Under the pieces are notes generated by a model. It was given only the letters and a program-made list of their open reading frames with translations. It was not told where the DNA came from and did no database searches. From assembly GCA_014871385.1 (NCBI GenBank), contig CM026426.1, forward strand, positions 94,036,238 through 94,100,237: 64,000 nucleotides of DNA. The letters run 5' to 3'. The DNA is from Ceratodon purpureus. Its lineage: Eukaryota; Streptophyta; Bryopsida; Pseudoditrichales; Ditrichaceae. Positions within the stretch are counted from its first letter, which is position 1. Each line of letters begins with the position of its first letter. Shown here in pieces: positions 1 to 64,000 of this stretch. A program made the position numbers and the translations under genes.

Positions 1-573
1 CATCCTCGTTGTGATGATGTTTCTGCAACATGGTCTACCACGGGAACTATATCCTCTTCTGGAGTTTGATGAGCATCACATGTCTGCAACTGGAAGGATG
101 ATCCCTGTAAGAACAAGGGCTGACAAAAACGAACAATAAAAATATGAAAAGGCAACTCACAAAAGTTGGAAAGCATGTAGGATAATCACCATCCAAGTGT
201 TGGCCTCCGGACCATGGTCGCCCCGGAAGCCTCTTGATCGTTCCATAGCCTTTTCGGGTTTGTCTACATCAATAAATTCAATGAATGAGCTCTGTAAATT
301 TCCTTCACATGTTTACTCTCATAACACACCAGGAAAGAATGGGTTCTCACAATCAGACCCTGTTTTCAAGAACAAATTGAATATACTCTCAACCTCAACT
401 CTCTGAGGTCTCTACTGTACTCTCACTCTGCATCCAAATAGTACTACACGGACAAGTAAGGTTGGAAGAAAAAAGGAAAAGGTCACTCACTTGCGGGGAG
501 GCGCTTGGTGGAAGAGAACCGTTTGGCAGGGTTCCGTCTACTTGTCCGCAAGGCACACCGTCTCGTTGCACAT
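1..573 (-). CDS. Three phase-compatible exons of an unidentified minus-strand gene, running off the window
   Basis: On the minus strand three open blocks can be joined in one frame: 573-491 (donor GTGAGT), 291-190 (after ACAG, donor GTGATT) and 104-1 (after TTACAG), the last continuing beyond the window. The intron between the second and third is 85 bp. The middle exon reads SSFIEFIDVDKPEKAMERS at its start, and the last contains TPEEDIVPVVDHVAET. I do not recognise the protein. The acceptor of the 491-573 block is uncertain because 585 is also possible in another frame. The blocks lie downstream of a helicase exon on the same strand, but no shared product is evident. They may be the tail of a real gene or captured exon pieces. 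Confidence 0.35.
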
Positions 574-991
574 CTCACACCTGGGCTGCACAATTCTTGC
601 ACGCAGCATGATGATAACTTAACCCCCAAGTCAAGCAAACCACGCTACAACAACCGAACTCACACTCAAACCCCCCAGAAAAGCCACAGCACCAAGATAA
701 GCTACAAACCTATTCTTGCATTAATCAACTACCACCCACTTCAGTCAAAAAAATTATCAGAGAAGCACACTTCAAATGCAGAAAACATGACGAACCCTAG
801 AGAAACTCCCAAGCGCCTTGCTAACTCATCACAGTCGAAGCAACCGCCTCAGAATTCCAATTCTCCTGCTCACTAAAAACAACAGAAAGTGACCGCAAGA
901 AAATTCTCACCAGCGCATCAAACTCAAACCCCCACATTCCCCGAAACCTTATCCCTCCAGAAAAAATTAAAAAAAAAAAGCAATCACCAAC

Positions 992-1067
992 CAAAATGGG
1001 GAACAGCTGTGTAATTCCACGCTTCTCCAACGCAGCAACAACAGCCTCCGCAATCCCGAGATTGCGC
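992..1067 (-). pseudogene. DEAD-box RNA helicase Q-motif exon fragment (RH3-like)
   Basis: A 76-nt exon follows CTGCAG and ends before a weak GTTGGT donor. It encodes a helicase Q-motif region, LGIAEAVVAALEKRG followed by ITQLFPI. The closest family I can name is the chloroplast DEAD-box helicase RH3 type, in which the next residue is an invariant Gln. Here that codon is TTG, so the key adenine-sensing residue is lost. The Walker A exon (GRD..ARAKTGTGKT) that should follow is absent from the downstream minus strand, so this is an isolated fragment. It sits in a cluster of same-strand exon pieces from unrelated genes, which suggests transposon-mediated capture. Family recognition is fairly secure; the capture mechanism is inferred. 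Confidence 0.6.
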
Positions 1068-1364
1068 CTGCAGGAATAAAATGTGGTATGTGTTATGAGA
1101 CTCGGCTCACTAATTGTTTTGAAAATCAATGATACCAACAGTAGTCGGAAACAGAAGAGTGGGACTGATTAGGAACAATTAGCAGCTTACCAAGATAGAG
1201 CTGTACTGAAAACCCACTCGCCAGAAGATTGTAAGCGAATGAGATTGCACCAACCTACATTAGCAGGGAACCTTCGTGAGAAAATGCAAACAATGCCTTA
1301 TTAGCAAACTAACCTTATTATCAGACTAACCTTATTCAGCAGATTGTCTAACCTTCACTGCCAT

Positions 1365-2338
1365 CTATGACGATGCAGTATCCATGGCACACTGTTGCGC
1401 TCCTTGTTCTCGAAAAAAATTTGCAACAAGGTAAATTTTGTCCTCATTTGTATAAGTCCGACTATTCGGTGGGAAAGGAGGACGTCTCTTGGCACGAGTA
1501 GCAATTTCATTTTGGCCCATCATAAATGTAGTCAGCATCCCGTACATGTCATGTACGTTTTCTGACTCAAGATTACGCATGACAAATGTCACATCATCTT
1601 GTCCATCTACCTCTTCATCTCCATGTGACTCTTCATCTTCCAAATTACGGTCCACAGACTCTCCAAACTCATGCAAATCATTAGGTTGTGACATTGAAGG
1701 GTTAGCTCTAGAATTTCCACTAGTACTACCACCCTGAGCCTTCTCTAAGTTTCTTTTCCTCCATCTTTTATATTTTAAATATTTTTTTATTTTTTTATAA
1801 GCATCAGTTTGTTTCCACGAATACTTCTTCCCACTACCAAAATTAATATCCATCAATTCATCATGCTTCTCATCTATTATTTTTTTCAATGCACCTCTAA
1901 CCAAAGGGTCTTCCAAAGTAAATTCACCCTGAGGAAGAAGTCCACTGGATTGAGCTTCTTCAATCCATTTATGTGTTGTGCGGTGGTTATTATTATAACA
2001 CTTGTGTTGAATTGCATAATCCTCTCTCAAACATTTTCTGCCATACAACTTATTCTTAGCCCTATTTTGCACAGAAGGTGGATCAAAAATCATATTGTAT
2101 GTAGGGGCTTTCCTGGTTCGGTGCCCCGGTACTGCTTGTCTTGCAGGTGGACCTCGTAAATCTCCTGCTATCACCTCCTCCGCTGGCCCCTCCACCGTCT
2201 GCACCACCAACTGCCTGTTCTCCTCGGTCCCATCTGGACGTATCCCCCTAGGTGTTCGACATTCACGACAGAATTTTGCATTGTCCCTCTCAAAGGTACA
2301 ACCGCATTCTTCGCAAAATGGAGACAATATTTTACCAC
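1365..2338 (-). CDS. Zinc-ribbon protein of unknown function (single exon seen, no ATG in exon)
   Basis: An open block of about 324 codons starts just after a plausible acceptor (GATACAG at 2339-2345) and ends at 1365. The first ATG lies about 80 codons in, so an upstream exon is likely. The N-terminus has a compact zinc ribbon: CEEC, then CREC about 12 residues later. A Pro/Arg linker follows, then a basic helical middle rich in Lys/Trp/Tyr (near KKYSWKQTDAYKKIKKYLKY) and an acidic segment (NLEDEESHGDEEVDGQDD). I do not recognise the family. It could be the accessory ORF of a DNA transposon, since other exon fragments and a Tnp2 gene lie nearby, but nothing in the sequence proves this. The intact frame of this length argues for a recent or functional gene. 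Confidence 0.5.
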
Positions 2339-2941
2339 CTGTATCACAAGTATTGAATTATTCCCATTGCAAGAGTTAAAATATTTGACAATTGTCAAGA
2401 ATCACACTGACAAGTAAACGTTTCAGCTTGAGGATATGGTGTTTACCCTATGTAGGATGCCAATTTCCAGCCTGGCTTAAGTAGAATACGCAATCTGGTT
2501 TGTAATTACTTTTACAGTCCCGTCTCCAATCAGGTGCATCCGTCTCCCAGATAAACAGAACCTGGCTCATAGGTCGGGAACAAATATCAACTGATGCTCG
2601 TTGGAAAGATTTTTTTATTTTTAAATACAACACAACCTTTGAAAGAATCAATCAAAATACCTAGCTACCTCAAACACTGCCACATGCTGCTCAGTATATA
2701 CTACCACCAATTAAACAATATTGCACAAGGGAAACCGCCTTCTCTGAAATATACTTTACAGGGGAGCTAGAGTGATTATAAGATAACACAGATCATAGCT
2801 CACTCTCACAGCAGATACACATCCAAAACTAGATCACATTCAGGTGTAGATATGACAGTCTGGGATAGCTTACAATGAGGATAATTCTTGCAGCTATAGA
2901 GGACAAAATTAGTTGAGTAAAATTCCTCGTTGAATCACATT

Positions 2942-3580
2942 TCAGAACTTGGAAACCACAGATTCATGGTCACGAATCTTCCAATGTATGAGAAAAGAGT
3001 AATTTGATGAGTACGATTTAAATCGCTTAAGCTGAGAATACCTTCCATAATTTAATGGTTTTGTCGTTTGTGGAAAGCAGGAACAGGGCAGCATTGGCAG
3101 TTTGACACCACCTTATTTTATTGATCTTCTCCTCTATTTCCAAACTCTTCAAGTAATCGAACTGCAGATACAAGTTTATTCAAAATAGCACGGAATCAGT
3201 AACATTAAAATAATGAGCAGATATATTAGAACTCCACTAACAAACGACGAATGGTACTATAAGAACAATCTCCAGATCCAAAAAAGTCGTCACTTGGAGA
3301 AGTTGAAGCGACATAACTTCTATTTCACATTAGATTACAATTAAAAGTACTGAAACCCACGCATCACAAACAACTGTGTCAGGAGACTCGGCACAATTTT
3401 GGTGAACGCAACGCCTTTAAAAGCTGGTTACATCCATAGAAATATTACCTCTGGTTCGTGACTTTGGAACTCAGTTGAGTATCGATATTCTGGATGCCTA
3501 GGTCCCACGGAATCAGCCCTTTCCAATTCCCTTCGTGTCCTTTGCTCCAAACGAAACGAAAATATCACCACAGACCATCA
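2942..3580 (-). pseudogene. PP2A regulatory subunit B (B55) exon fragments
   Basis: Two well-formed exons match the WD40-repeat B55 subunit of protein phosphatase 2A. The first runs from about 3580 to 3449 (donor GTAATA) and includes RHPEYRYSTEFQSHEPE. The second, 3161-3042 (after CTGCAG, donor GTATTC), is exactly 40 codons and covers [18 protein letters not shown] through [11 protein letters not shown], a highly conserved B55 stretch. A third piece after an AAG at 2977 continues IRDHESVVSKF and hits a stop at 2942. Upstream of the first exon the frame closes with TGA close to where the GGRVV motif should be, and no exon for the remaining WD repeats is found. The gene is therefore a fragment of roughly one fifth of a normal B55 (about 450-500 residues). 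Recognition is strong; the coding potential is judged lost. Confidence 0.75.
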
Positions 3581-3599
3581 ATACTCTTGTCCAGTCTCC

Positions 3600-5220
3600 T
3601 AATACCACCTTCACATTTGAAGACAGCAAGAGTCGGCTATGTGGGGTGCACCCGAGATAAGATGACTATTTCACAGAGGGTGACACACTGACTCACAGTG
3701 AAATTGACGATACCTCATACTAATTCAAGTAACATATTGTACTCTACAAGCCTATTCCATGAGAGTATCGTTCAAGCTCATACTAAATTCATAGTAGCAC
3801 CGAGCACGACAAACTGCAAGAGGGGTTGTAGAAGTAACAACCACCATTTTTCGATCCAACAAAGCCACCTATAGTCGATGCATATGATTCTGTGATTGAC
3901 AGGGAAGCATTGACCAAATACGAACAATATGTCCTACAGAGCCTAGGGTGGTAGTGGACTAAGCCCCGGGAAACATCGACTACAAGACAGACAAATGGTA
4001 ACACAGATTTTGGAACATGTAGTACCGTTACCACAATCCCGTTAATCAAAACAACCACAACTTCAGGGCAAGATAAAATCAATGACAGACTTCACAACTT
4101 GTCACCAGGGGGGACGCTCTCAAATGGAAACAATCTTCTGACTGGAGGCCTGGCTCTAACAGACTCAGAGTTCACGAGTAATTCACTCATGATCAGAACT
4201 CGTGCACCCGATGTCATTCCAATGTCCCAAACATTGAGATTGAGCAATGGAGAGAGGAGTGTGTTACCAGACACTGGAAATCATACTTATATATTCTAGG
4301 TACTCTTCCAATCGTAAACAGTGAGAAAGGTAGGGACCGACCTGATTACTTTAAAATCATCAATCTCCTGCTGTCACCGTCCAAGTCCTACTGATCTCGA
4401 GAAATATCGAAGCGCGATTCAATTCACCAAGAGATGTTGTACAATGCTATTTACACTGGGCGTTGGTCGCTGTCCCTTACCCAGTTGCCCCACGCTCATT
4501 GACGCATGCAGCCTCTGCAACCACACCACCTCTAGTCTCAGAACTCAACAACAACAACTAAAACCGTGAAAAAGAATACAACCGATTGCTCTCTCGCCAC
4601 ATCTACGCTGCCCCAACTCCCGCCTCCCAATCCAAAACCCCAGTAAACCCAAAATTTAAAACCCAGCAAGAGGACACAAGAGAAAACATAACCAACAAAT
4701 ATATCTAAAACCAAAATCCAGGAAGAAGGAAAAGGAGAGAAACCAGCGTGAGAAACGTACCCACAACGACCTGATGATGAATTTGAGGACCATAAACCCT
4801 GCTCAGCTTGTTGTTTATTGCAGAGACTGCGGTGAAGGCCAAAGTGAGCAGAATTTGGGATTCAAAAGCTTGATTGCAAGAGGACGGCGAGTCACAGGCG
4901 CAGGGTTTGCGCCAATAAGAGTTGCGTCAAAAACCAGAGGAGCGCACGGGCCAAGGTGCAGCGAAACGATCAGGCATCTCCATAGCCCGGAGCTCTCACC
5001 ATGGGTTTTCGTTGCTACAGGATGTGAGCCCAAATGAGTCACCGCACCCAGAACCAGCGTCGTTCCTGCGGTTTGTGCATTTGAGTTTCTGATATGTAGG
5101 GGTGCCGTAGATGGTGTTGGTTTGGGGGTCCGAAGACAGTTTTGGGTGTGCGTGGGTTGAACCCTAAGCATGTCGTTCACTACAAAGAAGGGTTGTGATT
5201 CACAAAATTCTTTTTTCAAA
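3600..5220. other. GC-moderate region, no gene confidently seen
   Basis: Several short minus-strand open stretches (for example 4092-4274 and 3789-4082) have reasonable codon variety but match no family I know and have no convincing splice pairs. The base composition drops sharply to AT-rich at about 5220, which may mark one edge of the unit that holds the helicase and B55 fragments. Confidence 0.4.
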
Positions 5221-8200
5221 TTGAAACAAACTTCTTTTCTGAATATTCCATGTCATTTTGTTTAATTGGTAAATCAATTTTTATCTAGAAAGTGAATGCT
5301 ACCTTATGTTAGAATTTTCTTTTTTTAAATCTGCACACTGCTTTCCAAGATTCTCCAGTGCCAATTTTAAATTTTCAACTGCCAGTTTCCAACTTTCTAC
5401 TTTATTGTTAAGAAATGACTATAGTTTCTTTATTAATCCAACATACATTAATTCAAGTGTTCAACACCTAGCAACTTTGGATTTAGAACAAATTTGTTCA
5501 AACTTTTAGAATTTTTTTTTCATAATATTTGCATCGAAAGTTAATTTATTTATTTTAAAATATTTTGCAGGTGCCTTCAATCAAATGTTGTGTTATAAAT
5601 ATAAAGTGGAAAGAAATATTACATAACTTTCTTCTAGTAAAAAATATAAGCACAATAATCTATATGAATTTAGTGGTTTTTTTAAATATAATCTAAAGAT
5701 TGAGCTTAATGTGTGTTCACTACTTTGTCATTTCAAACTAGAGTTGTTTCCAATGATTTTATAGTCATCTAGTTGGCAATATATGTATTCAAGAATTACC
5801 ATTAAATAATAGAACCAATTCAAACGAATGATGTAATCTCACGTTTTGGAGAGTATTAGCTTATAGATCATAATTAATATTGTTCTACTAGGCTCACGTG
5901 CTAAAGAATTGATGCCACCAAAGTCTACAAGAAATATTTATAGTTTTGAAAATAATTTAAATTATTATAATTTAATAATACTTTGAATTAATATACTTCT
6001 CCACATAATATGCCATTGCTACAAAACAAGTCTCCAAAATTCCATAATTCAACTTCTAAATCATCATGAGAAGTTTCAATATTGAAAATTGGCTTGAAAT
6101 CTTGTAAAAATCATAGACATGTAAATTTCATATGAAGTGCATGTAAAACTAGGTATGAATTTTAATATCTATTAAGCATTTATGTATGGACAACACACAA
6201 TTATAATATGAGATTTATATGAAAATGATAGTTATCAATAACCTATGCAATTGGTATAAATATCATATGCATAATTATTAATCAGGATAATAGAACATTA
6301 CCTTTATTGCTGAAATGGAAGATGTATGATCATATCCACAAGTTCGACTCTATCAAACATAATCATAGACCACTGAAAATTGCCTCACTTTTACATATTT
6401 CAGAAATCCCAGTGAAATGTTCAGTTTTGTGTCAAAAAGGGGATTGCATGAAGTTGTGGATGAGTGATTGAAATAAATTATAGATTACATTTATTTGGAA
6501 GAATTTAGTTTGAAGGAATTTAAAACCATGACTGGTTTAACCTCTAAAAAATTTAGGAAAGCCAAAATGGCTTTATGCGATTTTGGGCATTCCATATGAA
6601 GAGGTTAAATTAATATTTTTACATAAGATTTTTACTGGATGATCCCTATACTGCAAAGTGTAAGTGGTAAAATTTATCAAAGCCAAATTCCAAATTTAAG
6701 ACATTCATCTAGAAATTTTAGTTTTGAAGTCCAGAATGGGAAACTTAAAATAAGGCTTTTTAAATTAATAAAATTTTGAAATATGTTCATAACCAAATCA
6801 CCACTCAAATTCCAAAGAGACCCAAGTAAGAAACTATACCCAATTTACAAGGGCCGTCCCCCAAAATTACAAATACAAGCTTCAAATTTGTTAAATTATT
6901 TCTTTCAAAATTATTCAAAATTTGAGATTTGGAGAATTTTCATAAATAATTTAGCCCAAAAATTAAAAATTTAAAAAGGCTCCTAACCACCGTTTAGATT
7001 TCTCTAAAACCAAGTATACGTAACGTCATACATGTTTTACTATATCAACATTTTTAGACCCGCTTCTAGAAAATAATATTTACGAAGGTCCTAATAAAGG
7101 AATTAGTCACTTAAATTTTGCATGGAGGTACCGAACATGATTACCTACATTGAAAGAAATCTGAACAAAATGTTTGGTGTAAAAATCTGCAACTCTTCCT
7201 TTGCATGATTTTGACTATGTCATTCGAGCAATGCCTAAATTTTTTTTGCTGCAACATTGAATGTTATAATCTCTAAGATAGTAAACATCCAACGGCTCAA
7301 AATTTTAATAATACTTTTTAATCAGGTAAAGTTAAAAATCTTACGGCTGGATGTCTTAAATAAGCAATTGTTTTTGGTCTATACCATCGTTTCACAAGGT
7401 GGTCTAAAATGGTTGGTTTGGGTTTTGGAACCTCTATAACCGGCTGGAATTTAATGGATTAAAGTTGGTTTTTAAATTTCTCATTCTAACATATCCACAC
7501 AATTGATGATAATAAATTAAAAAGTACAAATACATTATTTGAAGACTATATTTATTGTAATTGTGAATCAATTAACATATTAATACAAAGCCTTGAAAGG
7601 GCACTAAATAGATTCATTTTTCAAATTTAATATCTTCTTAACAAAGCCGAAGTTATTTATTTGGCCATTCTATGAATCTATTATAATTAACTTATATAAA
7701 AATTTAATAAAACCGAAACCTTATATTGTGAGTACATACAATATTTATTTGAAATCATTTTTAACGAATGATAAGCATTTGCAACCTTTGTGACCATGTA
7801 TCGATGGCATGAAAACACAAATTTGAAGGTGAAATAGTTTCAATGGAAATTATTGTGGAGCTTGGTGAACCAAGACCAATGAACAACAAGATTGGTAGAA
7901 GCTCATAAACATAGATTTATTAATCAGTGAATGGGCATTAAAACCTAATTTCAAACTGTTGAATGAGCCCATTCTAAAAAACTAAATATCTATCATAAAA
8001 TCAATACAAGGAATTGGCGACCAAATAGAAAAACTAAAGTTCACAATTATAGTAGTATTGAATCTTGAGGTCGAAGGCTTTGATGAATGAATAGATCAAT
8101 AGAATGGAGGGCCTACTGGAGCTGTGGTGAAACAAGTTGTGAAAAGTGAAATGGAAGTTGCATCATGAATGCATGCTTGATTTGTATAATATGGTCATAA

Positions 8201-8665
8201 ATAATTAGTCTTACTTTGTAGTTGTGGCACCCACTACATTAAGAGCTACCATTTTTTGTTCATTTTAAATTTGATTCTTAATTCTATCTTGTTATGCAAG
8301 TTTCATCATGTAATTTACATGAAAGCTACTTTCTGGCGGCAAGAACTTTACTTGAATAAATGACAACCAAGATTAAGTTTATTACTGCTCATATGCCTCC
8401 TAGGCATAGTGAGCTTTCGGGACAGAAGTGGAATTGTTACATCAATAAAAATGTAAAATTATTGAATAGTACAGTCTTTTCCTGCATGACTAATGTATAT
8501 TAATAAAATAAAAAATGCATTGATGTTGAACCAGGCAATGAAATATTTTAAAGCATTTTAATAAATCAGAAAATTGCATTTCTAAATAATTTATACATGA
8601 ATAAAATATCTTTCTCTAAAAATTGAATTCCTAGGGATTATCAAAACTAAGCCTCTAAGTCTAAA
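5221..8665. other. AT-rich intergenic stretch without recognisable genes
   Basis: Long A/T-rich sequence with only short chance ORFs. I see no tRNA, no terminal repeats and no coding remnant. The right end abuts the 3' end of the Tnp2 transposase gene. Confidence 0.6.
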
Positions 8666-11600
8666 CTATATAACTAAGTGATTTCGCAATGTGTTGTCCT
8701 CTGTCTCATAAGCTAGAGATCTTCCATTTCCTTGTGATGGATTCTTGATACACAAAAATTTGTGTTTAATGCATCTGATCGGTCGAATACAGGAATCATC
8801 AAATGGGACGAAGATATTTTTTTTTATCACATTCATATATGTGATTGGGTCCACCACATCTGTCTCATGAAAGCAGACATGTTGGTAATAATCTGCCGAG
8901 AAGTAGGTTTCGATGTGCATGTTATGGTCATGGCTGAAGATTTCTCTTATCCTCGCTTTGTACGGAGTACCACCAGCTTCGTCGTTTTCTACCACCACAT
9001 CATCGCCTACTGCGTAGTGATATTTTTTCACTAGACAAGCCTTGTGTATAAGTATGTAAGGGGAGTGTGTAGTATCTATTCCGTCCAAACGATGCCTTAA
9101 GTAAGACCAAATCATATCCGAAGCTTGTTCGTATTTGTTGTTCATGGGACTAATGACTATTCCCTTTGATGTTGCAATAGCAGAACAAAATGAATCAGAT
9201 GCTTGATCCAATAGCTTCAGCAAATGTCTTGCTTTTTTTGTAGATGATGTTTTCAGACAGCAGTTCATATGCCACCGTGGACACTGCAGAATGTGAGTAT
9301 GTCTGATCCCTTGTGGATACATAAGAGCACCATGAACTTCGTCGAGAGCTCGTTCCCTTGTATCCAGCCCGTCAGCTTCCTTTGCAATACAGAGTTGAAC
9401 TTTATGAAATAACTTCCTTGCGGTATACTTAGCAAATGTCGCTTCCACATTTTTTTGATTAGTCTTGATGTTGTTGTATCTCTTAACCTCCCTCTCGTAC
9501 GGAAAACACCAGTACACGTCGGAATGGCCGAATCGTACTATGTCTTCTAAAATGTGGGCACCGCCGGCCACGTGCTCTAATGGTCTTCCATTTGGCCCGT
9601 CCAGTTCTTCTGAAAGAACACGCCACTTCTGTAACAGCTGACGAACAACATCCAAGTCTTCTAGACTCCAACCTTTGTTCCGAGTCCAATTGAAGAAGAA
9701 ATGAGCTATATCAACAAGCAAACGCCCAATCATGCTACGCCTCTTCGAAAATTGATATTTGTTCAACGCCAATTTGTGCAGAATAAAAGGTAACATCCAC
9801 ATCACAAAAAGCTGACATTCTTCCGCAGTGTAGGTTTTGTGATCATTAATGGGATCATCGGGCCACTGACCCTGCTTTAATTCGGAAGTACGGGCTTTGG
9901 TAATGGAGGCGCAAGTGGCATCTACAAGTTCTAATAAGATTTTTGATTTCGGATGTTCACGGATATCTTCGAAGAACTTTATGATGTAATTCTTAAACAT
10001 GTTAAGATTGAATACGTGCATAACATCGTAGACTAAGTCCCGTGAAATGTCAAATCTGTATAAGTGATATAGTCGCCATAAGTGTGAATCCCCAGAGACT
10101 CCAGATTCCATGCTGTATTCCTCTCTGGCCGCCTTGTCATTCTGCAGCCTTTTCAAATAATTTACACTTTGACTTAATTCCTTAGCAGTGCGCCTCATGG
10201 GGGGGTGGATAATTTGATTTTCATTATCGCCATAAACGTATCGACCATCAACCAACTCTGAATGCATCTTACATCTTCGACAAGCGGATTTTCCAGAGGA
10301 TTTCAGATTTGAAATCTTGCACTGAGCTGGATGATCCCCGGTCAGCAACATCGATACTGCCCTTACATTCGGGGTCTCGGAACGAGGCAAGAGGTTGCTG
10401 ATCCTGCACATAGGATAGTTGTATCTACACTCCATTCCGTCCACGAACAAGGTCTTCAACTCTTCTATGAAAGGCCTTGTGAAAGCCATAATGTTTTTCC
10501 TCATATGTTCAGCAACGTAGGGTTGATTCCCACTTAGGGGGATAAACAACACTGGCAGTAGCGATAAACTTGATAACCTGCCTGCGTTGAGTACATTGGC
10601 CTCCATAACCCAACAACCGCGTTGTTTTTTCCCCGACACTTCAAACCCGTCCCAATGCCCTGCAAGAGCTAAATTTCGGGGGTCGCCCATAACCACCTTT
10701 TTGGGTGCCACTATCTGCCTCCGACATTGTTTACACATGAATTTGTAACTCTGTGATAGTGTGTCCCAATGTTGTGGAGTGCGTAGGGATTTGCATTTCA
10801 TCGGAAATGCACAGTATGCCCTACGACACTTTGTGTTTGGACAGATAACGGGGAGTTCCCACTCAACCTCCGGGTTCCAAAAGTCTTGGATTTCTCTAAT
10901 TTTTTCACCATGCCAGACTTCTATGATAGTTGGTGGAGCCTCATGCACATTCAACCACTCCAAATGCGCCCTCCACATGGTCAACAGTTCATGACACAAA
11001 GTCCTGGAAGCCATTGAACTTGATAGTTGGTCCCCAATGCTGAGATAGTCGAATGATATCATTTCGAATCTCGAGTGGTTGCAATGTCGACATGTTTTCA
11101 TACACACGGGACACGTGCGCATATCATTCGGTGGATTGCAGGTACATGCTACATATTGGCTGCCATCATAACCATCTTCCTCGGCTGGTGGCAGAATGAA
11201 GGATTCGTGAGAGTATTTTCTCGTACCGAGGCACATCCTCCACCTCTTGGGTTGCACGAGTCCCCACGTCTTATATAATCGAAGCAATGTTTGGAAGGAT
11301 GAAGGGATGGAAGCAGGCCCCTCCAAGCTACCGTCCCAATCCTCAGGCATTGCCCTAATCAACGGGGCCAACCTATCTTCAAGAGAAACTCCTGGATGAT
11401 CATCTGCTGTGCCCGATAAGCCTTCAAAAATATGACGTAGAGTCCAATCTTGGCACTCCACTGGAACGCCTCTCTTGTCCCACTCCGCTTGGATTTTTAT
11501 GACCAAATTTTTCATCTTCTTGAGTAAATACTCCCTCCGATCCTCCATCTCATCAACGGGCACAAACTCGGGTTCGAGCTCGGGTTCAGGGGCCTCATCA

Positions 11601-11821
11601 TGTGGAGGTGTCTCAGCTTGTTCAAAAATTTGAGGTTGGTCATCCAATTGTGGCCCAGCTTGAGCATCCCTCTCTCTTTGTAATTCAATATCTCTTCTGT
11701 GATGCGTTTGCCGAGTCCGTTGATCCACCATTCTGAATCCACGCCATCCACTATTAGCAACACATCTGGAACACCTACACTTCACCTCCCTATTGCGACG
11801 TGGACGGATAGGTCGCGCCAT
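8666..11821 (-). CDS. Tnp2-type (CACTA/En-Spm superfamily) transposase, intact
   Basis: A single 1,051-codon ORF; I prefer the ATG at 11821 (MARPIRPRRN) over one 23 codons upstream because it begins the basic Cys-rich domain. Visible features: a basic N-terminus with CRCSRC (about residue 15), an acidic Pro/Glu linker (55-95), a Cys/His cluster C-x-C..CPVC..CRHC (226-247), another at CPNTKC..C and FMCKQC (327-366), a core with HWDGFEVS (about 389), LLTGDHPAQC (about 492), GDSHLWRLYHL (about 577) and the DVMHVFNLN block (599), typical of Tnp2 transposases. The last ~120 residues (from YAVGDDVVVEN) look like a BAH-type module with IETYF..DYY and a D..T.. tail. The product would cut and rejoin element ends in the nucleus. 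No stop interrupts it, unlike its transposon neighbours. CACTA-type ends were not found. Confidence 0.8.
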   Translation of the reverse strand: MARPIRPRRNREVKCRCSRCVANSGWRGFRMVDQRTRQTHHRRDIELQRERDAQAGPQLDDQPQIFEQAETPPHDEAPEPELEPEFVPVDEMEDRREYLLKKMKNLVIKIQAEWDKRGVPVECQDWTLRHIFEGLSGTADDHPGVSLEDRLAPLIRAMPEDWDGSLEGPASIPSSFQTLLRLYKTWGLVQPKRWRMCLGTRKYSHESFILPPAEEDGYDGSQYVACTCNPPNDMRTCPVCMKTCRHCNHSRFEMISFDYLSIGDQLSSSMASRTLCHELLTMWRAHLEWLNVHEAPPTIIEVWHGEKIREIQDFWNPEVEWELPVICPNTKCRRAYCAFPMKCKSLRTPQHWDTLSQSYKFMCKQCRRQIVAPKKVVMGDPRNLALAGHWDGFEVSGKKQRGCWVMEANVLNAGRLSSLSLLPVLFIPLSGNQPYVAEHMRKNIMAFTRPFIEELKTLFVDGMECRYNYPMCRISNLLPRSETPNVRAVSMLLTGDHPAQCKISNLKSSGKSACRRCKMHSELVDGRYVYGDNENQIIHPPMRRTAKELSQSVNYLKRLQNDKAAREEYSMESGVSGDSHLWRLYHLYRFDISRDLVYDVMHVFNLNMFKNYIIKFFEDIREHPKSKILLELVDATCASITKARTSELKQGQWPDDPINDHKTYTAEECQLFVMWMLPFILHKLALNKYQFSKRRSMIGRLLVDIAHFFFNWTRNKGWSLEDLDVVRQLLQKWRVLSEELDGPNGRPLEHVAGGAHILEDIVRFGHSDVYWCFPYEREVKRYNNIKTNQKNVEATFAKYTARKLFHKVQLCIAKEADGLDTRERALDEVHGALMYPQGIRHTHILQCPRWHMNCCLKTSSTKKARHLLKLLDQASDSFCSAIATSKGIVISPMNNKYEQASDMIWSYLRHRLDGIDTTHSPYILIHKACLVKKYHYAVGDDVVVENDEAGGTPYKARIREIFSHDHNMHIETYFSADYYQHVCFHETDVVDPITYMNVIKKNIFVPFDDSCIRPIRCIKHKFLCIKNPSQGNGRSLAYETEDNTLRNHLVI

Positions 11822-11980
11822 TAAGAAGAGAAATGATTTGCTAAAATGAAATATGTATGTAGGATGAAAATTTGGGAATCTCTCGCTCAATGATCAATGG
11901 GGCTCTCCACCTTAATAAAAAACTTCCACCAATATTTAATTAAAAAAAGAAAACCCACTCATACATATTTGGAAATATAT

Positions 11981-12060
11981 GGAAATATATTTTCCACTTA
12001 TAAAATATATGGAAATATATTTTCCACTTATAAAATATATGGAAATATGAACTTCCACTC
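11981..12060. repeat. 30-bp tandem repeat, about 2.7 copies
   Basis: The unit starting GGAAATATATTTTCCACTTA occurs at 11981-12010 and 12011-12040 without change, and a partial diverged copy follows at 12041-12060. It lies about 160 bp upstream of the Tnp2 start codon, in the promoter-proximal region, and could be a promoter or subterminal repeat of that element. Confidence 0.85.
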
Positions 12061-12306
12061 CTTCATTTATAACAAATTTAAAATTAAAAGTAGAAAGTTG
12101 AAATTAAAATAACAAATTTAAAAGTAAAAGCAGAGAAAGTAAAATTGAAAGTAGAGAAGGTGAAATTAAAAGTACCGGAGGACACACATTAAAGAACAAT
12201 GCTTACAAGATTGCAAAAAATGTGTCTTCATGATGAAACGGACATGCACAGAGCAACGCTGCAATATAAACTCTGAATCTCGAGGAAGTGAAAATGTAAA
12301 AAGCAA

Positions 12307-12450
12307 CTTTAGCCGAAGTTAACAGACATGAGATCAGCCCCCCTTTGTATATTCAACATTAGCCGGGGCTAACGCGAAAAAAACTTTAGCCGGGGCTAAA
12401 GTATTGTGGATTAGCCCCCCCAGGCAGTTTAGCCCGGGGGGCTAACGCCG
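12307..12450. repeat. Cluster of AGCC/GGCT palindromes (subterminal-repeat-like)
   Basis: Within 145 bp there are several related motifs: TTAGCCGGGGCTAAC (12359), CTTTAGCCGGGGCTAAAG (12384), TTAGCCCCCC (12411-12420) and its exact complement GGGGGGCTAA (12436-12445), plus partial copies at 12307 and 12334. The last pair can form a 10-bp stem. Such short repeated inverted motifs near element ends serve as transposase binding sites in CACTA elements, so this may be the 5' subterminal region of the Tnp2 element. That role is inferred. Confidence 0.5.
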
Positions 12451-13389
12451 CGAAAACTTCCTGAAGACTCTGGGTTCCTGTGGACCGTGAAACAACCAAA
12501 GACAGGACGAACTGCAACCTCGGGCCTAAATTAGGGCAGCATGAATCGAGACATGAAACCCAATGAGAAAACACACCTGTTAGTGAGAACCGGGCCTTGA
12601 AGCATACCCAGAATCCATCGCGTGGGTGTGAGGGAGAGTACGACCGAAGTGAGCGAACGCCAGAAGCCCCACCATCGACTGTATTCTTCCAATAAATCGA
12701 CAAACTCTCGACTACTCGCATGGATCTCTTCAGTGTAATCGTCATCCGTTGTGATGTCCTGCCTAGTCATTGCCTTGTCCATCGGAAACCTCCTCTCTAC
12801 ACCCGCCTATCTGTCCTACTACCAGGTAGTCCCTTGTCCGGCTTTACGAGGTCAATCATGGTATGGACATGGAGCTATTAACAATTTTACTTCAATGTAC
12901 TTGCAATTCAAGGTACCTGTACCACAGTCCTTCATCATCACCCACAACGCTCTCGCCACACTCCATTGGGAGTGGACTACAGTGAAGGCGGCGGGAGAGA
13001 GAAGATCAGTGACGGTAATGGTTCTCAGGTAGGAAGGACACACTTCATCCGGCTAACTTATCTCATTCACAATTCTGCATAGGGATCGCTTCGCCCCAAC
13101 CGTCCATTCTATGAGATGGGGCACAGGAACGGATGAGTCTCGCCTGTCTGCATGAGCACTACCTCTCTATCATCCCTACCGTTGGATTGACAACGCATGG
13201 ACGATTTATTCATGAACCATTAGACCGAGGCTAGAACTGTATCGGGTACACGCAAGTTAGGCCCTCTTAGGTTGAAACCTGCTCTACATCCCGAGCGTGA
13301 AGGATGGAGGATCCCGTTCAAATGCCATGTCCCCGTGGTGTATCAGTTCCTAGAGCACCTATGGCGCATAAAATGGCACCTAGTTGCAT
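12451..13389. other. Region between Tnp2 element and piggyBac, no firm gene
   Basis: GC-richer than the flank to the left. Overlapping minus-strand ORFs at 12386-12782 (one beginning MDKAMTRQDITTDDDYTEE) could be a first exon, but I found no partner exon. Nothing else is supported. Confidence 0.4.
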
Positions 13390-13393
13390 TTAA
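13390..13393. repeat. TTAA target-site duplication, left
   Basis: TTAA directly precedes the CCCC start of the left terminal inverted repeat. piggyBac transposases insert specifically at TTAA and duplicate it. Confidence 0.85.
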
Positions 13394-13406
13394 CCCCTTA
13401 ACGATG
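13394..13406 (+). repeat. piggyBac left terminal inverted repeat
   Basis: CCCCTTAACGATG, exact complement of the right end. The repeat itself contains an inner TTAA. Confidence 0.85.
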
Positions 13407-14386
13407 CAGCAACCGTTTTTGGCCTGCGGTGAAGGGAAATCGTCAGATTAGGATAGGGAGAACTGCATATTGGCATGTGTTCCGAACTAGTGAAATATGG
13501 GCACTTGAGTTGTTGACATTGTCGAATTTAAATTACAAATTTGCTATCAAATCCGAGTAATCTGCGACTGATTGTATCCCGGAATCCGTGTATTTCGGAG
13601 AGGTTTAGTACTCTGCGATGGTGGACGGGGTCGGGGACACGTAACGGGTGCGGAAATTTAGGGTGACAGTTGGTTACCTGGAGAGCAGGTCAAGGTCGTT
13701 GCAGGTACGCACTTGTGTGAAAGCCGAGACTCTCTAGGATTCCTGTCCTTCATATCTCAGCCTCCACTCTCACCACTCCGGCTTCGCGGCACCTGTAATT
13801 TTTTTATGGTTTCAGGGTTTGCGCCCGTTCCATCATGAATTGGAGAGATGGCGTGCGGAGGCGGCGGAATGGCGTGCGGAGACGGCGGGGCAATTGTGAC
13901 AAGCAAGAACTTCTGGTACTGAATTTGTGGAGGTTTGGGGGGGAAATGGAGCTGGGGTTTCAATACAAGAGGCGGTGGAGGCGGGCAATAGTTCTCCAAT
14001 GCAGTAAGAGGTATATTGTCAATTGTAGCATTCCATTACAGAACCTTGGTATGAAGGGTGACGAATGCAGATGGGAGGTAGCGGCGCAGGGAATTGTGAA
14101 CAGCGCATATCAGTGGAGGGTGAATTGTTCATTTGGTTCAAGGAGCAGGGCATCTTGGAGAGTGGAGCGTCTCGGGCGCTGCAGCTGCTAAACGTAGACA
14201 CACTTCTCCGCGAGCCCCGACCGAGCAGGTGGAACCGGAGAGGCGATTTTGGAGTCCAGGAACGGTGCAGGTACCTGTGGTACAGGCACGCGGCGAGGAT
14301 TTTAGGGTGGGGAGAGCGAAAGCAGTTTCCACAGCGTGTGACGCACATTCTGCGAACTCACATCTTCCCGAGTGCGAGTGGGAGAA

Positions 14387-17300
14387 ATGAAGCGTCTGGC
14401 GAGAATGAAGAAGGGAGGGTCGCAGCCAACGCAGCTTCCTCAGGAGAGACCTACGCTGCCGGCAATTCCCAATCCAGAGGTGAGTAACTGAACGGTTTTG
14501 CAATGCATATGTGAGAGCTCATGTGGGCATGGATTTAGGGTATTCAACTCATAATTCACAGTTTCCAAGGAGATGATTTAAGCATTCAATATATGTGAAG
14601 CACAATTCGTATTGAGCCCCGACAGTGGAACCTGTTTGTATTGATTCTTCGGGGAAGGCAACCAGGAACACCTCATGGGCTTAGGGTTGCAACATTCTTA
14701 GTTGAACATGTAATCCTAAGTCGGATTTCCTGATTGCACATGTGGGCATACGTTTGCAGGACTCCTTCGATCTCACACAGCGACTCGTCCAGACAGCGCC
14801 GGAGAGCAGGGATCCGGCCCCGAAGGAGCGAAAACCAAAGAAGCCCAGAGCAAAGAAAGTGGTGAGTTTGTGTATGCTGTACCCCTGTTTTCACCTTTGT
14901 TATTACCCAAAAGAATATGGGACATAGGGATCGTCTTGGTCAATTCAGCAGCGGATTGAGAGTGGTTGCTATCTTTGACGCAGGTGGAACTTGCTGCGTC
15001 AGGCGTACAACCCGATGTTGGGAAGGAGAACTTGGAGCCTGTTCCAACACCAAGGGCACCGAGGAGACCACGAGCGAGGAAGGTGAGGTTCAATACTCTG
15101 TTGCAAATGTGTTTTGATGGTTCAGGGTGCTGGACGGAGGTCGAGGGTTCGATTTGACAGTGGCTGATAAAACGCAGGTGCAATCGGATGCTTCACAAGG
15201 CAATGTTGGGAAGGAAAACAACAACCCTGCTCCAAAACGAAGAGCACCGAGGAAACCACCAGCAAAGAAGGTGACTTTCAAAACTCGTTCACTGTGTTTT
15301 GATGCTTGTCATGGTACTTGTGGTGGACAGTAGGAGATGAGGTCATTTCATGTGAAGGGGATGTTATTGATGTTAGGATAATTGAGGTTTGGGTACGGCT
15401 GAGACATGAGAGGGTCTTCGCAGGTTCTCCTACGGTCGACAGCCACCAACCAAGACGAAATACAGGAGGTCGACCTTGCTGCCGTCACTCAGGTGCCGAG
15501 TACGGGAGTGGGAGGGGGGTTGAAGCGACCACGAAAGCCCAGGGTGGTGAAGACAGCTACGTTGGGAGGGGAATGTACTCCGAAGGCCGTCCGGAAGTCG
15601 AGAGCGAAGAAGGCGACGCTCGAACAGTATTTCATTACCGACCTCTGGGAACAGACTCCAATGCCCGAAAGCGAGTCGCCAAACGCGTTCGGCCCGCCTC
15701 TACCAGAGTCGACACTGGCGTCAAGACGTAAGCACCCCAAACACCGTAGGTTCGAGCAATCACTCTGCATTTATAGGGTTAGGAATTGAGTATCACTGCT
15801 GTGATTGTCAAAATGGTATTGATTTGTGTAACACAACATCCTGTTCCTGCTTTGTTTTGAGAATTCATCCCGTTGGTCGTTGTAATCCATGTTGAAAGGA
15901 GTGCAAGGGATCTGTTTTACATTTTTAGTGCTACATTGGCTCTAATTTGGTGTGCCTCTCTCTTACGATATCTGTGCTATTCATCCTGCCAATGTGTGCA
16001 GGTCGGCAGGAGAAAGAGAAGAAGGAGAAGGCGGCCGAAGTGAAGAAGGAGAAGGCGACCAAACAGGAGAAAGGGAAGGTTGATCGCGACAAGAGACGGA
16101 AACCACATGCGTGGCTACCCCCAACCATTGTGCCGAACATCACCGATGGAGTGCGTACGAGGTCAGTAGCAGCACAGAACGAGGAGTACGATAGGCAACG
16201 GGAGAACGACGACCTCATCTGCGAGGTCCTAGCTGATTTTGGACGTGAAGAAGATCTGGAGAATCAAGTAGCACCAGAATCGCAGCATAGCCTCTACAGT
16301 TTTGAGACCTGCAATCTGAATCTGTGGGAGTCGGTATTTCGGGACAACACATGGAGGACAGCGGCTCCCATCCGGAAGCACTTTGGGTTTGGAGCCACAC
16401 ACCCTGGAGGCGCATATGAGAAGCCGGTTCTCGTGCTTGTGGAGGCCATGCCGGAGCGCTTCCACGGGGTTTACCAGGAATGGAGTTCGGAGAAGTCAGG
16501 CTGGGCAGTCCTGGTCCCGAACCGATTCCTCGCGGAGGGATCGTTCCACACCGGGGACACTCCTTCCTGGACACAGGGGGACGTGATCGGAGAGGGTGTG
16601 CACGCGCTGACCGGGGAGAAGATGGTGGTTTGCGACCTCGGGGGACATGACAGCGAGCGACATTTCAAGGAAGAGCAGGTTTGACTTGCTCTTGGTCCAG
16701 ACATCCGGGCGCGTGGGAGCGAAGGGGGCCACGGCTATGGCTGGTGGAAGAGGCAGCATTGCTTCTCTCCACAGCAGCCCGTGGTGTTCCCGGAGAATAT
16801 GGACTCGTACCCTGGGGGTTCAGGGGAAGAAGCGGGGGGAGGGATTGGTGGGGAAACAGCAGGAGGGAGTGTCAGCGGGGCGAGGACTGAAGAGCAGCCA
16901 GGCCGAACAGAGCACGTCGCTGAAAATGAGGACGAAGGAAGACAGGCCGCGCAAGCACTGGGGAGCTTCATTGCGGACTATGAAGCGCCCTCGGATACGG
17001 AAGGAATCGATGGCACCCAAGACTCCACCGCACGAATGACTTTTCCAAAGGTAAGCGTTGTCCTTCCAGAGTATATCTTGTGTCCAAGTTCCCCAGTTGC
17101 AGAAGGCAAAAAGAAGAAGAGGAAGAAATCGAGCATGCCTGAGCCCGATCCAGACTCTAGCGAAGACGAGTGGCTTCCGGAGTTTCTGGATACCATTGAG
17201 AGTGAACACTCTGACTTCGACTGCCACGAAGAAGAGCCAGGTGTGGATCCTGCACCGGGGCTAGAGACATGGTGCATGCGGCCAGAGAGCTTCAGTCGAG

Positions 17301-18868
17301 GACATCTCAAGCCACACCAACTCCAACATTACTATAGGAGGGAGTCATGGAACTCAGACAGCGTGGATTTTGTGAGGACCAGAGAGAATTTCACGGGACC
17401 CCGACCAGGATTGAAGTGCCCCCGACCCCTTGGTGTTCCCCTGCCGCATACAGTCTTTGAACTCTACTGGAGTGATGCCGTCATTGACAGGATCGTAGAA
17501 GAAACAAATCGCTATGCAGCAACGTTGCTGCCATGTCAGGAGAATGAGGTGCCCTAGACAAAAGGAGGTCGACGTTGGAGGGATGTAGATAGGGCGGATA
17601 TTCGGGGCTGGTTAGGAATTTGCATCCTTATGGGATGCAAGCGCCTTCCCAGTGTGAGGCAGTACTGGATGCGGAGTCAGCCCTTCCTCTACTGTGAGCT
17701 GATCTCTTCTATTATGAGCTTAGGGAGGTGGGAGGATATTCTGAGGTGCCTTCACTTGGTTGACAATGCTACTGTGGTGAGGGATGTGAAAAATCCTAAG
17801 TTTGACAGAATTGCGAAGACTAGGTGGCTGGTGGAGATGTTCAATACGGTTTCCAAGGAGATATACAACTTGGACAGGGAGATTACAGTAGATGAGTGTG
17901 TGATTCCCTACAAAGGAAGATATTGCTTTATTAGTCAGTTCATGCCTGACAAGCCAGTCAGATTTGGTATAAAATGCTGGTTGTTGGCAAGTTCGAAGTC
18001 CAGGTTTGTGTGGCAGATGGAGGTTTACTTCGGGGAGGGGACCGTATTGGGGCCTCATGGTCTTGGATACCATGTCGTTGAGAGGCTGGTGAAGGGCTTA
18101 GAGAACAGGGGACACGTCTTGGTGATTGACAACTTCTTCGCGAGTGTTAACCTGTTCCACGAACTCATGTGCCAAGGGATTTGGGCGACGGGGACAGTCC
18201 GCAGACATAGCAAGAACCTTCCAAGAGGCCTGTGGCGAAAAGAAGACCCTGATGTGCGCGGTTCAATGATCTTTAGGACCCACGTCCACAGGCAGATGGG
18301 CGTGGTGTCGTGGCAGGATAAGCAACTTGTGACTTTGCTTAGTACCGCAGCCCCACCGTGGGCACCCAATACAAAGGTTCTACGCCGGATCCCGGGAATG
18401 ACAGGCCAACTCATAGTTCCGTCCTCACCGATGCTCACTCAATATGTAGAATACATGCGCGGCGTCGACGTCGCTGACCAGTTGCGAGCGAGTTACTCTT
18501 CACAGCTTAGGTGTCACAAATGGTGGCTCAAAATTTTCCATTTGATAGTCGATCAGACCATGGTGAATGCATATGTCACCTCGAAGAAAGACGTGGAGGA
18601 CTTGGGGTTGCCGAGCAGTACCCACGTTGCCTTCAAGATAACGGTGGGGAAGTACCTCGCTGAGGGAGCAATTGCGGCACGACGTCGGCTCCATGACCCC
18701 CCTATGCGTCCACCAAGACGGCCTGCAGGGGTGCACACCCTCTTTCGCTCAGAATTCAGACAGAAGTGCGTAATTTGCGGACGGGTGCAGAGGTGGTTAT
18801 GTCGACAGTGTGGGAACAAGTGGGTCTGCCACGGAGAGTGCTACCAGGAACTACATGCGAGGTTATGA
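14387..18868 (+). CDS. piggyBac transposase, seven exons, repeated basic N-terminal exons, one in-frame TAG
   Basis: Exons, all phase-compatible: 14387-14479, 14760-14861, 14984-15082, 15178-15270, 15424-15727, 16002-16678, 16775-18868. Exon 1 starts MKRLARMKKGG. Exons 2-5 each carry a Pro/Lys/Arg block (for example RAPRRPRARK), like AT-hooks. Exon 6 adds a Lys/Glu-rich stretch and an unrecognised ~200-residue domain. Exon 7 has an acidic linker, then the transposase core from about LPHTVFELYW. The catalytic aspartates typical of piggyBac (DDD plus a fourth) are visible at 17891 (VDECV), 18128 (IDNFF), 18467 and 18476 (GVDVADQ). The C-terminal Cys-rich zinc domain starts at 18767 (CVIC..CRQC..C..C). 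A TAG at 17555-17557, inside the N-terminal part of the core, is the only interruption. The product would act on the TTAA-flanked ends. Whether the TAG is read through or is a recent lesion is open. Confidence 0.8.
14760..15270 (+). repeat. Triplicated exon module in the transposase N-terminus
   Basis: Exons 2, 3 and 4 are 102, 99 and 93 nt, all phase 0-0. They share the layout: variable start, PDVGKEN or NVGKEN-like middle (exons 3 and 4), then PAPK/PTPR and a basic RAPRxPxAKK-type end at the donor site. The introns between them also resemble each other in length (about 95-125 bp). This points to tandem exon duplication. The fifth exon has a diverged basic block of the same type. Confidence 0.7.
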
Positions 18869-19516
18869 CAGATGCCTCTGAATCCATCTGAACATGGGAG
18901 TTGGGCTTTTCCTCGCAGGTTGGAAATACGAAAAGTCGCTGGACCGTGTCCAAGTGGGACTTCAACTCGGCAAGGAACGCGGCTACGAAGACAGGGGGTC
19001 CGCTGCCTGCATCGAGGAAGCGCCGTCAGTCCCTGTGAACCAATGTCAAGGTTCTCGTTGTAGAGCCAAAACAGGGGATTCTCTTCAAAAAATTTCATGC
19101 AACTTAGCCATGGGGAATTTTGGACATGGTAAACAGGCATCTACGCTGACAATGGGAGGGCTAGGGAGAACTAAAGGACCCCTGCTGTGCTTGTAAATGC
19201 CTAACGTTGTGTCCGTCTGGTCTTTTTTATTACGCTGACTTGGTATAGGTGATGTGCAATTTTGAAACGCCGATCCAGTATTCGACGTGACTTCGTGGCC
19301 CTGCCTCTGAATGCATATGTGGCAGGGTTAATGTACTTGGCTTGCCACGGCTATGGCCAGTGAAGTCATCCACTGCCATTCATGGACCCTGTTTTCTTGC
19401 GTAATTTGTCATGGTGTACCGTCTAATGAGAATTGGTCGGAATTCTGACTTTGTATGCCCATGGTGGACTGGGACGTGGAGTTGCGGTTTGGGATTCTGT
19501 GCAGATTGGACCATAA

Positions 19517-19539
19517 CCCCTTAACAACCGATGTTGTGG
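19517..19539 (+). repeat. Internal copy of the piggyBac end motif
   Basis: CCCCTTAAC, then AACC, then GATGTTGTGG. Without the four extra bases and one gap this matches the right end of the element (complement CCCCTTAACGATGTTGGTGG) over about 19 positions, longer than the left end matches it. It is preceded by ATAA rather than TTAA and is in left-end orientation, so 19517-24622 could be an inner unit of 5.1 kb. Confidence 0.5.
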
Positions 19540-20868
19540 AACTGCTTCCGTGTTCACTTGAGGATTCTGTTGGAGATTGAGTCGGAATTGGAGGCGTTTC
19601 TTGCTTCGGTGTTCATTTACGGGATGCCATGCGCAAGGTGTTTGGAGGTGCGTGTTCCATGGGAGGTGTGTTCGATCGCGCCGGTTTTTTTTTGACAAGG
19701 CTTGTTTGAGGGTTAGAGGATGCTTGTAGTGGTGTACTGTTGGGAGGTGTGTCAGTTTCTCTTTCTGAGGTGTAGCTTTCGTTTGCTGCAGATTTCGTTG
19801 CTGGTTTTGATTATGTTGTGTTTTGAGAATTGGTTCATTACGGGATTTTTTCCGGTCTTTGACTACCTTTGTGGCAGCCCCTTCTGCGCAACCTGTTTGG
19901 AGATGCTCTGCACGAACTGTACAAGGAAGGCATTCTGAGGCGTGGAGATCAATTCATCTCGTCCACGGCTATAGCTACGAACTTTTTCGGAATTGAACAC
20001 AAGCTCTGGATGTCGGAGCAGTACACTCGTCTCTTATATTGTGCTTAATCTTTCGTCTTCAGCAGTTTCGTTTTCGTAATAGTAGTGTCGTCAGGATGGT
20101 CAATTTCGCTTCCGGTAGTGTGTCTAACTTTAACATTTTCTGATTTGTATGCTGGATGCTTGTTCGGGTGGATAGATGTACATGAAGCTCTAGACAGATC
20201 GATCACTTGGTTGACAATGCCACTATCTGGTTTTGTACTTGGTAAATAGACCCCAGCCGATATCATACCCTGGAATGTGTTCCGGAATGTCACATGATGA
20301 TATAGATTACTTCCATTCCCTTGTTCGTAGATCAGCAAAATCTATCATGTCATGAGTATAAAGGAGTATGCACTTTAATATATCTAAAGTTTCGCATGGT
20401 CGTGGAATGCCTGTAGGAGTTCATTTAACCGATCTTGTTTGATAATTGCAGAGTAATTCCGGGGTTCATTTTGCAGCATGGGGTTCCACTTGGTGTATGA
20501 AGGTCCCAACTTGAGCAAGCCATTGCCATCTCAGCTTTGTCTCACAGGCAGATTGCGTGCTCTGCAGGAACTTTGCGGCTCCTAGTTTGTATATGGCGAT
20601 GTTCGTGGACTGAATTTGACCTTACCTCTTCCCCTTGAGTGCATATATGAAGGTACGATACATTGCCCGTATGATCATGTGTGTAGTATCTATCGTGAGA
20701 TACTCTATCCGGATTGTCCCGTGCTGTTCTGCTCTTGGGGTTGCTTTCCTCCACATCTGATGGTTCCTGCTAGGCACATCAGAAACTGTCCTATGTTGAG
20801 GTGGAGAAAACAGAACCCGTTCATAAGCAGGCACCTGGCTGATCGTGATCATTTGCGTCGCTGTTCAG
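19540..20868. other. Inside piggyBac, no firm coding exon
   Basis: Short ORFs such as 19720-19938 (hydrophobic, Cys-rich) lack splice or homology support. A possible upstream exon of the next gene is at 20479-20586 (MGFHLVYEGPNLSKPL), but its donor cannot be matched in phase. Confidence 0.35.
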
Positions 20869-21567
20869 GGACCCTTCTTGAGCAGAGGCGGCATGCGTAC
20901 CACGATCAGCTGCGACGAGGTCAACTCCAGCATGGGAGTGGTGCCCCACAACGTCGCCCGTGACAGCGACATCTCCAGCAGGTATGTGGTCTTGTCCTTC
21001 CTCGCAGTGCCCCATGCTGCGTCTTCCCAGTTCATGGTCCCCCTTACACGCTCCCTCGAGTACTTATAGACTCATCATCCCCATTGCTCTTCCAGGTTAT
21101 CGATGCCTGAGCACTTATTAACAAATTCGATGAAGCGCCGATTTGAAGAGATGTCCTCGCATCGTCCAGGAACAGTGGAGGAGGTCCGCGACTGGCTTCG
21201 CAGGGTGGAGCTCTTTGGACAAGTGAACTGGGACGTGGAGTTGCCTTCGTATGGGGCTATAACGCATCTCCTTGATAACGACATTGTGTGGGACTGGTCT
21301 CCCACCTGTACAAGACAGTATGATGCGGTGGCCCAGCTGACCGGGGTTGTGCACGGCAGAGGAGAGTGTCGCGGGCCACGTCCACCTTCCCCCCCCCCTC
21401 ACACCGACGCAGCAGTACATTCTCTGGGGACAGTAGGCCGCCCTCCGTCGGTGCTGCCCACCTCCCCGGACACCGACGACGAAGAAGACTCTGCACCCCA
21501 CGCTTGCGACTCTAACTGCAGCGACGGGTGTTGCGAACTGGCAGGCGGCATGTGGGTGCCGCTCTAG
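20869..21567 (+). CDS. Unknown piggyBac cargo gene, two 3' exons
   Basis: Exon 20869-20981 (after TTCAG, donor GTATGT) and exon 21096-21567 (after TTCCAG) join in phase into one frame of about 194 codons, ending TAG at 21565. The first exon includes RTTISCDEVNSSMGVV. The second has a helical part (MKRRFEEMSSHRPGTVEEV, then VRDWLRRVELFGQVNW), a Pro-rich stretch around the eight-C tract, and an acidic then Cys-rich tail (DTDDEEDS..CDSNCSDGCCEL). I do not recognise the family. The 5' end is missing: the phase-0 acceptor at 20869 needs an upstream exon. It sits between the transposase and the B3 gene on the same strand, so it travels with them if the element is mobile as a whole. Confidence 0.5.
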
Positions 21568-22593
21568 GCAGGATCAACCGCATAGAGTCCCTGCCGAGAG
21601 GACATTTGCAAGGCATAGGTTGTATCACTCTATCACCATTGTGTACCCTTCACAGGATTAATAAATCGCACAATTTTTTGAGTACATAGTTTTCGTTTAG
21701 GATTCATGTGTCTGGATGGCAGTCATATAACTTTGCGGTGAGTTTGGTATATGCGTTGCTTCTAGGATTGTGAAGCTTGATTTGTTGATTTCGCTGGATT
21801 CTGTTATTGTTGCATCCTGTGGTGTTGTTGGTGGTCTTATGGTAATTTGCTGCCAAATTGGAGAGGTTTTTGGATTTTCCAAAGTTTTTAGTGAGGAAAC
21901 ACGTCTATTTTGCTCCAAGGCTGTACTGAGGGAAGGCACTGAATCCCGGGATCTGCGTCTGTTTTGGCGTGGATTGCTGTCTTCTCTTTAGTGTTAGGAT
22001 GTGAGTGGAATCTGACTGCTTGTTGCTCGGTTTCCATGGATGTATTCGCGTAGGGATTCCAGGCACTAATCCTTGTCCTAGCGCCACGGATGTAGGATGT
22101 GTCTGAATTCTGATTTGTAGACCCATTTAGTGTTCCCACTCTGTTCCAAAGCCCTCGAGTACAGGTCTTTTCGGACTTCCTATCTCATGAGTAATGAGAT
22201 TTTGGGGATCGGGGAGCCTACATAATGACGACTTCGACGGGGGCGATTTCAATGCGCTGCCTCATCCACGGCATTCAAAGGAGGCCCCCATGGTGATTGG
22301 ACAGACCAGAGATCTGTGCCGATTTTGCAATGACTGCCTTCATTGTTGACGTGACAGCCTGCCTATGAGCCCACAGTGTGCTCCGCTGCAGATTTGGTAC
22401 GCGCCTCCTTCATTACCCTCGATCTTGGACGCTACTATTTAGTGTGGTTTTGTACTTAGATTGCGCTGCACTATCTCAACGCACCACATTTCTTCCTTGT
22501 GCTCTTCGTCTCCGACTTGCCTCCTCCTCCCCTCTTAGCGTACTCTAACCCCTGACCTGCTTAACTGTGTTCCAGCTTCCGAAGTGCAGAGCA

Positions 22594-23649
22594 ATGGCAG
22601 ACGAGCTCGAGAGGCAGCTGATCCGCGACTTGGAGGAAGTCCGGGCAATGTTCTTCACGTTGCGCATCTCTTCACTTGAGCATCGCCGCCGTCTGGTAAG
22701 CGGTCCCTCTTTACCGACTTCACACATTCATACTGTCACCCTTTGCTGATTGGTCTGCCATTGACAATGTGTCGAGGAAATTCCTCGCGCGTTCACGACC
22801 AAGTGGGGATGGCCGAGCAGCAACGACTGCGCCCTCGTCACCTCCATCACCACCGGAACGGAGTGGCGTCTTCGTCTCGAGCAGCGTTTCGTGGACGGAG
22901 GGATCTCTCGGACCGTCACCGTTGGCGATGGCTGGAGCAAGTTCCTGCGTGACCAGAACGTGGGGATTGGTGGCTTCTTCATATTTGAGGTCGTGGACCC
23001 TCGATGCCTCGTCGTCACCATCCCCCGACGTGGATCCCTAGAGCCCGTGGACATGCCCACTCCCCCGCAGCGAAACGTCGGATCCCCGCCGGAAGATCCC
23101 GTTAGTGGACATGGTCCTACCCGTCCCGAAGCTCCCGCATCCCACCCCCTCAAGTCTTGGCAGCGACGTTGCCAGCCATCGCCTGAGCCCGACACCGCCA
23201 CCGACCCTGAGCGTCTCCTGGGCCCGCAACCATATTTCTTGAAGACTCTACGCCAGACTCATACCAGTGAAGGGAATAACGCGAGGCTGGTCAGTGTCTT
23301 CTATCTCTGTCTCTGTTTTACTTGTTTGCAATGTACCGTTGCTTAGGAGAATCAGATAGGCAATGTGTTTCTGTTTGGTAATCGATCAGTTTCTGCGCTG
23401 TCGGTGTGTATGTAGGACGTACCAACGGCTTTCTGGCGGCGATTTGGACGAGAGACATTTGAGGGTGTCCTGTATACTTTGAAGGGGCCCTTCCATGGTT
23501 GCGTTGTGAATACCAAGGCCTCGTCCGTTCAATGCTACCTCACAGCAGGTTGGAGCGAATTTGTGGAGAAGAACGGCTTCATCCTGGGGGACAAGCTGCT
23601 CTTCACCAAAGTCGGACCCCTCGAGTTTCAGGTGACTCTGACCGCATGA
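22594..23649 (+). CDS. Double B3-domain DNA-binding protein, piggyBac cargo
   Basis: Three phase-0 exons: 22594-22695, 22777-23289 and 23416-23649, giving 282 residues. Exon 1 is a short amphipathic lead (MADELERQLIRDLEEVRAMF). Exon 2 opens with a B3 domain (EIPRAFTTKWGW, WRLRLEQRF, VGDGWSKFLRDQNVGIGGFF, FEVVDPRCLVVTI), followed by a Pro/Ser linker. Exon 3 is a second B3 domain (DVPTAFWRRF, CYLTAGWSEFVEKNGFILGD, FQVTL). Both retain the W-x-x-F..N-x-x-x-x-G-D/G-F core pattern of plant B3 proteins; two domains and little else is the layout of REM-type members. B3 proteins bind DNA in the nucleus as transcription factors. The frame is open, so the gene looks functional. Its position inside a TTAA-flanked piggyBac element suggests capture of a host gene. 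Confidence 0.8.
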
Positions 23650-24609
23650 GGCTTGAGCGTTGAAGAAGGTAGCTACGGCCTGATAATCGACAGAGTGGAT
23701 TAGTGAAACAATTCTGTACAACACATGGTGAGGTCAATACCATGTTCGTGAACTTCACAAACTGAGTTGCTCCAAGGTCGTCACTGCGGCTGGATGCCAT
23801 TTTCAATTTCCGCACGCGTCCTTTTTATTGTATATACCTTTGCGGTTTATAGAACCTCTTAGAATCTACTTTAGCATTCCTGAGAGGTAGAATTCACTTA
23901 TCACTTGGACTCTTGTTGTTCACGGAGGAAGCTGAACCTGGACTTACGATCCTTGCTGTACTGTGTGTCGGTCACAACCGAATCTTCACATCCACAAAAT
24001 ACATTTTAATTCCAATGCAATTTCATAATATTCTGTTGTAAATGTACACATTGTAGTTCGTCGGTGCTGGCCTTGTAATCCCCTTCAACTTCGGAGCAAT
24101 CCCATGAAGGCGGTTGCTTGTTCAATGTCCTGTGACAATCCCAGGAGCGGTTGCCTCTTCAGTGTCCCGTGACACCACGCACCCAGACGCCACCCTCCCA
24201 TGTATCTCAAACCACGTTCGTCCACGATACCACCGGTCATAGTCGCTGACGTAAGCACCATCGGTGATACCGTCTTCGCCGGTTGCAGCCCGACCCGGAA
24301 ACCGGCATGGCAGGTGAAAACCGTCCTCGATAGACCGGGAGTTCCGCAGGGACGACTCGTCCCGCCCTGCGTACGCGCCCTACTTTTCTACGTATTACCT
24401 CGTCGGAACCCCCTCGCACAAGATAATTTCCTGGAACCAAACCGCATGTTGGGTCGCCGCACAAACTTCCACAGCTGTTACAGCACTCACCGAGTATACG
24501 TAGAAAAATTCCCGCCCTCGAAATCACAACTCTGCTCCGAGAAATCAGTCAATGTATAGAAATTACCGCAGAATACACTTGTTTACAGCACCACGTCTCC
24601 AGCCACCAA
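23650..24609. other. 3' subterminal part of piggyBac, no gene
   Basis: No coding exon is supported between the B3 stop codon and the right terminal repeat. A short imperfect duplication is visible near 24104-24175 (ATCCCATGAAGGCGGTTGC and a related TCCCAGGAGCGGTTGC, each followed by TTCA.TGTCC.GTGACA). Confidence 0.5.
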
Positions 24610-24622
24610 CATCGTTAAGGGG
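24610..24622 (-). repeat. piggyBac right terminal inverted repeat
   Basis: CATCGTTAAGGGG, the exact complement of the left end, followed by TTAA. Confidence 0.85.
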
Positions 24623-24626
24623 TTAA
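24623..24626. repeat. TTAA target-site duplication, right
   Basis: TTAA directly after the GGGG of the right terminal repeat, pairing with 13390-13393. Confidence 0.85.
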
Positions 24627-25035
24627 CTCTGGAATTCCGTCAACTTCTAGCAGTCGCTTGATGACGCGACACCGTGTTGTGGCGGCTGTGAGCTTAGTGT
24701 TTGCGCCAAATCACAGTTAACGTCGCAAGTAGCCGCTTGATCGCTCCAACCTGATAGTGGATACCTCCCAAGTAGACTCCCGAGTACTTGGCGCGAAGTG
24801 CTCGTAGCTCTGGGGGTTCAGGGATATGCAAGCTTCCACACATGCTTCAGCCCCACAAACTCTTCTGTTCCTCTTCCCCTCTTAATGTACTGCTCTTCGT
24901 TCAATAGCGATAGAACTCTGCAATTAGCCAGAGTACAGTCTGCTTTTTAAGTTAGGCAGTTTTGACCCAATCCTGCATTGTATCCTGCCTGCGTCGTCGA
25001 CCAGGTGGGGGGTACCTGATCACGGTGCCGCAAAG

Positions 25036-28000
25036 ATGGCGACGCGGAAGGGGTTGAAGAGAGGCTCTGAATCCTGGGCTCCGCCTAAGCGAGGCAAGAC
25101 GAGTGTCGGAGGCGGCGTCGCTGCTGCAAATGCGGCTGTCGAAGCTGACACCGTCGACAACCACGTACCTGGTCTTGGCGGTAAGTCACGCATCTCTTCC
25201 AGTTCATCGCACAGCACAGCAGTGAAGAATTCTACCGTCCCCCATGATGCATGCAAAGAGGTGCTCGAAGAATATCACACTTTGTGTGATAAGAATTCCT
25301 TGCGGACGCCCTCGACGCTCCCGTCATCCTCCAGGCCGCCCAGCAAATCGGGCACCGTCGCACCCGCAGGTGCATTATGCTAGTCGAAACCCCTAGTCGA
25401 TGATTTTACCTCGTTTTCATAGCATTAGTTGATGCCTTGCTTCGCCTCGTGTGAGAGGACAGCCACCTTCGAAGCGAGACGACGTCTATTACGTCCCCCA
25501 GCTTTCGCTACTAACAAGCTTGCCCTGGAGATGTGGTGCAAAATTCCCATCAGGCTTCCGGAACTTTGATCAGTAATGAACAGTTTTCGTTTTTTCACAA
25601 CCCAGTATTACTGACTAGACAATGGCTGTCGTTCTTAAACTAATCTCATAAACGGCCCCACTTAGCATCCTCATTAACTAGTCCTTGCATCTAAATAATA
25701 CCATGACTGTCTTGAAACCAGCATTGAACCGTCGATTGGTAAATCAAACTATGAGATTTTTGCTGGAGTACAGAGAAGAAAAAGTGAAAGCATCTTAAAT
25801 AGACAGTCTCAACCAATGACTCCTCGCAGCGATCCCTGACTAATATCACCATGGACTGAAATATTAAGGACTTTTGCATTTGCACGCTAACGAGAATGTC
25901 TCCGTGTTGTTCAGCATGTCCCCCAGATGTACTGGATCCATACAATTTGGAGGACCTAGACAATCTATGGCCGCAAACGGCAGCTGATGATATTCCCCCG
26001 ACTGCGTTACCTCCAAACAAACAGGCCAGAATTGGGAGAGAGAACCGTCACACGTCCAGACACTCCGACCTCCATGGCATGTCGTCTGAAGAGGAAGGGC
26101 TCGGCTGGAGGAAAGACACATACAAGAAAAGGAAGTCGAGACGTTCTGTGAGCGACTCTCCATACCTATTAGCCGATCACGATACGGTACCATCACTCTT
26201 ACCATTTTCCCGGTGTAACGAAAATCAGCAAGACTGTACCGTTTTGCTGCTTTCCCGTCTCTACTATTTTATTTTATTTTTATCCCCCTTTTTACTTTCT
26301 ACACAATTGTTTTAATCGTATCACCGGCTGCGTGAAAATTGCCACATTTCTTTTAATTTTCATACGTAGCCGGGTCCCTGGGTTATTCTTTTTGCTTTTA
26401 TTCTTCCCGTATACGTCAGTCCTGACTGTTGTTTGTTGTTTGTTGTTGTTTTTTTTTTTTTTCTTTTTTTTTTTTTTCTTTTTTCTCCAAGGGTTTCCGG
26501 AAATTGATATGAAATTCCCTTACGTCCCAGCACGGTAGCTCCATTCAGCGTCCATGTATCCGCCATCTTGAGCCTCGGCGGTGTATACCTAATTCGATAT
26601 CGTGCAAATCCGTCCGTCAGTTGTAGTAACGTACCTTTGTCCCTGAGGCCTTTTGCTCCGCACATGACCACTGTAAGAAATGTACATTTCGTTAGTAGCT
26701 ATCAATCTCCATGAAAGACCTTTTTCATGAAGCTTGTTCTCTTCTGCATGTGTTGGTGCCTTATGCCCTTTACCAAGTTGCTTGTCTCAACTGTTTCGTG
26801 GACCCGAGTCGAGGTAGCCTTCGTAATTGCTATTCCTGAATTCACGTATGATTGAGTCTAAATGAACACTGTAGGTCTGGGTCATTCTTCTAAATCGTTG
26901 TCTGCTTTATCTTCTAATCCGTTTCCCGCATAAATGGTTCTGAAATACAGCACGTCAGGGGTCTGATTTTGTGTCATTTATGGACATTCTCACTCCTTTA
27001 TTTTTTTTTCCCATGTGCAACGATTTCTACGTTCATCTCCTGCAGTTCAATTTTTTTTGTTTTTGCCTCCTCTCCTTCTTTTCGCCCGATTCGATGACCA
27101 TAATCTGTACCGCTCATCAACCATGAACCCGTAAACCTGTACATTAAACACCCTCGCAATATTTCCAACCATGCGAGTTGGCCGATAGAAGGTATTCTAT
27201 GCTTCCTTTTTTTTTCACGCGGATGTTGATTGATATTCACCCTGCCCCCTTTATATCCGTGCTTGAAACACTGCTTCTCTTCACCGTAGTTGTTCGTATT
27301 GTAACATATCTCTCCGCTCACATTGGAGTGAAGTCTCTTCTCGCTGTTTGATTGACGATTCTGCATGCTGTCAATTGTACTCAAAAATCAAGTTTCTTTA
27401 TATTAACGTCCCAATATCCTTCTACTTCAACGTATCATTAAGAAGTGTATACTGTCTGCTCTCTATCGCAGAGGAAGTCTCGCCGACGCACTCACCGTCG
27501 CAGGTCCACAAGCTTCTCTGACACACCTTCATCCCCTGAGCGGAGACAGCGCAGAAGCAGGAGAAGCCCCACCCCGGCTCGCCGTCACCGTCAGCGCTAC
27601 TCACGTACTCGCGACAGGGATTCGGATTTCAGCGAAGACGCTCGTCATCCGCATGCTCCTTTGTACAGGTCTCAACGTAGGCACCGGTGGGATCGAGCTC
27701 ACTACGAGGAGGCTGGGCATTCTCCATCGCCCGGGACACCACCTGCAACGTGTTCGGGAGCGTCACCACGACATATACCATCTCAGCTCATCGACGGTCT
27801 GCAACCCCGACAAGACGCCAGTAAACTCACAGGAGGGAGTGGACAGTCCTCGGTGAGTAAGCAAAGCAACCAGCTTATGCTTGGTCTCTCACTGAACCAG
27901 GAGAGTGTTCTACGTCGAGAACGCCGAGGAAGGGAAACAGACCGTGAGGCACAAGCCGCATTCAGGGAATCAATAGGGAAGAAGCCTCATTTCGTCCATG

Positions 28001-29034
28001 TGAACGAAGAGGGAAGACCATACGGAAATGGCATAACCACATGGAACGACGCATTGGCGAAAGTGGTGCGGGGCCTAGACCCGTCATACGTTGACATCAG
28101 ACAACAACCATTCAATCTCATGCAGATCCTCCTGAAGAGACTGAGGGACGATTTCGAATACAGCCAGGACATCAACCAGCAGTGGCTTCGCACGCGCATT
28201 GGGACCGCATTGGCAAGGTACCGCCACGAACTAATAAAGAAAATTCAGGCCGAGGAAGAACGCCCTCCATAGGTCGCGAAGGCGACATGGTCAAGACTTG
28301 TCCGAATGGAGGGTTCCGAGAAATTTAGGGCGAAGTCTGAGCAGATGAAATATGCTAATGCCTGCCGTCGCAGTAAAGGGCGTACGGGGCCATTGGGCGA
28401 GGTGGGGATTCGGGAGAGACTCAGGCACCGTCTGAACCGATCCCCGGCTCCGGAGGAGGTTGTTGCAGAAATGACGCGCGACAAGGGATATTCCGGGGCC
28501 AGGAAGTCAATCCGTCATGGGCGCAGTTCTCCAAGCGAGAGCGAAGCCACGGATTCCAGCCTGCCTTTTCTCCGAACCGAGCCGTCGTGCGAACCCGAAC
28601 ACCCACCGCCGCTCCCCACGGTTCAAGACGGCGTGCAACCCGCCCAACCATTTGAATCTTCTCCACCGTCTGCAGAAGCTGCCATTGACACTATTTATGA
28701 GAGCACAACTACACCCGTTTCAGTTGCCCTTGCCCTAAACCCTGTCTTTGCTCTAATCACGAAGCAGATAGCTGACGTGCAGAATTCAGCCGTGGGATCG
28801 ACTGAGGACGGCCGCGCGTTAATCGCCACTCCAGAATCGCAGTTATCGACGCTGAGACAACGAAAGCAGACTGTTTCTGAGAACGTCTCTTCTCCTGTAA
28901 CTGAATCTGCAGACCTCCTCGTAGGTCCAATGCCGGGCCCAACTCTTCACGCGGATGCTGTCCCAGAGCAGGTTCGTCGTCATACTCCTCAGGACTACCC
29001 GCATTTCTCTAATCATTTCAAATCCAAATGTTGA
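25036..29034 (+). CDS. Transposase_24-like (Ptta/En/Spm) protein, three exons, one in-frame TAG
   Basis: Exons 25036-25180, 25927-26147 and 27472-29034 join in phase (the second intron is 1.3 kb and holds a long T tract near 26449). Exon 1 starts MATRKGLKRGSESW. Exon 2 ends in a basic KKRKSRRS block and exon 3 opens with an Arg/Ser-rich region (RKSRRRTHRRRSTSF). The core lies around LKRLRDDFEYSQ, TALARYRHELIKKIQ, then after the stop WSRLVRMEGSEKF, KSEQMKYANACR and a charged PAPEEVVAEMTRDKGY tail. This order (W..R..L..K..., RPP, W..LV, ..S..MK.AN..R, G) is that of the plant En/Spm-associated Transposase_24 family. The TAG at 28270-28272 follows RPP inside the domain; otherwise the frame is open. 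Such proteins are usually CACTA accessory genes. The Tnp2 gene lies 13 kb away, divergent, with the piggyBac insertion between. Confidence 0.55.
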
Positions 29035-29148
29035 CCATGTCCATGTTACCGCAGGATCACACAGTTCCGAGCTCACGAAAAGGAGCCGCTAAACCAGTGT
29101 CCCAGTCTATTCCAGCGAGGCCTTTAGTGGCAACGAGAAAGAGTCTCT

Positions 29149-29858
29149 GGGCCGCTTCCCACTGTGGCTGAAGTCGAGAGGAGGAGGGACTGTCCACTGT
29201 CCCAAACTTGGTTGAGAGGAGAAGCCTTTGGGCTGGAAAGTAATCTTAAAATAATCCACTTGGTGGCTTTGGGCGGGCATACTGTGAAGGCCCAAAGGAG
29301 ATGGCCAAAGGCCAAGAACTATGATCCGAATATTCAGACATTTATATAAAATAAAATAAAAATAAAATAAATATGAAAAAAATAGGGAAGGTGTATAACC
29401 TAATGAAGAATGCGTGGAAAAAATTTCAGCAAATTCTACATTGTTATGACAAAGTTATGAGCAATTGAAGTTCAGCTTATTTTTGGACAGCATTGGTCTA
29501 AACCCAATGATTGTCAAAAGGTTCATTGAATAATAAATTACAAGGCTAGTGAAGCATGACCAGCTCTTATTAGCCCATGAGCCTTGTCTTCTTGTGCATA
29601 TTTTAATGAAAAAAAAGTTTCTCCTCTCGATGGAAGTTTGGATCGAGCATTTTGCTCGTCCCAAACTTTGGTCGAGAGGAGAAACTCTTGGCGCCAAAAC
29701 TAGCTAAAAGTGCTGCAATCTAGGCTCCTTTGGTGGTGACGTCCTTTGGACTTCGGCCTCTAGTGTGAAGGCCGAGAGGAGGAACTTTGGCCATTTGAGC
29801 GTTTTCATTGCTTGGGACGATTCTCCTTTCGAAGTTTGGCCATAGTGGGAAGCGGCCC
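29149..29858. mobile_element. 710-bp non-autonomous inverted-repeat element
   Basis: The ends are inverted copies: GGGCCGCTTCCCACTGTGGC at 29149-29168 and the complement of GGGCCGCTTCCCACTATGGC at 29839-29858, with similarity continuing further inward (GTCGAGAGGAG..). Flanks are TCT and TCA, so a target duplication is not clear. Inside, two related segments (about 29185-29310 and 29655-29800) share GTCCCAAACTT, GAGAGGAGAA and GTGTGAAGGCC-type motifs as direct repeats. No ORF of interest is present. It is probably a MITE; the superfamily cannot be assigned. Confidence 0.65.
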
Positions 29859-32226
29859 TCAGACAGGGTAAACCAAAATATCGTGTTGATTAGCCTGTCA
29901 CCCGGACAATGCGTTGTCCAATTACCTCTCCTGGTATGTGGACTCCAGTTACCGAATTTGCAATGCTCTCGTTAGCCCTACATTACTCTTGAACCGTCTA
30001 TTCTCATGTGCTGCTGTGTGATTTACGTGTAACGCACTACCCTGATTCCGGAATGCATGCTTCCTATTCAGGTAACCCCATTGCGGTGCGTGGCGCAAAG
30101 TCCAGAAACATTGACATGGGATTCAGTGTCGTGGAATTGGAGTACCTTCCCTCCTCGTTACATCAGTAACCGGCTGTATCCGAAATTCGGGACCACTGCA
30201 CGCCGACCGTGAATCGTTCCAGATCAACGAGGCAATTTCTTTTTTCCTTCCCGAGCAATAGAAACTCCGCAGTAGACATATACAGTGTTTCACTCGAGAG
30301 ACTCCATTAACATGGACACTTACCTCTTCCGACCCGACCGCTATGTACTTGTGAATGTTCACGGACCTCATTTTGACTCTCTTGCTGGACCAGATGGAAT
30401 TCATTTGCAAAGAACTCCTTGTGTATTATCAAATTGCTCGTTCTATCCCTTGTGCATCAACTTGTTTATTCACTGCCGCCTCCGAATATTGCATGGCCGG
30501 ACAGAGGGCGTAATTGTCAAATCTGATCCATGAAGAAATTAATGCACCGACATTTTTCGCAATAACAATTGACAATCCAATCGTACAATTCGATCCGTGC
30601 ACATTACATAACCAGGATTGACCCGTCAACGACAACGTGGACAAACCTGAAATTAATACTCACCGACATGTACGCTTTCGGGAAAACCCCTGCGAGCATC
30701 CGTAGCATGAAACGCACCCACCACACGAAACCCTGCACGCGGCTGTAACCAGCATGTCCACCGCGATTGATACCTTTTACCTATCTTCAGTTGATACAAT
30801 GCCCATGTTGATATCCGTCGGACCTCATGTCACCCCGTGCCACGATTCTAAAACCCTAAATGCTCAAGCCGCCTGTTCGCACCCTAAACCCCCGCCCAAC
30901 CTATACCCAACCCTAACCAACCGGGTGCGTCACCGGACATTCGCCACGTCTGCTGGCCCCAGTGTACACCTACCTGGCACCCAGTCCAGAGCGGGACCCG
31001 GCCCCGCTCCCACTTCCGGTTCCCGGGCTGTGAGGGGAACCAACCGAACCCAGTCGTCCGAGTCGACAGCTTCGAACAACAGAATTATGTTCCCCCATCA
31101 GTTGATTCACCAGGTGTTTTTCTTGTAGTGTCCTCAGTCTTCGCAGCCCGCTTGCAGCAACTCTGATCGGCTTTGTGTACATTCTCATGTCACTCACTGG
31201 ACCCGCTCTCCCTGTGCGCAATGTCACATTGCTACTACCAATTCTAGGCACGAATTGATGCACCGCGGCTGGCGCTTCAGATGAAATTGGACGTCTCAGA
31301 ATGTGAAATGCACCTCTACCATCTGCGCGATGTTGCTGCATCAACCGGTTGAGTGCCTATCGGAGAGAAGTCCTAGCCCCTGCAGTAGCTCTCCTCGCTA
31401 TTGGAGTCCCTTTCTATGTCAAGGTCGTCCTCAAATTCGTCGTTGTCTTCATGGAGCAAATAATTCTCTCGGCCCGGAAAAATAGTTGCTGACTGCCTAC
31501 GGCTTAAACTCCTTCGGCCACCTTCATGTGCCAATTGCCTCAGCTCTGATCCCTTATCCATGTATGCCTCAGCTCCGACCCCTTGTGCCTGTAGCCACTG
31601 ATTCCCGAGAATTGTGTCTATATGCAGCCTGCTGCCCCTGTTCGGCCCTTGCTAGTGCTGTAATTAAGCACGTCGCTCCTCCTCGATCACCTCACCTCTT
31701 TATTCCCTACCCTCACCTCACCTCACATTCCTCTCCAGCCGACTCTGTTGCTATCACTGACGCTTCTAGATCTCAGAGTAGGTGCAAACTACCCTCCCCA
31801 AATTGTCACAAGTGCAATGTATTCATGCAATTTCTGAATAGTAGATTGTGATGCTTGTAAGGATTGAAGCAAATGTTTTTGTAACTCTCTTGTGCATGCA
31901 AATTTTGATATGACATTGTATTTTGGAAGTCACGAAAATCGTCAAGTTCAGAATGAGATTTTGTTAATTACCATGTGTACAATGCAATATTGCAACCATC
32001 AATGACCGTCACTCCAAAAACATGGCAATTCACTAATGAACACTCCAATTTCAGCTAACCTAATTACCCATCCATTGCTATCACACTACCTTGTAATCAA
32101 CCAAGTTGTCATCTAATTCCAAACAAGCGGTCATCCAATTCCAACCAAGCCGCCATCTATTTTAGTGAAGGCTGCAAACTTATTGTAAACAACTCTTTAT
32201 TTTAATTTTGAAATCATTGGAATCCG
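29859..32226. other. GC-moderate region, no supported gene
   Basis: Short ORFs (for example 30754-31128, Pro/Ser-rich) lack domain or splice support. Near 32110-32150 a short direct repeat TCATC(C/T)AATTCCAA(C/A)CAAG occurs just left of the retrotransposon. Confidence 0.45.
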
Positions 32227-32231
32227 GCAAT
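32227..32231. repeat. Target-site duplication GCAAT, left
   Basis: GCAAT precedes the TG of the 5' LTR and is repeated at 41382-41386 after the 3' LTR. Confidence 0.9.
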
Positions 32232-32887
32232 TGTTACCTACAACAGCCACGGCGATCAAGGTAACCAGGGGCGGTGAAGACTAGCAGTTAGAGGAAGGAG
32301 CAGTCGAAGCAGGGAAGTCGTAGTTATAGCAGAAAGATAGGACAGAACTTAGTATAAACAGGGTAGCTAGGGGAAAGCTTACACTCTTCAGTTTTTGTGA
32401 CGATGTTGAGCCAGGATACTTGGTACGCTTGTGTTTTCTTTGTAAGCTGGGGCTCCATTGCTCCACGATGCCTTGGGTGTCTCGGATAATACACTCCCTC
32501 CCTCCTTTTACTTGCACTTACTCTGTTCCGACTCTTGCACCCTGAGCTGCTTGCTAACCCTAGTCTGACCTCGTTGGGCATGTTGTCTCTCTCTACCTTT
32601 TTCCTCGTCCTCCCACACAGTCGGTTCTCCTTCCTGAGACAAGGAACTGTTCCGTCCTTTCATCATCCGGGTACCTAGTCACCTTAGCTAGACCTCATTC
32701 GCCTTGGCTTCCAGGTCGGCCTTGACGAACCTCCAACGGTCTTGGTCCTAGCTCTGGGACCCCCCTTGTTCCTATGACCATACGGCTCCTCCTAAGACCC
32801 TGTGACCGTGTACCCTGGTTATAGGTGTTCACGGTCCCCTTGGTTATAACCGCACCTAGCAACTCCATCCGTCCAGCCCAGATAACA
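32232..32887 (+). repeat. 5' LTR (656 bp)
   Basis: Starts TGTTACCTACAACAGCC and ends CCCAGATAACA. It differs from the 3' LTR only at 32750 (A versus G at 41244) and 32802 (G versus A at 41296); both are CTG/CTA changes. Promoter and polyadenylation signals should lie here but I could not place a convincing TATA box. Confidence 0.95.
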
Positions 32888-32890
32888 TTT

Positions 32891-32908
32891 TGGCGACCAT
32901 GCTGGGGA
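32891..32908 (+). promoter_or_regulatory. Primer-binding site
   Basis: TGGCGACCATGCTGGGGA starts three bases after the 5' LTR, with the TGG that pairs with the CCA end of a tRNA. I cannot name the tRNA with certainty. Confidence 0.6.
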
Positions 32909-32960
32909 TGAATTGCTGAGGTATTCCAAGTTCTCCTTGAAAACTTAAAAACCGCTAACC

Positions 32961-33794
32961 ATGCCTCCCAGAGAACTCCCCCTAGATCGGATCAATGAAG
33001 CAGAGGACGCTGCTCAACAAGATGACCCTGAATCTACGAAAGATTTCCTTGTATGGATGAAACAACAGATGACCGAGTTAGTAGCCAAAAATGAGGCCAC
33101 TAATGCTAAGTTGGAAATACTTAGCGCACAGTATCACACCCTCCAAGAGAGTAGAACACACGAGGCCATTAATGCTACGCCCCAGGCCTCAGAAGCTCTC
33201 CCTGAAGCACTAAGATCCCCCACGATTCCAAGGGATAACCACACATCGGCTACTCTTCCTAGCCAAGGTGACACAAGTAAAACTATTAAGTATCCCAAGA
33301 TCTCTTACCCCGTGTTCGACGAATCAGGAGACCCTGATTGGCACGTCCGGAGATTTAAGGTTATCGCTAGAACTAATGGAGTCACCAATAATGAAGACCT
33401 TCAGAATATTTTTGGAACCACGCTTCAGGGTAACCACATCAATTGGTATATTGATTTTGAGACGGAACACTCGCACGCTACCTGGGATGACATGGAAGGG
33501 AGTTTTCTGCATAAATTCAGAAAATTGAAAACTAGTTCAGAAGTCCTCCGCGCTTTAGGCAGCATTACCCAGGATAAAAACGAACCAGTAGATAAATTCT
33601 ACGACAGATTTAAACAGCTAGCCGACAAATTAAGTCAGCGCCCTGAAGAAGATTACCTCTGTGAGTGGTTCAAGAAGGGTCTGTTGCCATGGATACAACA
33701 GGGCATCGTGATCCGCGGCGTTAAAACTTTGCAGGACATCTTGACTGCAGCAAATGATATTAGCAGAGAGCTAGGAGCCTTAAACCGAGTATAG
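32961..33794 (+). CDS. gag: Gag, nucleocapsid moved beyond an in-frame TAG
   Basis: ATG at 32961 in a good context follows the primer-binding site. The 277 codons hold an N-terminal coiled-coil-like stretch (about residues 25-60) and a retrotransposon-gag core (about 110-260; YPVFDESGDPDWHVRRFK, WYIDFE, FLHKFRKL, DKFYDRFKQLADKL). The TAG at 33792 is followed in the same frame by two Cys-rich knuckles (the second, [14 protein letters not shown], near 34005, fits CX2CX4HX4C), so the true Gag reaches past the stop. The protein packages the element RNA into cytoplasmic particles. Confidence 0.85.
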   Translation: MPPRELPLDRINEAEDAAQQDDPESTKDFLVWMKQQMTELVAKNEATNAKLEILSAQYHTLQESRTHEAINATPQASEALPEALRSPTIPRDNHTSATLPSQGDTSKTIKYPKISYPVFDESGDPDWHVRRFKVIARTNGVTNNEDLQNIFGTTLQGNHINWYIDFETEHSHATWDDMEGSFLHKFRKLKTSSEVLRALGSITQDKNEPVDKFYDRFKQLADKLSQRPEEDYLCEWFKKGLLPWIQQGIVIRGVKTLQDILTAANDISRELGALNRV

Positions 33795-36700
33795 GCACCC
33801 CTGTTACCTTTACCCAACCTACGACCAGAAACTAGGCCCCCCTTGGCTCCTTGTTCCAGTTGTGGAAAAATACATGGAGGACGCTGCTGGTACGCTAACA
33901 CCTCACCACGACCTGAGGATACCCGACGCCCTCGGCCTACCGCGGCAACCATATACCCTGAAGAAATAAACGTAGATGCATTTCAACCTAGCCGAGGAGA
34001 TGCGTGCTGGGAATGCGGTTCGTTAAATCATAAACAAGGCCAGTGCCCTCAGTTACACCAACGATGGGCTCAGTATCGTTCCAACCCCGGCCAGCAAGGA
34101 ACCATGGAAAATCCAAAGGGGCCTGGAACTCCTAGAAGGGGCGGAGTCACACTAACTGAAGTACACGGAGTGGAAACCGGTGTGTCCACTATTAGTACTG
34201 CAGTAGTAACGACCCGATCCAAGGCTCCCACGGAAAATCACGTGGTTGAACACCGCAAACCTTTTTCAGAAAATCACTGGGAAAGACTCCATAGGATACG
34301 ACAGGACTTACAAGAAGGCCTAGAAAATTCACATACATCTTCACCTTTGCAGCAGATCTTAGACGATACCAATGTTACCATCACGTTATCCAAATTGATC
34401 AAGTTAAGCCCTGAACTCCAAAAATACCTACAGCAGACAGCCATACCTGAAGGAACAACCGACCCAGAAGTCATTGAAGTTAATGCTACTACTCTGGACC
34501 CAGATGCCTCGGTAATCCATTTACAACTAGGGACTCATGAAGTAGCCAATGTCTTGGTAGATGGAGGCTCTGGAGTGAACGTTATGAGCAATCACCTGAG
34601 AAAACAATTGGGACTACCCTCACCACGGTTGGCCCATTTCATCCTACGAATGGCGAATGATGCCCCAGTAACACCCTTGGGTATCTTGTCCACGGTAGCC
34701 ATTACCACACATGGTGTGTCGACACCAGCCACTTTTGTCATCATTGAAATGCCAGATAGTAGTAATTTCCCGGTAATCTTGAGACGGCCCTGGTTGAGAG
34801 ACATGAATGCCATCCACGACTGGTCTAGAAATCAGATACGGATACAATGCCAAGGGAAAACAGTCGTAATCCCCGTAGATAGCTGCATCACCAAGGCTCG
34901 AGCCAACCAGATTCGACACAATGCGGGAACTAACTGGGCCGGTGGACTATCACCCAAACAAGAAGCCATGGTGTTTCAGGTCAACCCTGATTTAATCCCA
35001 GTAGCGGAAATACATTTGGCCAGCATGGTGGCTGAACAAGACCAAATGGATATACCACCTCATTTTTCCCAGGAACTCCAAGAAAACATTACAGTTAACG
35101 CCGTCCCTGCCAACCAAACCTTGCAGAACGAAATAATTACAGGATGGTTCCATGGAGCCAAGGACAAGGTCGAGTTAGTAAACCTGGGAACAGATGAAAA
35201 ACCCAAATACATCAAGATCAACGCTGACGCTCCCAAATCCATCAAACAAGCCGCGATTGCCCTGTTCCATGAATATCAGGATATTTTCGCTTGGGGCCAT
35301 GAAGATCTCAAGGGAATACCTGCAACCTTGGCAGAACATACCATAGATTTGGTACCAAATGCAACCCCGATACAGCAACGGAGATACAGGATGAACCCCA
35401 ATTATGCGGAAAGAGTCAAGGCCGAGTTAGACAAACTTTTGAAGGCCAAGTTTATTTCGCCAGTGGACTCCGCTCCCTGTCTGTCTCCCATGGTTATTAT
35501 TCCCAAGAAAAATGGGACATTAAGAATTTGCGTAGATTTTCGCAAATTAAATGCAGCCACAAAAAAGGACCATTACCCCTTGCCTTACATGGAAGAAATT
35601 ATAGATGAAGTGGCAGGCCATGAAATGTATTCATTTTTAGATTGTTTTTCAGGATATTACCAAGTTGCCATGGCTGAGCAGGATAAAAATAAAACGGCAT
35701 TTTCTACTGAATGGGGGCCTTATCAGTTTGAACGAATGCCTTTTGGAGCCAAAAATGCCCCTATGACATTCCAACGTGTCATGGAATTAATATTCCGGCC
35801 ATACTTGAAAAGATTCTTTTGGATTTACTTAGACGATGGAACGGTTTATGGCCACATTAAAGATCACATTTCTCAACTCCGGCAAATATTTGAAGCTTGC
35901 CGTGCCAATGGAGTAAGTCTCAATGCTGAGAAATGCATGTTCCTTTTCTTTGCTGGAGTAATCCTGGGGTACATTGTTTGTAAGTACGGAAAACTCCCTA
36001 ACCCCGAAAAAATCAAGGACATCTTGGAAATCACCCCACCCAAGGATCAAAAGGGCATTCAACGCCTGTTAGGACTCTCACAATTCAATCGCATATACAT
36101 AGAAAAGTTAGCACATATTACCGCTCCAATCACGGCTTTAAATCATGCCAAATACAAGTATCCCCAAGACTGGACCCAAGAAGCCTAGGCCGCCCTTGAA
36201 AAAATTAAGCTAGCCTATTCCCGTGCTCCCATTCTCATTGCGCCAGACTCGTCCAAACCATTCCATGTTCATACAGACGCATCCAATATTGCCGTGGGAG
36301 TCATGCTAGCCCAAAATGTAAATGGGAAATATGACCAACCAGTGGCTTACGCCAGTCGCCTATTAAACCAAGCAGAAAAGAATTATTCTACAACTGAACG
36401 AGAAGCCTTGGTTATGATTTATGCTGTTAAAAAATTTCGACACTATTTACTTGGAAACAAGTTCCGCTTCATGGTCGACCATCACAGCTTGTCCTACTTG
36501 GTAAATCAGCCCTTAGTAACAGGCCGCGTTGCTCGCTGGATAATGATCCTCCTGGAGTATGATTTTGAGGTAGTTTATGTTCCCGGTAAACGTCACATAG
36601 TAGCTGACTATCTATCCAGGGACTCCAAGGCTACCGAGGAGGGAATTGATGATTCGTTCAACGAATCTTACATTCAGACTGCGAGTCTGGAAGTTGATAT

Positions 36701-38300
36701 CCCTGGTGATTGGCGGGGAGACATAATGAGATATCTCACTCAAGGCACTACACCCCCAGGACTTTCTGGCACTAGACGGGTTAGCTTTGTCCGATCAACC
36801 CTGCCATACACAGTCGTCCAAGGGCAACTTTACAGACGCGGCCTCGATAATGAAACACGACTCTGTGTACCGACAGGAGAAGAACAGAACATTATAGCTA
36901 TTCTCCATGACGGCCCAGCCGGGGGCCATCAAGGCCCAGAAACCACGATTAAAAAGATTTTGGGGGCCCGCTACTGGTGGCCAACACTGCACAAGGATGT
37001 CCACGCCCATGTTAAAAATTGTCATGCATGTCAGATTTCTACAACAAATTTTCAACATCAGGGCCGAGTTCCCTTAAAATCAATCCCACCGTTAGGACCA
37101 TTCCAACGCTGGGGGCTGGATTTCGTTGGTCCCATTCATCCTGCAACAAAGCAAGGCTATAAATACATCCTGGTAGCCACGGATTATACCACAAAGTGGG
37201 TCGAGGCCAAGCCCTTGAGAACCAATACTGCCGTGGTTACCGCATCTTTCATATATGACAATATTATTACACGTTTTGGCTGCCCCTTGGAAATTGTATC
37301 GGACCAAGGTAGCCACTTTGTTAATGCGGTTATTGAGGACTTGTTAGATAACCATATCATTAAACACCGGACCAGCACTGTCTACTACCCCCAAGGGAAT
37401 GGTCAGGCCGAATCTACGAACAAAACCTTGATCAACATGCTAAGAAGGTTCATCCATGCTAACCAGAGTGATTGGGATGATTGCTTACCAGCTGCCCTAT
37501 GGGCTTATCGTGTAGCCACGAAAACCGCGACTCAGGTTAGCCTGTTCGAAATGGTCTATGGAACCCAGCCCTTATTACCCACGGAATACATAGCCCCTAC
37601 TTTCCAATCCTTGCAAACCAAGGATTTAGCGCCTCATAGAGTTTTAGCTGCTCGAATCCAGGACATCCATCATTTGGAAGAAATCAGGGCTCTAGCAATT
37701 AAAAACATCCAAAACAGGCAGGAACTAACAGCAAAACACTTCCAGTCCACCAAGCCAGTCAGGGTTTTTCAGAAAGGTGACCAAGTGTTATGGTGCCCCA
37801 GGGACCCCAAGTTACGAAAAACAAAATTCGAATCCATTTGGCATGGGCCGTACAGGGTACAGTTAGCACTCCCTAATAACACCGTGTTGCTCGTAAATTG
37901 TGAGAATTTTGATCACCATGCAACCATCGTCAATTCCACTAAATTAAAACACTACCATACGGCACAACCAACCACAACACCCACGCTTAGTCTTGGAGAC
38001 ATTTACAAAAAATTAGCCAATGAAGCCCACGCTAATTTGGAGGACGCGGATAGCTTAGACCCTGAACCCAAGGAATCCACTGCCACCGTGGAAGTTCATG
38101 TTAGTCACATACGGGTCTGCCTCCCAGTTGGCCAGGGACACCTTGGATGTCATGACAATGGGACACAATCAAATTTTGCTAGTCCCCGCATCATTAGGCC
38201 CCCGCCGCCACCATCATCGCCACCCTGTGGACTAGATAGCCTACACTATGTCACCCCCTGCCCCTCCCCATCAGTCCAGTCGAGGCCGCCAAGGATCTAG
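33795..38300 (+). CDS. pol: Pol polyprotein (nucleocapsid knuckles, PR, RT, RNase H, integrase), broken by one internal TAG
   Basis: Same frame as gag, with no ATG of its own near the start. The aspartic protease motif [10 protein letters not shown] is near 34557. Reverse transcriptase spans about 35400-36000 with [15 protein letters not shown] and the catalytic YLDDG near 35830. A TAG at 36186-36188 falls just after RT, then RNase H follows ([31 protein letters not shown]). Integrase has the H..H..C..C zinc finger (to CHACQ, about 37030) and the DD35E residues at DFVGP (about 37120), VSDQGSHF (about 37300) and GQAEST (about 37405), then a GPYRV motif. The protein copies RNA to DNA and inserts it. 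With two TAGs, full-length product would need readthrough. Confidence 0.9.
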
Positions 38301-38504
38301 GGACAATCATCAGTTCACCAAGGGTCGCTCCCACTCACTGCTCCTCTCTCACCATGCCCTTGTCTTCTTCCTCCCTGGGTTTCCATGCGCACTGGCTCCT
38401 TTGTAGTCACTCTCCACAGCGACCCTCGGCATTCCATTTCGCCACAGCTTCCTCATCCCCTCCTTCTTCCCTGGACCTTCCCCACAGTACGCCCAGTGTT
38501 AGTC

Positions 38505-40681
38505 ATGGCGAAGAACAAGAAACCATACCCTCCTTTCTATGTCCCAAGGATGATTCTAGAGTGGAAACGCAAACCGGACCTTATTTGGCATACCGAGGTG
38601 GGATTAGGCAAGTATCTAACACTGCTAGAGGGAAAGGTCAACATCAAACATTGTAATGACTTCGTGACATCCATGCGAGCCAAGGACGAAACAGAGCTTT
38701 ACCCGTCCGGGATGGTGGAGGGCGTGCTGGTGCAGTTTTCCGCGCGCTACCTACACAAGTTCTTCGGATGGGACGGATTGGGCGCCACCACCTGGAGCAG
38801 CGACTGCCGATATCCTCAGCCCGACATTGCAGCCCGCGTCGGCAACCTGCAACTCAAGGAAGACAAAAGGTACGATGTTTTCGCCTTGGGTGACCATATG
38901 CAAGATCCATGGTTTTCGCGGATGCGAGGAGTGCTTAGCCAAGTTTATTTTCAGAACAACTGTAATGGCATTAAGCCAGAACAGTTGTCTCTGCTTCTCA
39001 TGGCCGACCAAGGCGAGAAGATCAATTGGGGCATGCTGGTAGAGGAGAACTTCCGCATCCAGCTGTTGGGACATCGGAAGGATCTCGACTACCACAGCCC
39101 CATTGGGCCGTTTCTCACAGCCTACATCCAGAATTACTTGGCGTTTCATAGAAGACATGGTAAGGGGCCACTCATAAGGACCTTTTTTGACATCCAGCGG
39201 GAGCTCGCTACAGTTGCAGCACGAGATCCGAGTCTTCCAGGTCCAAGCAAACGCCCACGAAGTGAGGAACCTGCCAAGACACCAGGGGCAACATCAGCAC
39301 CAACAACAGCCACAGCATGGGGACCATGGGCAACACGATTCCACACCAAGAGTACCGCCATTTCCGAATGCGTGGGGGAGATGTTGGAATGGATCCGCAA
39401 GGCCGAGCTGGAGAAGCAGGAGCAGAGCAATATGGAGGAGCGTTACAAACGCAAGGTGACCACGGCTGTCCAGGGAGCCCGAGACTAGGCCCAACGAGTC
39501 CTCGACAATACTCATGCAGAGTACCACCAGCAGATAGAAGAGAAGGACCAGACCCTGTCCAATTTGCGCCATCAGGTTGCTAACTTGGAACTGGAGCTCC
39601 ATGCCACGCAAGACCACGTAGACACACTCTCCAAGGAAAAAGCCAGTGCAGGGGAACGTATCCAACACCTGGAGCAGCAAGGGCAGGAGTATTTAGCACG
39701 CTCCAAGACCCTCACAGCGCAGAATGAGACCTTGAGGCTGGGGCAGAAACCAGAGGAGACCACAGACCTTCAAGACCAGAGGACCACGGCTGAACAAGCT
39801 CTCCAAGAGTTCGAGGCTAACAAGCTGGGTTGGATCCACACCGCTGCCAAGTTGATCGCCAACAACGCCTACACATGGCTTCGCGAACATCCTGCTACGA
39901 CAGCCGAACCTCCCCAAGAGCTTTTCGACCATTGCATTGACACTACGCTGGCTACTTTAGAGATGGAGCAGTCAGAAAATGACTGGGAGAACATGGAGCT
40001 GGATCCCATGGATCTCGAGTCTTTGGACATGGAAGCCTTGTCACTACCTTCCTCAGCGGTGATTGGGACAGTACCAACCAGCCCCCCCCCCAAGCACCAC
40101 AGGAGGAAACGCGACCTTCAAACCTCATCATCCCGAATGTCCATGACCGAGCAGAACGTGTAGACATCCCCGACCAATTCACCGACCCCGAAGACACCCC
40201 CCAGCCGTCACCGAACCTGCAACCACAGCTGCAACCTCCACAACCACAGGTGAATTCCCCGGTACCCATGCGTTCCAAGTCTATTAAACATCATAAGGAT
40301 GCCTTGAGAAAAATAGAGGAAGAATATGATCTCGAGGAAGAAAACAGCGATGAAGAAGAAGCCAAGGAAGAGTTAGCGACTGCAATTACAGAGGTCAAGC
40401 GTTATTTTGAAGCTAACCCTGACCTAGTTGCTTTGTACAGCGACACCGAGGCTAATCATGTGCAATGCCCTGCCTGCAATAAAATCCTAGGAAAAACAGT
40501 ATACGACATTTATCAGCATGCCATGACTTCTAGGACCAAACACAACCTAATCCATCGGGGTGTTGGTGCAGCCATAGCCGCAATACATGGCGATCAAGCT
40601 CCACCCCGCCGTCTCGCACAGCTGCCCAGGGAAGAAACGCGGCCCGATCGACGACCCGCCCACCGACGCACGCGTGGCTGA
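38505..40681 (+). CDS. Third ORF after integrase: plant-mobile-domain-like, coiled coil and zinc motif, broken
   Basis: The region after pol stays open in the pol frame past the TAG at 38298 to a candidate ATG at 38505 (MAKNKKPYPPFYV), just after an acceptor-like CTTCCCCACAG, so a spliced subgenomic RNA is possible. Residues around KYLHKFFGW..ADQGEKINWGMLVEENFRIQL resemble the plant-mobile/putative plant transposon protein domains that accompany Gypsy-type elements. A TAG at 39486 is followed in frame by a long coiled coil (RHQVANLELELHATQD). The frame is then lost at a ten-C tract (40082-40091) and continues in another frame through an acidic region and a C2H2-like motif (CPACNKIL..H..H, about 40470-40530) to TGA at 40679. 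Function unknown; position resembles env-like ORFs, but I see no signal peptide or membrane segment. Confidence 0.6.
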
Positions 40682-40710
40682 ACCTCCAATCCGGGACGGA
40701 TTGTGCTCTC

Positions 40711-40725
40711 GGAAGGAGGGCTAAA
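40711..40725 (+). promoter_or_regulatory. Polypurine tract
   Basis: GGAAGGAGGGCTAAA lies directly before the 3' LTR, the expected place for the plus-strand primer. Confidence 0.65.
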
Positions 40726-41381
40726 TGTTACCTACAACAGCCACGGCGATCAAGGTAACCAGGGGCGGTGAAGACTAGCAGTTAGAGGAAGGAGCAGTCG
40801 AAGCAGGGAAGTCGTAGTTATAGCAGAAAGATAGGACAGAACTTAGTATAAACAGGGTAGCTAGGGGAAAGCTTACACTCTTCAGTTTTTGTGACGATGT
40901 TGAGCCAGGATACTTGGTACGCTTGTGTTTTCTTTGTAAGCTGGGGCTCCATTGCTCCACGATGCCTTGGGTGTCTCGGATAATACACTCCCTCCCTCCT
41001 TTTACTTGCACTTACTCTGTTCCGACTCTTGCACCCTGAGCTGCTTGCTAACCCTAGTCTGACCTCGTTGGGCATGTTGTCTCTCTCTACCTTTTTCCTC
41101 GTCCTCCCACACAGTCGGTTCTCCTTCCTGAGACAAGGAACTGTTCCGTCCTTTCATCATCCGGGTACCTAGTCACCTTAGCTAGACCTCATTCGCCTTG
41201 GCTTCCAGGTCGGCCTTGACGAACCTCCAACGGTCTTGGTCCTGGCTCTGGGACCCCCCTTGTTCCTATGACCATACGGCTCCTCCTAAGACCCTATGAC
41301 CGTGTACCCTGGTTATAGGTGTTCACGGTCCCCTTGGTTATAACCGCACCTAGCAACTCCATCCGTCCAGCCCAGATAACA
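40726..41381 (+). repeat. 3' LTR (656 bp)
   Basis: Equal in length to the 5' LTR, with two substitutions, followed by GCAAT. Confidence 0.95.
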
Positions 41382-41386
41382 GCAAT
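41382..41386. repeat. Target-site duplication GCAAT, right
   Basis: Pairs with 32227-32231. Confidence 0.9.
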
Positions 41387-43950
41387 GGGTTGCATATTTC
41401 ACGGTTTCTCCAAAGTCTACAGATTGCTTTTGGTTGCCCGGTCAGGTATCGGTGCTTCGACCTTAATATCGTTTACCAATTTCACCACTAAGGTGGAGGC
41501 ACCTATAACCGACCAGTTAAGGGATTTGCCACTAAGATTGGAAGTGTATAAGTTGAGGGAGATTTTTCCTTGAAGGAGAAATAGATTTAAGGAGGAATGT
41601 ACCTTTAAATGTCATGTTCACTTCAATATTTAATTTACTATAAATTTTGAAAGACATTTTTTTTTGTAATACATATAACCGATATGTAGACCCACCTAAA
41701 ACCAACCACCATGACACCAAAACTTGATCAGTGTGCTACTACCAAAATATTCATGTATGATTCCCTTTGATTCCCTTTGATTCCCTTTCTACCAATCATG
41801 TTTGATACTTTCTTCTAGATCTCCCAAGATTTTGAAAAGTAAGTGGTTGGAAATGGAGGTCGGAAATGGAGAAGTCTACTGGTTAGTTATGGGTACCTGG
41901 TCGGCTGAGGGTGCCTCCACCTTAACCCTTTGGAGCCCAAGGAACCAGAATGTGGTTGCGAAACTCAGTTGGAGATTAATATCTTGAAATCCAAAATGAA
42001 TTTGCTCTCGATTATATCTGTTCAGATTTACGTTCTTTCTACAGGCTCACAATGCAACAATCAGATCTCAATTTGGAGTAGTGTAGAGGGTCCAAATCGA
42101 TAAGAATACGTCACTGTAGCAATATACAGCAATGAAAAGAAAGGAGGAATTGAAGAGAACACGGAGAGGAGAGTACAAAAGATAAGGGTCTTGGTGGCAT
42201 GAACTTTGCTCATGAAAAAAGTTTTAGTCAATGAGTGGTTGTTTCTGTTGACATTGTAAATGTAGATGGATGATTCTCTAGAAAAAGAAGTGATGTGTCA
42301 TTGGAGTAAGGCTAAAAATGATTGCCATAACGATACACATCCTTGTCGATACGGTATTACAGAAATATTGTACATGTAGTGTATTATAGGAAAATTTAGT
42401 AGATTTGAGGTTTTTTATTTACTTTTTTTCTTTTATGCCTACATTCTAATTCTTCAACCGTTGTGGATTGCATTACATTTGAGTCATGTCAATGAGGCCT
42501 AGTATACAAAAAACATGCTAAACCGTATACTATTTTCATGCCTAAACCTTAAAAATCCTCTAGATCTTTTACTAATTTAGCACATAAATATTTTTGATTT
42601 ATCCTAAAGATGTTAACATGTAACATAGCTGAACCGCTCTTTTACTAAATTTAGAAATTTATTCCAAGACTTATGGGGTTCTAAACTTACACCCACTGAA
42701 AAATTACACAAAATTGCAATCTAACTGTCCTCCATGTACGGATTATATACTTACGATTGGATTAGGTTCATGATTTGCCCATAGTATTCTATTTACCTTA
42801 GCTACAGTACTATACGGTTGGATACAGAGCAATATAAACCTATTTTCGTTTATTCCAAGAGTAGCGCAGAAAACGAGAAAAAACAGAGTTGCTGGAAAAA
42901 AACCCTGGGCTCCCAAGGGTTAACACCACAAACACCAAAACGAGCCACAGAGACTCCAATTACCAGAAATCAACAGAGTTCGTCCACAGGTGACGAACGA
43001 CAGACCACCTAGAAACTCATTAACGCCGGTTAAACGAATGAGACCTGTCTAGATTTCGTCGTCATAGACGACCTGAAGGCAAACGAGACAGCGACGAGTG
43101 CGAGCGAGAGCGACGAAGGACATGAGATGCAGGGTTACGAGCTTTGTGAAAGGTCTTGTTGGCGTTCAGGATCATCTCGCACGGAGCTCGTCACGTGTTG
43201 CCATTGCCGAGGGAGCGGCTGAGCTGCACAGTAAGTCACTCTGGTAAGTCTCGAGCTGTGGATTGGCACCTTCTGCACCATCATGTGCTTTGGCAGCAGA
43301 GCTTAACAGCGTCGACTGGGAGCCACGAGACCGATTTCTATTTTTATGGTATGGTGTGTCTCGTTTAGGGTTTTAGTACCCCCACCCAGTTTGCTTGATT
43401 AGGTCTGGTGGGGTTGTTTGCTTAATGGGTTTGTGTGGTTGAGTTTCGAACTTTAGGGTTGAGATCATGGTGGGCTCGTTTGGGAGGATTTACATTGAAC
43501 GGTGTGAGATTGTGCAGGATTTTTGGTGGACGTATTGAAGCGATGGGCTAGGGTTATTGTGGGCGAGAGTTCTGTAGATTGGAGTGAGAACGACTCTGAA
43601 TTTTGGAGGAGAGGGAGGGGGTTGTGGGAGAGGGAGTGGGGTAGGGGATCGTGGGTGGTAGGGATCGTAAATGAGGAAGAATTTAGAAACAAATTCGACT
43701 GGGGGAGAGGTGGACTGAGTTTGCTGCAGCTCGATGCTGAGGATTGTGCAGTGATTTGGCCGAAGTTGATCGGTGGACGCTGAGGTTTTCTTCATGGGAA
43801 GGATTTGCTGCATCTGTACAGAGAAGTGAGCGAGGTGGAAGCTGCAATTTTTTTTATTAGGGGTACTTTTTGGCGACTGGAGGTGAAGAAGCAGCTGTCG
43901 TTGGGGAAAGGTTTGAGATTCATTTTTTAACTGTTTAGCGAGAAGTGAAT
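41387..43950. other. Upstream region of CKB, no coding exon supported
   Basis: AT-rich to about 42800, with a small 10-bp tandem repeat (GATTCCCTTT, three copies at about 41759-41788), then GC-richer. The stretch 43000-43950 holds TAGGGTTTT/AGGGTT motifs and GT..AG-like sites typical of plant promoters and spliced 5' leaders, so the CKB transcription start probably lies here. Confidence 0.45.
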
Positions 43951-45990
43951 ATGTTCAAAGAACGGAGCTCATCTCTGGCAGCAGAGGTAAGAGGTGCAAA
44001 TGTGAGAGGCGGAGAGTCGTTGTATCGGGACATTACTGACAACAAGAAGCAATTAGAGGATGGAATTGAGAAATCGTCCCCTTCGACCTCGAAAGGAGGG
44101 TTCAGCAGTGAGAAGGATCGAATAGCTGCTGCTGTAACCATGAAGCAAACCCGTCGGAATTCTGGACATGAGGATAGGCCTGCATTGGAGAAGGCGAAGT
44201 ATCCAGATGATGGTGAGCCTTCTTTATGCAACTTAACTCGTATGTTTTTTCATGTTTCTTCGTTTTGAGCTATGTCCCATTTTGCTCTGTTTTAACATCG
44301 TGGATATTGGAGATCTTACATGAAGCCTTGGGGTGATTGCCTTGACTTCTTTGAAAGCGGAGAAGGATGGAATTGAGGGTATGCAATGAGTCGATTTCGT
44401 GGATATGGATTTGTTCCACTTGCATTTGGATAATCCTTAGACACTCGTTGTCACCAGCTATCATGGAATCAGAAGGGTGTGTATATCAAGTTTACAGGAT
44501 ACTCATCTGTTTTGGAAGGCATTTCAGAGAACTTATTCTGTTTTCATTGTTTATGTCGTACTTCTGACTAATTTCTTGCAGGGTATTTCAACTCGATTTT
44601 TTCAGATAGGTAGTTCTGTACGTTAAGCACCTGTGTCATTGGATATGCAAATTTCATTTCTCCCGTTCTACAAATTTGAAGTCCTAACATGAAATATATT
44701 GTTTACGCAGTGGTCGCGGAAGACTCTGAGTCAGAAAGCGAAGATTCTGATGTTAGTGGGTCAGATGGGGAGGACACTTCTTGGATATCTTGGTTCTGCG
44801 GTTTGAGAGGAAACGAGTTTTTCTGCGAGGTTGACGATGAGTACATACAGGATGACTTTAATCTAAGTGGTTTAATTAACCAAGTCCCTTATTATGACTA
44901 TGCGCTTGACCTGATCTTGGATGTGGAATCCCCTAGTGGTAACTTCTCCATCATGCTCCATATGTTAATTGCATTTATTACATTATAGTATCTCCCTGAC
45001 GCCACACAGAATGCATGTAGGTTTTCAGGGATTGTAGTAGGTGTTTGTACAAGTGGAGAAATGTTGTCTTATTTATTACCAGGAACCTTCCAAGTGGCCT
45101 TGTAACCGTGAATGTGAATCCCTCGTCTGTAAATATCATATCTGAACAAGCTCTTGTTGGATGTCGTTGCAAATGTAGATGACATACTCACTGAGGAGCA
45201 GAATGACTTGGTTGAATCTGCTGCCGAGATGTTATATGGATTGATCCACGTTCGATATATTCTAACCAGCAAAGGGATTAATGCAATGGTACGTGAGTTG
45301 TCGTGAATTGAATAATTTTTCTGCTTTAGCTTTTGTCTTCTGACAGCTTTGGCATCATTAAACATAATTTTTCACCGTCATGCGACATTTTTTCTAATCG
45401 TGTAATCTTCCGCAGCTTGAAAAGTGCAAGAATGTGGACTTTGGTCGATGCCCCCGCGTCTTCTGTTCTGGGCAACCATGCTTGCCTATGGGTCAGTCAG
45501 ACGTTCCGCGAACAAGCACCGTGAAGATATTTTGTCCTAAGTGTGAAGATATATATTACCCACGATCCAAATATCAAGGCAGTATCCTTCAGTAATCGAA
45601 ACGCGTTTTTATGATTGACTTTGTTTGATTATTGTTTTGTCCGCAACATGGGTCAGTATGCACTTAATTAGATATCCAGCGAAGTTTAATTTTTATCATG
45701 ATTGTTGTTTAGATGTCTTCATAATTAAAACAAGGTAGTTAGCGTGTTGTGTATGGTAGTTAAGATAGTCTCTTCTTTGTGCATGCATTTGTGCTTATTA
45801 TGCTTTCGGTCGTGTTCCTGAAATCATGTTCATCATCTTAACCTTTAGTACAGATATTGACGGTGCTTATTTTGGCACGACGTTTCCTCATCTTTTTTTA
45901 ATGACATATCCGTACATCAAGCCTTTGAAGCCGACGCAGAGCTACACGCCGAGAATATTTGGTTTCAAACTACATAAGAGTGCAAGGTAG
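43951..45990 (+). CDS. CKB: Casein kinase 2 regulatory (beta) subunit, five coding exons, intact
   Basis: Exons 43951-44212, 44711-44938, 45179-45288, 45416-45581 and 45854-45990 join in phase into 300 codons ending TAG at 45988. The plant-type N-terminal extension (MFKERSSS.., with [10 protein letters not shown]) leads into the acidic [20 protein letters not shown], then [18 protein letters not shown] and [13 protein letters not shown]. The zinc-binding cysteines are visible as CPRVFCSG (first pair) and CPKC (second pair); the end is [14 protein letters not shown]2 beta forms the dimeric core of the tetrameric Ser/Thr kinase in nucleus and cytosol and sets its substrate choice. All family landmarks and splice sites are present, so this is the one clear host gene. 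Exact 5' leader is not resolved. Confidence 0.95.
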
Positions 45991-47855
45991 GCAACGTATG
46001 GTCATTTGGCCCTGTTGCATTTACGGTTAAGGATCAGCCTGTGAACCGTTTTACATGTGATTTCTGAGAAATTGACTCGAAATGGGAGGTTTTGACATAA
46101 ATCTTCAGCTCTAATCTGGAACCAAGAAATCTAGATGGTTGGCTGCAGTACATTTCTGTAGCAATTTGAATCGGCTGTCTCAATTCTGCTTTGATTGGGT
46201 TGATTTAGTATCTGAATGTTCTGTCTAATGCATTATTGTATTCTGTGGACTGTTCATTGTCATTCGAATCTTAACTTTAGTCTCTGTCGGGCGTGCACTC
46301 TCTGTTGCTCAAGATTATAGAGGAACATATTATACAGTAAATATTCAATATAAATGGCTTAAGTACAGCATGATTGCATTTAGAGACTTCCATCTTTTGT
46401 GGTAACAATTCTGTAGTATTTTGAAATTGCTGGTCAACATTCACCACCCTTTAAAGTCGGGTTCAAGTTCCTTAGGAGTAACTCTAGTTTGAAGGTCAGA
46501 AGTGGTTTGACTGGCAAGTGATTGGGAAGAGGAGAGCTATGGAGTCACAGAATCAGGGTTGGGAATGAGGAGTGAGGCTATCCCCGGTTAGTGTAGGTGG
46601 AGACCTGGTTTAACCCCTAAACGTCTGATCATGCCTTCGCGGCTAGTAGAATACGTTGAATTTTGATTGTGTTTGGAATGAATCCACACCTGTAATAGAT
46701 TTAAGTTCATAAGAGAAGTTGAAATTTGAATCAATGTGGTTCTATTGAGTAACCAAGGTTTCGATTTAGAGTTTCTTATTGGTAAAACCTTCCAATTATA
46801 CAACAGTCTATATACTATCCCTGTAGGATGTTCTCTACCGGTGCCTATTTATTGCTAATGATATTGCCACTTTCATGTTATATCAAGCCTTGCAAATGCT
46901 GAAATGATTTTGATTTTATATTTTCTGAAATACAAGGCTCTCACATACATGATAGTGACTTACAAAAAAAAAATTGAAAAAAAATTAAACACCATATTCA
47001 TTAACCTAAAGGACAAAGCAACCACTTTTGGGTTGCGTCAGAAATTGAAAACCCAATGAAATGCCCTAGAAGGATTGGATTTTTGTGTTTTTTGTTCCTA
47101 ACCTCTTTAGAATCAAGTTGGCAATAAGAATACGCTAAAATTTTAGTAAAAAAGTGAAACTTGGATTTTAGAGAAAAGAAAGAACATGAGTTGGTCCTAA
47201 GTTTCTACACTCAAGTTCGTGTTTCTACAATGAAAATGTTTCAACCAAACTTTGAACACATTGAAAACTGAAATGAAGATCTTTCCTTGTGGATTTTCTT
47301 CTTTAGCATTTTTTTTTTTTTTTTTTTGCGAATGCTTATATGACCACTACTTTATAACTTCACCAAATTGGATTTATCATAAATCATTTTGAATTTGCCC
47401 AAAAGTGCCATGTTGAAAAAAATGAAATTTAGAGTGAGACTTATGTTAGTCCCATTTTCTCCAAATTGGTAACTTGGAAAAACCTTTAAAAAATTGTGCA
47501 TGTCCCTAACATACTGGAGAAGAGAATTAGCTTTAGTTGCCAAGTTTTTAAAAAATTCTGAAATAGCAATTTTTGGAAATTCACTGTTAGGATTTCAGAA
47601 ATTCACTAATCTTACAAACTTCACATGTTATTATCTCCCAATCCGTTGTTTCTCTAAACCCAAAATTTGGTACAGATTTTGGAAGCCCACTACTTTCAAA
47701 GATCTTACGGTTAAATTGCTTATGGTGATTTTCAAATTTATCTCACTTTGGAAAATGCAAGAATGGCACTGTGGAAATACCCCTCCGTCCTTTAGGGATT
47801 AATTTGAGGAATTTATGTGTTATAATTTGTACATTTGCTTAAAATATAATAAACA
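45991..47855. other. CKB 3' flank and AT-rich spacer
   Basis: No gene seen. A T tract lies at about 47310-47327. The CKB 3' end and polyadenylation signal should be in the first few hundred bases, but no single site stands out. Confidence 0.5.
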
Positions 47856-47864
47856 TCTTAAATG
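47856..47864. repeat. 9-bp target duplication TCTTAAATG, left
   Basis: TCTTAAATG directly precedes the element and recurs at 50158-50166. Nine bases is the Mutator-type length. Confidence 0.9.
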
Positions 47865-50157
47865 GGTTCCGTGTTTAGTGGACCCACGAGCACAACCCAG
47901 AAGCCTCCACAGGCCACAGTTTCTCTCGGGCAGCCCGATTTGGAGGACGTCGCGAGACCCCCTTGCCTCGTCCGTCGGCGACCTCTTCTGTCGAGCGTCA
48001 TCAGTCGTTCCGAGATTTGCGAGCACTGTTCATTGTCTCCCTCCCCGGCTCATTCTCCCCCTCTCCCCTCGAGCTCCTCCAGCGATGGCATCCGTCTAGG
48101 TTTTAGGGTTTCGCGAGCAGTTTTGCGACTAGGGAGCTTCCTGCTCGTAGCTCACTCGCGTTTCGTAACTGCACTTCAAGGTGCTGTAAGGGTTTATGTG
48201 CATATGTAAGGATTTGGATCACGGGGGTTTATAGTTTATTCCCAGGTTCAAGGTATTATGAGGGTTTAGAGAGCAGGGAGGGTTTTGAGTTTACTTGGAG
48301 AGGTGTGGGAGGGTTTAGAGATCAGGGAGGGTTTTGACGTGCTTCACGTGAAGAGTGGATCGGTTGGACGTTTTCATGGTGGGAGCAAAGGCATGGAGTC
48401 ATCGTCGAAGTTAGGGTTTGGGACTTGAAGTCGAAGGTGTGTTCTTCAACTACAACCACAGCAAAATCGGTGAGTAGTATTGCTTTCTGCGCTTCTATGT
48501 AGTCCACTATTTAGGGTTCGTTGGAAGGTGTGGTTAAGTCACTGATGTAGACATTGTTCATTCTGTATGTGCAGTCAGCAGCCGCTACGATGGAGAGGTA
48601 GAAGAATGAGGATATTGTAGAGATTCTCCGGGGAATGGCAACTCCTCTCGTTTACAAGCAGCTGATACAAAAGCAAACGAAGTTATTGAAACGTGTCCCC
48701 GTAAGCAAAGTTCTGGGGGTAAGCGTCTGTATTGATTTGGGTGGTGTGGCTTCGGTTTTGGCTTTCATGGTTCTTCCAGGTTGAGGTCGTAGTTGTCTGT
48801 TCCGGTTGTAATTCTTCTTAGTCAATGTCCACTCTTGTCTACATCCTCTCATAGACCTGTTTTGCAATTGTTGTCTCGCTGTGTTTGTATTATATTCGGT
48901 TGTTTTGCTCGGTTGTTTCGCTCGGTTGTTTCGCAGATTAGGTGTTTTTGTTGCTAACACTGCCACATTCCTCTCTAGCAAATAACTTAGTCTGATAAAG
49001 ATGGAGACGAGGCGATTTGGACGGAGACGAGACGAGCCAGATTTATTCCACACATGAGCTAGCGTTGGAGGCCCGTTTTGCAAATGAGGAGAACAAGGTG
49101 GATCATGTCATCTTACTTTCACAAAACCATGTTGAGTCGAGAGAGACGAGTATGGAGGCAGAGCTGCAGTCACCTACTCTCTCTGTATCTGGAGGCATGG
49201 AGAATGAATAGCATCTACTTAGAATTAGGGTAGTAGGAAGAGGTAGAGAATTGTGTATGGTATTGTGTTTTTTTTTTTTTTTTTTTTTTTTTTTTGTTTT
49301 TTTGCATATTTCAGACCTGTTTGTAAATATAAGGACAGTCCGACGTGTTCTGTTGGTTTCGCACCTTTTGTGGACGGTTTCAGTTTGATGAAATATAGCC
49401 ATGCAATTCCATTCACGATGTAGTGACTCTGATAAAGGCAAGAAACGACTTCAAAGATGAGCCAAAAGGGAAAAAATGAAAAACTTAAAGAATGGAAAGA
49501 AATAAATCAACCGGAATTAAAGGAAAGGAAAAAAAGAAAGAATCGCTTCAAATAAATAAACAAGGTAGCCGAGAAAGCAGAGAGGAATTTTTTAAAATAT
49601 AAATATAATAACTTCGACGATGACTCCATGCCTTTGCTCCCACCATGAAAACGTCCAACCGATCCACTCTTCACGTGAAGCACGTCAAAACCCTCCCTGA
49701 TCTCTAAACCCTCCCACACCTCTCCAAGTAAACTCAAAACCCTCCCTGCTCTCTAAACCCTCATAATACCTTGAACCTGGGAATAAACTATAAACCCCCG
49801 TGATCCAAATCCTTACATATGCACATAAACCCTTACAGCACCTTGAAGTGCAGTTACGAAACGCGAGTGAGCTACGAGCAGGAAGCTCCCTAGTCGCAAA
49901 ACTGCTCGCGAAACCCTAAAACCTAGACGGATGCCATCGCTGGAGGAGCTCGAGGGGAGAGGGGGAGAATGAGCCGGGGAGGGAGACAATGAACAGTGCT
50001 CGCAAATCTCGGAACGACTGATGACGCTCGACAGAAGAGGTCGCCGACGGACGAGGCAAGGGGGTCTCGCGACGTCCTCCAAATCGGGATGCCCGAGAGA
50101 AACCGTGGCCTGCGGAGGCTTTTGGGTTGTGCTCGTGGGTCCACTAAACCCGGAACC
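47865..50157. mobile_element. Mutator-like element, non-autonomous, 549-bp terminal inverted repeats
   Basis: The arms 47865-48413 and 49609-50157 are the same length (549 bp) and near-identical inverted copies (first difference at base 9: GGTTCCGTG versus GGTTCCGGG). The 9-bp target duplication is perfect, so the insertion is recent. The arms contain repeated AGGGTTT/AAACCCT motifs and a CT-rich leader (TCCCCGGCTCATTCTCCCCC) like a plant promoter, so each arm may drive transcription inward. The 1,195-bp middle has no transposase, so it needs a helper. It holds exon-like pieces, which makes it a possible Pack-MULE. Confidence 0.9.
48575..49211 (+). pseudogene. Exon-like pieces inside the Mutator-like element
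   Basis: After a TGTGCAG acceptor an open stretch begins with ATG at 48590 and continues (NEDIVEILRGMATPLVYKQL) to a donor at 48701 or 48721; a TAG stands at its fourth codon (48599). A second open stretch, about 49017-49211, reads ETSQIYSTHELALEARFANE and ends TAG. A 32-base T tract follows at about 49267. I recognise neither protein. They could be captured host exons or element-own sequence. Confidence 0.4.
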
Positions 50158-50166
50158 TCTTAAATG
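50158..50166. repeat. 9-bp target duplication TCTTAAATG, right
   Basis: Identical to 47856-47864. Confidence 0.9.
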
Positions 50167-53100
50167 GATGAGAATAATGTATATCATAGAATTGTACAAG
50201 GCAGAAGATTCTTTAGTGAATTTCAATTTAAAGCAAGGTTGATGATTGTGAAATACTATTCAACTTATTGCCTAAGTATTAGAGGTATTGGAGGTTTTAG
50301 TAGAACAAATTGAATACATATATAAAATATATCAGATACATATTAAAAATGTAATAGAAACATATTATAGACATTTTTGAAGTCAGAAGATAATCCTATA
50401 ATGTTTATTTTAACATTAGCATTTCATTCATATATGCAATCTAAGTGTTTACACATTCTTTTAACATTTAATATAAATTATGTTTTTATATCACATGCAA
50501 AATGGGTTTCAAGTGTTTCGTGAGCCAAAATAACCAATTTCAAAAGCAAACTAGATGTGAGGCTCTTCAAATTCTTGTTCCAAGATGAATTAGGAATATG
50601 TCCATGGGATGTTTTTCCTCATACGACCTACAAAACCTAAAAAAATGCTTGATTTTTCACATGGACGTATGCTGAAATTCAAATGCAAAGGCCTGTCTAT
50701 GATAGTTAGAAAGGCATACACAAAAATATTGGATTGAAAATCCGAGCAGTAAGATCATGCCTTTAAATTTTATTTATATGTTGAAAAAACAAAACTTAAA
50801 AAAAAGTAAAATCTCAAATTTCTGGTGAATTTTTGAAGTTTTTGTGATCTAATTAATTATGGGCAGATTTTGAGCATACACTACAGTTTTGGGCAAATTT
50901 CAGCATGCCCAAATAGTGTTTTCAACTTTTGACTGCGGATATGTCCTAAAGTATGAGGAATTTTGAAGTATGAATGGTCTTGTTAGGAAGATATGAAAAT
51001 TTCCCATGATGTGCCAAAGTTATAGCGACATCTGGTAAAATTATGCTCATAGGGAGCCTGACCGGATCCTAAATTATATCAAAACTATTAATTTGATGCT
51101 TCAGGGGTTAAAAAATCAAACTATCTTAGTTTCACTCTTACGCATAAGCATAGATGGACGTATCCTTTTCAAGAACAAAGGGGATTTGATAGAGATATCG
51201 GTGGTGTTTCGCAAGCCAAAATTGCTTACAAAAATTAATAATGCTCAAAATGTAATTACCCAAAACTCTTATAGCCGTAATTTAGAATGGACTTTTGAAA
51301 TTTCTAGTGTCTGAACTCTCATGAATTCTGTGAAGTTATTGAATCTTCAGGTTTAGAATGGTCTTCTCAAATAAATAGTTCAACCTAGTCTTCCTATAAG
51401 CTGAATTATGCCAAGATTATGATGGTCCGTCTAAACTACCTATACTTAATATATTCAAAAATGCCATACTAATTGTGACCATGTCATCCTTTACATGTTA
51501 CAAATCTATTGTTCATCAAACATCAATTCTAATTAAATTGACGTCCTTAAAATTTATAGATACGAAAGTGGAGAACATTTAGCTAATTTCACATCATCTT
51601 AAATCACTGATAATCAAAATTATATGTCTATTATCAAAATTATATGTCTTTGGAACACTTAGATATGTCAATAACACAACATTATAGAATAGTTGATGAA
51701 TTCCATAGATTGGAATTTGCAAAGTTTAAATACATGAAACTTCTAGACATCAATTACAATCCAAGATTATTGTGGTTCTCTAAAAAAACCTGATATACTG
51801 GTATACAGTCAATGTGAGAGTCATTCCAAGCTTTGGTGGCTCCTTTAAATTGCTCAGCTAGGTCTATTTGAAGACAAAAGAAAGCTAAGAGTTATTTGAT
51901 CCACTTAAACTATTAATACATTTCAAACTACCAAAACTAACAAAGCTATTTCTACGCCCAAGATGATGAATATTCTATCACTCAATTGGCATCAATGAAG
52001 ATTTAGGTGGTTCTTTCAAAATGAACTAAGATTGATATAAAACGTATTTGAATTAATCTGTGATTCAAAATTGTAGATAAATCAAGATTGTAGAATGAAC
52101 AATAAGAATTCAACCAAACTAAACATTCAAGACTAAACTAACACTATCATGATCAAGGTGGTCTACTTAATCATTCAAAACACAATCCATGTGTTATGTC
52201 ATACAAATTAAAGTAGCTCCTTTAATTCGTATCACTTAGTTTTAGTATAGACTAAGTATCAACAATAGCAAATTGGTCCCTTTGAAGTTACCATATGATT
52301 CAAAACTTAGGTGAAGTTGAATCTAAGGTGGCTAATCCAAGATCTCATCACAGAATAAACACGACCTACAAATATGTACGTGAGTCTTAAATTGCCTTCA
52401 CCATCTTAACCCCTAAATGCCTAAGCGACCAAAAACTAGTTGATCTCATTCTTTCAACTTCCATAAATCTCATCTTTATGACAATTTTTCATTCATTTTT
52501 TTTAATGTTGTAAAGTTGTGAGAAATCTATCTAATCTCATTAATAAATTCTCTAAATAATAATTACATGAATTTTAGTGCCTCCTTAAAGTCCAAAACAT
52601 CAATATCATATGTGTATTCAAAAATTCCTAACTACGAACAACTGAAACACTATTTTGACTATTGGGATGATCTATTTTGCATATGAGGTAAACTAATGAA
52701 ATGTAGCTTGACAAATCTGTTTCCAAGTCCAATTAAAATTTTGGAAAAAACCTAAAATTGAGTGATTTATAGCTGGTATAAGATGAAGGGGTATATTTGT
52801 GGCTACTCCTTGATTTTTTAAGATTTTAGGTTTTTTCATCATATTTTTGACTTAAAACATAATTTTTGAGCATGGTAACTAATATAAGGTTCTTGGTTGT
52901 TAAATACATCTATAGTGAATATTTTGTAATTTTTTTGGTATAACCTATATTTGATGTGAATTTCTTTGTTTGTTTTTATTTGAAATTTTATATTATTTAA
53001 TCAATAAAACAATTAATTTTGATAAATTTATCGCTTGTAGATAACATGTATATTTAGCTAAGAAAATTTAAAATTTCATATTTTAAACTATTCATAGTAG

Positions 53101-55480
53101 CAAAATAGAGCATCCAAAGTCAAAGTCTATGTCTATGGTCATAGGCTTAGGCATTTGGGGCTTAAGGACAAAAAACCATGATAATGTCGCTTCTTAAAAC
53201 AAGTAAGATACAAAATTAGACATTGTACATTCAACATCAATAGAGGAGACTTCACAAATCTGTATTTGTTTAGATGATCAATTCAAACAACATAGATTAC
53301 TTCCAAAATGATTAAGGTTATCACTTGAATGTAACACCATATTTGTTACATTAGAAAAAATTTAGGACTTTGGTCCTAACAATTACTAAAGAGATCTATT
53401 TGTGCACATTCTGCTCAACTTGAGGAGATTATATATCTATATTGTAGATATTGGACTTATTTTAATTTTCAAATTTACTAAACAATTGCATCTTTAAGTC
53501 AGTTCTAGCTCCATATATTATTCTAAAGAGCTCCAATCTACCAATACAATACCATTATCAATTAGCAAGTCACTAGTGAAACAACATAAATATATGGTTT
53601 AACTTTTCTACATTATCTTTTGACTTTGTTGCTTACAAGTGGTCTAAATGTATGTAGCATCATATCAATGGAGGCGTCAATGATACATGCAAGCAAGACA
53701 AATGTTTGCCTTGTATGTGCTCAATGTCTCTTTAACCCTAAATTGTTATGACGAGTTGGGTGTACACCATATACGACATTCAAAAGTTGCCTAAGGATAT
53801 CTATCCTGAAGACCCCATGATCGTCATCCACGTTTTGAAGTACACTGCCATTTGGAACTCTGACATACATCCAAATCCTATTGGAACAGAAATGGCTATG
53901 AACTTCAAGTTCAATGAATGACTTTAATTTGAGATCTAATGATCATATTATACAACACAAGATTTTGACAACTATGGAAGAAATCTTTTAAGTGTACCAA
54001 TGTAGGATTAGAACATTAACATTTGAACCAAATTGATTGTTTTTGACACAATCCATTGCCTAAACTTCTCAACAACACAAGTACTAATCAATTTTCTTTG
54101 TTTGGTGAAAAGTGCAATGTTCAAGTTCAACCATTCTAAATGGATAAGTCCTACACAAACGAGTCATGTCATCTTCTTTCTTATAACCATTAGCCTAAGT
54201 TCCACTATATTGAGCTCCATACTTGCTTGGCGGCAATAATATACAATATTCTAAATGAAATCATCTTCCAATCTTGTGTACAATTTTTAATGCAAAGGCT
54301 AGATTAGTAAACTGCATATCACAAAATAAAGCTCTAGATCAAGTAGAGTTGTGTAGTCTCTTTGTAACTAAAGATCTATAAAAATCATTGTTGTGCTTTA
54401 AGAAACTCACACATTTCCAAGCCATGAAATCTTACAAAATTAAAATTTAATTCTTTTCTAATAAAGTACAAATGAATAAAAATAATCTTGACATCTATGT
54501 AATAGAGGCCTTATTAAGGACGTCATCCAATTTTGCCAACCAACCAATATTTAAAAATACCAAAGTACCGCAAAGCAAGGAATGATGACAATTACAATTA
54601 ATAGCAAGTAATCATTGAAAATACAAGTCAATGGTACTAATTATCTAAGAGAAGAGGCACGCAAATGGCACCTTCACTAAAGAGTCAATTTTCATTGATA
54701 AACCGCTATAGTAAGAAGGATAAGGTTCCTTACATTCATCTTTTAGCTTTTTGTCTTCAACAATTTGCATATTGTCGAACCAATCTACAAAAACGTTTAA
54801 AAGCATTATTGCAAAATACTGTTTGGAGATATTCTTATTATAAGACTATATGGTGCCACTTTACGACAATATCCTCAATCAACTAATCTAACATAAGCGT
54901 TGGCATAATGAATCTTTGTCAACAACCAAATAGAGTATGTATTTTACACCAACGCTCATGTGGACCGACATTGTCTACAAAACATTTGTAGCAACTGATG
55001 GATATTGCAACAAATATTTCATAGTGTATTTGTTAGTTGCATGAATTTTATTCAAAAGAATGAATAGGCTGTAGTTGAAGTGTTAAGCAAAGAGATTGTA
55101 GTTGTTATGAGCCTCATTCATGTGTAAGCCAACTTCAAGTATCACAATAAACAACCAAAAGAAGAATGCTACAAATATAACAGTTCTATTTGATGCATGA
55201 TTGATGAAAAGTGGAGAATTTGGAAATTGCAATTTGGATGGATTTTTGATTGACATGGTTTATAAAAGAACGCAGTCCAGGTTGTTAGAAGAAAAATCTT
55301 AGTCAAAACAAAAGAACGTCCGTAAAAAAAGGCTATAATGTATTTCCTCAAGAATTTACAGCAATCTAATTTCCAAAATTGATATGCCGTATCTTCTCAT
55401 TCATATTTCAAGGAGTATAAAGGAATGAATAGAAAAAATCATCGACTTTCAAATTGAAAATGCTATTCCTAACCTAATTA
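50167..55480. other. AT-rich stretch, no gene seen
   Basis: Only short chance ORFs. The sequence has no long repeats or coding signature that I can see. Confidence 0.6.
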
Positions 55481-57240
55481 CCTACATTAGGAGAAATATG
55501 GGGTCACAAGGGGCCCTCTACAACAACCCGGGTTAGGTAAACCGGTAGCCCAAAGGCCCCTCTGCTGGTGGCAGCAGATGCCAGAAATGCTGCCCGCAGA
55601 GTTAAGAGCCTCTCTTGATGGTGTTGGAAAGGAGTTCCGTGGCATGGAGGAGTGCTTGCTAGCGCCGACGTGGCTGGGGTGTTTGGCGAACAACCGACTT
55701 CCAACATTTACTGCTCTGTAGCGGGCTTTGATGGAAAACAATAGTGGAGAGCAATCACTCCATTATAGAATCTAGGGTGATTGATGCCAACGGTTTCGAG
55801 TGCCGGTGTTTCGAAGTTTGCTGGCATAATGGTAAGAACATGGAGCTTGGCTGCGCCAACACCGATCTCCACCTACGAAAAGCAGTCATGAAGTTAAGTG
55901 CTTAGAATTTGAGTATTGCTGAAGAACAGAGGGCACCGTTGTAAGGTGGAATTCAAGGGTAATTGGGCAAACACAAGGGCGCCCTAGGTTAAAAGCGACA
56001 ACTAAAAATTTTGGCGAGTTCTTCTATAGATGTCTGGTGGTAGCAATTACAAATTTGAGCAGAAAGCAGATGCAAGGGTGTTCTTATAATTCCTATTTGA
56101 GTAAGTTGAAAATATACTATTAATGACGTTCTCTCTATCATAAGTATTAATTGTGTTCCACAATACTAGTGAAGATGATGTTTTAAATTTCATTTTGCTC
56201 CTACCAAGAGTGGCTACGGTTTACGGTTTGGTTGTTGACAATTTTGAAGTTTAGGGTCCTAACAAACATAAGAAGGTTTTTCTACATACTTGGAGTCCGT
56301 TCAGAGCCATTAAGAGCTTCAAGCACTACTTTGGATTTCTAGACTCATAATGGCAGGAACTTGGCATGCTACATTCCCCAAGTTTCGCTTGATGCACGCT
56401 ATGCATCACTTATTAAGCGAGGTTTGTTGCAATCGCAGCGACCATGTCCATCAACGTTTTTAACGCAAAGGTCAGCCGGGATACAAACATTGACTTGTAG
56501 AGCAATGGCAGCACTTACCTGGTTGATACCGGAACAAGGAAGCCACTTCCATTCAGAACTCTTAGGGACTGCCTAGAATTCATATGCCATGGAGAGCGAG
56601 GTGGCTCTACATGGCATATGAATGCAGATTAGGGGTGAGTCCTGAAGGACCTTCTACACGTCGTGAGTTAGAAATGCGATGGAGACAACTTGAAGAAGAA
56701 CTGTCGAAGGTGACAGACGAGGCTGCTAACAACAAAGTGAGGTTTGACGTTATAGGGACATTGAGGATACATGCATGCAGTTGCGGAATGAATTGGAGAC
56801 TACTCGTGACGAGATGAGCAGCAAAGAGAGAAATTATAACATGATGGTGTAGCGCTTCGAGTCTCAGGTGCGTCGCTTGCAGCAAGAATGTGAGCGCTTA
56901 TAGCAGAGGGCCAATTTTGAGAAAGACATTTGAATGGGATTGCATCATAAAGCACAGTGGCTTAGAGAGATTCATGAATTAAATCCTAGTATGGGGGGTG
57001 CGAAACGCAAACTGAAGCTCATTAGAAGAGTGTTACAACTACAAATTGTGGATGCTGTCAACGAGAACAATCGAGTCGATCATGAGAAACAACGACTTCA
57101 TGGGGATAAAGCCTCCCAAACAAGAACTATTGTAGCGTTAGCAAAAATACTATCAAGGCATGAAGGTCTAACCCTCGCAAACTCAACCATCTATGGAGCA
57201 TGTTAAGACAAAGATTGCCAGCAATGTCCTCAAATCAATT
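55481..57240. other. GC-moderate block with broken ORFs
   Basis: From about 55490 the composition changes. Short plus-strand ORFs at 56361-56576, 56584-56817 (with a coiled-coil-like MRWRQLEEELSKVTDEAANN) and 56934-57206 (Lys/Arg/Leu-rich) lie in tandem and may be one decayed gene. No family is recognised. Confidence 0.35.
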
Positions 57241-57659
57241 GGAAATAGTGTAGGACCGGGAAAAATTCTTGCTGCCTGCGATCAAGCATGGGTGTCCTAT
57301 TGAGGCTATGGTGTTATTTACCAAGACGTGAAGGATTTAGTTCGGGCTTTTAACAAGGATATGAAATCCAACATACAACCAAGCACCTACCACGTGAAAT
57401 TGCTTTGGCAGGAGCTGAATGCGAACTTGCCACAGTTTATTGGTGTGTAACCACTATCAAGGAAGAATGGAGCTGCCAATAGTGTAAAAGAAAACCAAGA
57501 AATCCGATGAGGTGCAAAAAGAGGTAGTCTTGGATGAAAAGAATTCATTATTCATTGACTTTGAGGTGGTCCAACAAAGCATGGTCATCTTTTACAGCAT
57601 CACGGAATCAAGTATGGATCCTCTTCCAATCATGTTAGTGCCTCACTAATTGTTCGTTT

Positions 57660-58640
57660 GGTGTGAACACCCGCATTGAGTGTAGACAACAAAGAAAGCT
57701 ATCTTCTATTGCATCAAACAATCATTCTCACTTTCAATAATTTTGCAAAGTTGGAAGGGGCTCCGACGATCTTTGTCCTCAAACCGGACAAGGTGGAGAT
57801 TGTGAATGGAAAAAAATTTGAACGTGTGAGCATCACGTTGATGAACACGGCATTGGATGCTGACATTCAAATGGACCACAAGTGGTACTTCTCAGATCAG
57901 ACCGAGCAAAAATTTTGGCCGGTTGCCATGTTCTAGGTCGAAAAAGGAGTCCTACGATGTTCTATCGTGGATATTTAAAAGATCAAACTTCCCTGCTGTA
58001 ATTGCAGCACAGTCAAATGGCTTGAGGCTACAAGTCCCCCGAGTTGGTAAATTCTATGTGGAGTGGCACCTTGCATCAGACATAAAGATAATTAAGTGCA
58101 CGTATGGGCTTCACTCTGGGCCTGCATGTGTAATGAACTGCATATACTGCGACCAAACGAGGATTAAGCCCACAGTGGGGACAACAAGTCAGGCAAATGC
58201 TGCCATCAAAAGCTGTAGTAAAGCAAATTGTGTGGTAGGACTATTTTTGAGCAGCGTACCAGAAGAACCTTGTGACATGACAGCATCTACTAGGTGGAGG
58301 CCTATCCTCCCAATTCCTTTGTCCGGAGTGCACATTTGTACAGTGCATGCCCAGGTTCGATTGACAGAGAAGATTGTGCACATGCATATCATGTATGTTT
58401 GGAACATATAGGATCGCAGACTTAGAGGTACTGCAATTGAGCAGATGGAGAAGTCGTTGTCAGCAATAGGGGCTCATGGTGGAAACGTGGAGTTTAGGAG
58501 GGATCCAAAGCTGAGTGGCAACATTGGAAACGTGCCACAGAAACCACTTCTCAGTTGTGTTGTTGCCAGCAAACTTTTTAGGCCAAGCGTTTGGTCTGGC
58601 AATGATGACGCTTGGAAAGATATTTGTCAAGTCTAGAATA
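57660..58640 (+). pseudogene. Decayed transposon-like coding region, frameshifted
   Basis: Reading starts near 57676 (SVDNKESYLLLHQ, KFERVSITLMNTALDADIQM) and stops at 57936; the next frame continues directly (KKESYDVLSWIFKRSNFPAV, then VEWHLASDIKIIKCTYGL and CVMNCIYCDQ) to 58409, and a third piece (EKSLSAIGAHGGNVEFRRDP) follows. The order with a -W-LASDIK-I..GL..C-x-x-C block resembles transposon-derived proteins of unknown class in plant genomes, but I cannot name the family. At least two frame shifts show it is dead. Confidence 0.35.
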
Positions 58641-61426
58641 ATAATACCGGGAGTGGATCTGACCGCATTGCAAAGGCTCAGATGTGGTAAGCCTTTGAAG
58701 AGGTCGTGCCATATTTGATCTTATTGGTGTTGACAGCAGAGCAAAGGATGGAATTCATACAAAAGATACAAAAGTGCGGAAGGCATACTTAAAGGCCTTT
58801 GGAGAGGAGCATGTTGCTCACTACATGGTATGTTCTCTGATGTGTTTGTTGATGCTTCTGGTCTTTCTTCAGGGGCCGCCTACTTTACTTCCATAAGCGC
58901 CTTTTAACTTCTTTCTTCTTAGTGACAGTGTGTACTTGTCAGGCCCTCTTGTTGATTTGTGGGTTAGTATGGTAGCCTAAGAGTCTAGAGTTGCCAAGGT
59001 ATGGAGAAATCACACCATCAAGCAAAGGCGGCAAATCAAGCACATACAGTCCATAGTGGTGGGAAAGCCCGCAGTAGTGCGATTCTGCAACAATTCCAGA
59101 ATTAGTACCGAAACATACAACATCGATGTAACAAGAAACTGTAGGTGTTTGGAGCTGTCCTTGAGTCAGCTCATGGAGCAAGGGCCATAGCGGCATCGAG
59201 TCTGGAGTTTCCAATGTATGAAGACATGAGCGGTGGTATCAATGAAATGGTAGCAACGCCTTGGAGGAGTGGAGGTCAAGGAGGCGACATGTTGGCAAAG
59301 CGTGGGTTAAATTAAAAATTTGTCGAAGGTGGAGGCGATGGCTTTGTGGAAGAAGAGCCAGAATGGAATGGCAATTGAGACATGGTTGGAAGTGGGGGCG
59401 AATAAGATGAACAGAGGGATGTTGCTGCGAACGATGTAGACGTCGAGGATGTTGTCAACATTGTTGGCATGGAGGATGTTGCCCACGATGTCGACATTGA
59501 GCATACTAATAGCGACTGAGGGAGGCATACTTCATGTATTTTTTCTGGATATAAGGGGTTTAGTAGAAGGCTACGTTGTAGTTAAGTATTACTTTTTCTT
59601 TTGTACAGTATCCTATGTAGAGAGTACTATAAAGCCAGCAGATCCATGAACGCTGAAACCCTCTTGAAATGTAATTTTTCTTTTAAGATTCTTGAATACT
59701 TCCTTACAACAATAATTTCGTCAAGCTACTTCAACCATCATACCATCCTATTGTAACTGATGTGACGCTTTTGGCGTAACATTTAACCAATTTAGATTCA
59801 GAATTTGAGACTGAAAAGAATCCATGATCCATAGTGAGGCAAATCAGATTGGAATTGAAATAATGATATCTTACATTTAGAATATAAGATTTTAGTTTTT
59901 CAAAAATTTCATAGCATTGTAGAAAATAAAAGCAAGGTCTGAAATTGGAAAATACATTGAGTACAATTTGGCAAGTAAGGATTGTTGAATGAACTCAAAT
60001 CTTGAGTTTGTTATCAAAAAGAAATTTAGGAAGAGAATAAAAAATAAAATAAAATAATAATAATAAATCAATAAATCCGCCCTCCAAAGATGTTGTAGAA
60101 TATATTGATTAACACATAAAAATTTAAATTCAAATTAAAAAAATATAAAATATAAAATGAATAAAACTAAAGTAATAAATCAATAAGTCTTCCCTACGAA
60201 GATGTTGTAGAATATTTTGATTACAAAACAAAAAATCAAAAAGAAAAAAATTAAAAATTAAAAAAAATATAATTACAAAAAAAATAAAGTATAAATAAGA
60301 ATAGAAAATTAAAAAATAGAAGATTAAAATAAAATACATTTTTCTGTTAAGATATTGTAGAATAAATTATAAGAATTTCATAAACTTATACAAGTCATAT
60401 TCCTCAATTTATCAGTTATGAATAATAATTTATGCATTTTATTTTCCAATTTTTTAATTTTTTTTTCAAACTTTTATAATTTTTTTTCAAATTTTATTTT
60501 TTTCCCTAATTTCTTTAAAATGATATTTTCTAAGTTCCTTTCTGATTTTTAATTATAGATATTGTAGAATGAAATTTACTTGTTGTTTAGATAATTAACA
60601 GTTTGTAAGCAAAAGTTTTTTAAGGTAACTAATAGTTAAATTTTTTATAGAATAAACTATTTCTCTTCTTCTCCCAATTGTTGTTAATTTTCCTACCAAT
60701 CATTATTTTACATTTTGTTTTGTTTTGGTTTTTATCATGTTTTTATCTTCTTTTTCTTTTCCTTTTTTTTCTCTAAATTTTTATTAATTTTTTTCTCAGT
60801 TTGTGATTTTTTTAAAAATTCCTCAATAATGTGATGTAAAAGGGTTGAGAGCTGAGATGAGGAAGTGCGGCTGAGAGGGACGAGGGAGATGGTGGGGAGG
60901 ATTGCTGTGAATGTTTGTGAAGAAGTGCTGCACCAAGGGTGATACCAGATCTGCAGTAGTAGTACGAGGAGAATGGTAGAGTGATTGTCTTGTGTGATCT
61001 GCTGGTGATGTTTTAGATCTAGATCTGAACTTGTTACTGAGCGAGCTGAAAGACCAGATCTAGAACAAGTTGTTTGTTGGCAAGCTGACTAAAACAATGC
61101 CCAGACTCACAAACACAATGACTCTCCACTCTCGACTAGCACCTGCGTAGTAATAGCTGCTGCGGTACACCCTCTCCACCCCCCAGATTACAAGAATGGA
61201 CAAGACCTCAAGAGTACAACCCAAAGAAGCTAGTTTTCTATACCTTCTCTATGCATTTATATATTCTCTGCTTTCAATCTTGTTCACAATACTTTAGCTT
61301 GCCTCATCAGTGCATTCGTTTCAATATGGATATGTCTCAAAATGCCCTACACACTGCATGATAGTTGTAGTAGACCTCCATATTTTTCACAGTACTCTTC
61401 TAGCACAGAAATAACAGCAGGCAGAT
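58641..61426. other. AT-rich stretch, no supported gene
   Basis: Strong A/T runs at 60030-60800 with a partial direct repeat (AATAAATCAATAA(A/G)TC plus AAGATGTTGTAGAATAT, seen at about 60060 and 60175). Around 60860-61080 a more complex region precedes the next ORF. Confidence 0.5.
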
Positions 61427-63322
61427 TTGCTCAAAAGAACTTCGTCAACAAGCTTGCGGAATGAAGACCCTGCATTTGCTCCGCACCGATGCTGCCTATG
61501 CAACAATGTGAAGAAAGGTGTGAAGACTCAAGCCAAAGACGGCAACTGCCAACACCGAGGCCATATTACTGCACAACTGCATCAACCCACCAGCACGCAC
61601 ACAACAGCTGTCACTTCAAATGTGATCGCGAACCAGCAACACCAACAGATCGACAACAAACTCAAGAGCCAACAGCAGACTCAACAAATTGCTCGACCAA
61701 CACCAAGCTTAAGACACAATCCCAAACACCAGCAACTAGGAAGTAACCAAAGAGGGGAGGTACAAGAAGTTACCAAGCAAACCGACAACAGCTCATCTCA
61801 ACACAAGCTCGATGCATACTCTGCACCAGCAGAAGCCATCAACATACGATCAAGAACTTGTCAACCTGCAACCAACCTTCGATTCACCAAACCGGTGATC
61901 AACCTGCAAATTCACCAATCTGTCATCAAACTGCCCTCAACCTGCGATTCCACAATCTGCGACCCATCAACCTGCAACCTAATTGCGACCAACCTGCTGC
62001 CTACCAAATCTGCGGTCAAGAACCCAACGGGACAACAAAGCAACAACAATGAGCACCCCATCGAGGCCTGTGGATACCTTTACCTCGAATCGCTCCAACA
62101 CCAACATCAAGCACCCCATCTCGCCAAGCCAGCACACTCAAGCCACATTGTAGATATGAGGAGGAGAAAGATCAGCTACCAGCAGAGGAACGAGCACCTG
62201 CATGTTGCACACCGAGGGAGCTCGAATACAACCAACGGGAGACGAAACGAATCTGCAAGGTGCAGATCACAGGTAAGTCTTCTTACCTTCTACTCATCTT
62301 GCACACACAAAAATTACCACACACTCCTGACTATAGAACACTTCAATTGTGCTCATATTCCACACATCAATATTGTTCACATTTGTGTTGAATTGCTTGT
62401 AAGTAAGCAAAAAGCGAAGCACATAGGAATAGGACAAAGTGAAAAAAGTATTCTTCTTGTACAACTGCGTGTGGGGGATTGGAAGGGAATTTTTTTGTAC
62501 CAGGTTCAAGGCGCAATAAGAGTGTTTGATGAGCACATAAATGCAGTCGTCACAATAAAGAAGACTATCAGCTACTGCAGCTACAACCTGCATCAACCGC
62601 TAGCAGCACACAGAAGGAGCCAGAGCTCGTGTCCAACCACCACCGCAAAACAACAACACGAGCGTGCAAATTGCAGCGTACAGCACCACCGTAGCAGTAG
62701 TTTGAACATCGACACAGAGGCTGAGACTGAGGTAAGCGCTGCTGGGGCTGCGAGAGAGATGGTTGCGATAGAGGCGGTTGATGTTGGTTCCGCAAGAGAG
62801 GTAGACTTCCAAGCTTCGGTTGCTATACGACCTGCGAATTACACCTGCTACCATAGGAATCAACAAGCAACACCGAACGGAGGAACTACACTCAAGCCTC
62901 TAGCAACAAGACAACAGGAAATCCATTACAAGGTAAGCATACTGATCCTACTCCTCAAAGGTAAGTGCCCACCCACCGCAACTCTCGATGAAGGAGGCTC
63001 CCGACGCAAGTCGACTTCGGCGATGGGAGAGGAGCTGTCAATCACTTTGGCGACTAGTGTGGAGCTGTTCATTCCGATGACGAAGGTGGAGCGGCTGTCT
63101 ACCAAGGATGAGCTGTTATTGGCAAAGGCGGACTTGTCGAAGAAAGAAGAGGACCTGTTGAAGACGAGGGCCGAGTTGCTCAGGAAGACGGCGGAGAATA
63201 CACCTTCTATATTAACGGAGAGAGGAGCGTCCACAGAGGTGCAAGCTCATTGTGGTGCCGTTTGTTCCAAGTGGCTGGGCAAAACAAATCGACCTCAAAC
63301 CAGAAAAGGTAAGTCCTGCTGA
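61427..63322 (+). CDS. Long low-complexity ORF of unknown nature
   Basis: A 631-codon open stretch without an ATG near its start (it opens from TTG just after an acceptor-like AACAGCAG). It is rich in Gln, Thr, Ser, His and Asn. A degenerate tandem AACCTGC(A/G)A-type repeat fills about 61858-62000. Five GGTAAG-type donor motifs occur inside or at the end (62272, 62731, 62933, 62958, 63307), so it may really be several exons with readable introns. The last part forms a coiled coil (KDELLLAKADLSKKEEDLLK). No domain is recognised and a real product is uncertain. Confidence 0.3.
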   Translation: MLKRTSSTSLRNEDPAFAPHRCCLCNNVKKGVKTQAKDGNCQHRGHITAQLHQPTSTHTTAVTSNVIANQQHQQIDNKLKSQQQTQQIARPTPSLRHNPKHQQLGSNQRGEVQEVTKQTDNSSSQHKLDAYSAPAEAINIRSRTCQPATNLRFTKPVINLQIHQSVIKLPSTCDSTICDPSTCNLIATNLLPTKSAVKNPTGQQSNNNEHPIEACGYLYLESLQHQHQAPHLAKPAHSSHIVDMRRRKISYQQRNEHLHVAHRGSSNTTNGRRNESARCRSQVSLLTFYSSCTHKNYHTLLTIEHFNCAHIPHINIVHICVELLVSKQKAKHIGIGQSEKSILLVQLRVGDWKGIFLYQVQGAIRVFDEHINAVVTIKKTISYCSYNLHQPLAAHRRSQSSCPTTTAKQQHERANCSVQHHRSSSLNIDTEAETEVSAAGAAREMVAIEAVDVGSAREVDFQASVAIRPANYTCYHRNQQATPNGGTTLKPLATRQQEIHYKVSILILLLKGKCPPTATLDEGGSRRKSTSAMGEELSITLATSVELFIPMTKVERLSTKDELLLAKADLSKKEEDLLKTRAELLRKTAENTPSILTERGASTEVQAHCGAVCSKWLGKTNRPQTRKGKSC

Positions 63323-64000
63323 GACAGAAGCTGCATTATAAACAAAGAATTTTGTTTCCAATCGGGTTATGAAAAACCCAACTGTATCAAAATTGCAACT
63401 ATGAAACATTTTGAGATCAATGCTTTGAGCTATTGGCTCGAGCAGTGCATGTGTTCTCTCTCACTTGATCATGTTTACTTAGAATTAGAAATCTTGTGTA
63501 GTAATAGTTGTAAATGTGTGACTTTGGTTGGATGGGTCAATAGCAGTAGCTGTACCAAAGCTTGTGGAATGTATACTAGCTACCACAACAAGTTTGTTGC
63601 ACCTAGGAAACATAATGCATCAGTTTGTGTATTTAAATTAACAATGTCCAGCCTTGTATGTAACAGTAGAACTTTGATTTGCTGCTTTGGAAAATGTGAA
63701 TGGAAATGCATATGTTGTTCCAAGGATCAATTTGAGATAGGTAGAAAAAGCCTTGAGATTGTTAGGCTTCCTTTATGTTTACAATCTTCCTTTCATGCTT
63801 TAAACGCCTTGGCTAGTGAGCAACACATGTCAACACATACAAATCAACACATATACAATTGGTTTGCTATTGATTCTAATCTCCATTCATACCACATTGC
63901 AACTAGTCTCATAAATTTCCTGTACTTGGAAAAAACTCCTTACTTCTTCCTAACCATAAAACCTCTGGTAGGCCCACAACTGAATTTGTGGAATGAGGTG
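63323..64000. other. Window end, no gene seen
   Basis: AT-rich sequence without ORFs or repeats of note. Confidence 0.5.

Follow-up and report, generated by a model that had tools for sequence, protein, structure and literature searches.

What is a gene for a plant-type DNA-binding protein doing inside a piggyBac transposon? To our knowledge, most piggyBac elements that have been studied carry the transposase as their sole gene. The window analysed here, a stretch of 64,000 nucleotides of the moss Ceratodon purpureus, contains one piggyBac-type element of 11,237 bp (positions 13390-24626), in which the transposase gene is accompanied by a small gene and by a gene with two B3 domains. The chromosome that carries it appears to be a sex chromosome. 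The features of the element are listed below in window positions.

13390..13393, no strand: left TTAA target site, read off the sequence
13394..13406, plus strand: left 13-bp terminal inverted repeat CCCCTTAACGATG, exact match
13810..15740 (approximate), plus strand: probable upstream transposase exons with basic Pro/Arg-rich repeats, suggested by frames, splice-like signals and a duplicated 92-nt block
15929..17557, plus strand: N-terminal part of the transposase with two in-frame stops, from frame reading; homologues are uninterrupted there
17558..18868, plus strand: catalytic core and Cys-rich tail of the transposase, from PF13843 and the piggyBat and piggyBac structures
21130..21567, plus strand: small gene of undefined function, frame from MKRRFEEM, placed by recurrence; no Pfam match
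22594..22695, plus strand: exon 1 of the double-B3 gene, splice sites placed manually, layout matching relatives
22777..23289, plus strand: exon 2 of the double-B3 gene, first B3 domain (PF02362) and linker, splice sites placed manually
23416..23649, plus strand: exon 3 of the double-B3 gene, second B3 domain (PF02362) and stop, splice sites placed manually
24610..24622, minus strand: right 13-bp terminal inverted repeat, exact reverse complement of CCCCTTAACGATG
24623..24626, no strand: right TTAA target site, read off the sequence

The element has flanking TTAA, inverted repeats starting with CCC and a transposase with aspartate motifs, as expected of piggyBac. The perfect 13-bp inverted ends and flanking TTAA described in an earlier note on this DNA are exact at both sides. 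Chance is ruled out as their origin: allowing up to one mismatch, the 13-mer has two sites in the window, against a mean of 0.04, and never two, in 100 shuffles. The transposase that the note had recognised is equally well supported. Its core matches PF13843 (E 9.1e-67) and the solved structures of piggyBat (E 1.6e-25) and piggyBac (E 6.3e-20), and the aspartate motifs, which we take to be the catalytic ones, are preserved in the alignment to piggyBat; the Cys-rich tail was recognised by sight. A structure prediction for a homologue (P0006, 12 sequences) had a mean pLDDT of 32 and was set aside, and Rfam gave no match at gathering scores.

The transposase frame of the window copy contains two in-frame stops, TGA at 16682-16684 and TAG at 17555-17557, both overlooked in the earlier note. 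Introns do not account for them, since homologues, read by sight, code through both positions. No full-length transposase can come from the frame of this copy as it stands, but the B3 frame is uninterrupted. The genome holds at least 96 scored transposase matches, from a search with 1,105 candidates in all, and in one third of them (33 of 96, counted by hand) the frame is long, 900-1100 amino acids, with no stop inside the match.

Do these genes travel together? Most of the checks proposed in the earlier note speak for its interpretation. Other copies were found in the genome, among them five further full-length elements, one with a mutated left TTAA, and an internally deleted copy of 4.4 kb on C3 that retains the same two outer ends. 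This indicates that the outer ends are mobilised as one unit. TTAA flanks both ends of the window element, of copies C and D, of the copy on C5, of the copy at C3:7.41 Mb and of the deleted C3 copy, while the left target site of copy B reads GTAA. The inverted repeats are imperfect in C, D and the C5 and C3:7.41-Mb copies. Across the six full-length members that were measured, sizes range from 8.8 to 11.3 kb (copies B, C and D have 11,243, 11,315 and 11,210 bp), so that the element, earlier called oversized, is of normal size for its own family. In B, C and D the 25 bases of flank compared differ from copy to copy, and each encloses the B3 gene or else a relative that has diverged.

The spliced product of 22594-23649, given the manually placed splice sites, is a protein of 282 amino acids that belongs to the B3 superfamily, with PF02362 matching in two stretches (E 1.8e-18); the nearest solved structures, TEM1 (E 0.06) and NGA1 (E 0.11), are weak matches. 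Among the B3 matches listed (150 of 195, with 138 of 744 candidates scored), a three-exon double-B3 gene lies 1-8 kb downstream of the transposase, on its strand, in 40 of the 96 copies, where 500 shifted controls gave a mean of 0.128 and a maximum of two. Within the same matches, it never lies upstream and is found on the opposite strand twice. The remaining 56 copies have no same-strand B3 at that distance among the matches listed; six of these were read directly and all six have B3 exons. Altogether, downstream DNA was read for 30 copies, and B3 exons were present in every one; 24 had been known or picked for a listed B3, and six had none listed. Conversely, 88 of 128 B3 loci have no adjoining scored transposase. 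Within the window, profile matches are confined to the element. No intact exon 2, or no intact exon 3, could be identified in copies B, L062, L066 and L067. A homologue search with one spliced B3 protein as query had 702 candidates, of which none passed; with an 11-row alignment of exon 2, 20 of 5338 passed.

The small gene has relatives in the same genome; a Pfam scan of its frame (21.1-21.6 kb) gave no match at E ≤1. Among the matches listed, it stands downstream of 25 of the 96 transposases, and the order transposase, small gene, B3 holds in all 17 listed copies that have both. The earlier note had pictured the B3 gene and the small gene as riding in a piggyBac. Both are indeed inside the element, but they were not picked up by one copy, for they recur across the family. 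The note had also asked whether all copies hold the two genes; among the matches listed, they accompany the 40 and the 25 transposases given above.

Mean pairwise identity is 44% for B3 and 71% for the transposase. Among the six B3 pairs with the least divergence, dN/dS is 0.16, 0.20, 0.35, 0.12 and 0.24 in five and 0.82 in the sixth (L061/L064); silent sites are saturated in most of the remaining pairs. The B3 and transposase trees conflict, with AU tests rejecting concordance in both directions, a conflict which shows that B3 cassettes have been swapped between family members. Copy C has a B3 from a different clade than the window's and yet window-like ends (87% identity on the left, 77% on the right). 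Mostly preserved in functional form and swapped among members, the gene gives the impression of a functional component of the transposon and not of a chance passenger.

The reading that we favour, and consider probable on these sequence comparisons, is that of a multi-gene piggyBac lineage in which the double-B3 protein would serve the element itself, as a regulator or cofactor that binds DNA. Family members encode on one strand, and in fixed order, a transposase, often the small protein, and the double-B3 protein. The transposase, if its chemistry is that of piggyBac, would excise the element at TTAA and reinsert it at another TTAA. As an accessory factor, the double-B3 protein would probably act by binding element DNA, be it to activate or shield the element's genes or to assist the assembly of the element ends. 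Cassette exchange could then let an element alter its DNA-binding specificity. One might speculate that recognition of element DNA by an exchangeable B3 cassette defeats silencing or steers transposition, and that trading cassettes shifts specificity in an arms race, with a plant transcription-factor domain as the building material, a suggestion that we make tentatively and with some doubt. A host role is possible for some B3 copies.

Two narrower forms of the favoured reading can be weighed. The double-B3 protein could be a sequence-specific anti-silencing factor or transcriptional activator, like VANC of the Arabidopsis VANDAL elements. This is credible, though we stop short of calling it probable. 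VANDAL elements too are plant DNA transposons, and their second protein likewise varies from one related element to another; the moss family differs in transposase superfamily and in DNA-binding domain. The conserved second gene adjoining the transposase, the lower identity of B3 and the constraint in most of its closest pairs, together with cassette exchange, all fit. There is also a precedent: two reports present VANC as a sequence-specific anti-silencing factor (PMC5735166; PMC10398659), and the former describes VANC proteins whose targets shifted between related elements. Yet, according to PMC5735166 the targets are short motifs, often in tandem repeats, and no such enrichment is found here: in non-coding DNA of the window element, C and D, k-mers of 6-9 stayed within the range of 40 shuffles, except for poly-C in C.

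The double-B3 protein could instead assist transposition, as a cofactor that attaches to subterminal DNA and aids the transposase in pairing the ends, which we regard as unlikely. Several copies do show, by sight, a GTATTCTG-like block some 45-60 bp in from one end or from both, and plant transposons with an accessory protein exist, namely En/Spm (TNPA/TNPD) and MuDR (MURA/MURB), from which the moss family differs in superfamily and in accessory protein. But the other-clade B3 of copy C, next to window-like ends, implies that ends and B3 need no matching. Moreover, the piggyBac transposases known to us act alone, and the B3-type hexamers that we know of show no clear concentration at element ends, on small counts.

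That the B3 and small genes are captured host genes and mere hitchhikers, in the style of Pack-MULEs, is very improbable. The B3 domain belongs to plants, the B3 frame is broken in some copies, and capture of gene fragments is common in plant transposons (PMC6431247). However, Pack-type capture would give copy-variable host fragments free of constraint. Here side, strand and three-exon structure are constant though transposases are down to 64% alike, 40 copies have the gene against 0.13 expected, most of the closest pairs are constrained, and B3 genes are exchanged between elements. Finally, two nested or adjacent transposons, one with the transposase ending near 19.5 kb and one with B3 reaching 24.6 kb, can be dismissed: the end-like motif CCCCTTAACAACCGATG at 19517 lies in left-end orientation behind ATAA and is missing from the full-length copies C and D, the deleted C3 copy is built on the outer ends, all seven exact genomic ends fall to described elements, and no copy among those read terminates at 19.5 kb.

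How does the multi-gene lineage compare with known elements? It shares with piggyBac and piggyBat the TTAA target, short inverted ends starting with CCC, a PF13843 transposase, aspartate motifs and the Cys-rich tail, and differs by its size, a long N-terminal part, the double-B3 and small genes, and its many copies in a plant. Reports of piggyBac elements from plants exist already (PMC10813416). Teratorn of medaka, a piggyBac fused with a herpesvirus (PMC5601938), 180 kb long and mostly viral, is likewise enlarged by genes beyond the transposase. The moss element, in contrast, has 11 kb and a plant-type B3 gene; a Pfam scan of ten of its frames gave no viral family, and a viral contig set searched with the window transposase gave no match.

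The piggyBac transposon is widely used as a tool, and a plant lineage of it, at least 96 copies strong and with a recurrent accessory gene for DNA binding, would represent a design from nature that is new. A B3-carrying piggyBac would also offer a parallel in plants to VANC-type counter-defence, one that is open to experiment. If B3 cassettes are exchangeable in the way suggested above, many annotated moss double-B3 genes may be transposon genes or their descendants. In NCBI, three gene models have identical exon joins, and, of importance for annotation, the element B3 profile matches four C. purpureus proteins, which stand there as hypothetical or TF-B3.

The perfect 13-bp inverted ends flanked by TTAA that the earlier note had claimed for the window element are exact and beyond chance, and the element spans 11,237 bp. 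Its ends and double-B3 exons lie as follows.

Ends and double-B3 exons of the window element (window positions)
13390-13406, left TTAA and 13-bp end, exact
22594-22695, double-B3 exon 1, spliced product
22777-23289, double-B3 exon 2, spliced product
23416-23649, double-B3 exon 3, spliced product
24610-24626, right 13-bp end and TTAA, exact

The C. purpureus genome contains seven exact copies of the 17-mer (TTAA plus the 13 bp), all of which are accounted for by the elements described here. Six elements, the window element included, are full length. Copy B (C6:51.07 Mb) is 97.5% identical to the window element across an 11,243-position alignment, with its left TTAA changed to GTAA. It shares its architecture with copies C (C9:3.80 Mb, 11,315 bp) and D (C6:49.07 Mb, 11,210 bp). 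The 25 bases outside each end differ from copy to copy among these four elements. Other copies sharing the outer ends, for which the earlier note had proposed a search, thus exist, and a shorter locus, L008 (C3:915968-920395), also keeps both ends. It joins element positions 1-3211 (98%) to 10014-11237 (97%), with TTAA outside, and is an internal deletion. About 6 bp are common to both sides of the 3211/10014 junction in the alignment, a pattern like that of abortive gap repair. The C5 copy (5639773-5650390, 10,618 bp) and another C3 copy (about 7410689-7419458, 8.8 kb), whose coordinates were obtained by arithmetic, are flanked by TTAA on either side, and their inverted ends are imperfect. 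The left end of this C3 copy was picked from two candidates, since the GGCCTACGGTG block, also present in the left ends of other copies, comes next. An end-like motif, CCCCTTAACAACCGATG, lies inside the window element (19517-19533) and in copy B, and was not found in copies C or D.

The transposase core (17558-18868) matches PF13843 (E 9.1e-67), and the solved piggyBat and piggyBac transposases align with it. Of 3,533 candidates in a protein search with this core, 77 were homologues, the closest of them at 79-91% identity. With the window core as query, the C. purpureus genome gave at least 96 scored matches (61-100% identical, on contigs C1-C13), a lower bound scored from 1,105 first-look candidates; 36 of them are on C6, the contig of the window. 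TGA 16682 and TAG 17555 break the window transposase frame; homologues code on through both positions, so the gene is disrupted in its present form. Long open frames exist in copies elsewhere in the genome: by hand count, at least 33 of the 96 have a frame of at least 900 aa without a stop inside the match. Exon-like pieces at 14.8-15.7 kb, which hold basic proline-/arginine-rich repeats and one 92-nt block duplicated at 78%, probably extend the N-terminus, judging from frame and splice-like signals. The element also contains two 22-nt near-perfect duplicates (95% each; 17752-17773/20203-20224 and 19464-19485/21223-21244), one of which joins transposase coding DNA with DNA downstream.

The three spliced exons encode 282 aa with two B3 domains, and NCBI models of three C. 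purpureus proteins retrieved with the element B3 profile (P0080, P0081, P0089) use the same exon joins. Searching the genome with this protein gave 195 matches (from 138 scored of 744 candidates), 150 of which were built into 128 loci. Counted from the core start, a same-strand B3 locus follows 1-8 kb downstream in at least 40 of the 96 transposase copies; among the matches listed, the equivalent upstream interval (1-8 kb) is empty in every copy, and a downstream locus on the opposite strand occurs in two. Circular shifts (500) produced a mean of 0.128 and a maximum of 2 same-strand downstream pairings. Two counts speak against reading B3 as a gene of the element: 56 of the 96 copies have no same-strand B3 among the matches listed, and 88 of the 128 B3 loci adjoin no scored transposase. 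The latter may be unscored element copies, solo remains or host genes. Downstream DNA was read directly in 30 copies, 24 of which (the window element, B, D and 21 others) were already known or picked for a listed B3. B3 exons were found in all six read copies without one listed, i.e. C, the C5 copy and L074-L077, the last four being chosen among copies that lacked a listed B3 and had open frames longer than 900 aa, and their exons found by profiles. The three-exon layout recurs among the copies read, exon 2 being intact in 22 of 26 and exon 3 in 23 of 26 (pattern-based). Outside the element, the B3 profiles had no match in the remainder of the 64-kb window.

The small unknown protein starts MKRRFEEM and is encoded at 21.1-21.6 kb. 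By the top 46 of 67 matches, at least 25 of the 96 transposase copies have a relative of it downstream on the same strand; none has one upstream or on the opposite strand. The order transposase, unknown gene, B3 holds in all 17 copies with both listed. Both genes, about which the earlier note had asked, thus recur in the family. The dN/dS of the unknown gene is 0.20 between the window element and D, 0.51 with B and 0.57 with C.

In the six pairs that have diverged least, dN/dS over B3 exons 2 and 3 is 0.16, 0.82, 0.20, 0.35, 0.12 and 0.24; the pair at 0.82 contains L061, whose third exon is interrupted. The remaining pairs are almost saturated at silent sites and thus carry little information. 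B3 and transposase trees, built with 22 of 26 copies (L062, L066, L067 and B were dropped, exon 2 or 3 not being intact), conflict. The transposase of copy C joins the window element (support 100) and its B3 joins L051/L052/L070 (98); the transposases of L061/L064 join L072 (100) and their B3 join L068/L071 (99). By AU tests, neither data set accepts the groupings of the other: those from the transposase are rejected on B3 data (p 8e-5, 2e-8), and those from B3 on transposase data (p 2e-6, 1e-43). Opposite element positions 8301-10444, which hold the B3, copy C has no DNA-level alignment to the window element, while both sides align. Thus, this sample shows at least two transfers of B3 cassettes from one element to another.

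Transposases of the piggyBac family cut and paste at TTAA. Going by family and anatomy, the transposase would move the element in this way. The double-B3 protein would be an element-encoded DNA-binding factor, because its gene keeps its place, is constrained in most close pairs, differs between copies more than the transposase does, and is exchanged. An attractive reading is that this factor might act in anti-silencing like VANC of the Arabidopsis VANDAL elements, a precedent for element-encoded anti-silencing (PMC5735166), but repeated short target motifs were looked for in the window element, C and D and not found. Copy C has ends like those of the window element together with a B3 from another clade, so a cofactor acting at the ends is the less favoured reading. 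Searches of the literature on piggyBac in bryophytes and mosses, including Ceratodon, on Physcomitri transposable elements and on B3-domain transposons turned up no such elements among the papers listed (20 of 513 for piggyBac with moss); most subscription journals and Repbase lay outside their scope, and an earlier record may exist. One moss genome paper (PMC10619864) has "piggybacking" as its sole related word.

The window (C6:94036238-94100237) belongs to a 362.5-Mb assembly in which C6, with 110,524,308 bp, is by size a sex chromosome. Proteins tagged M758_UG sit on a contig of 112,179,120 bp; by these tags C6 would rather be the V. Other repeats accompany the element. By sight of its frames, 32229-41022 is a Ty3/gypsy-like LTR retrotransposon; it looks young, and its direct repeats (32229-32528 and 40723-41022, at least 300 nt) are identical. 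On the minus strand, 8666-11893 holds a 1075-aa open frame that, by sight only, looks like a CACTA/TNP2-type transposase. A 556-nt inverted repeat (47858-48413 and 49609-50164) is 99% complementary, with 1195 nt between its arms.
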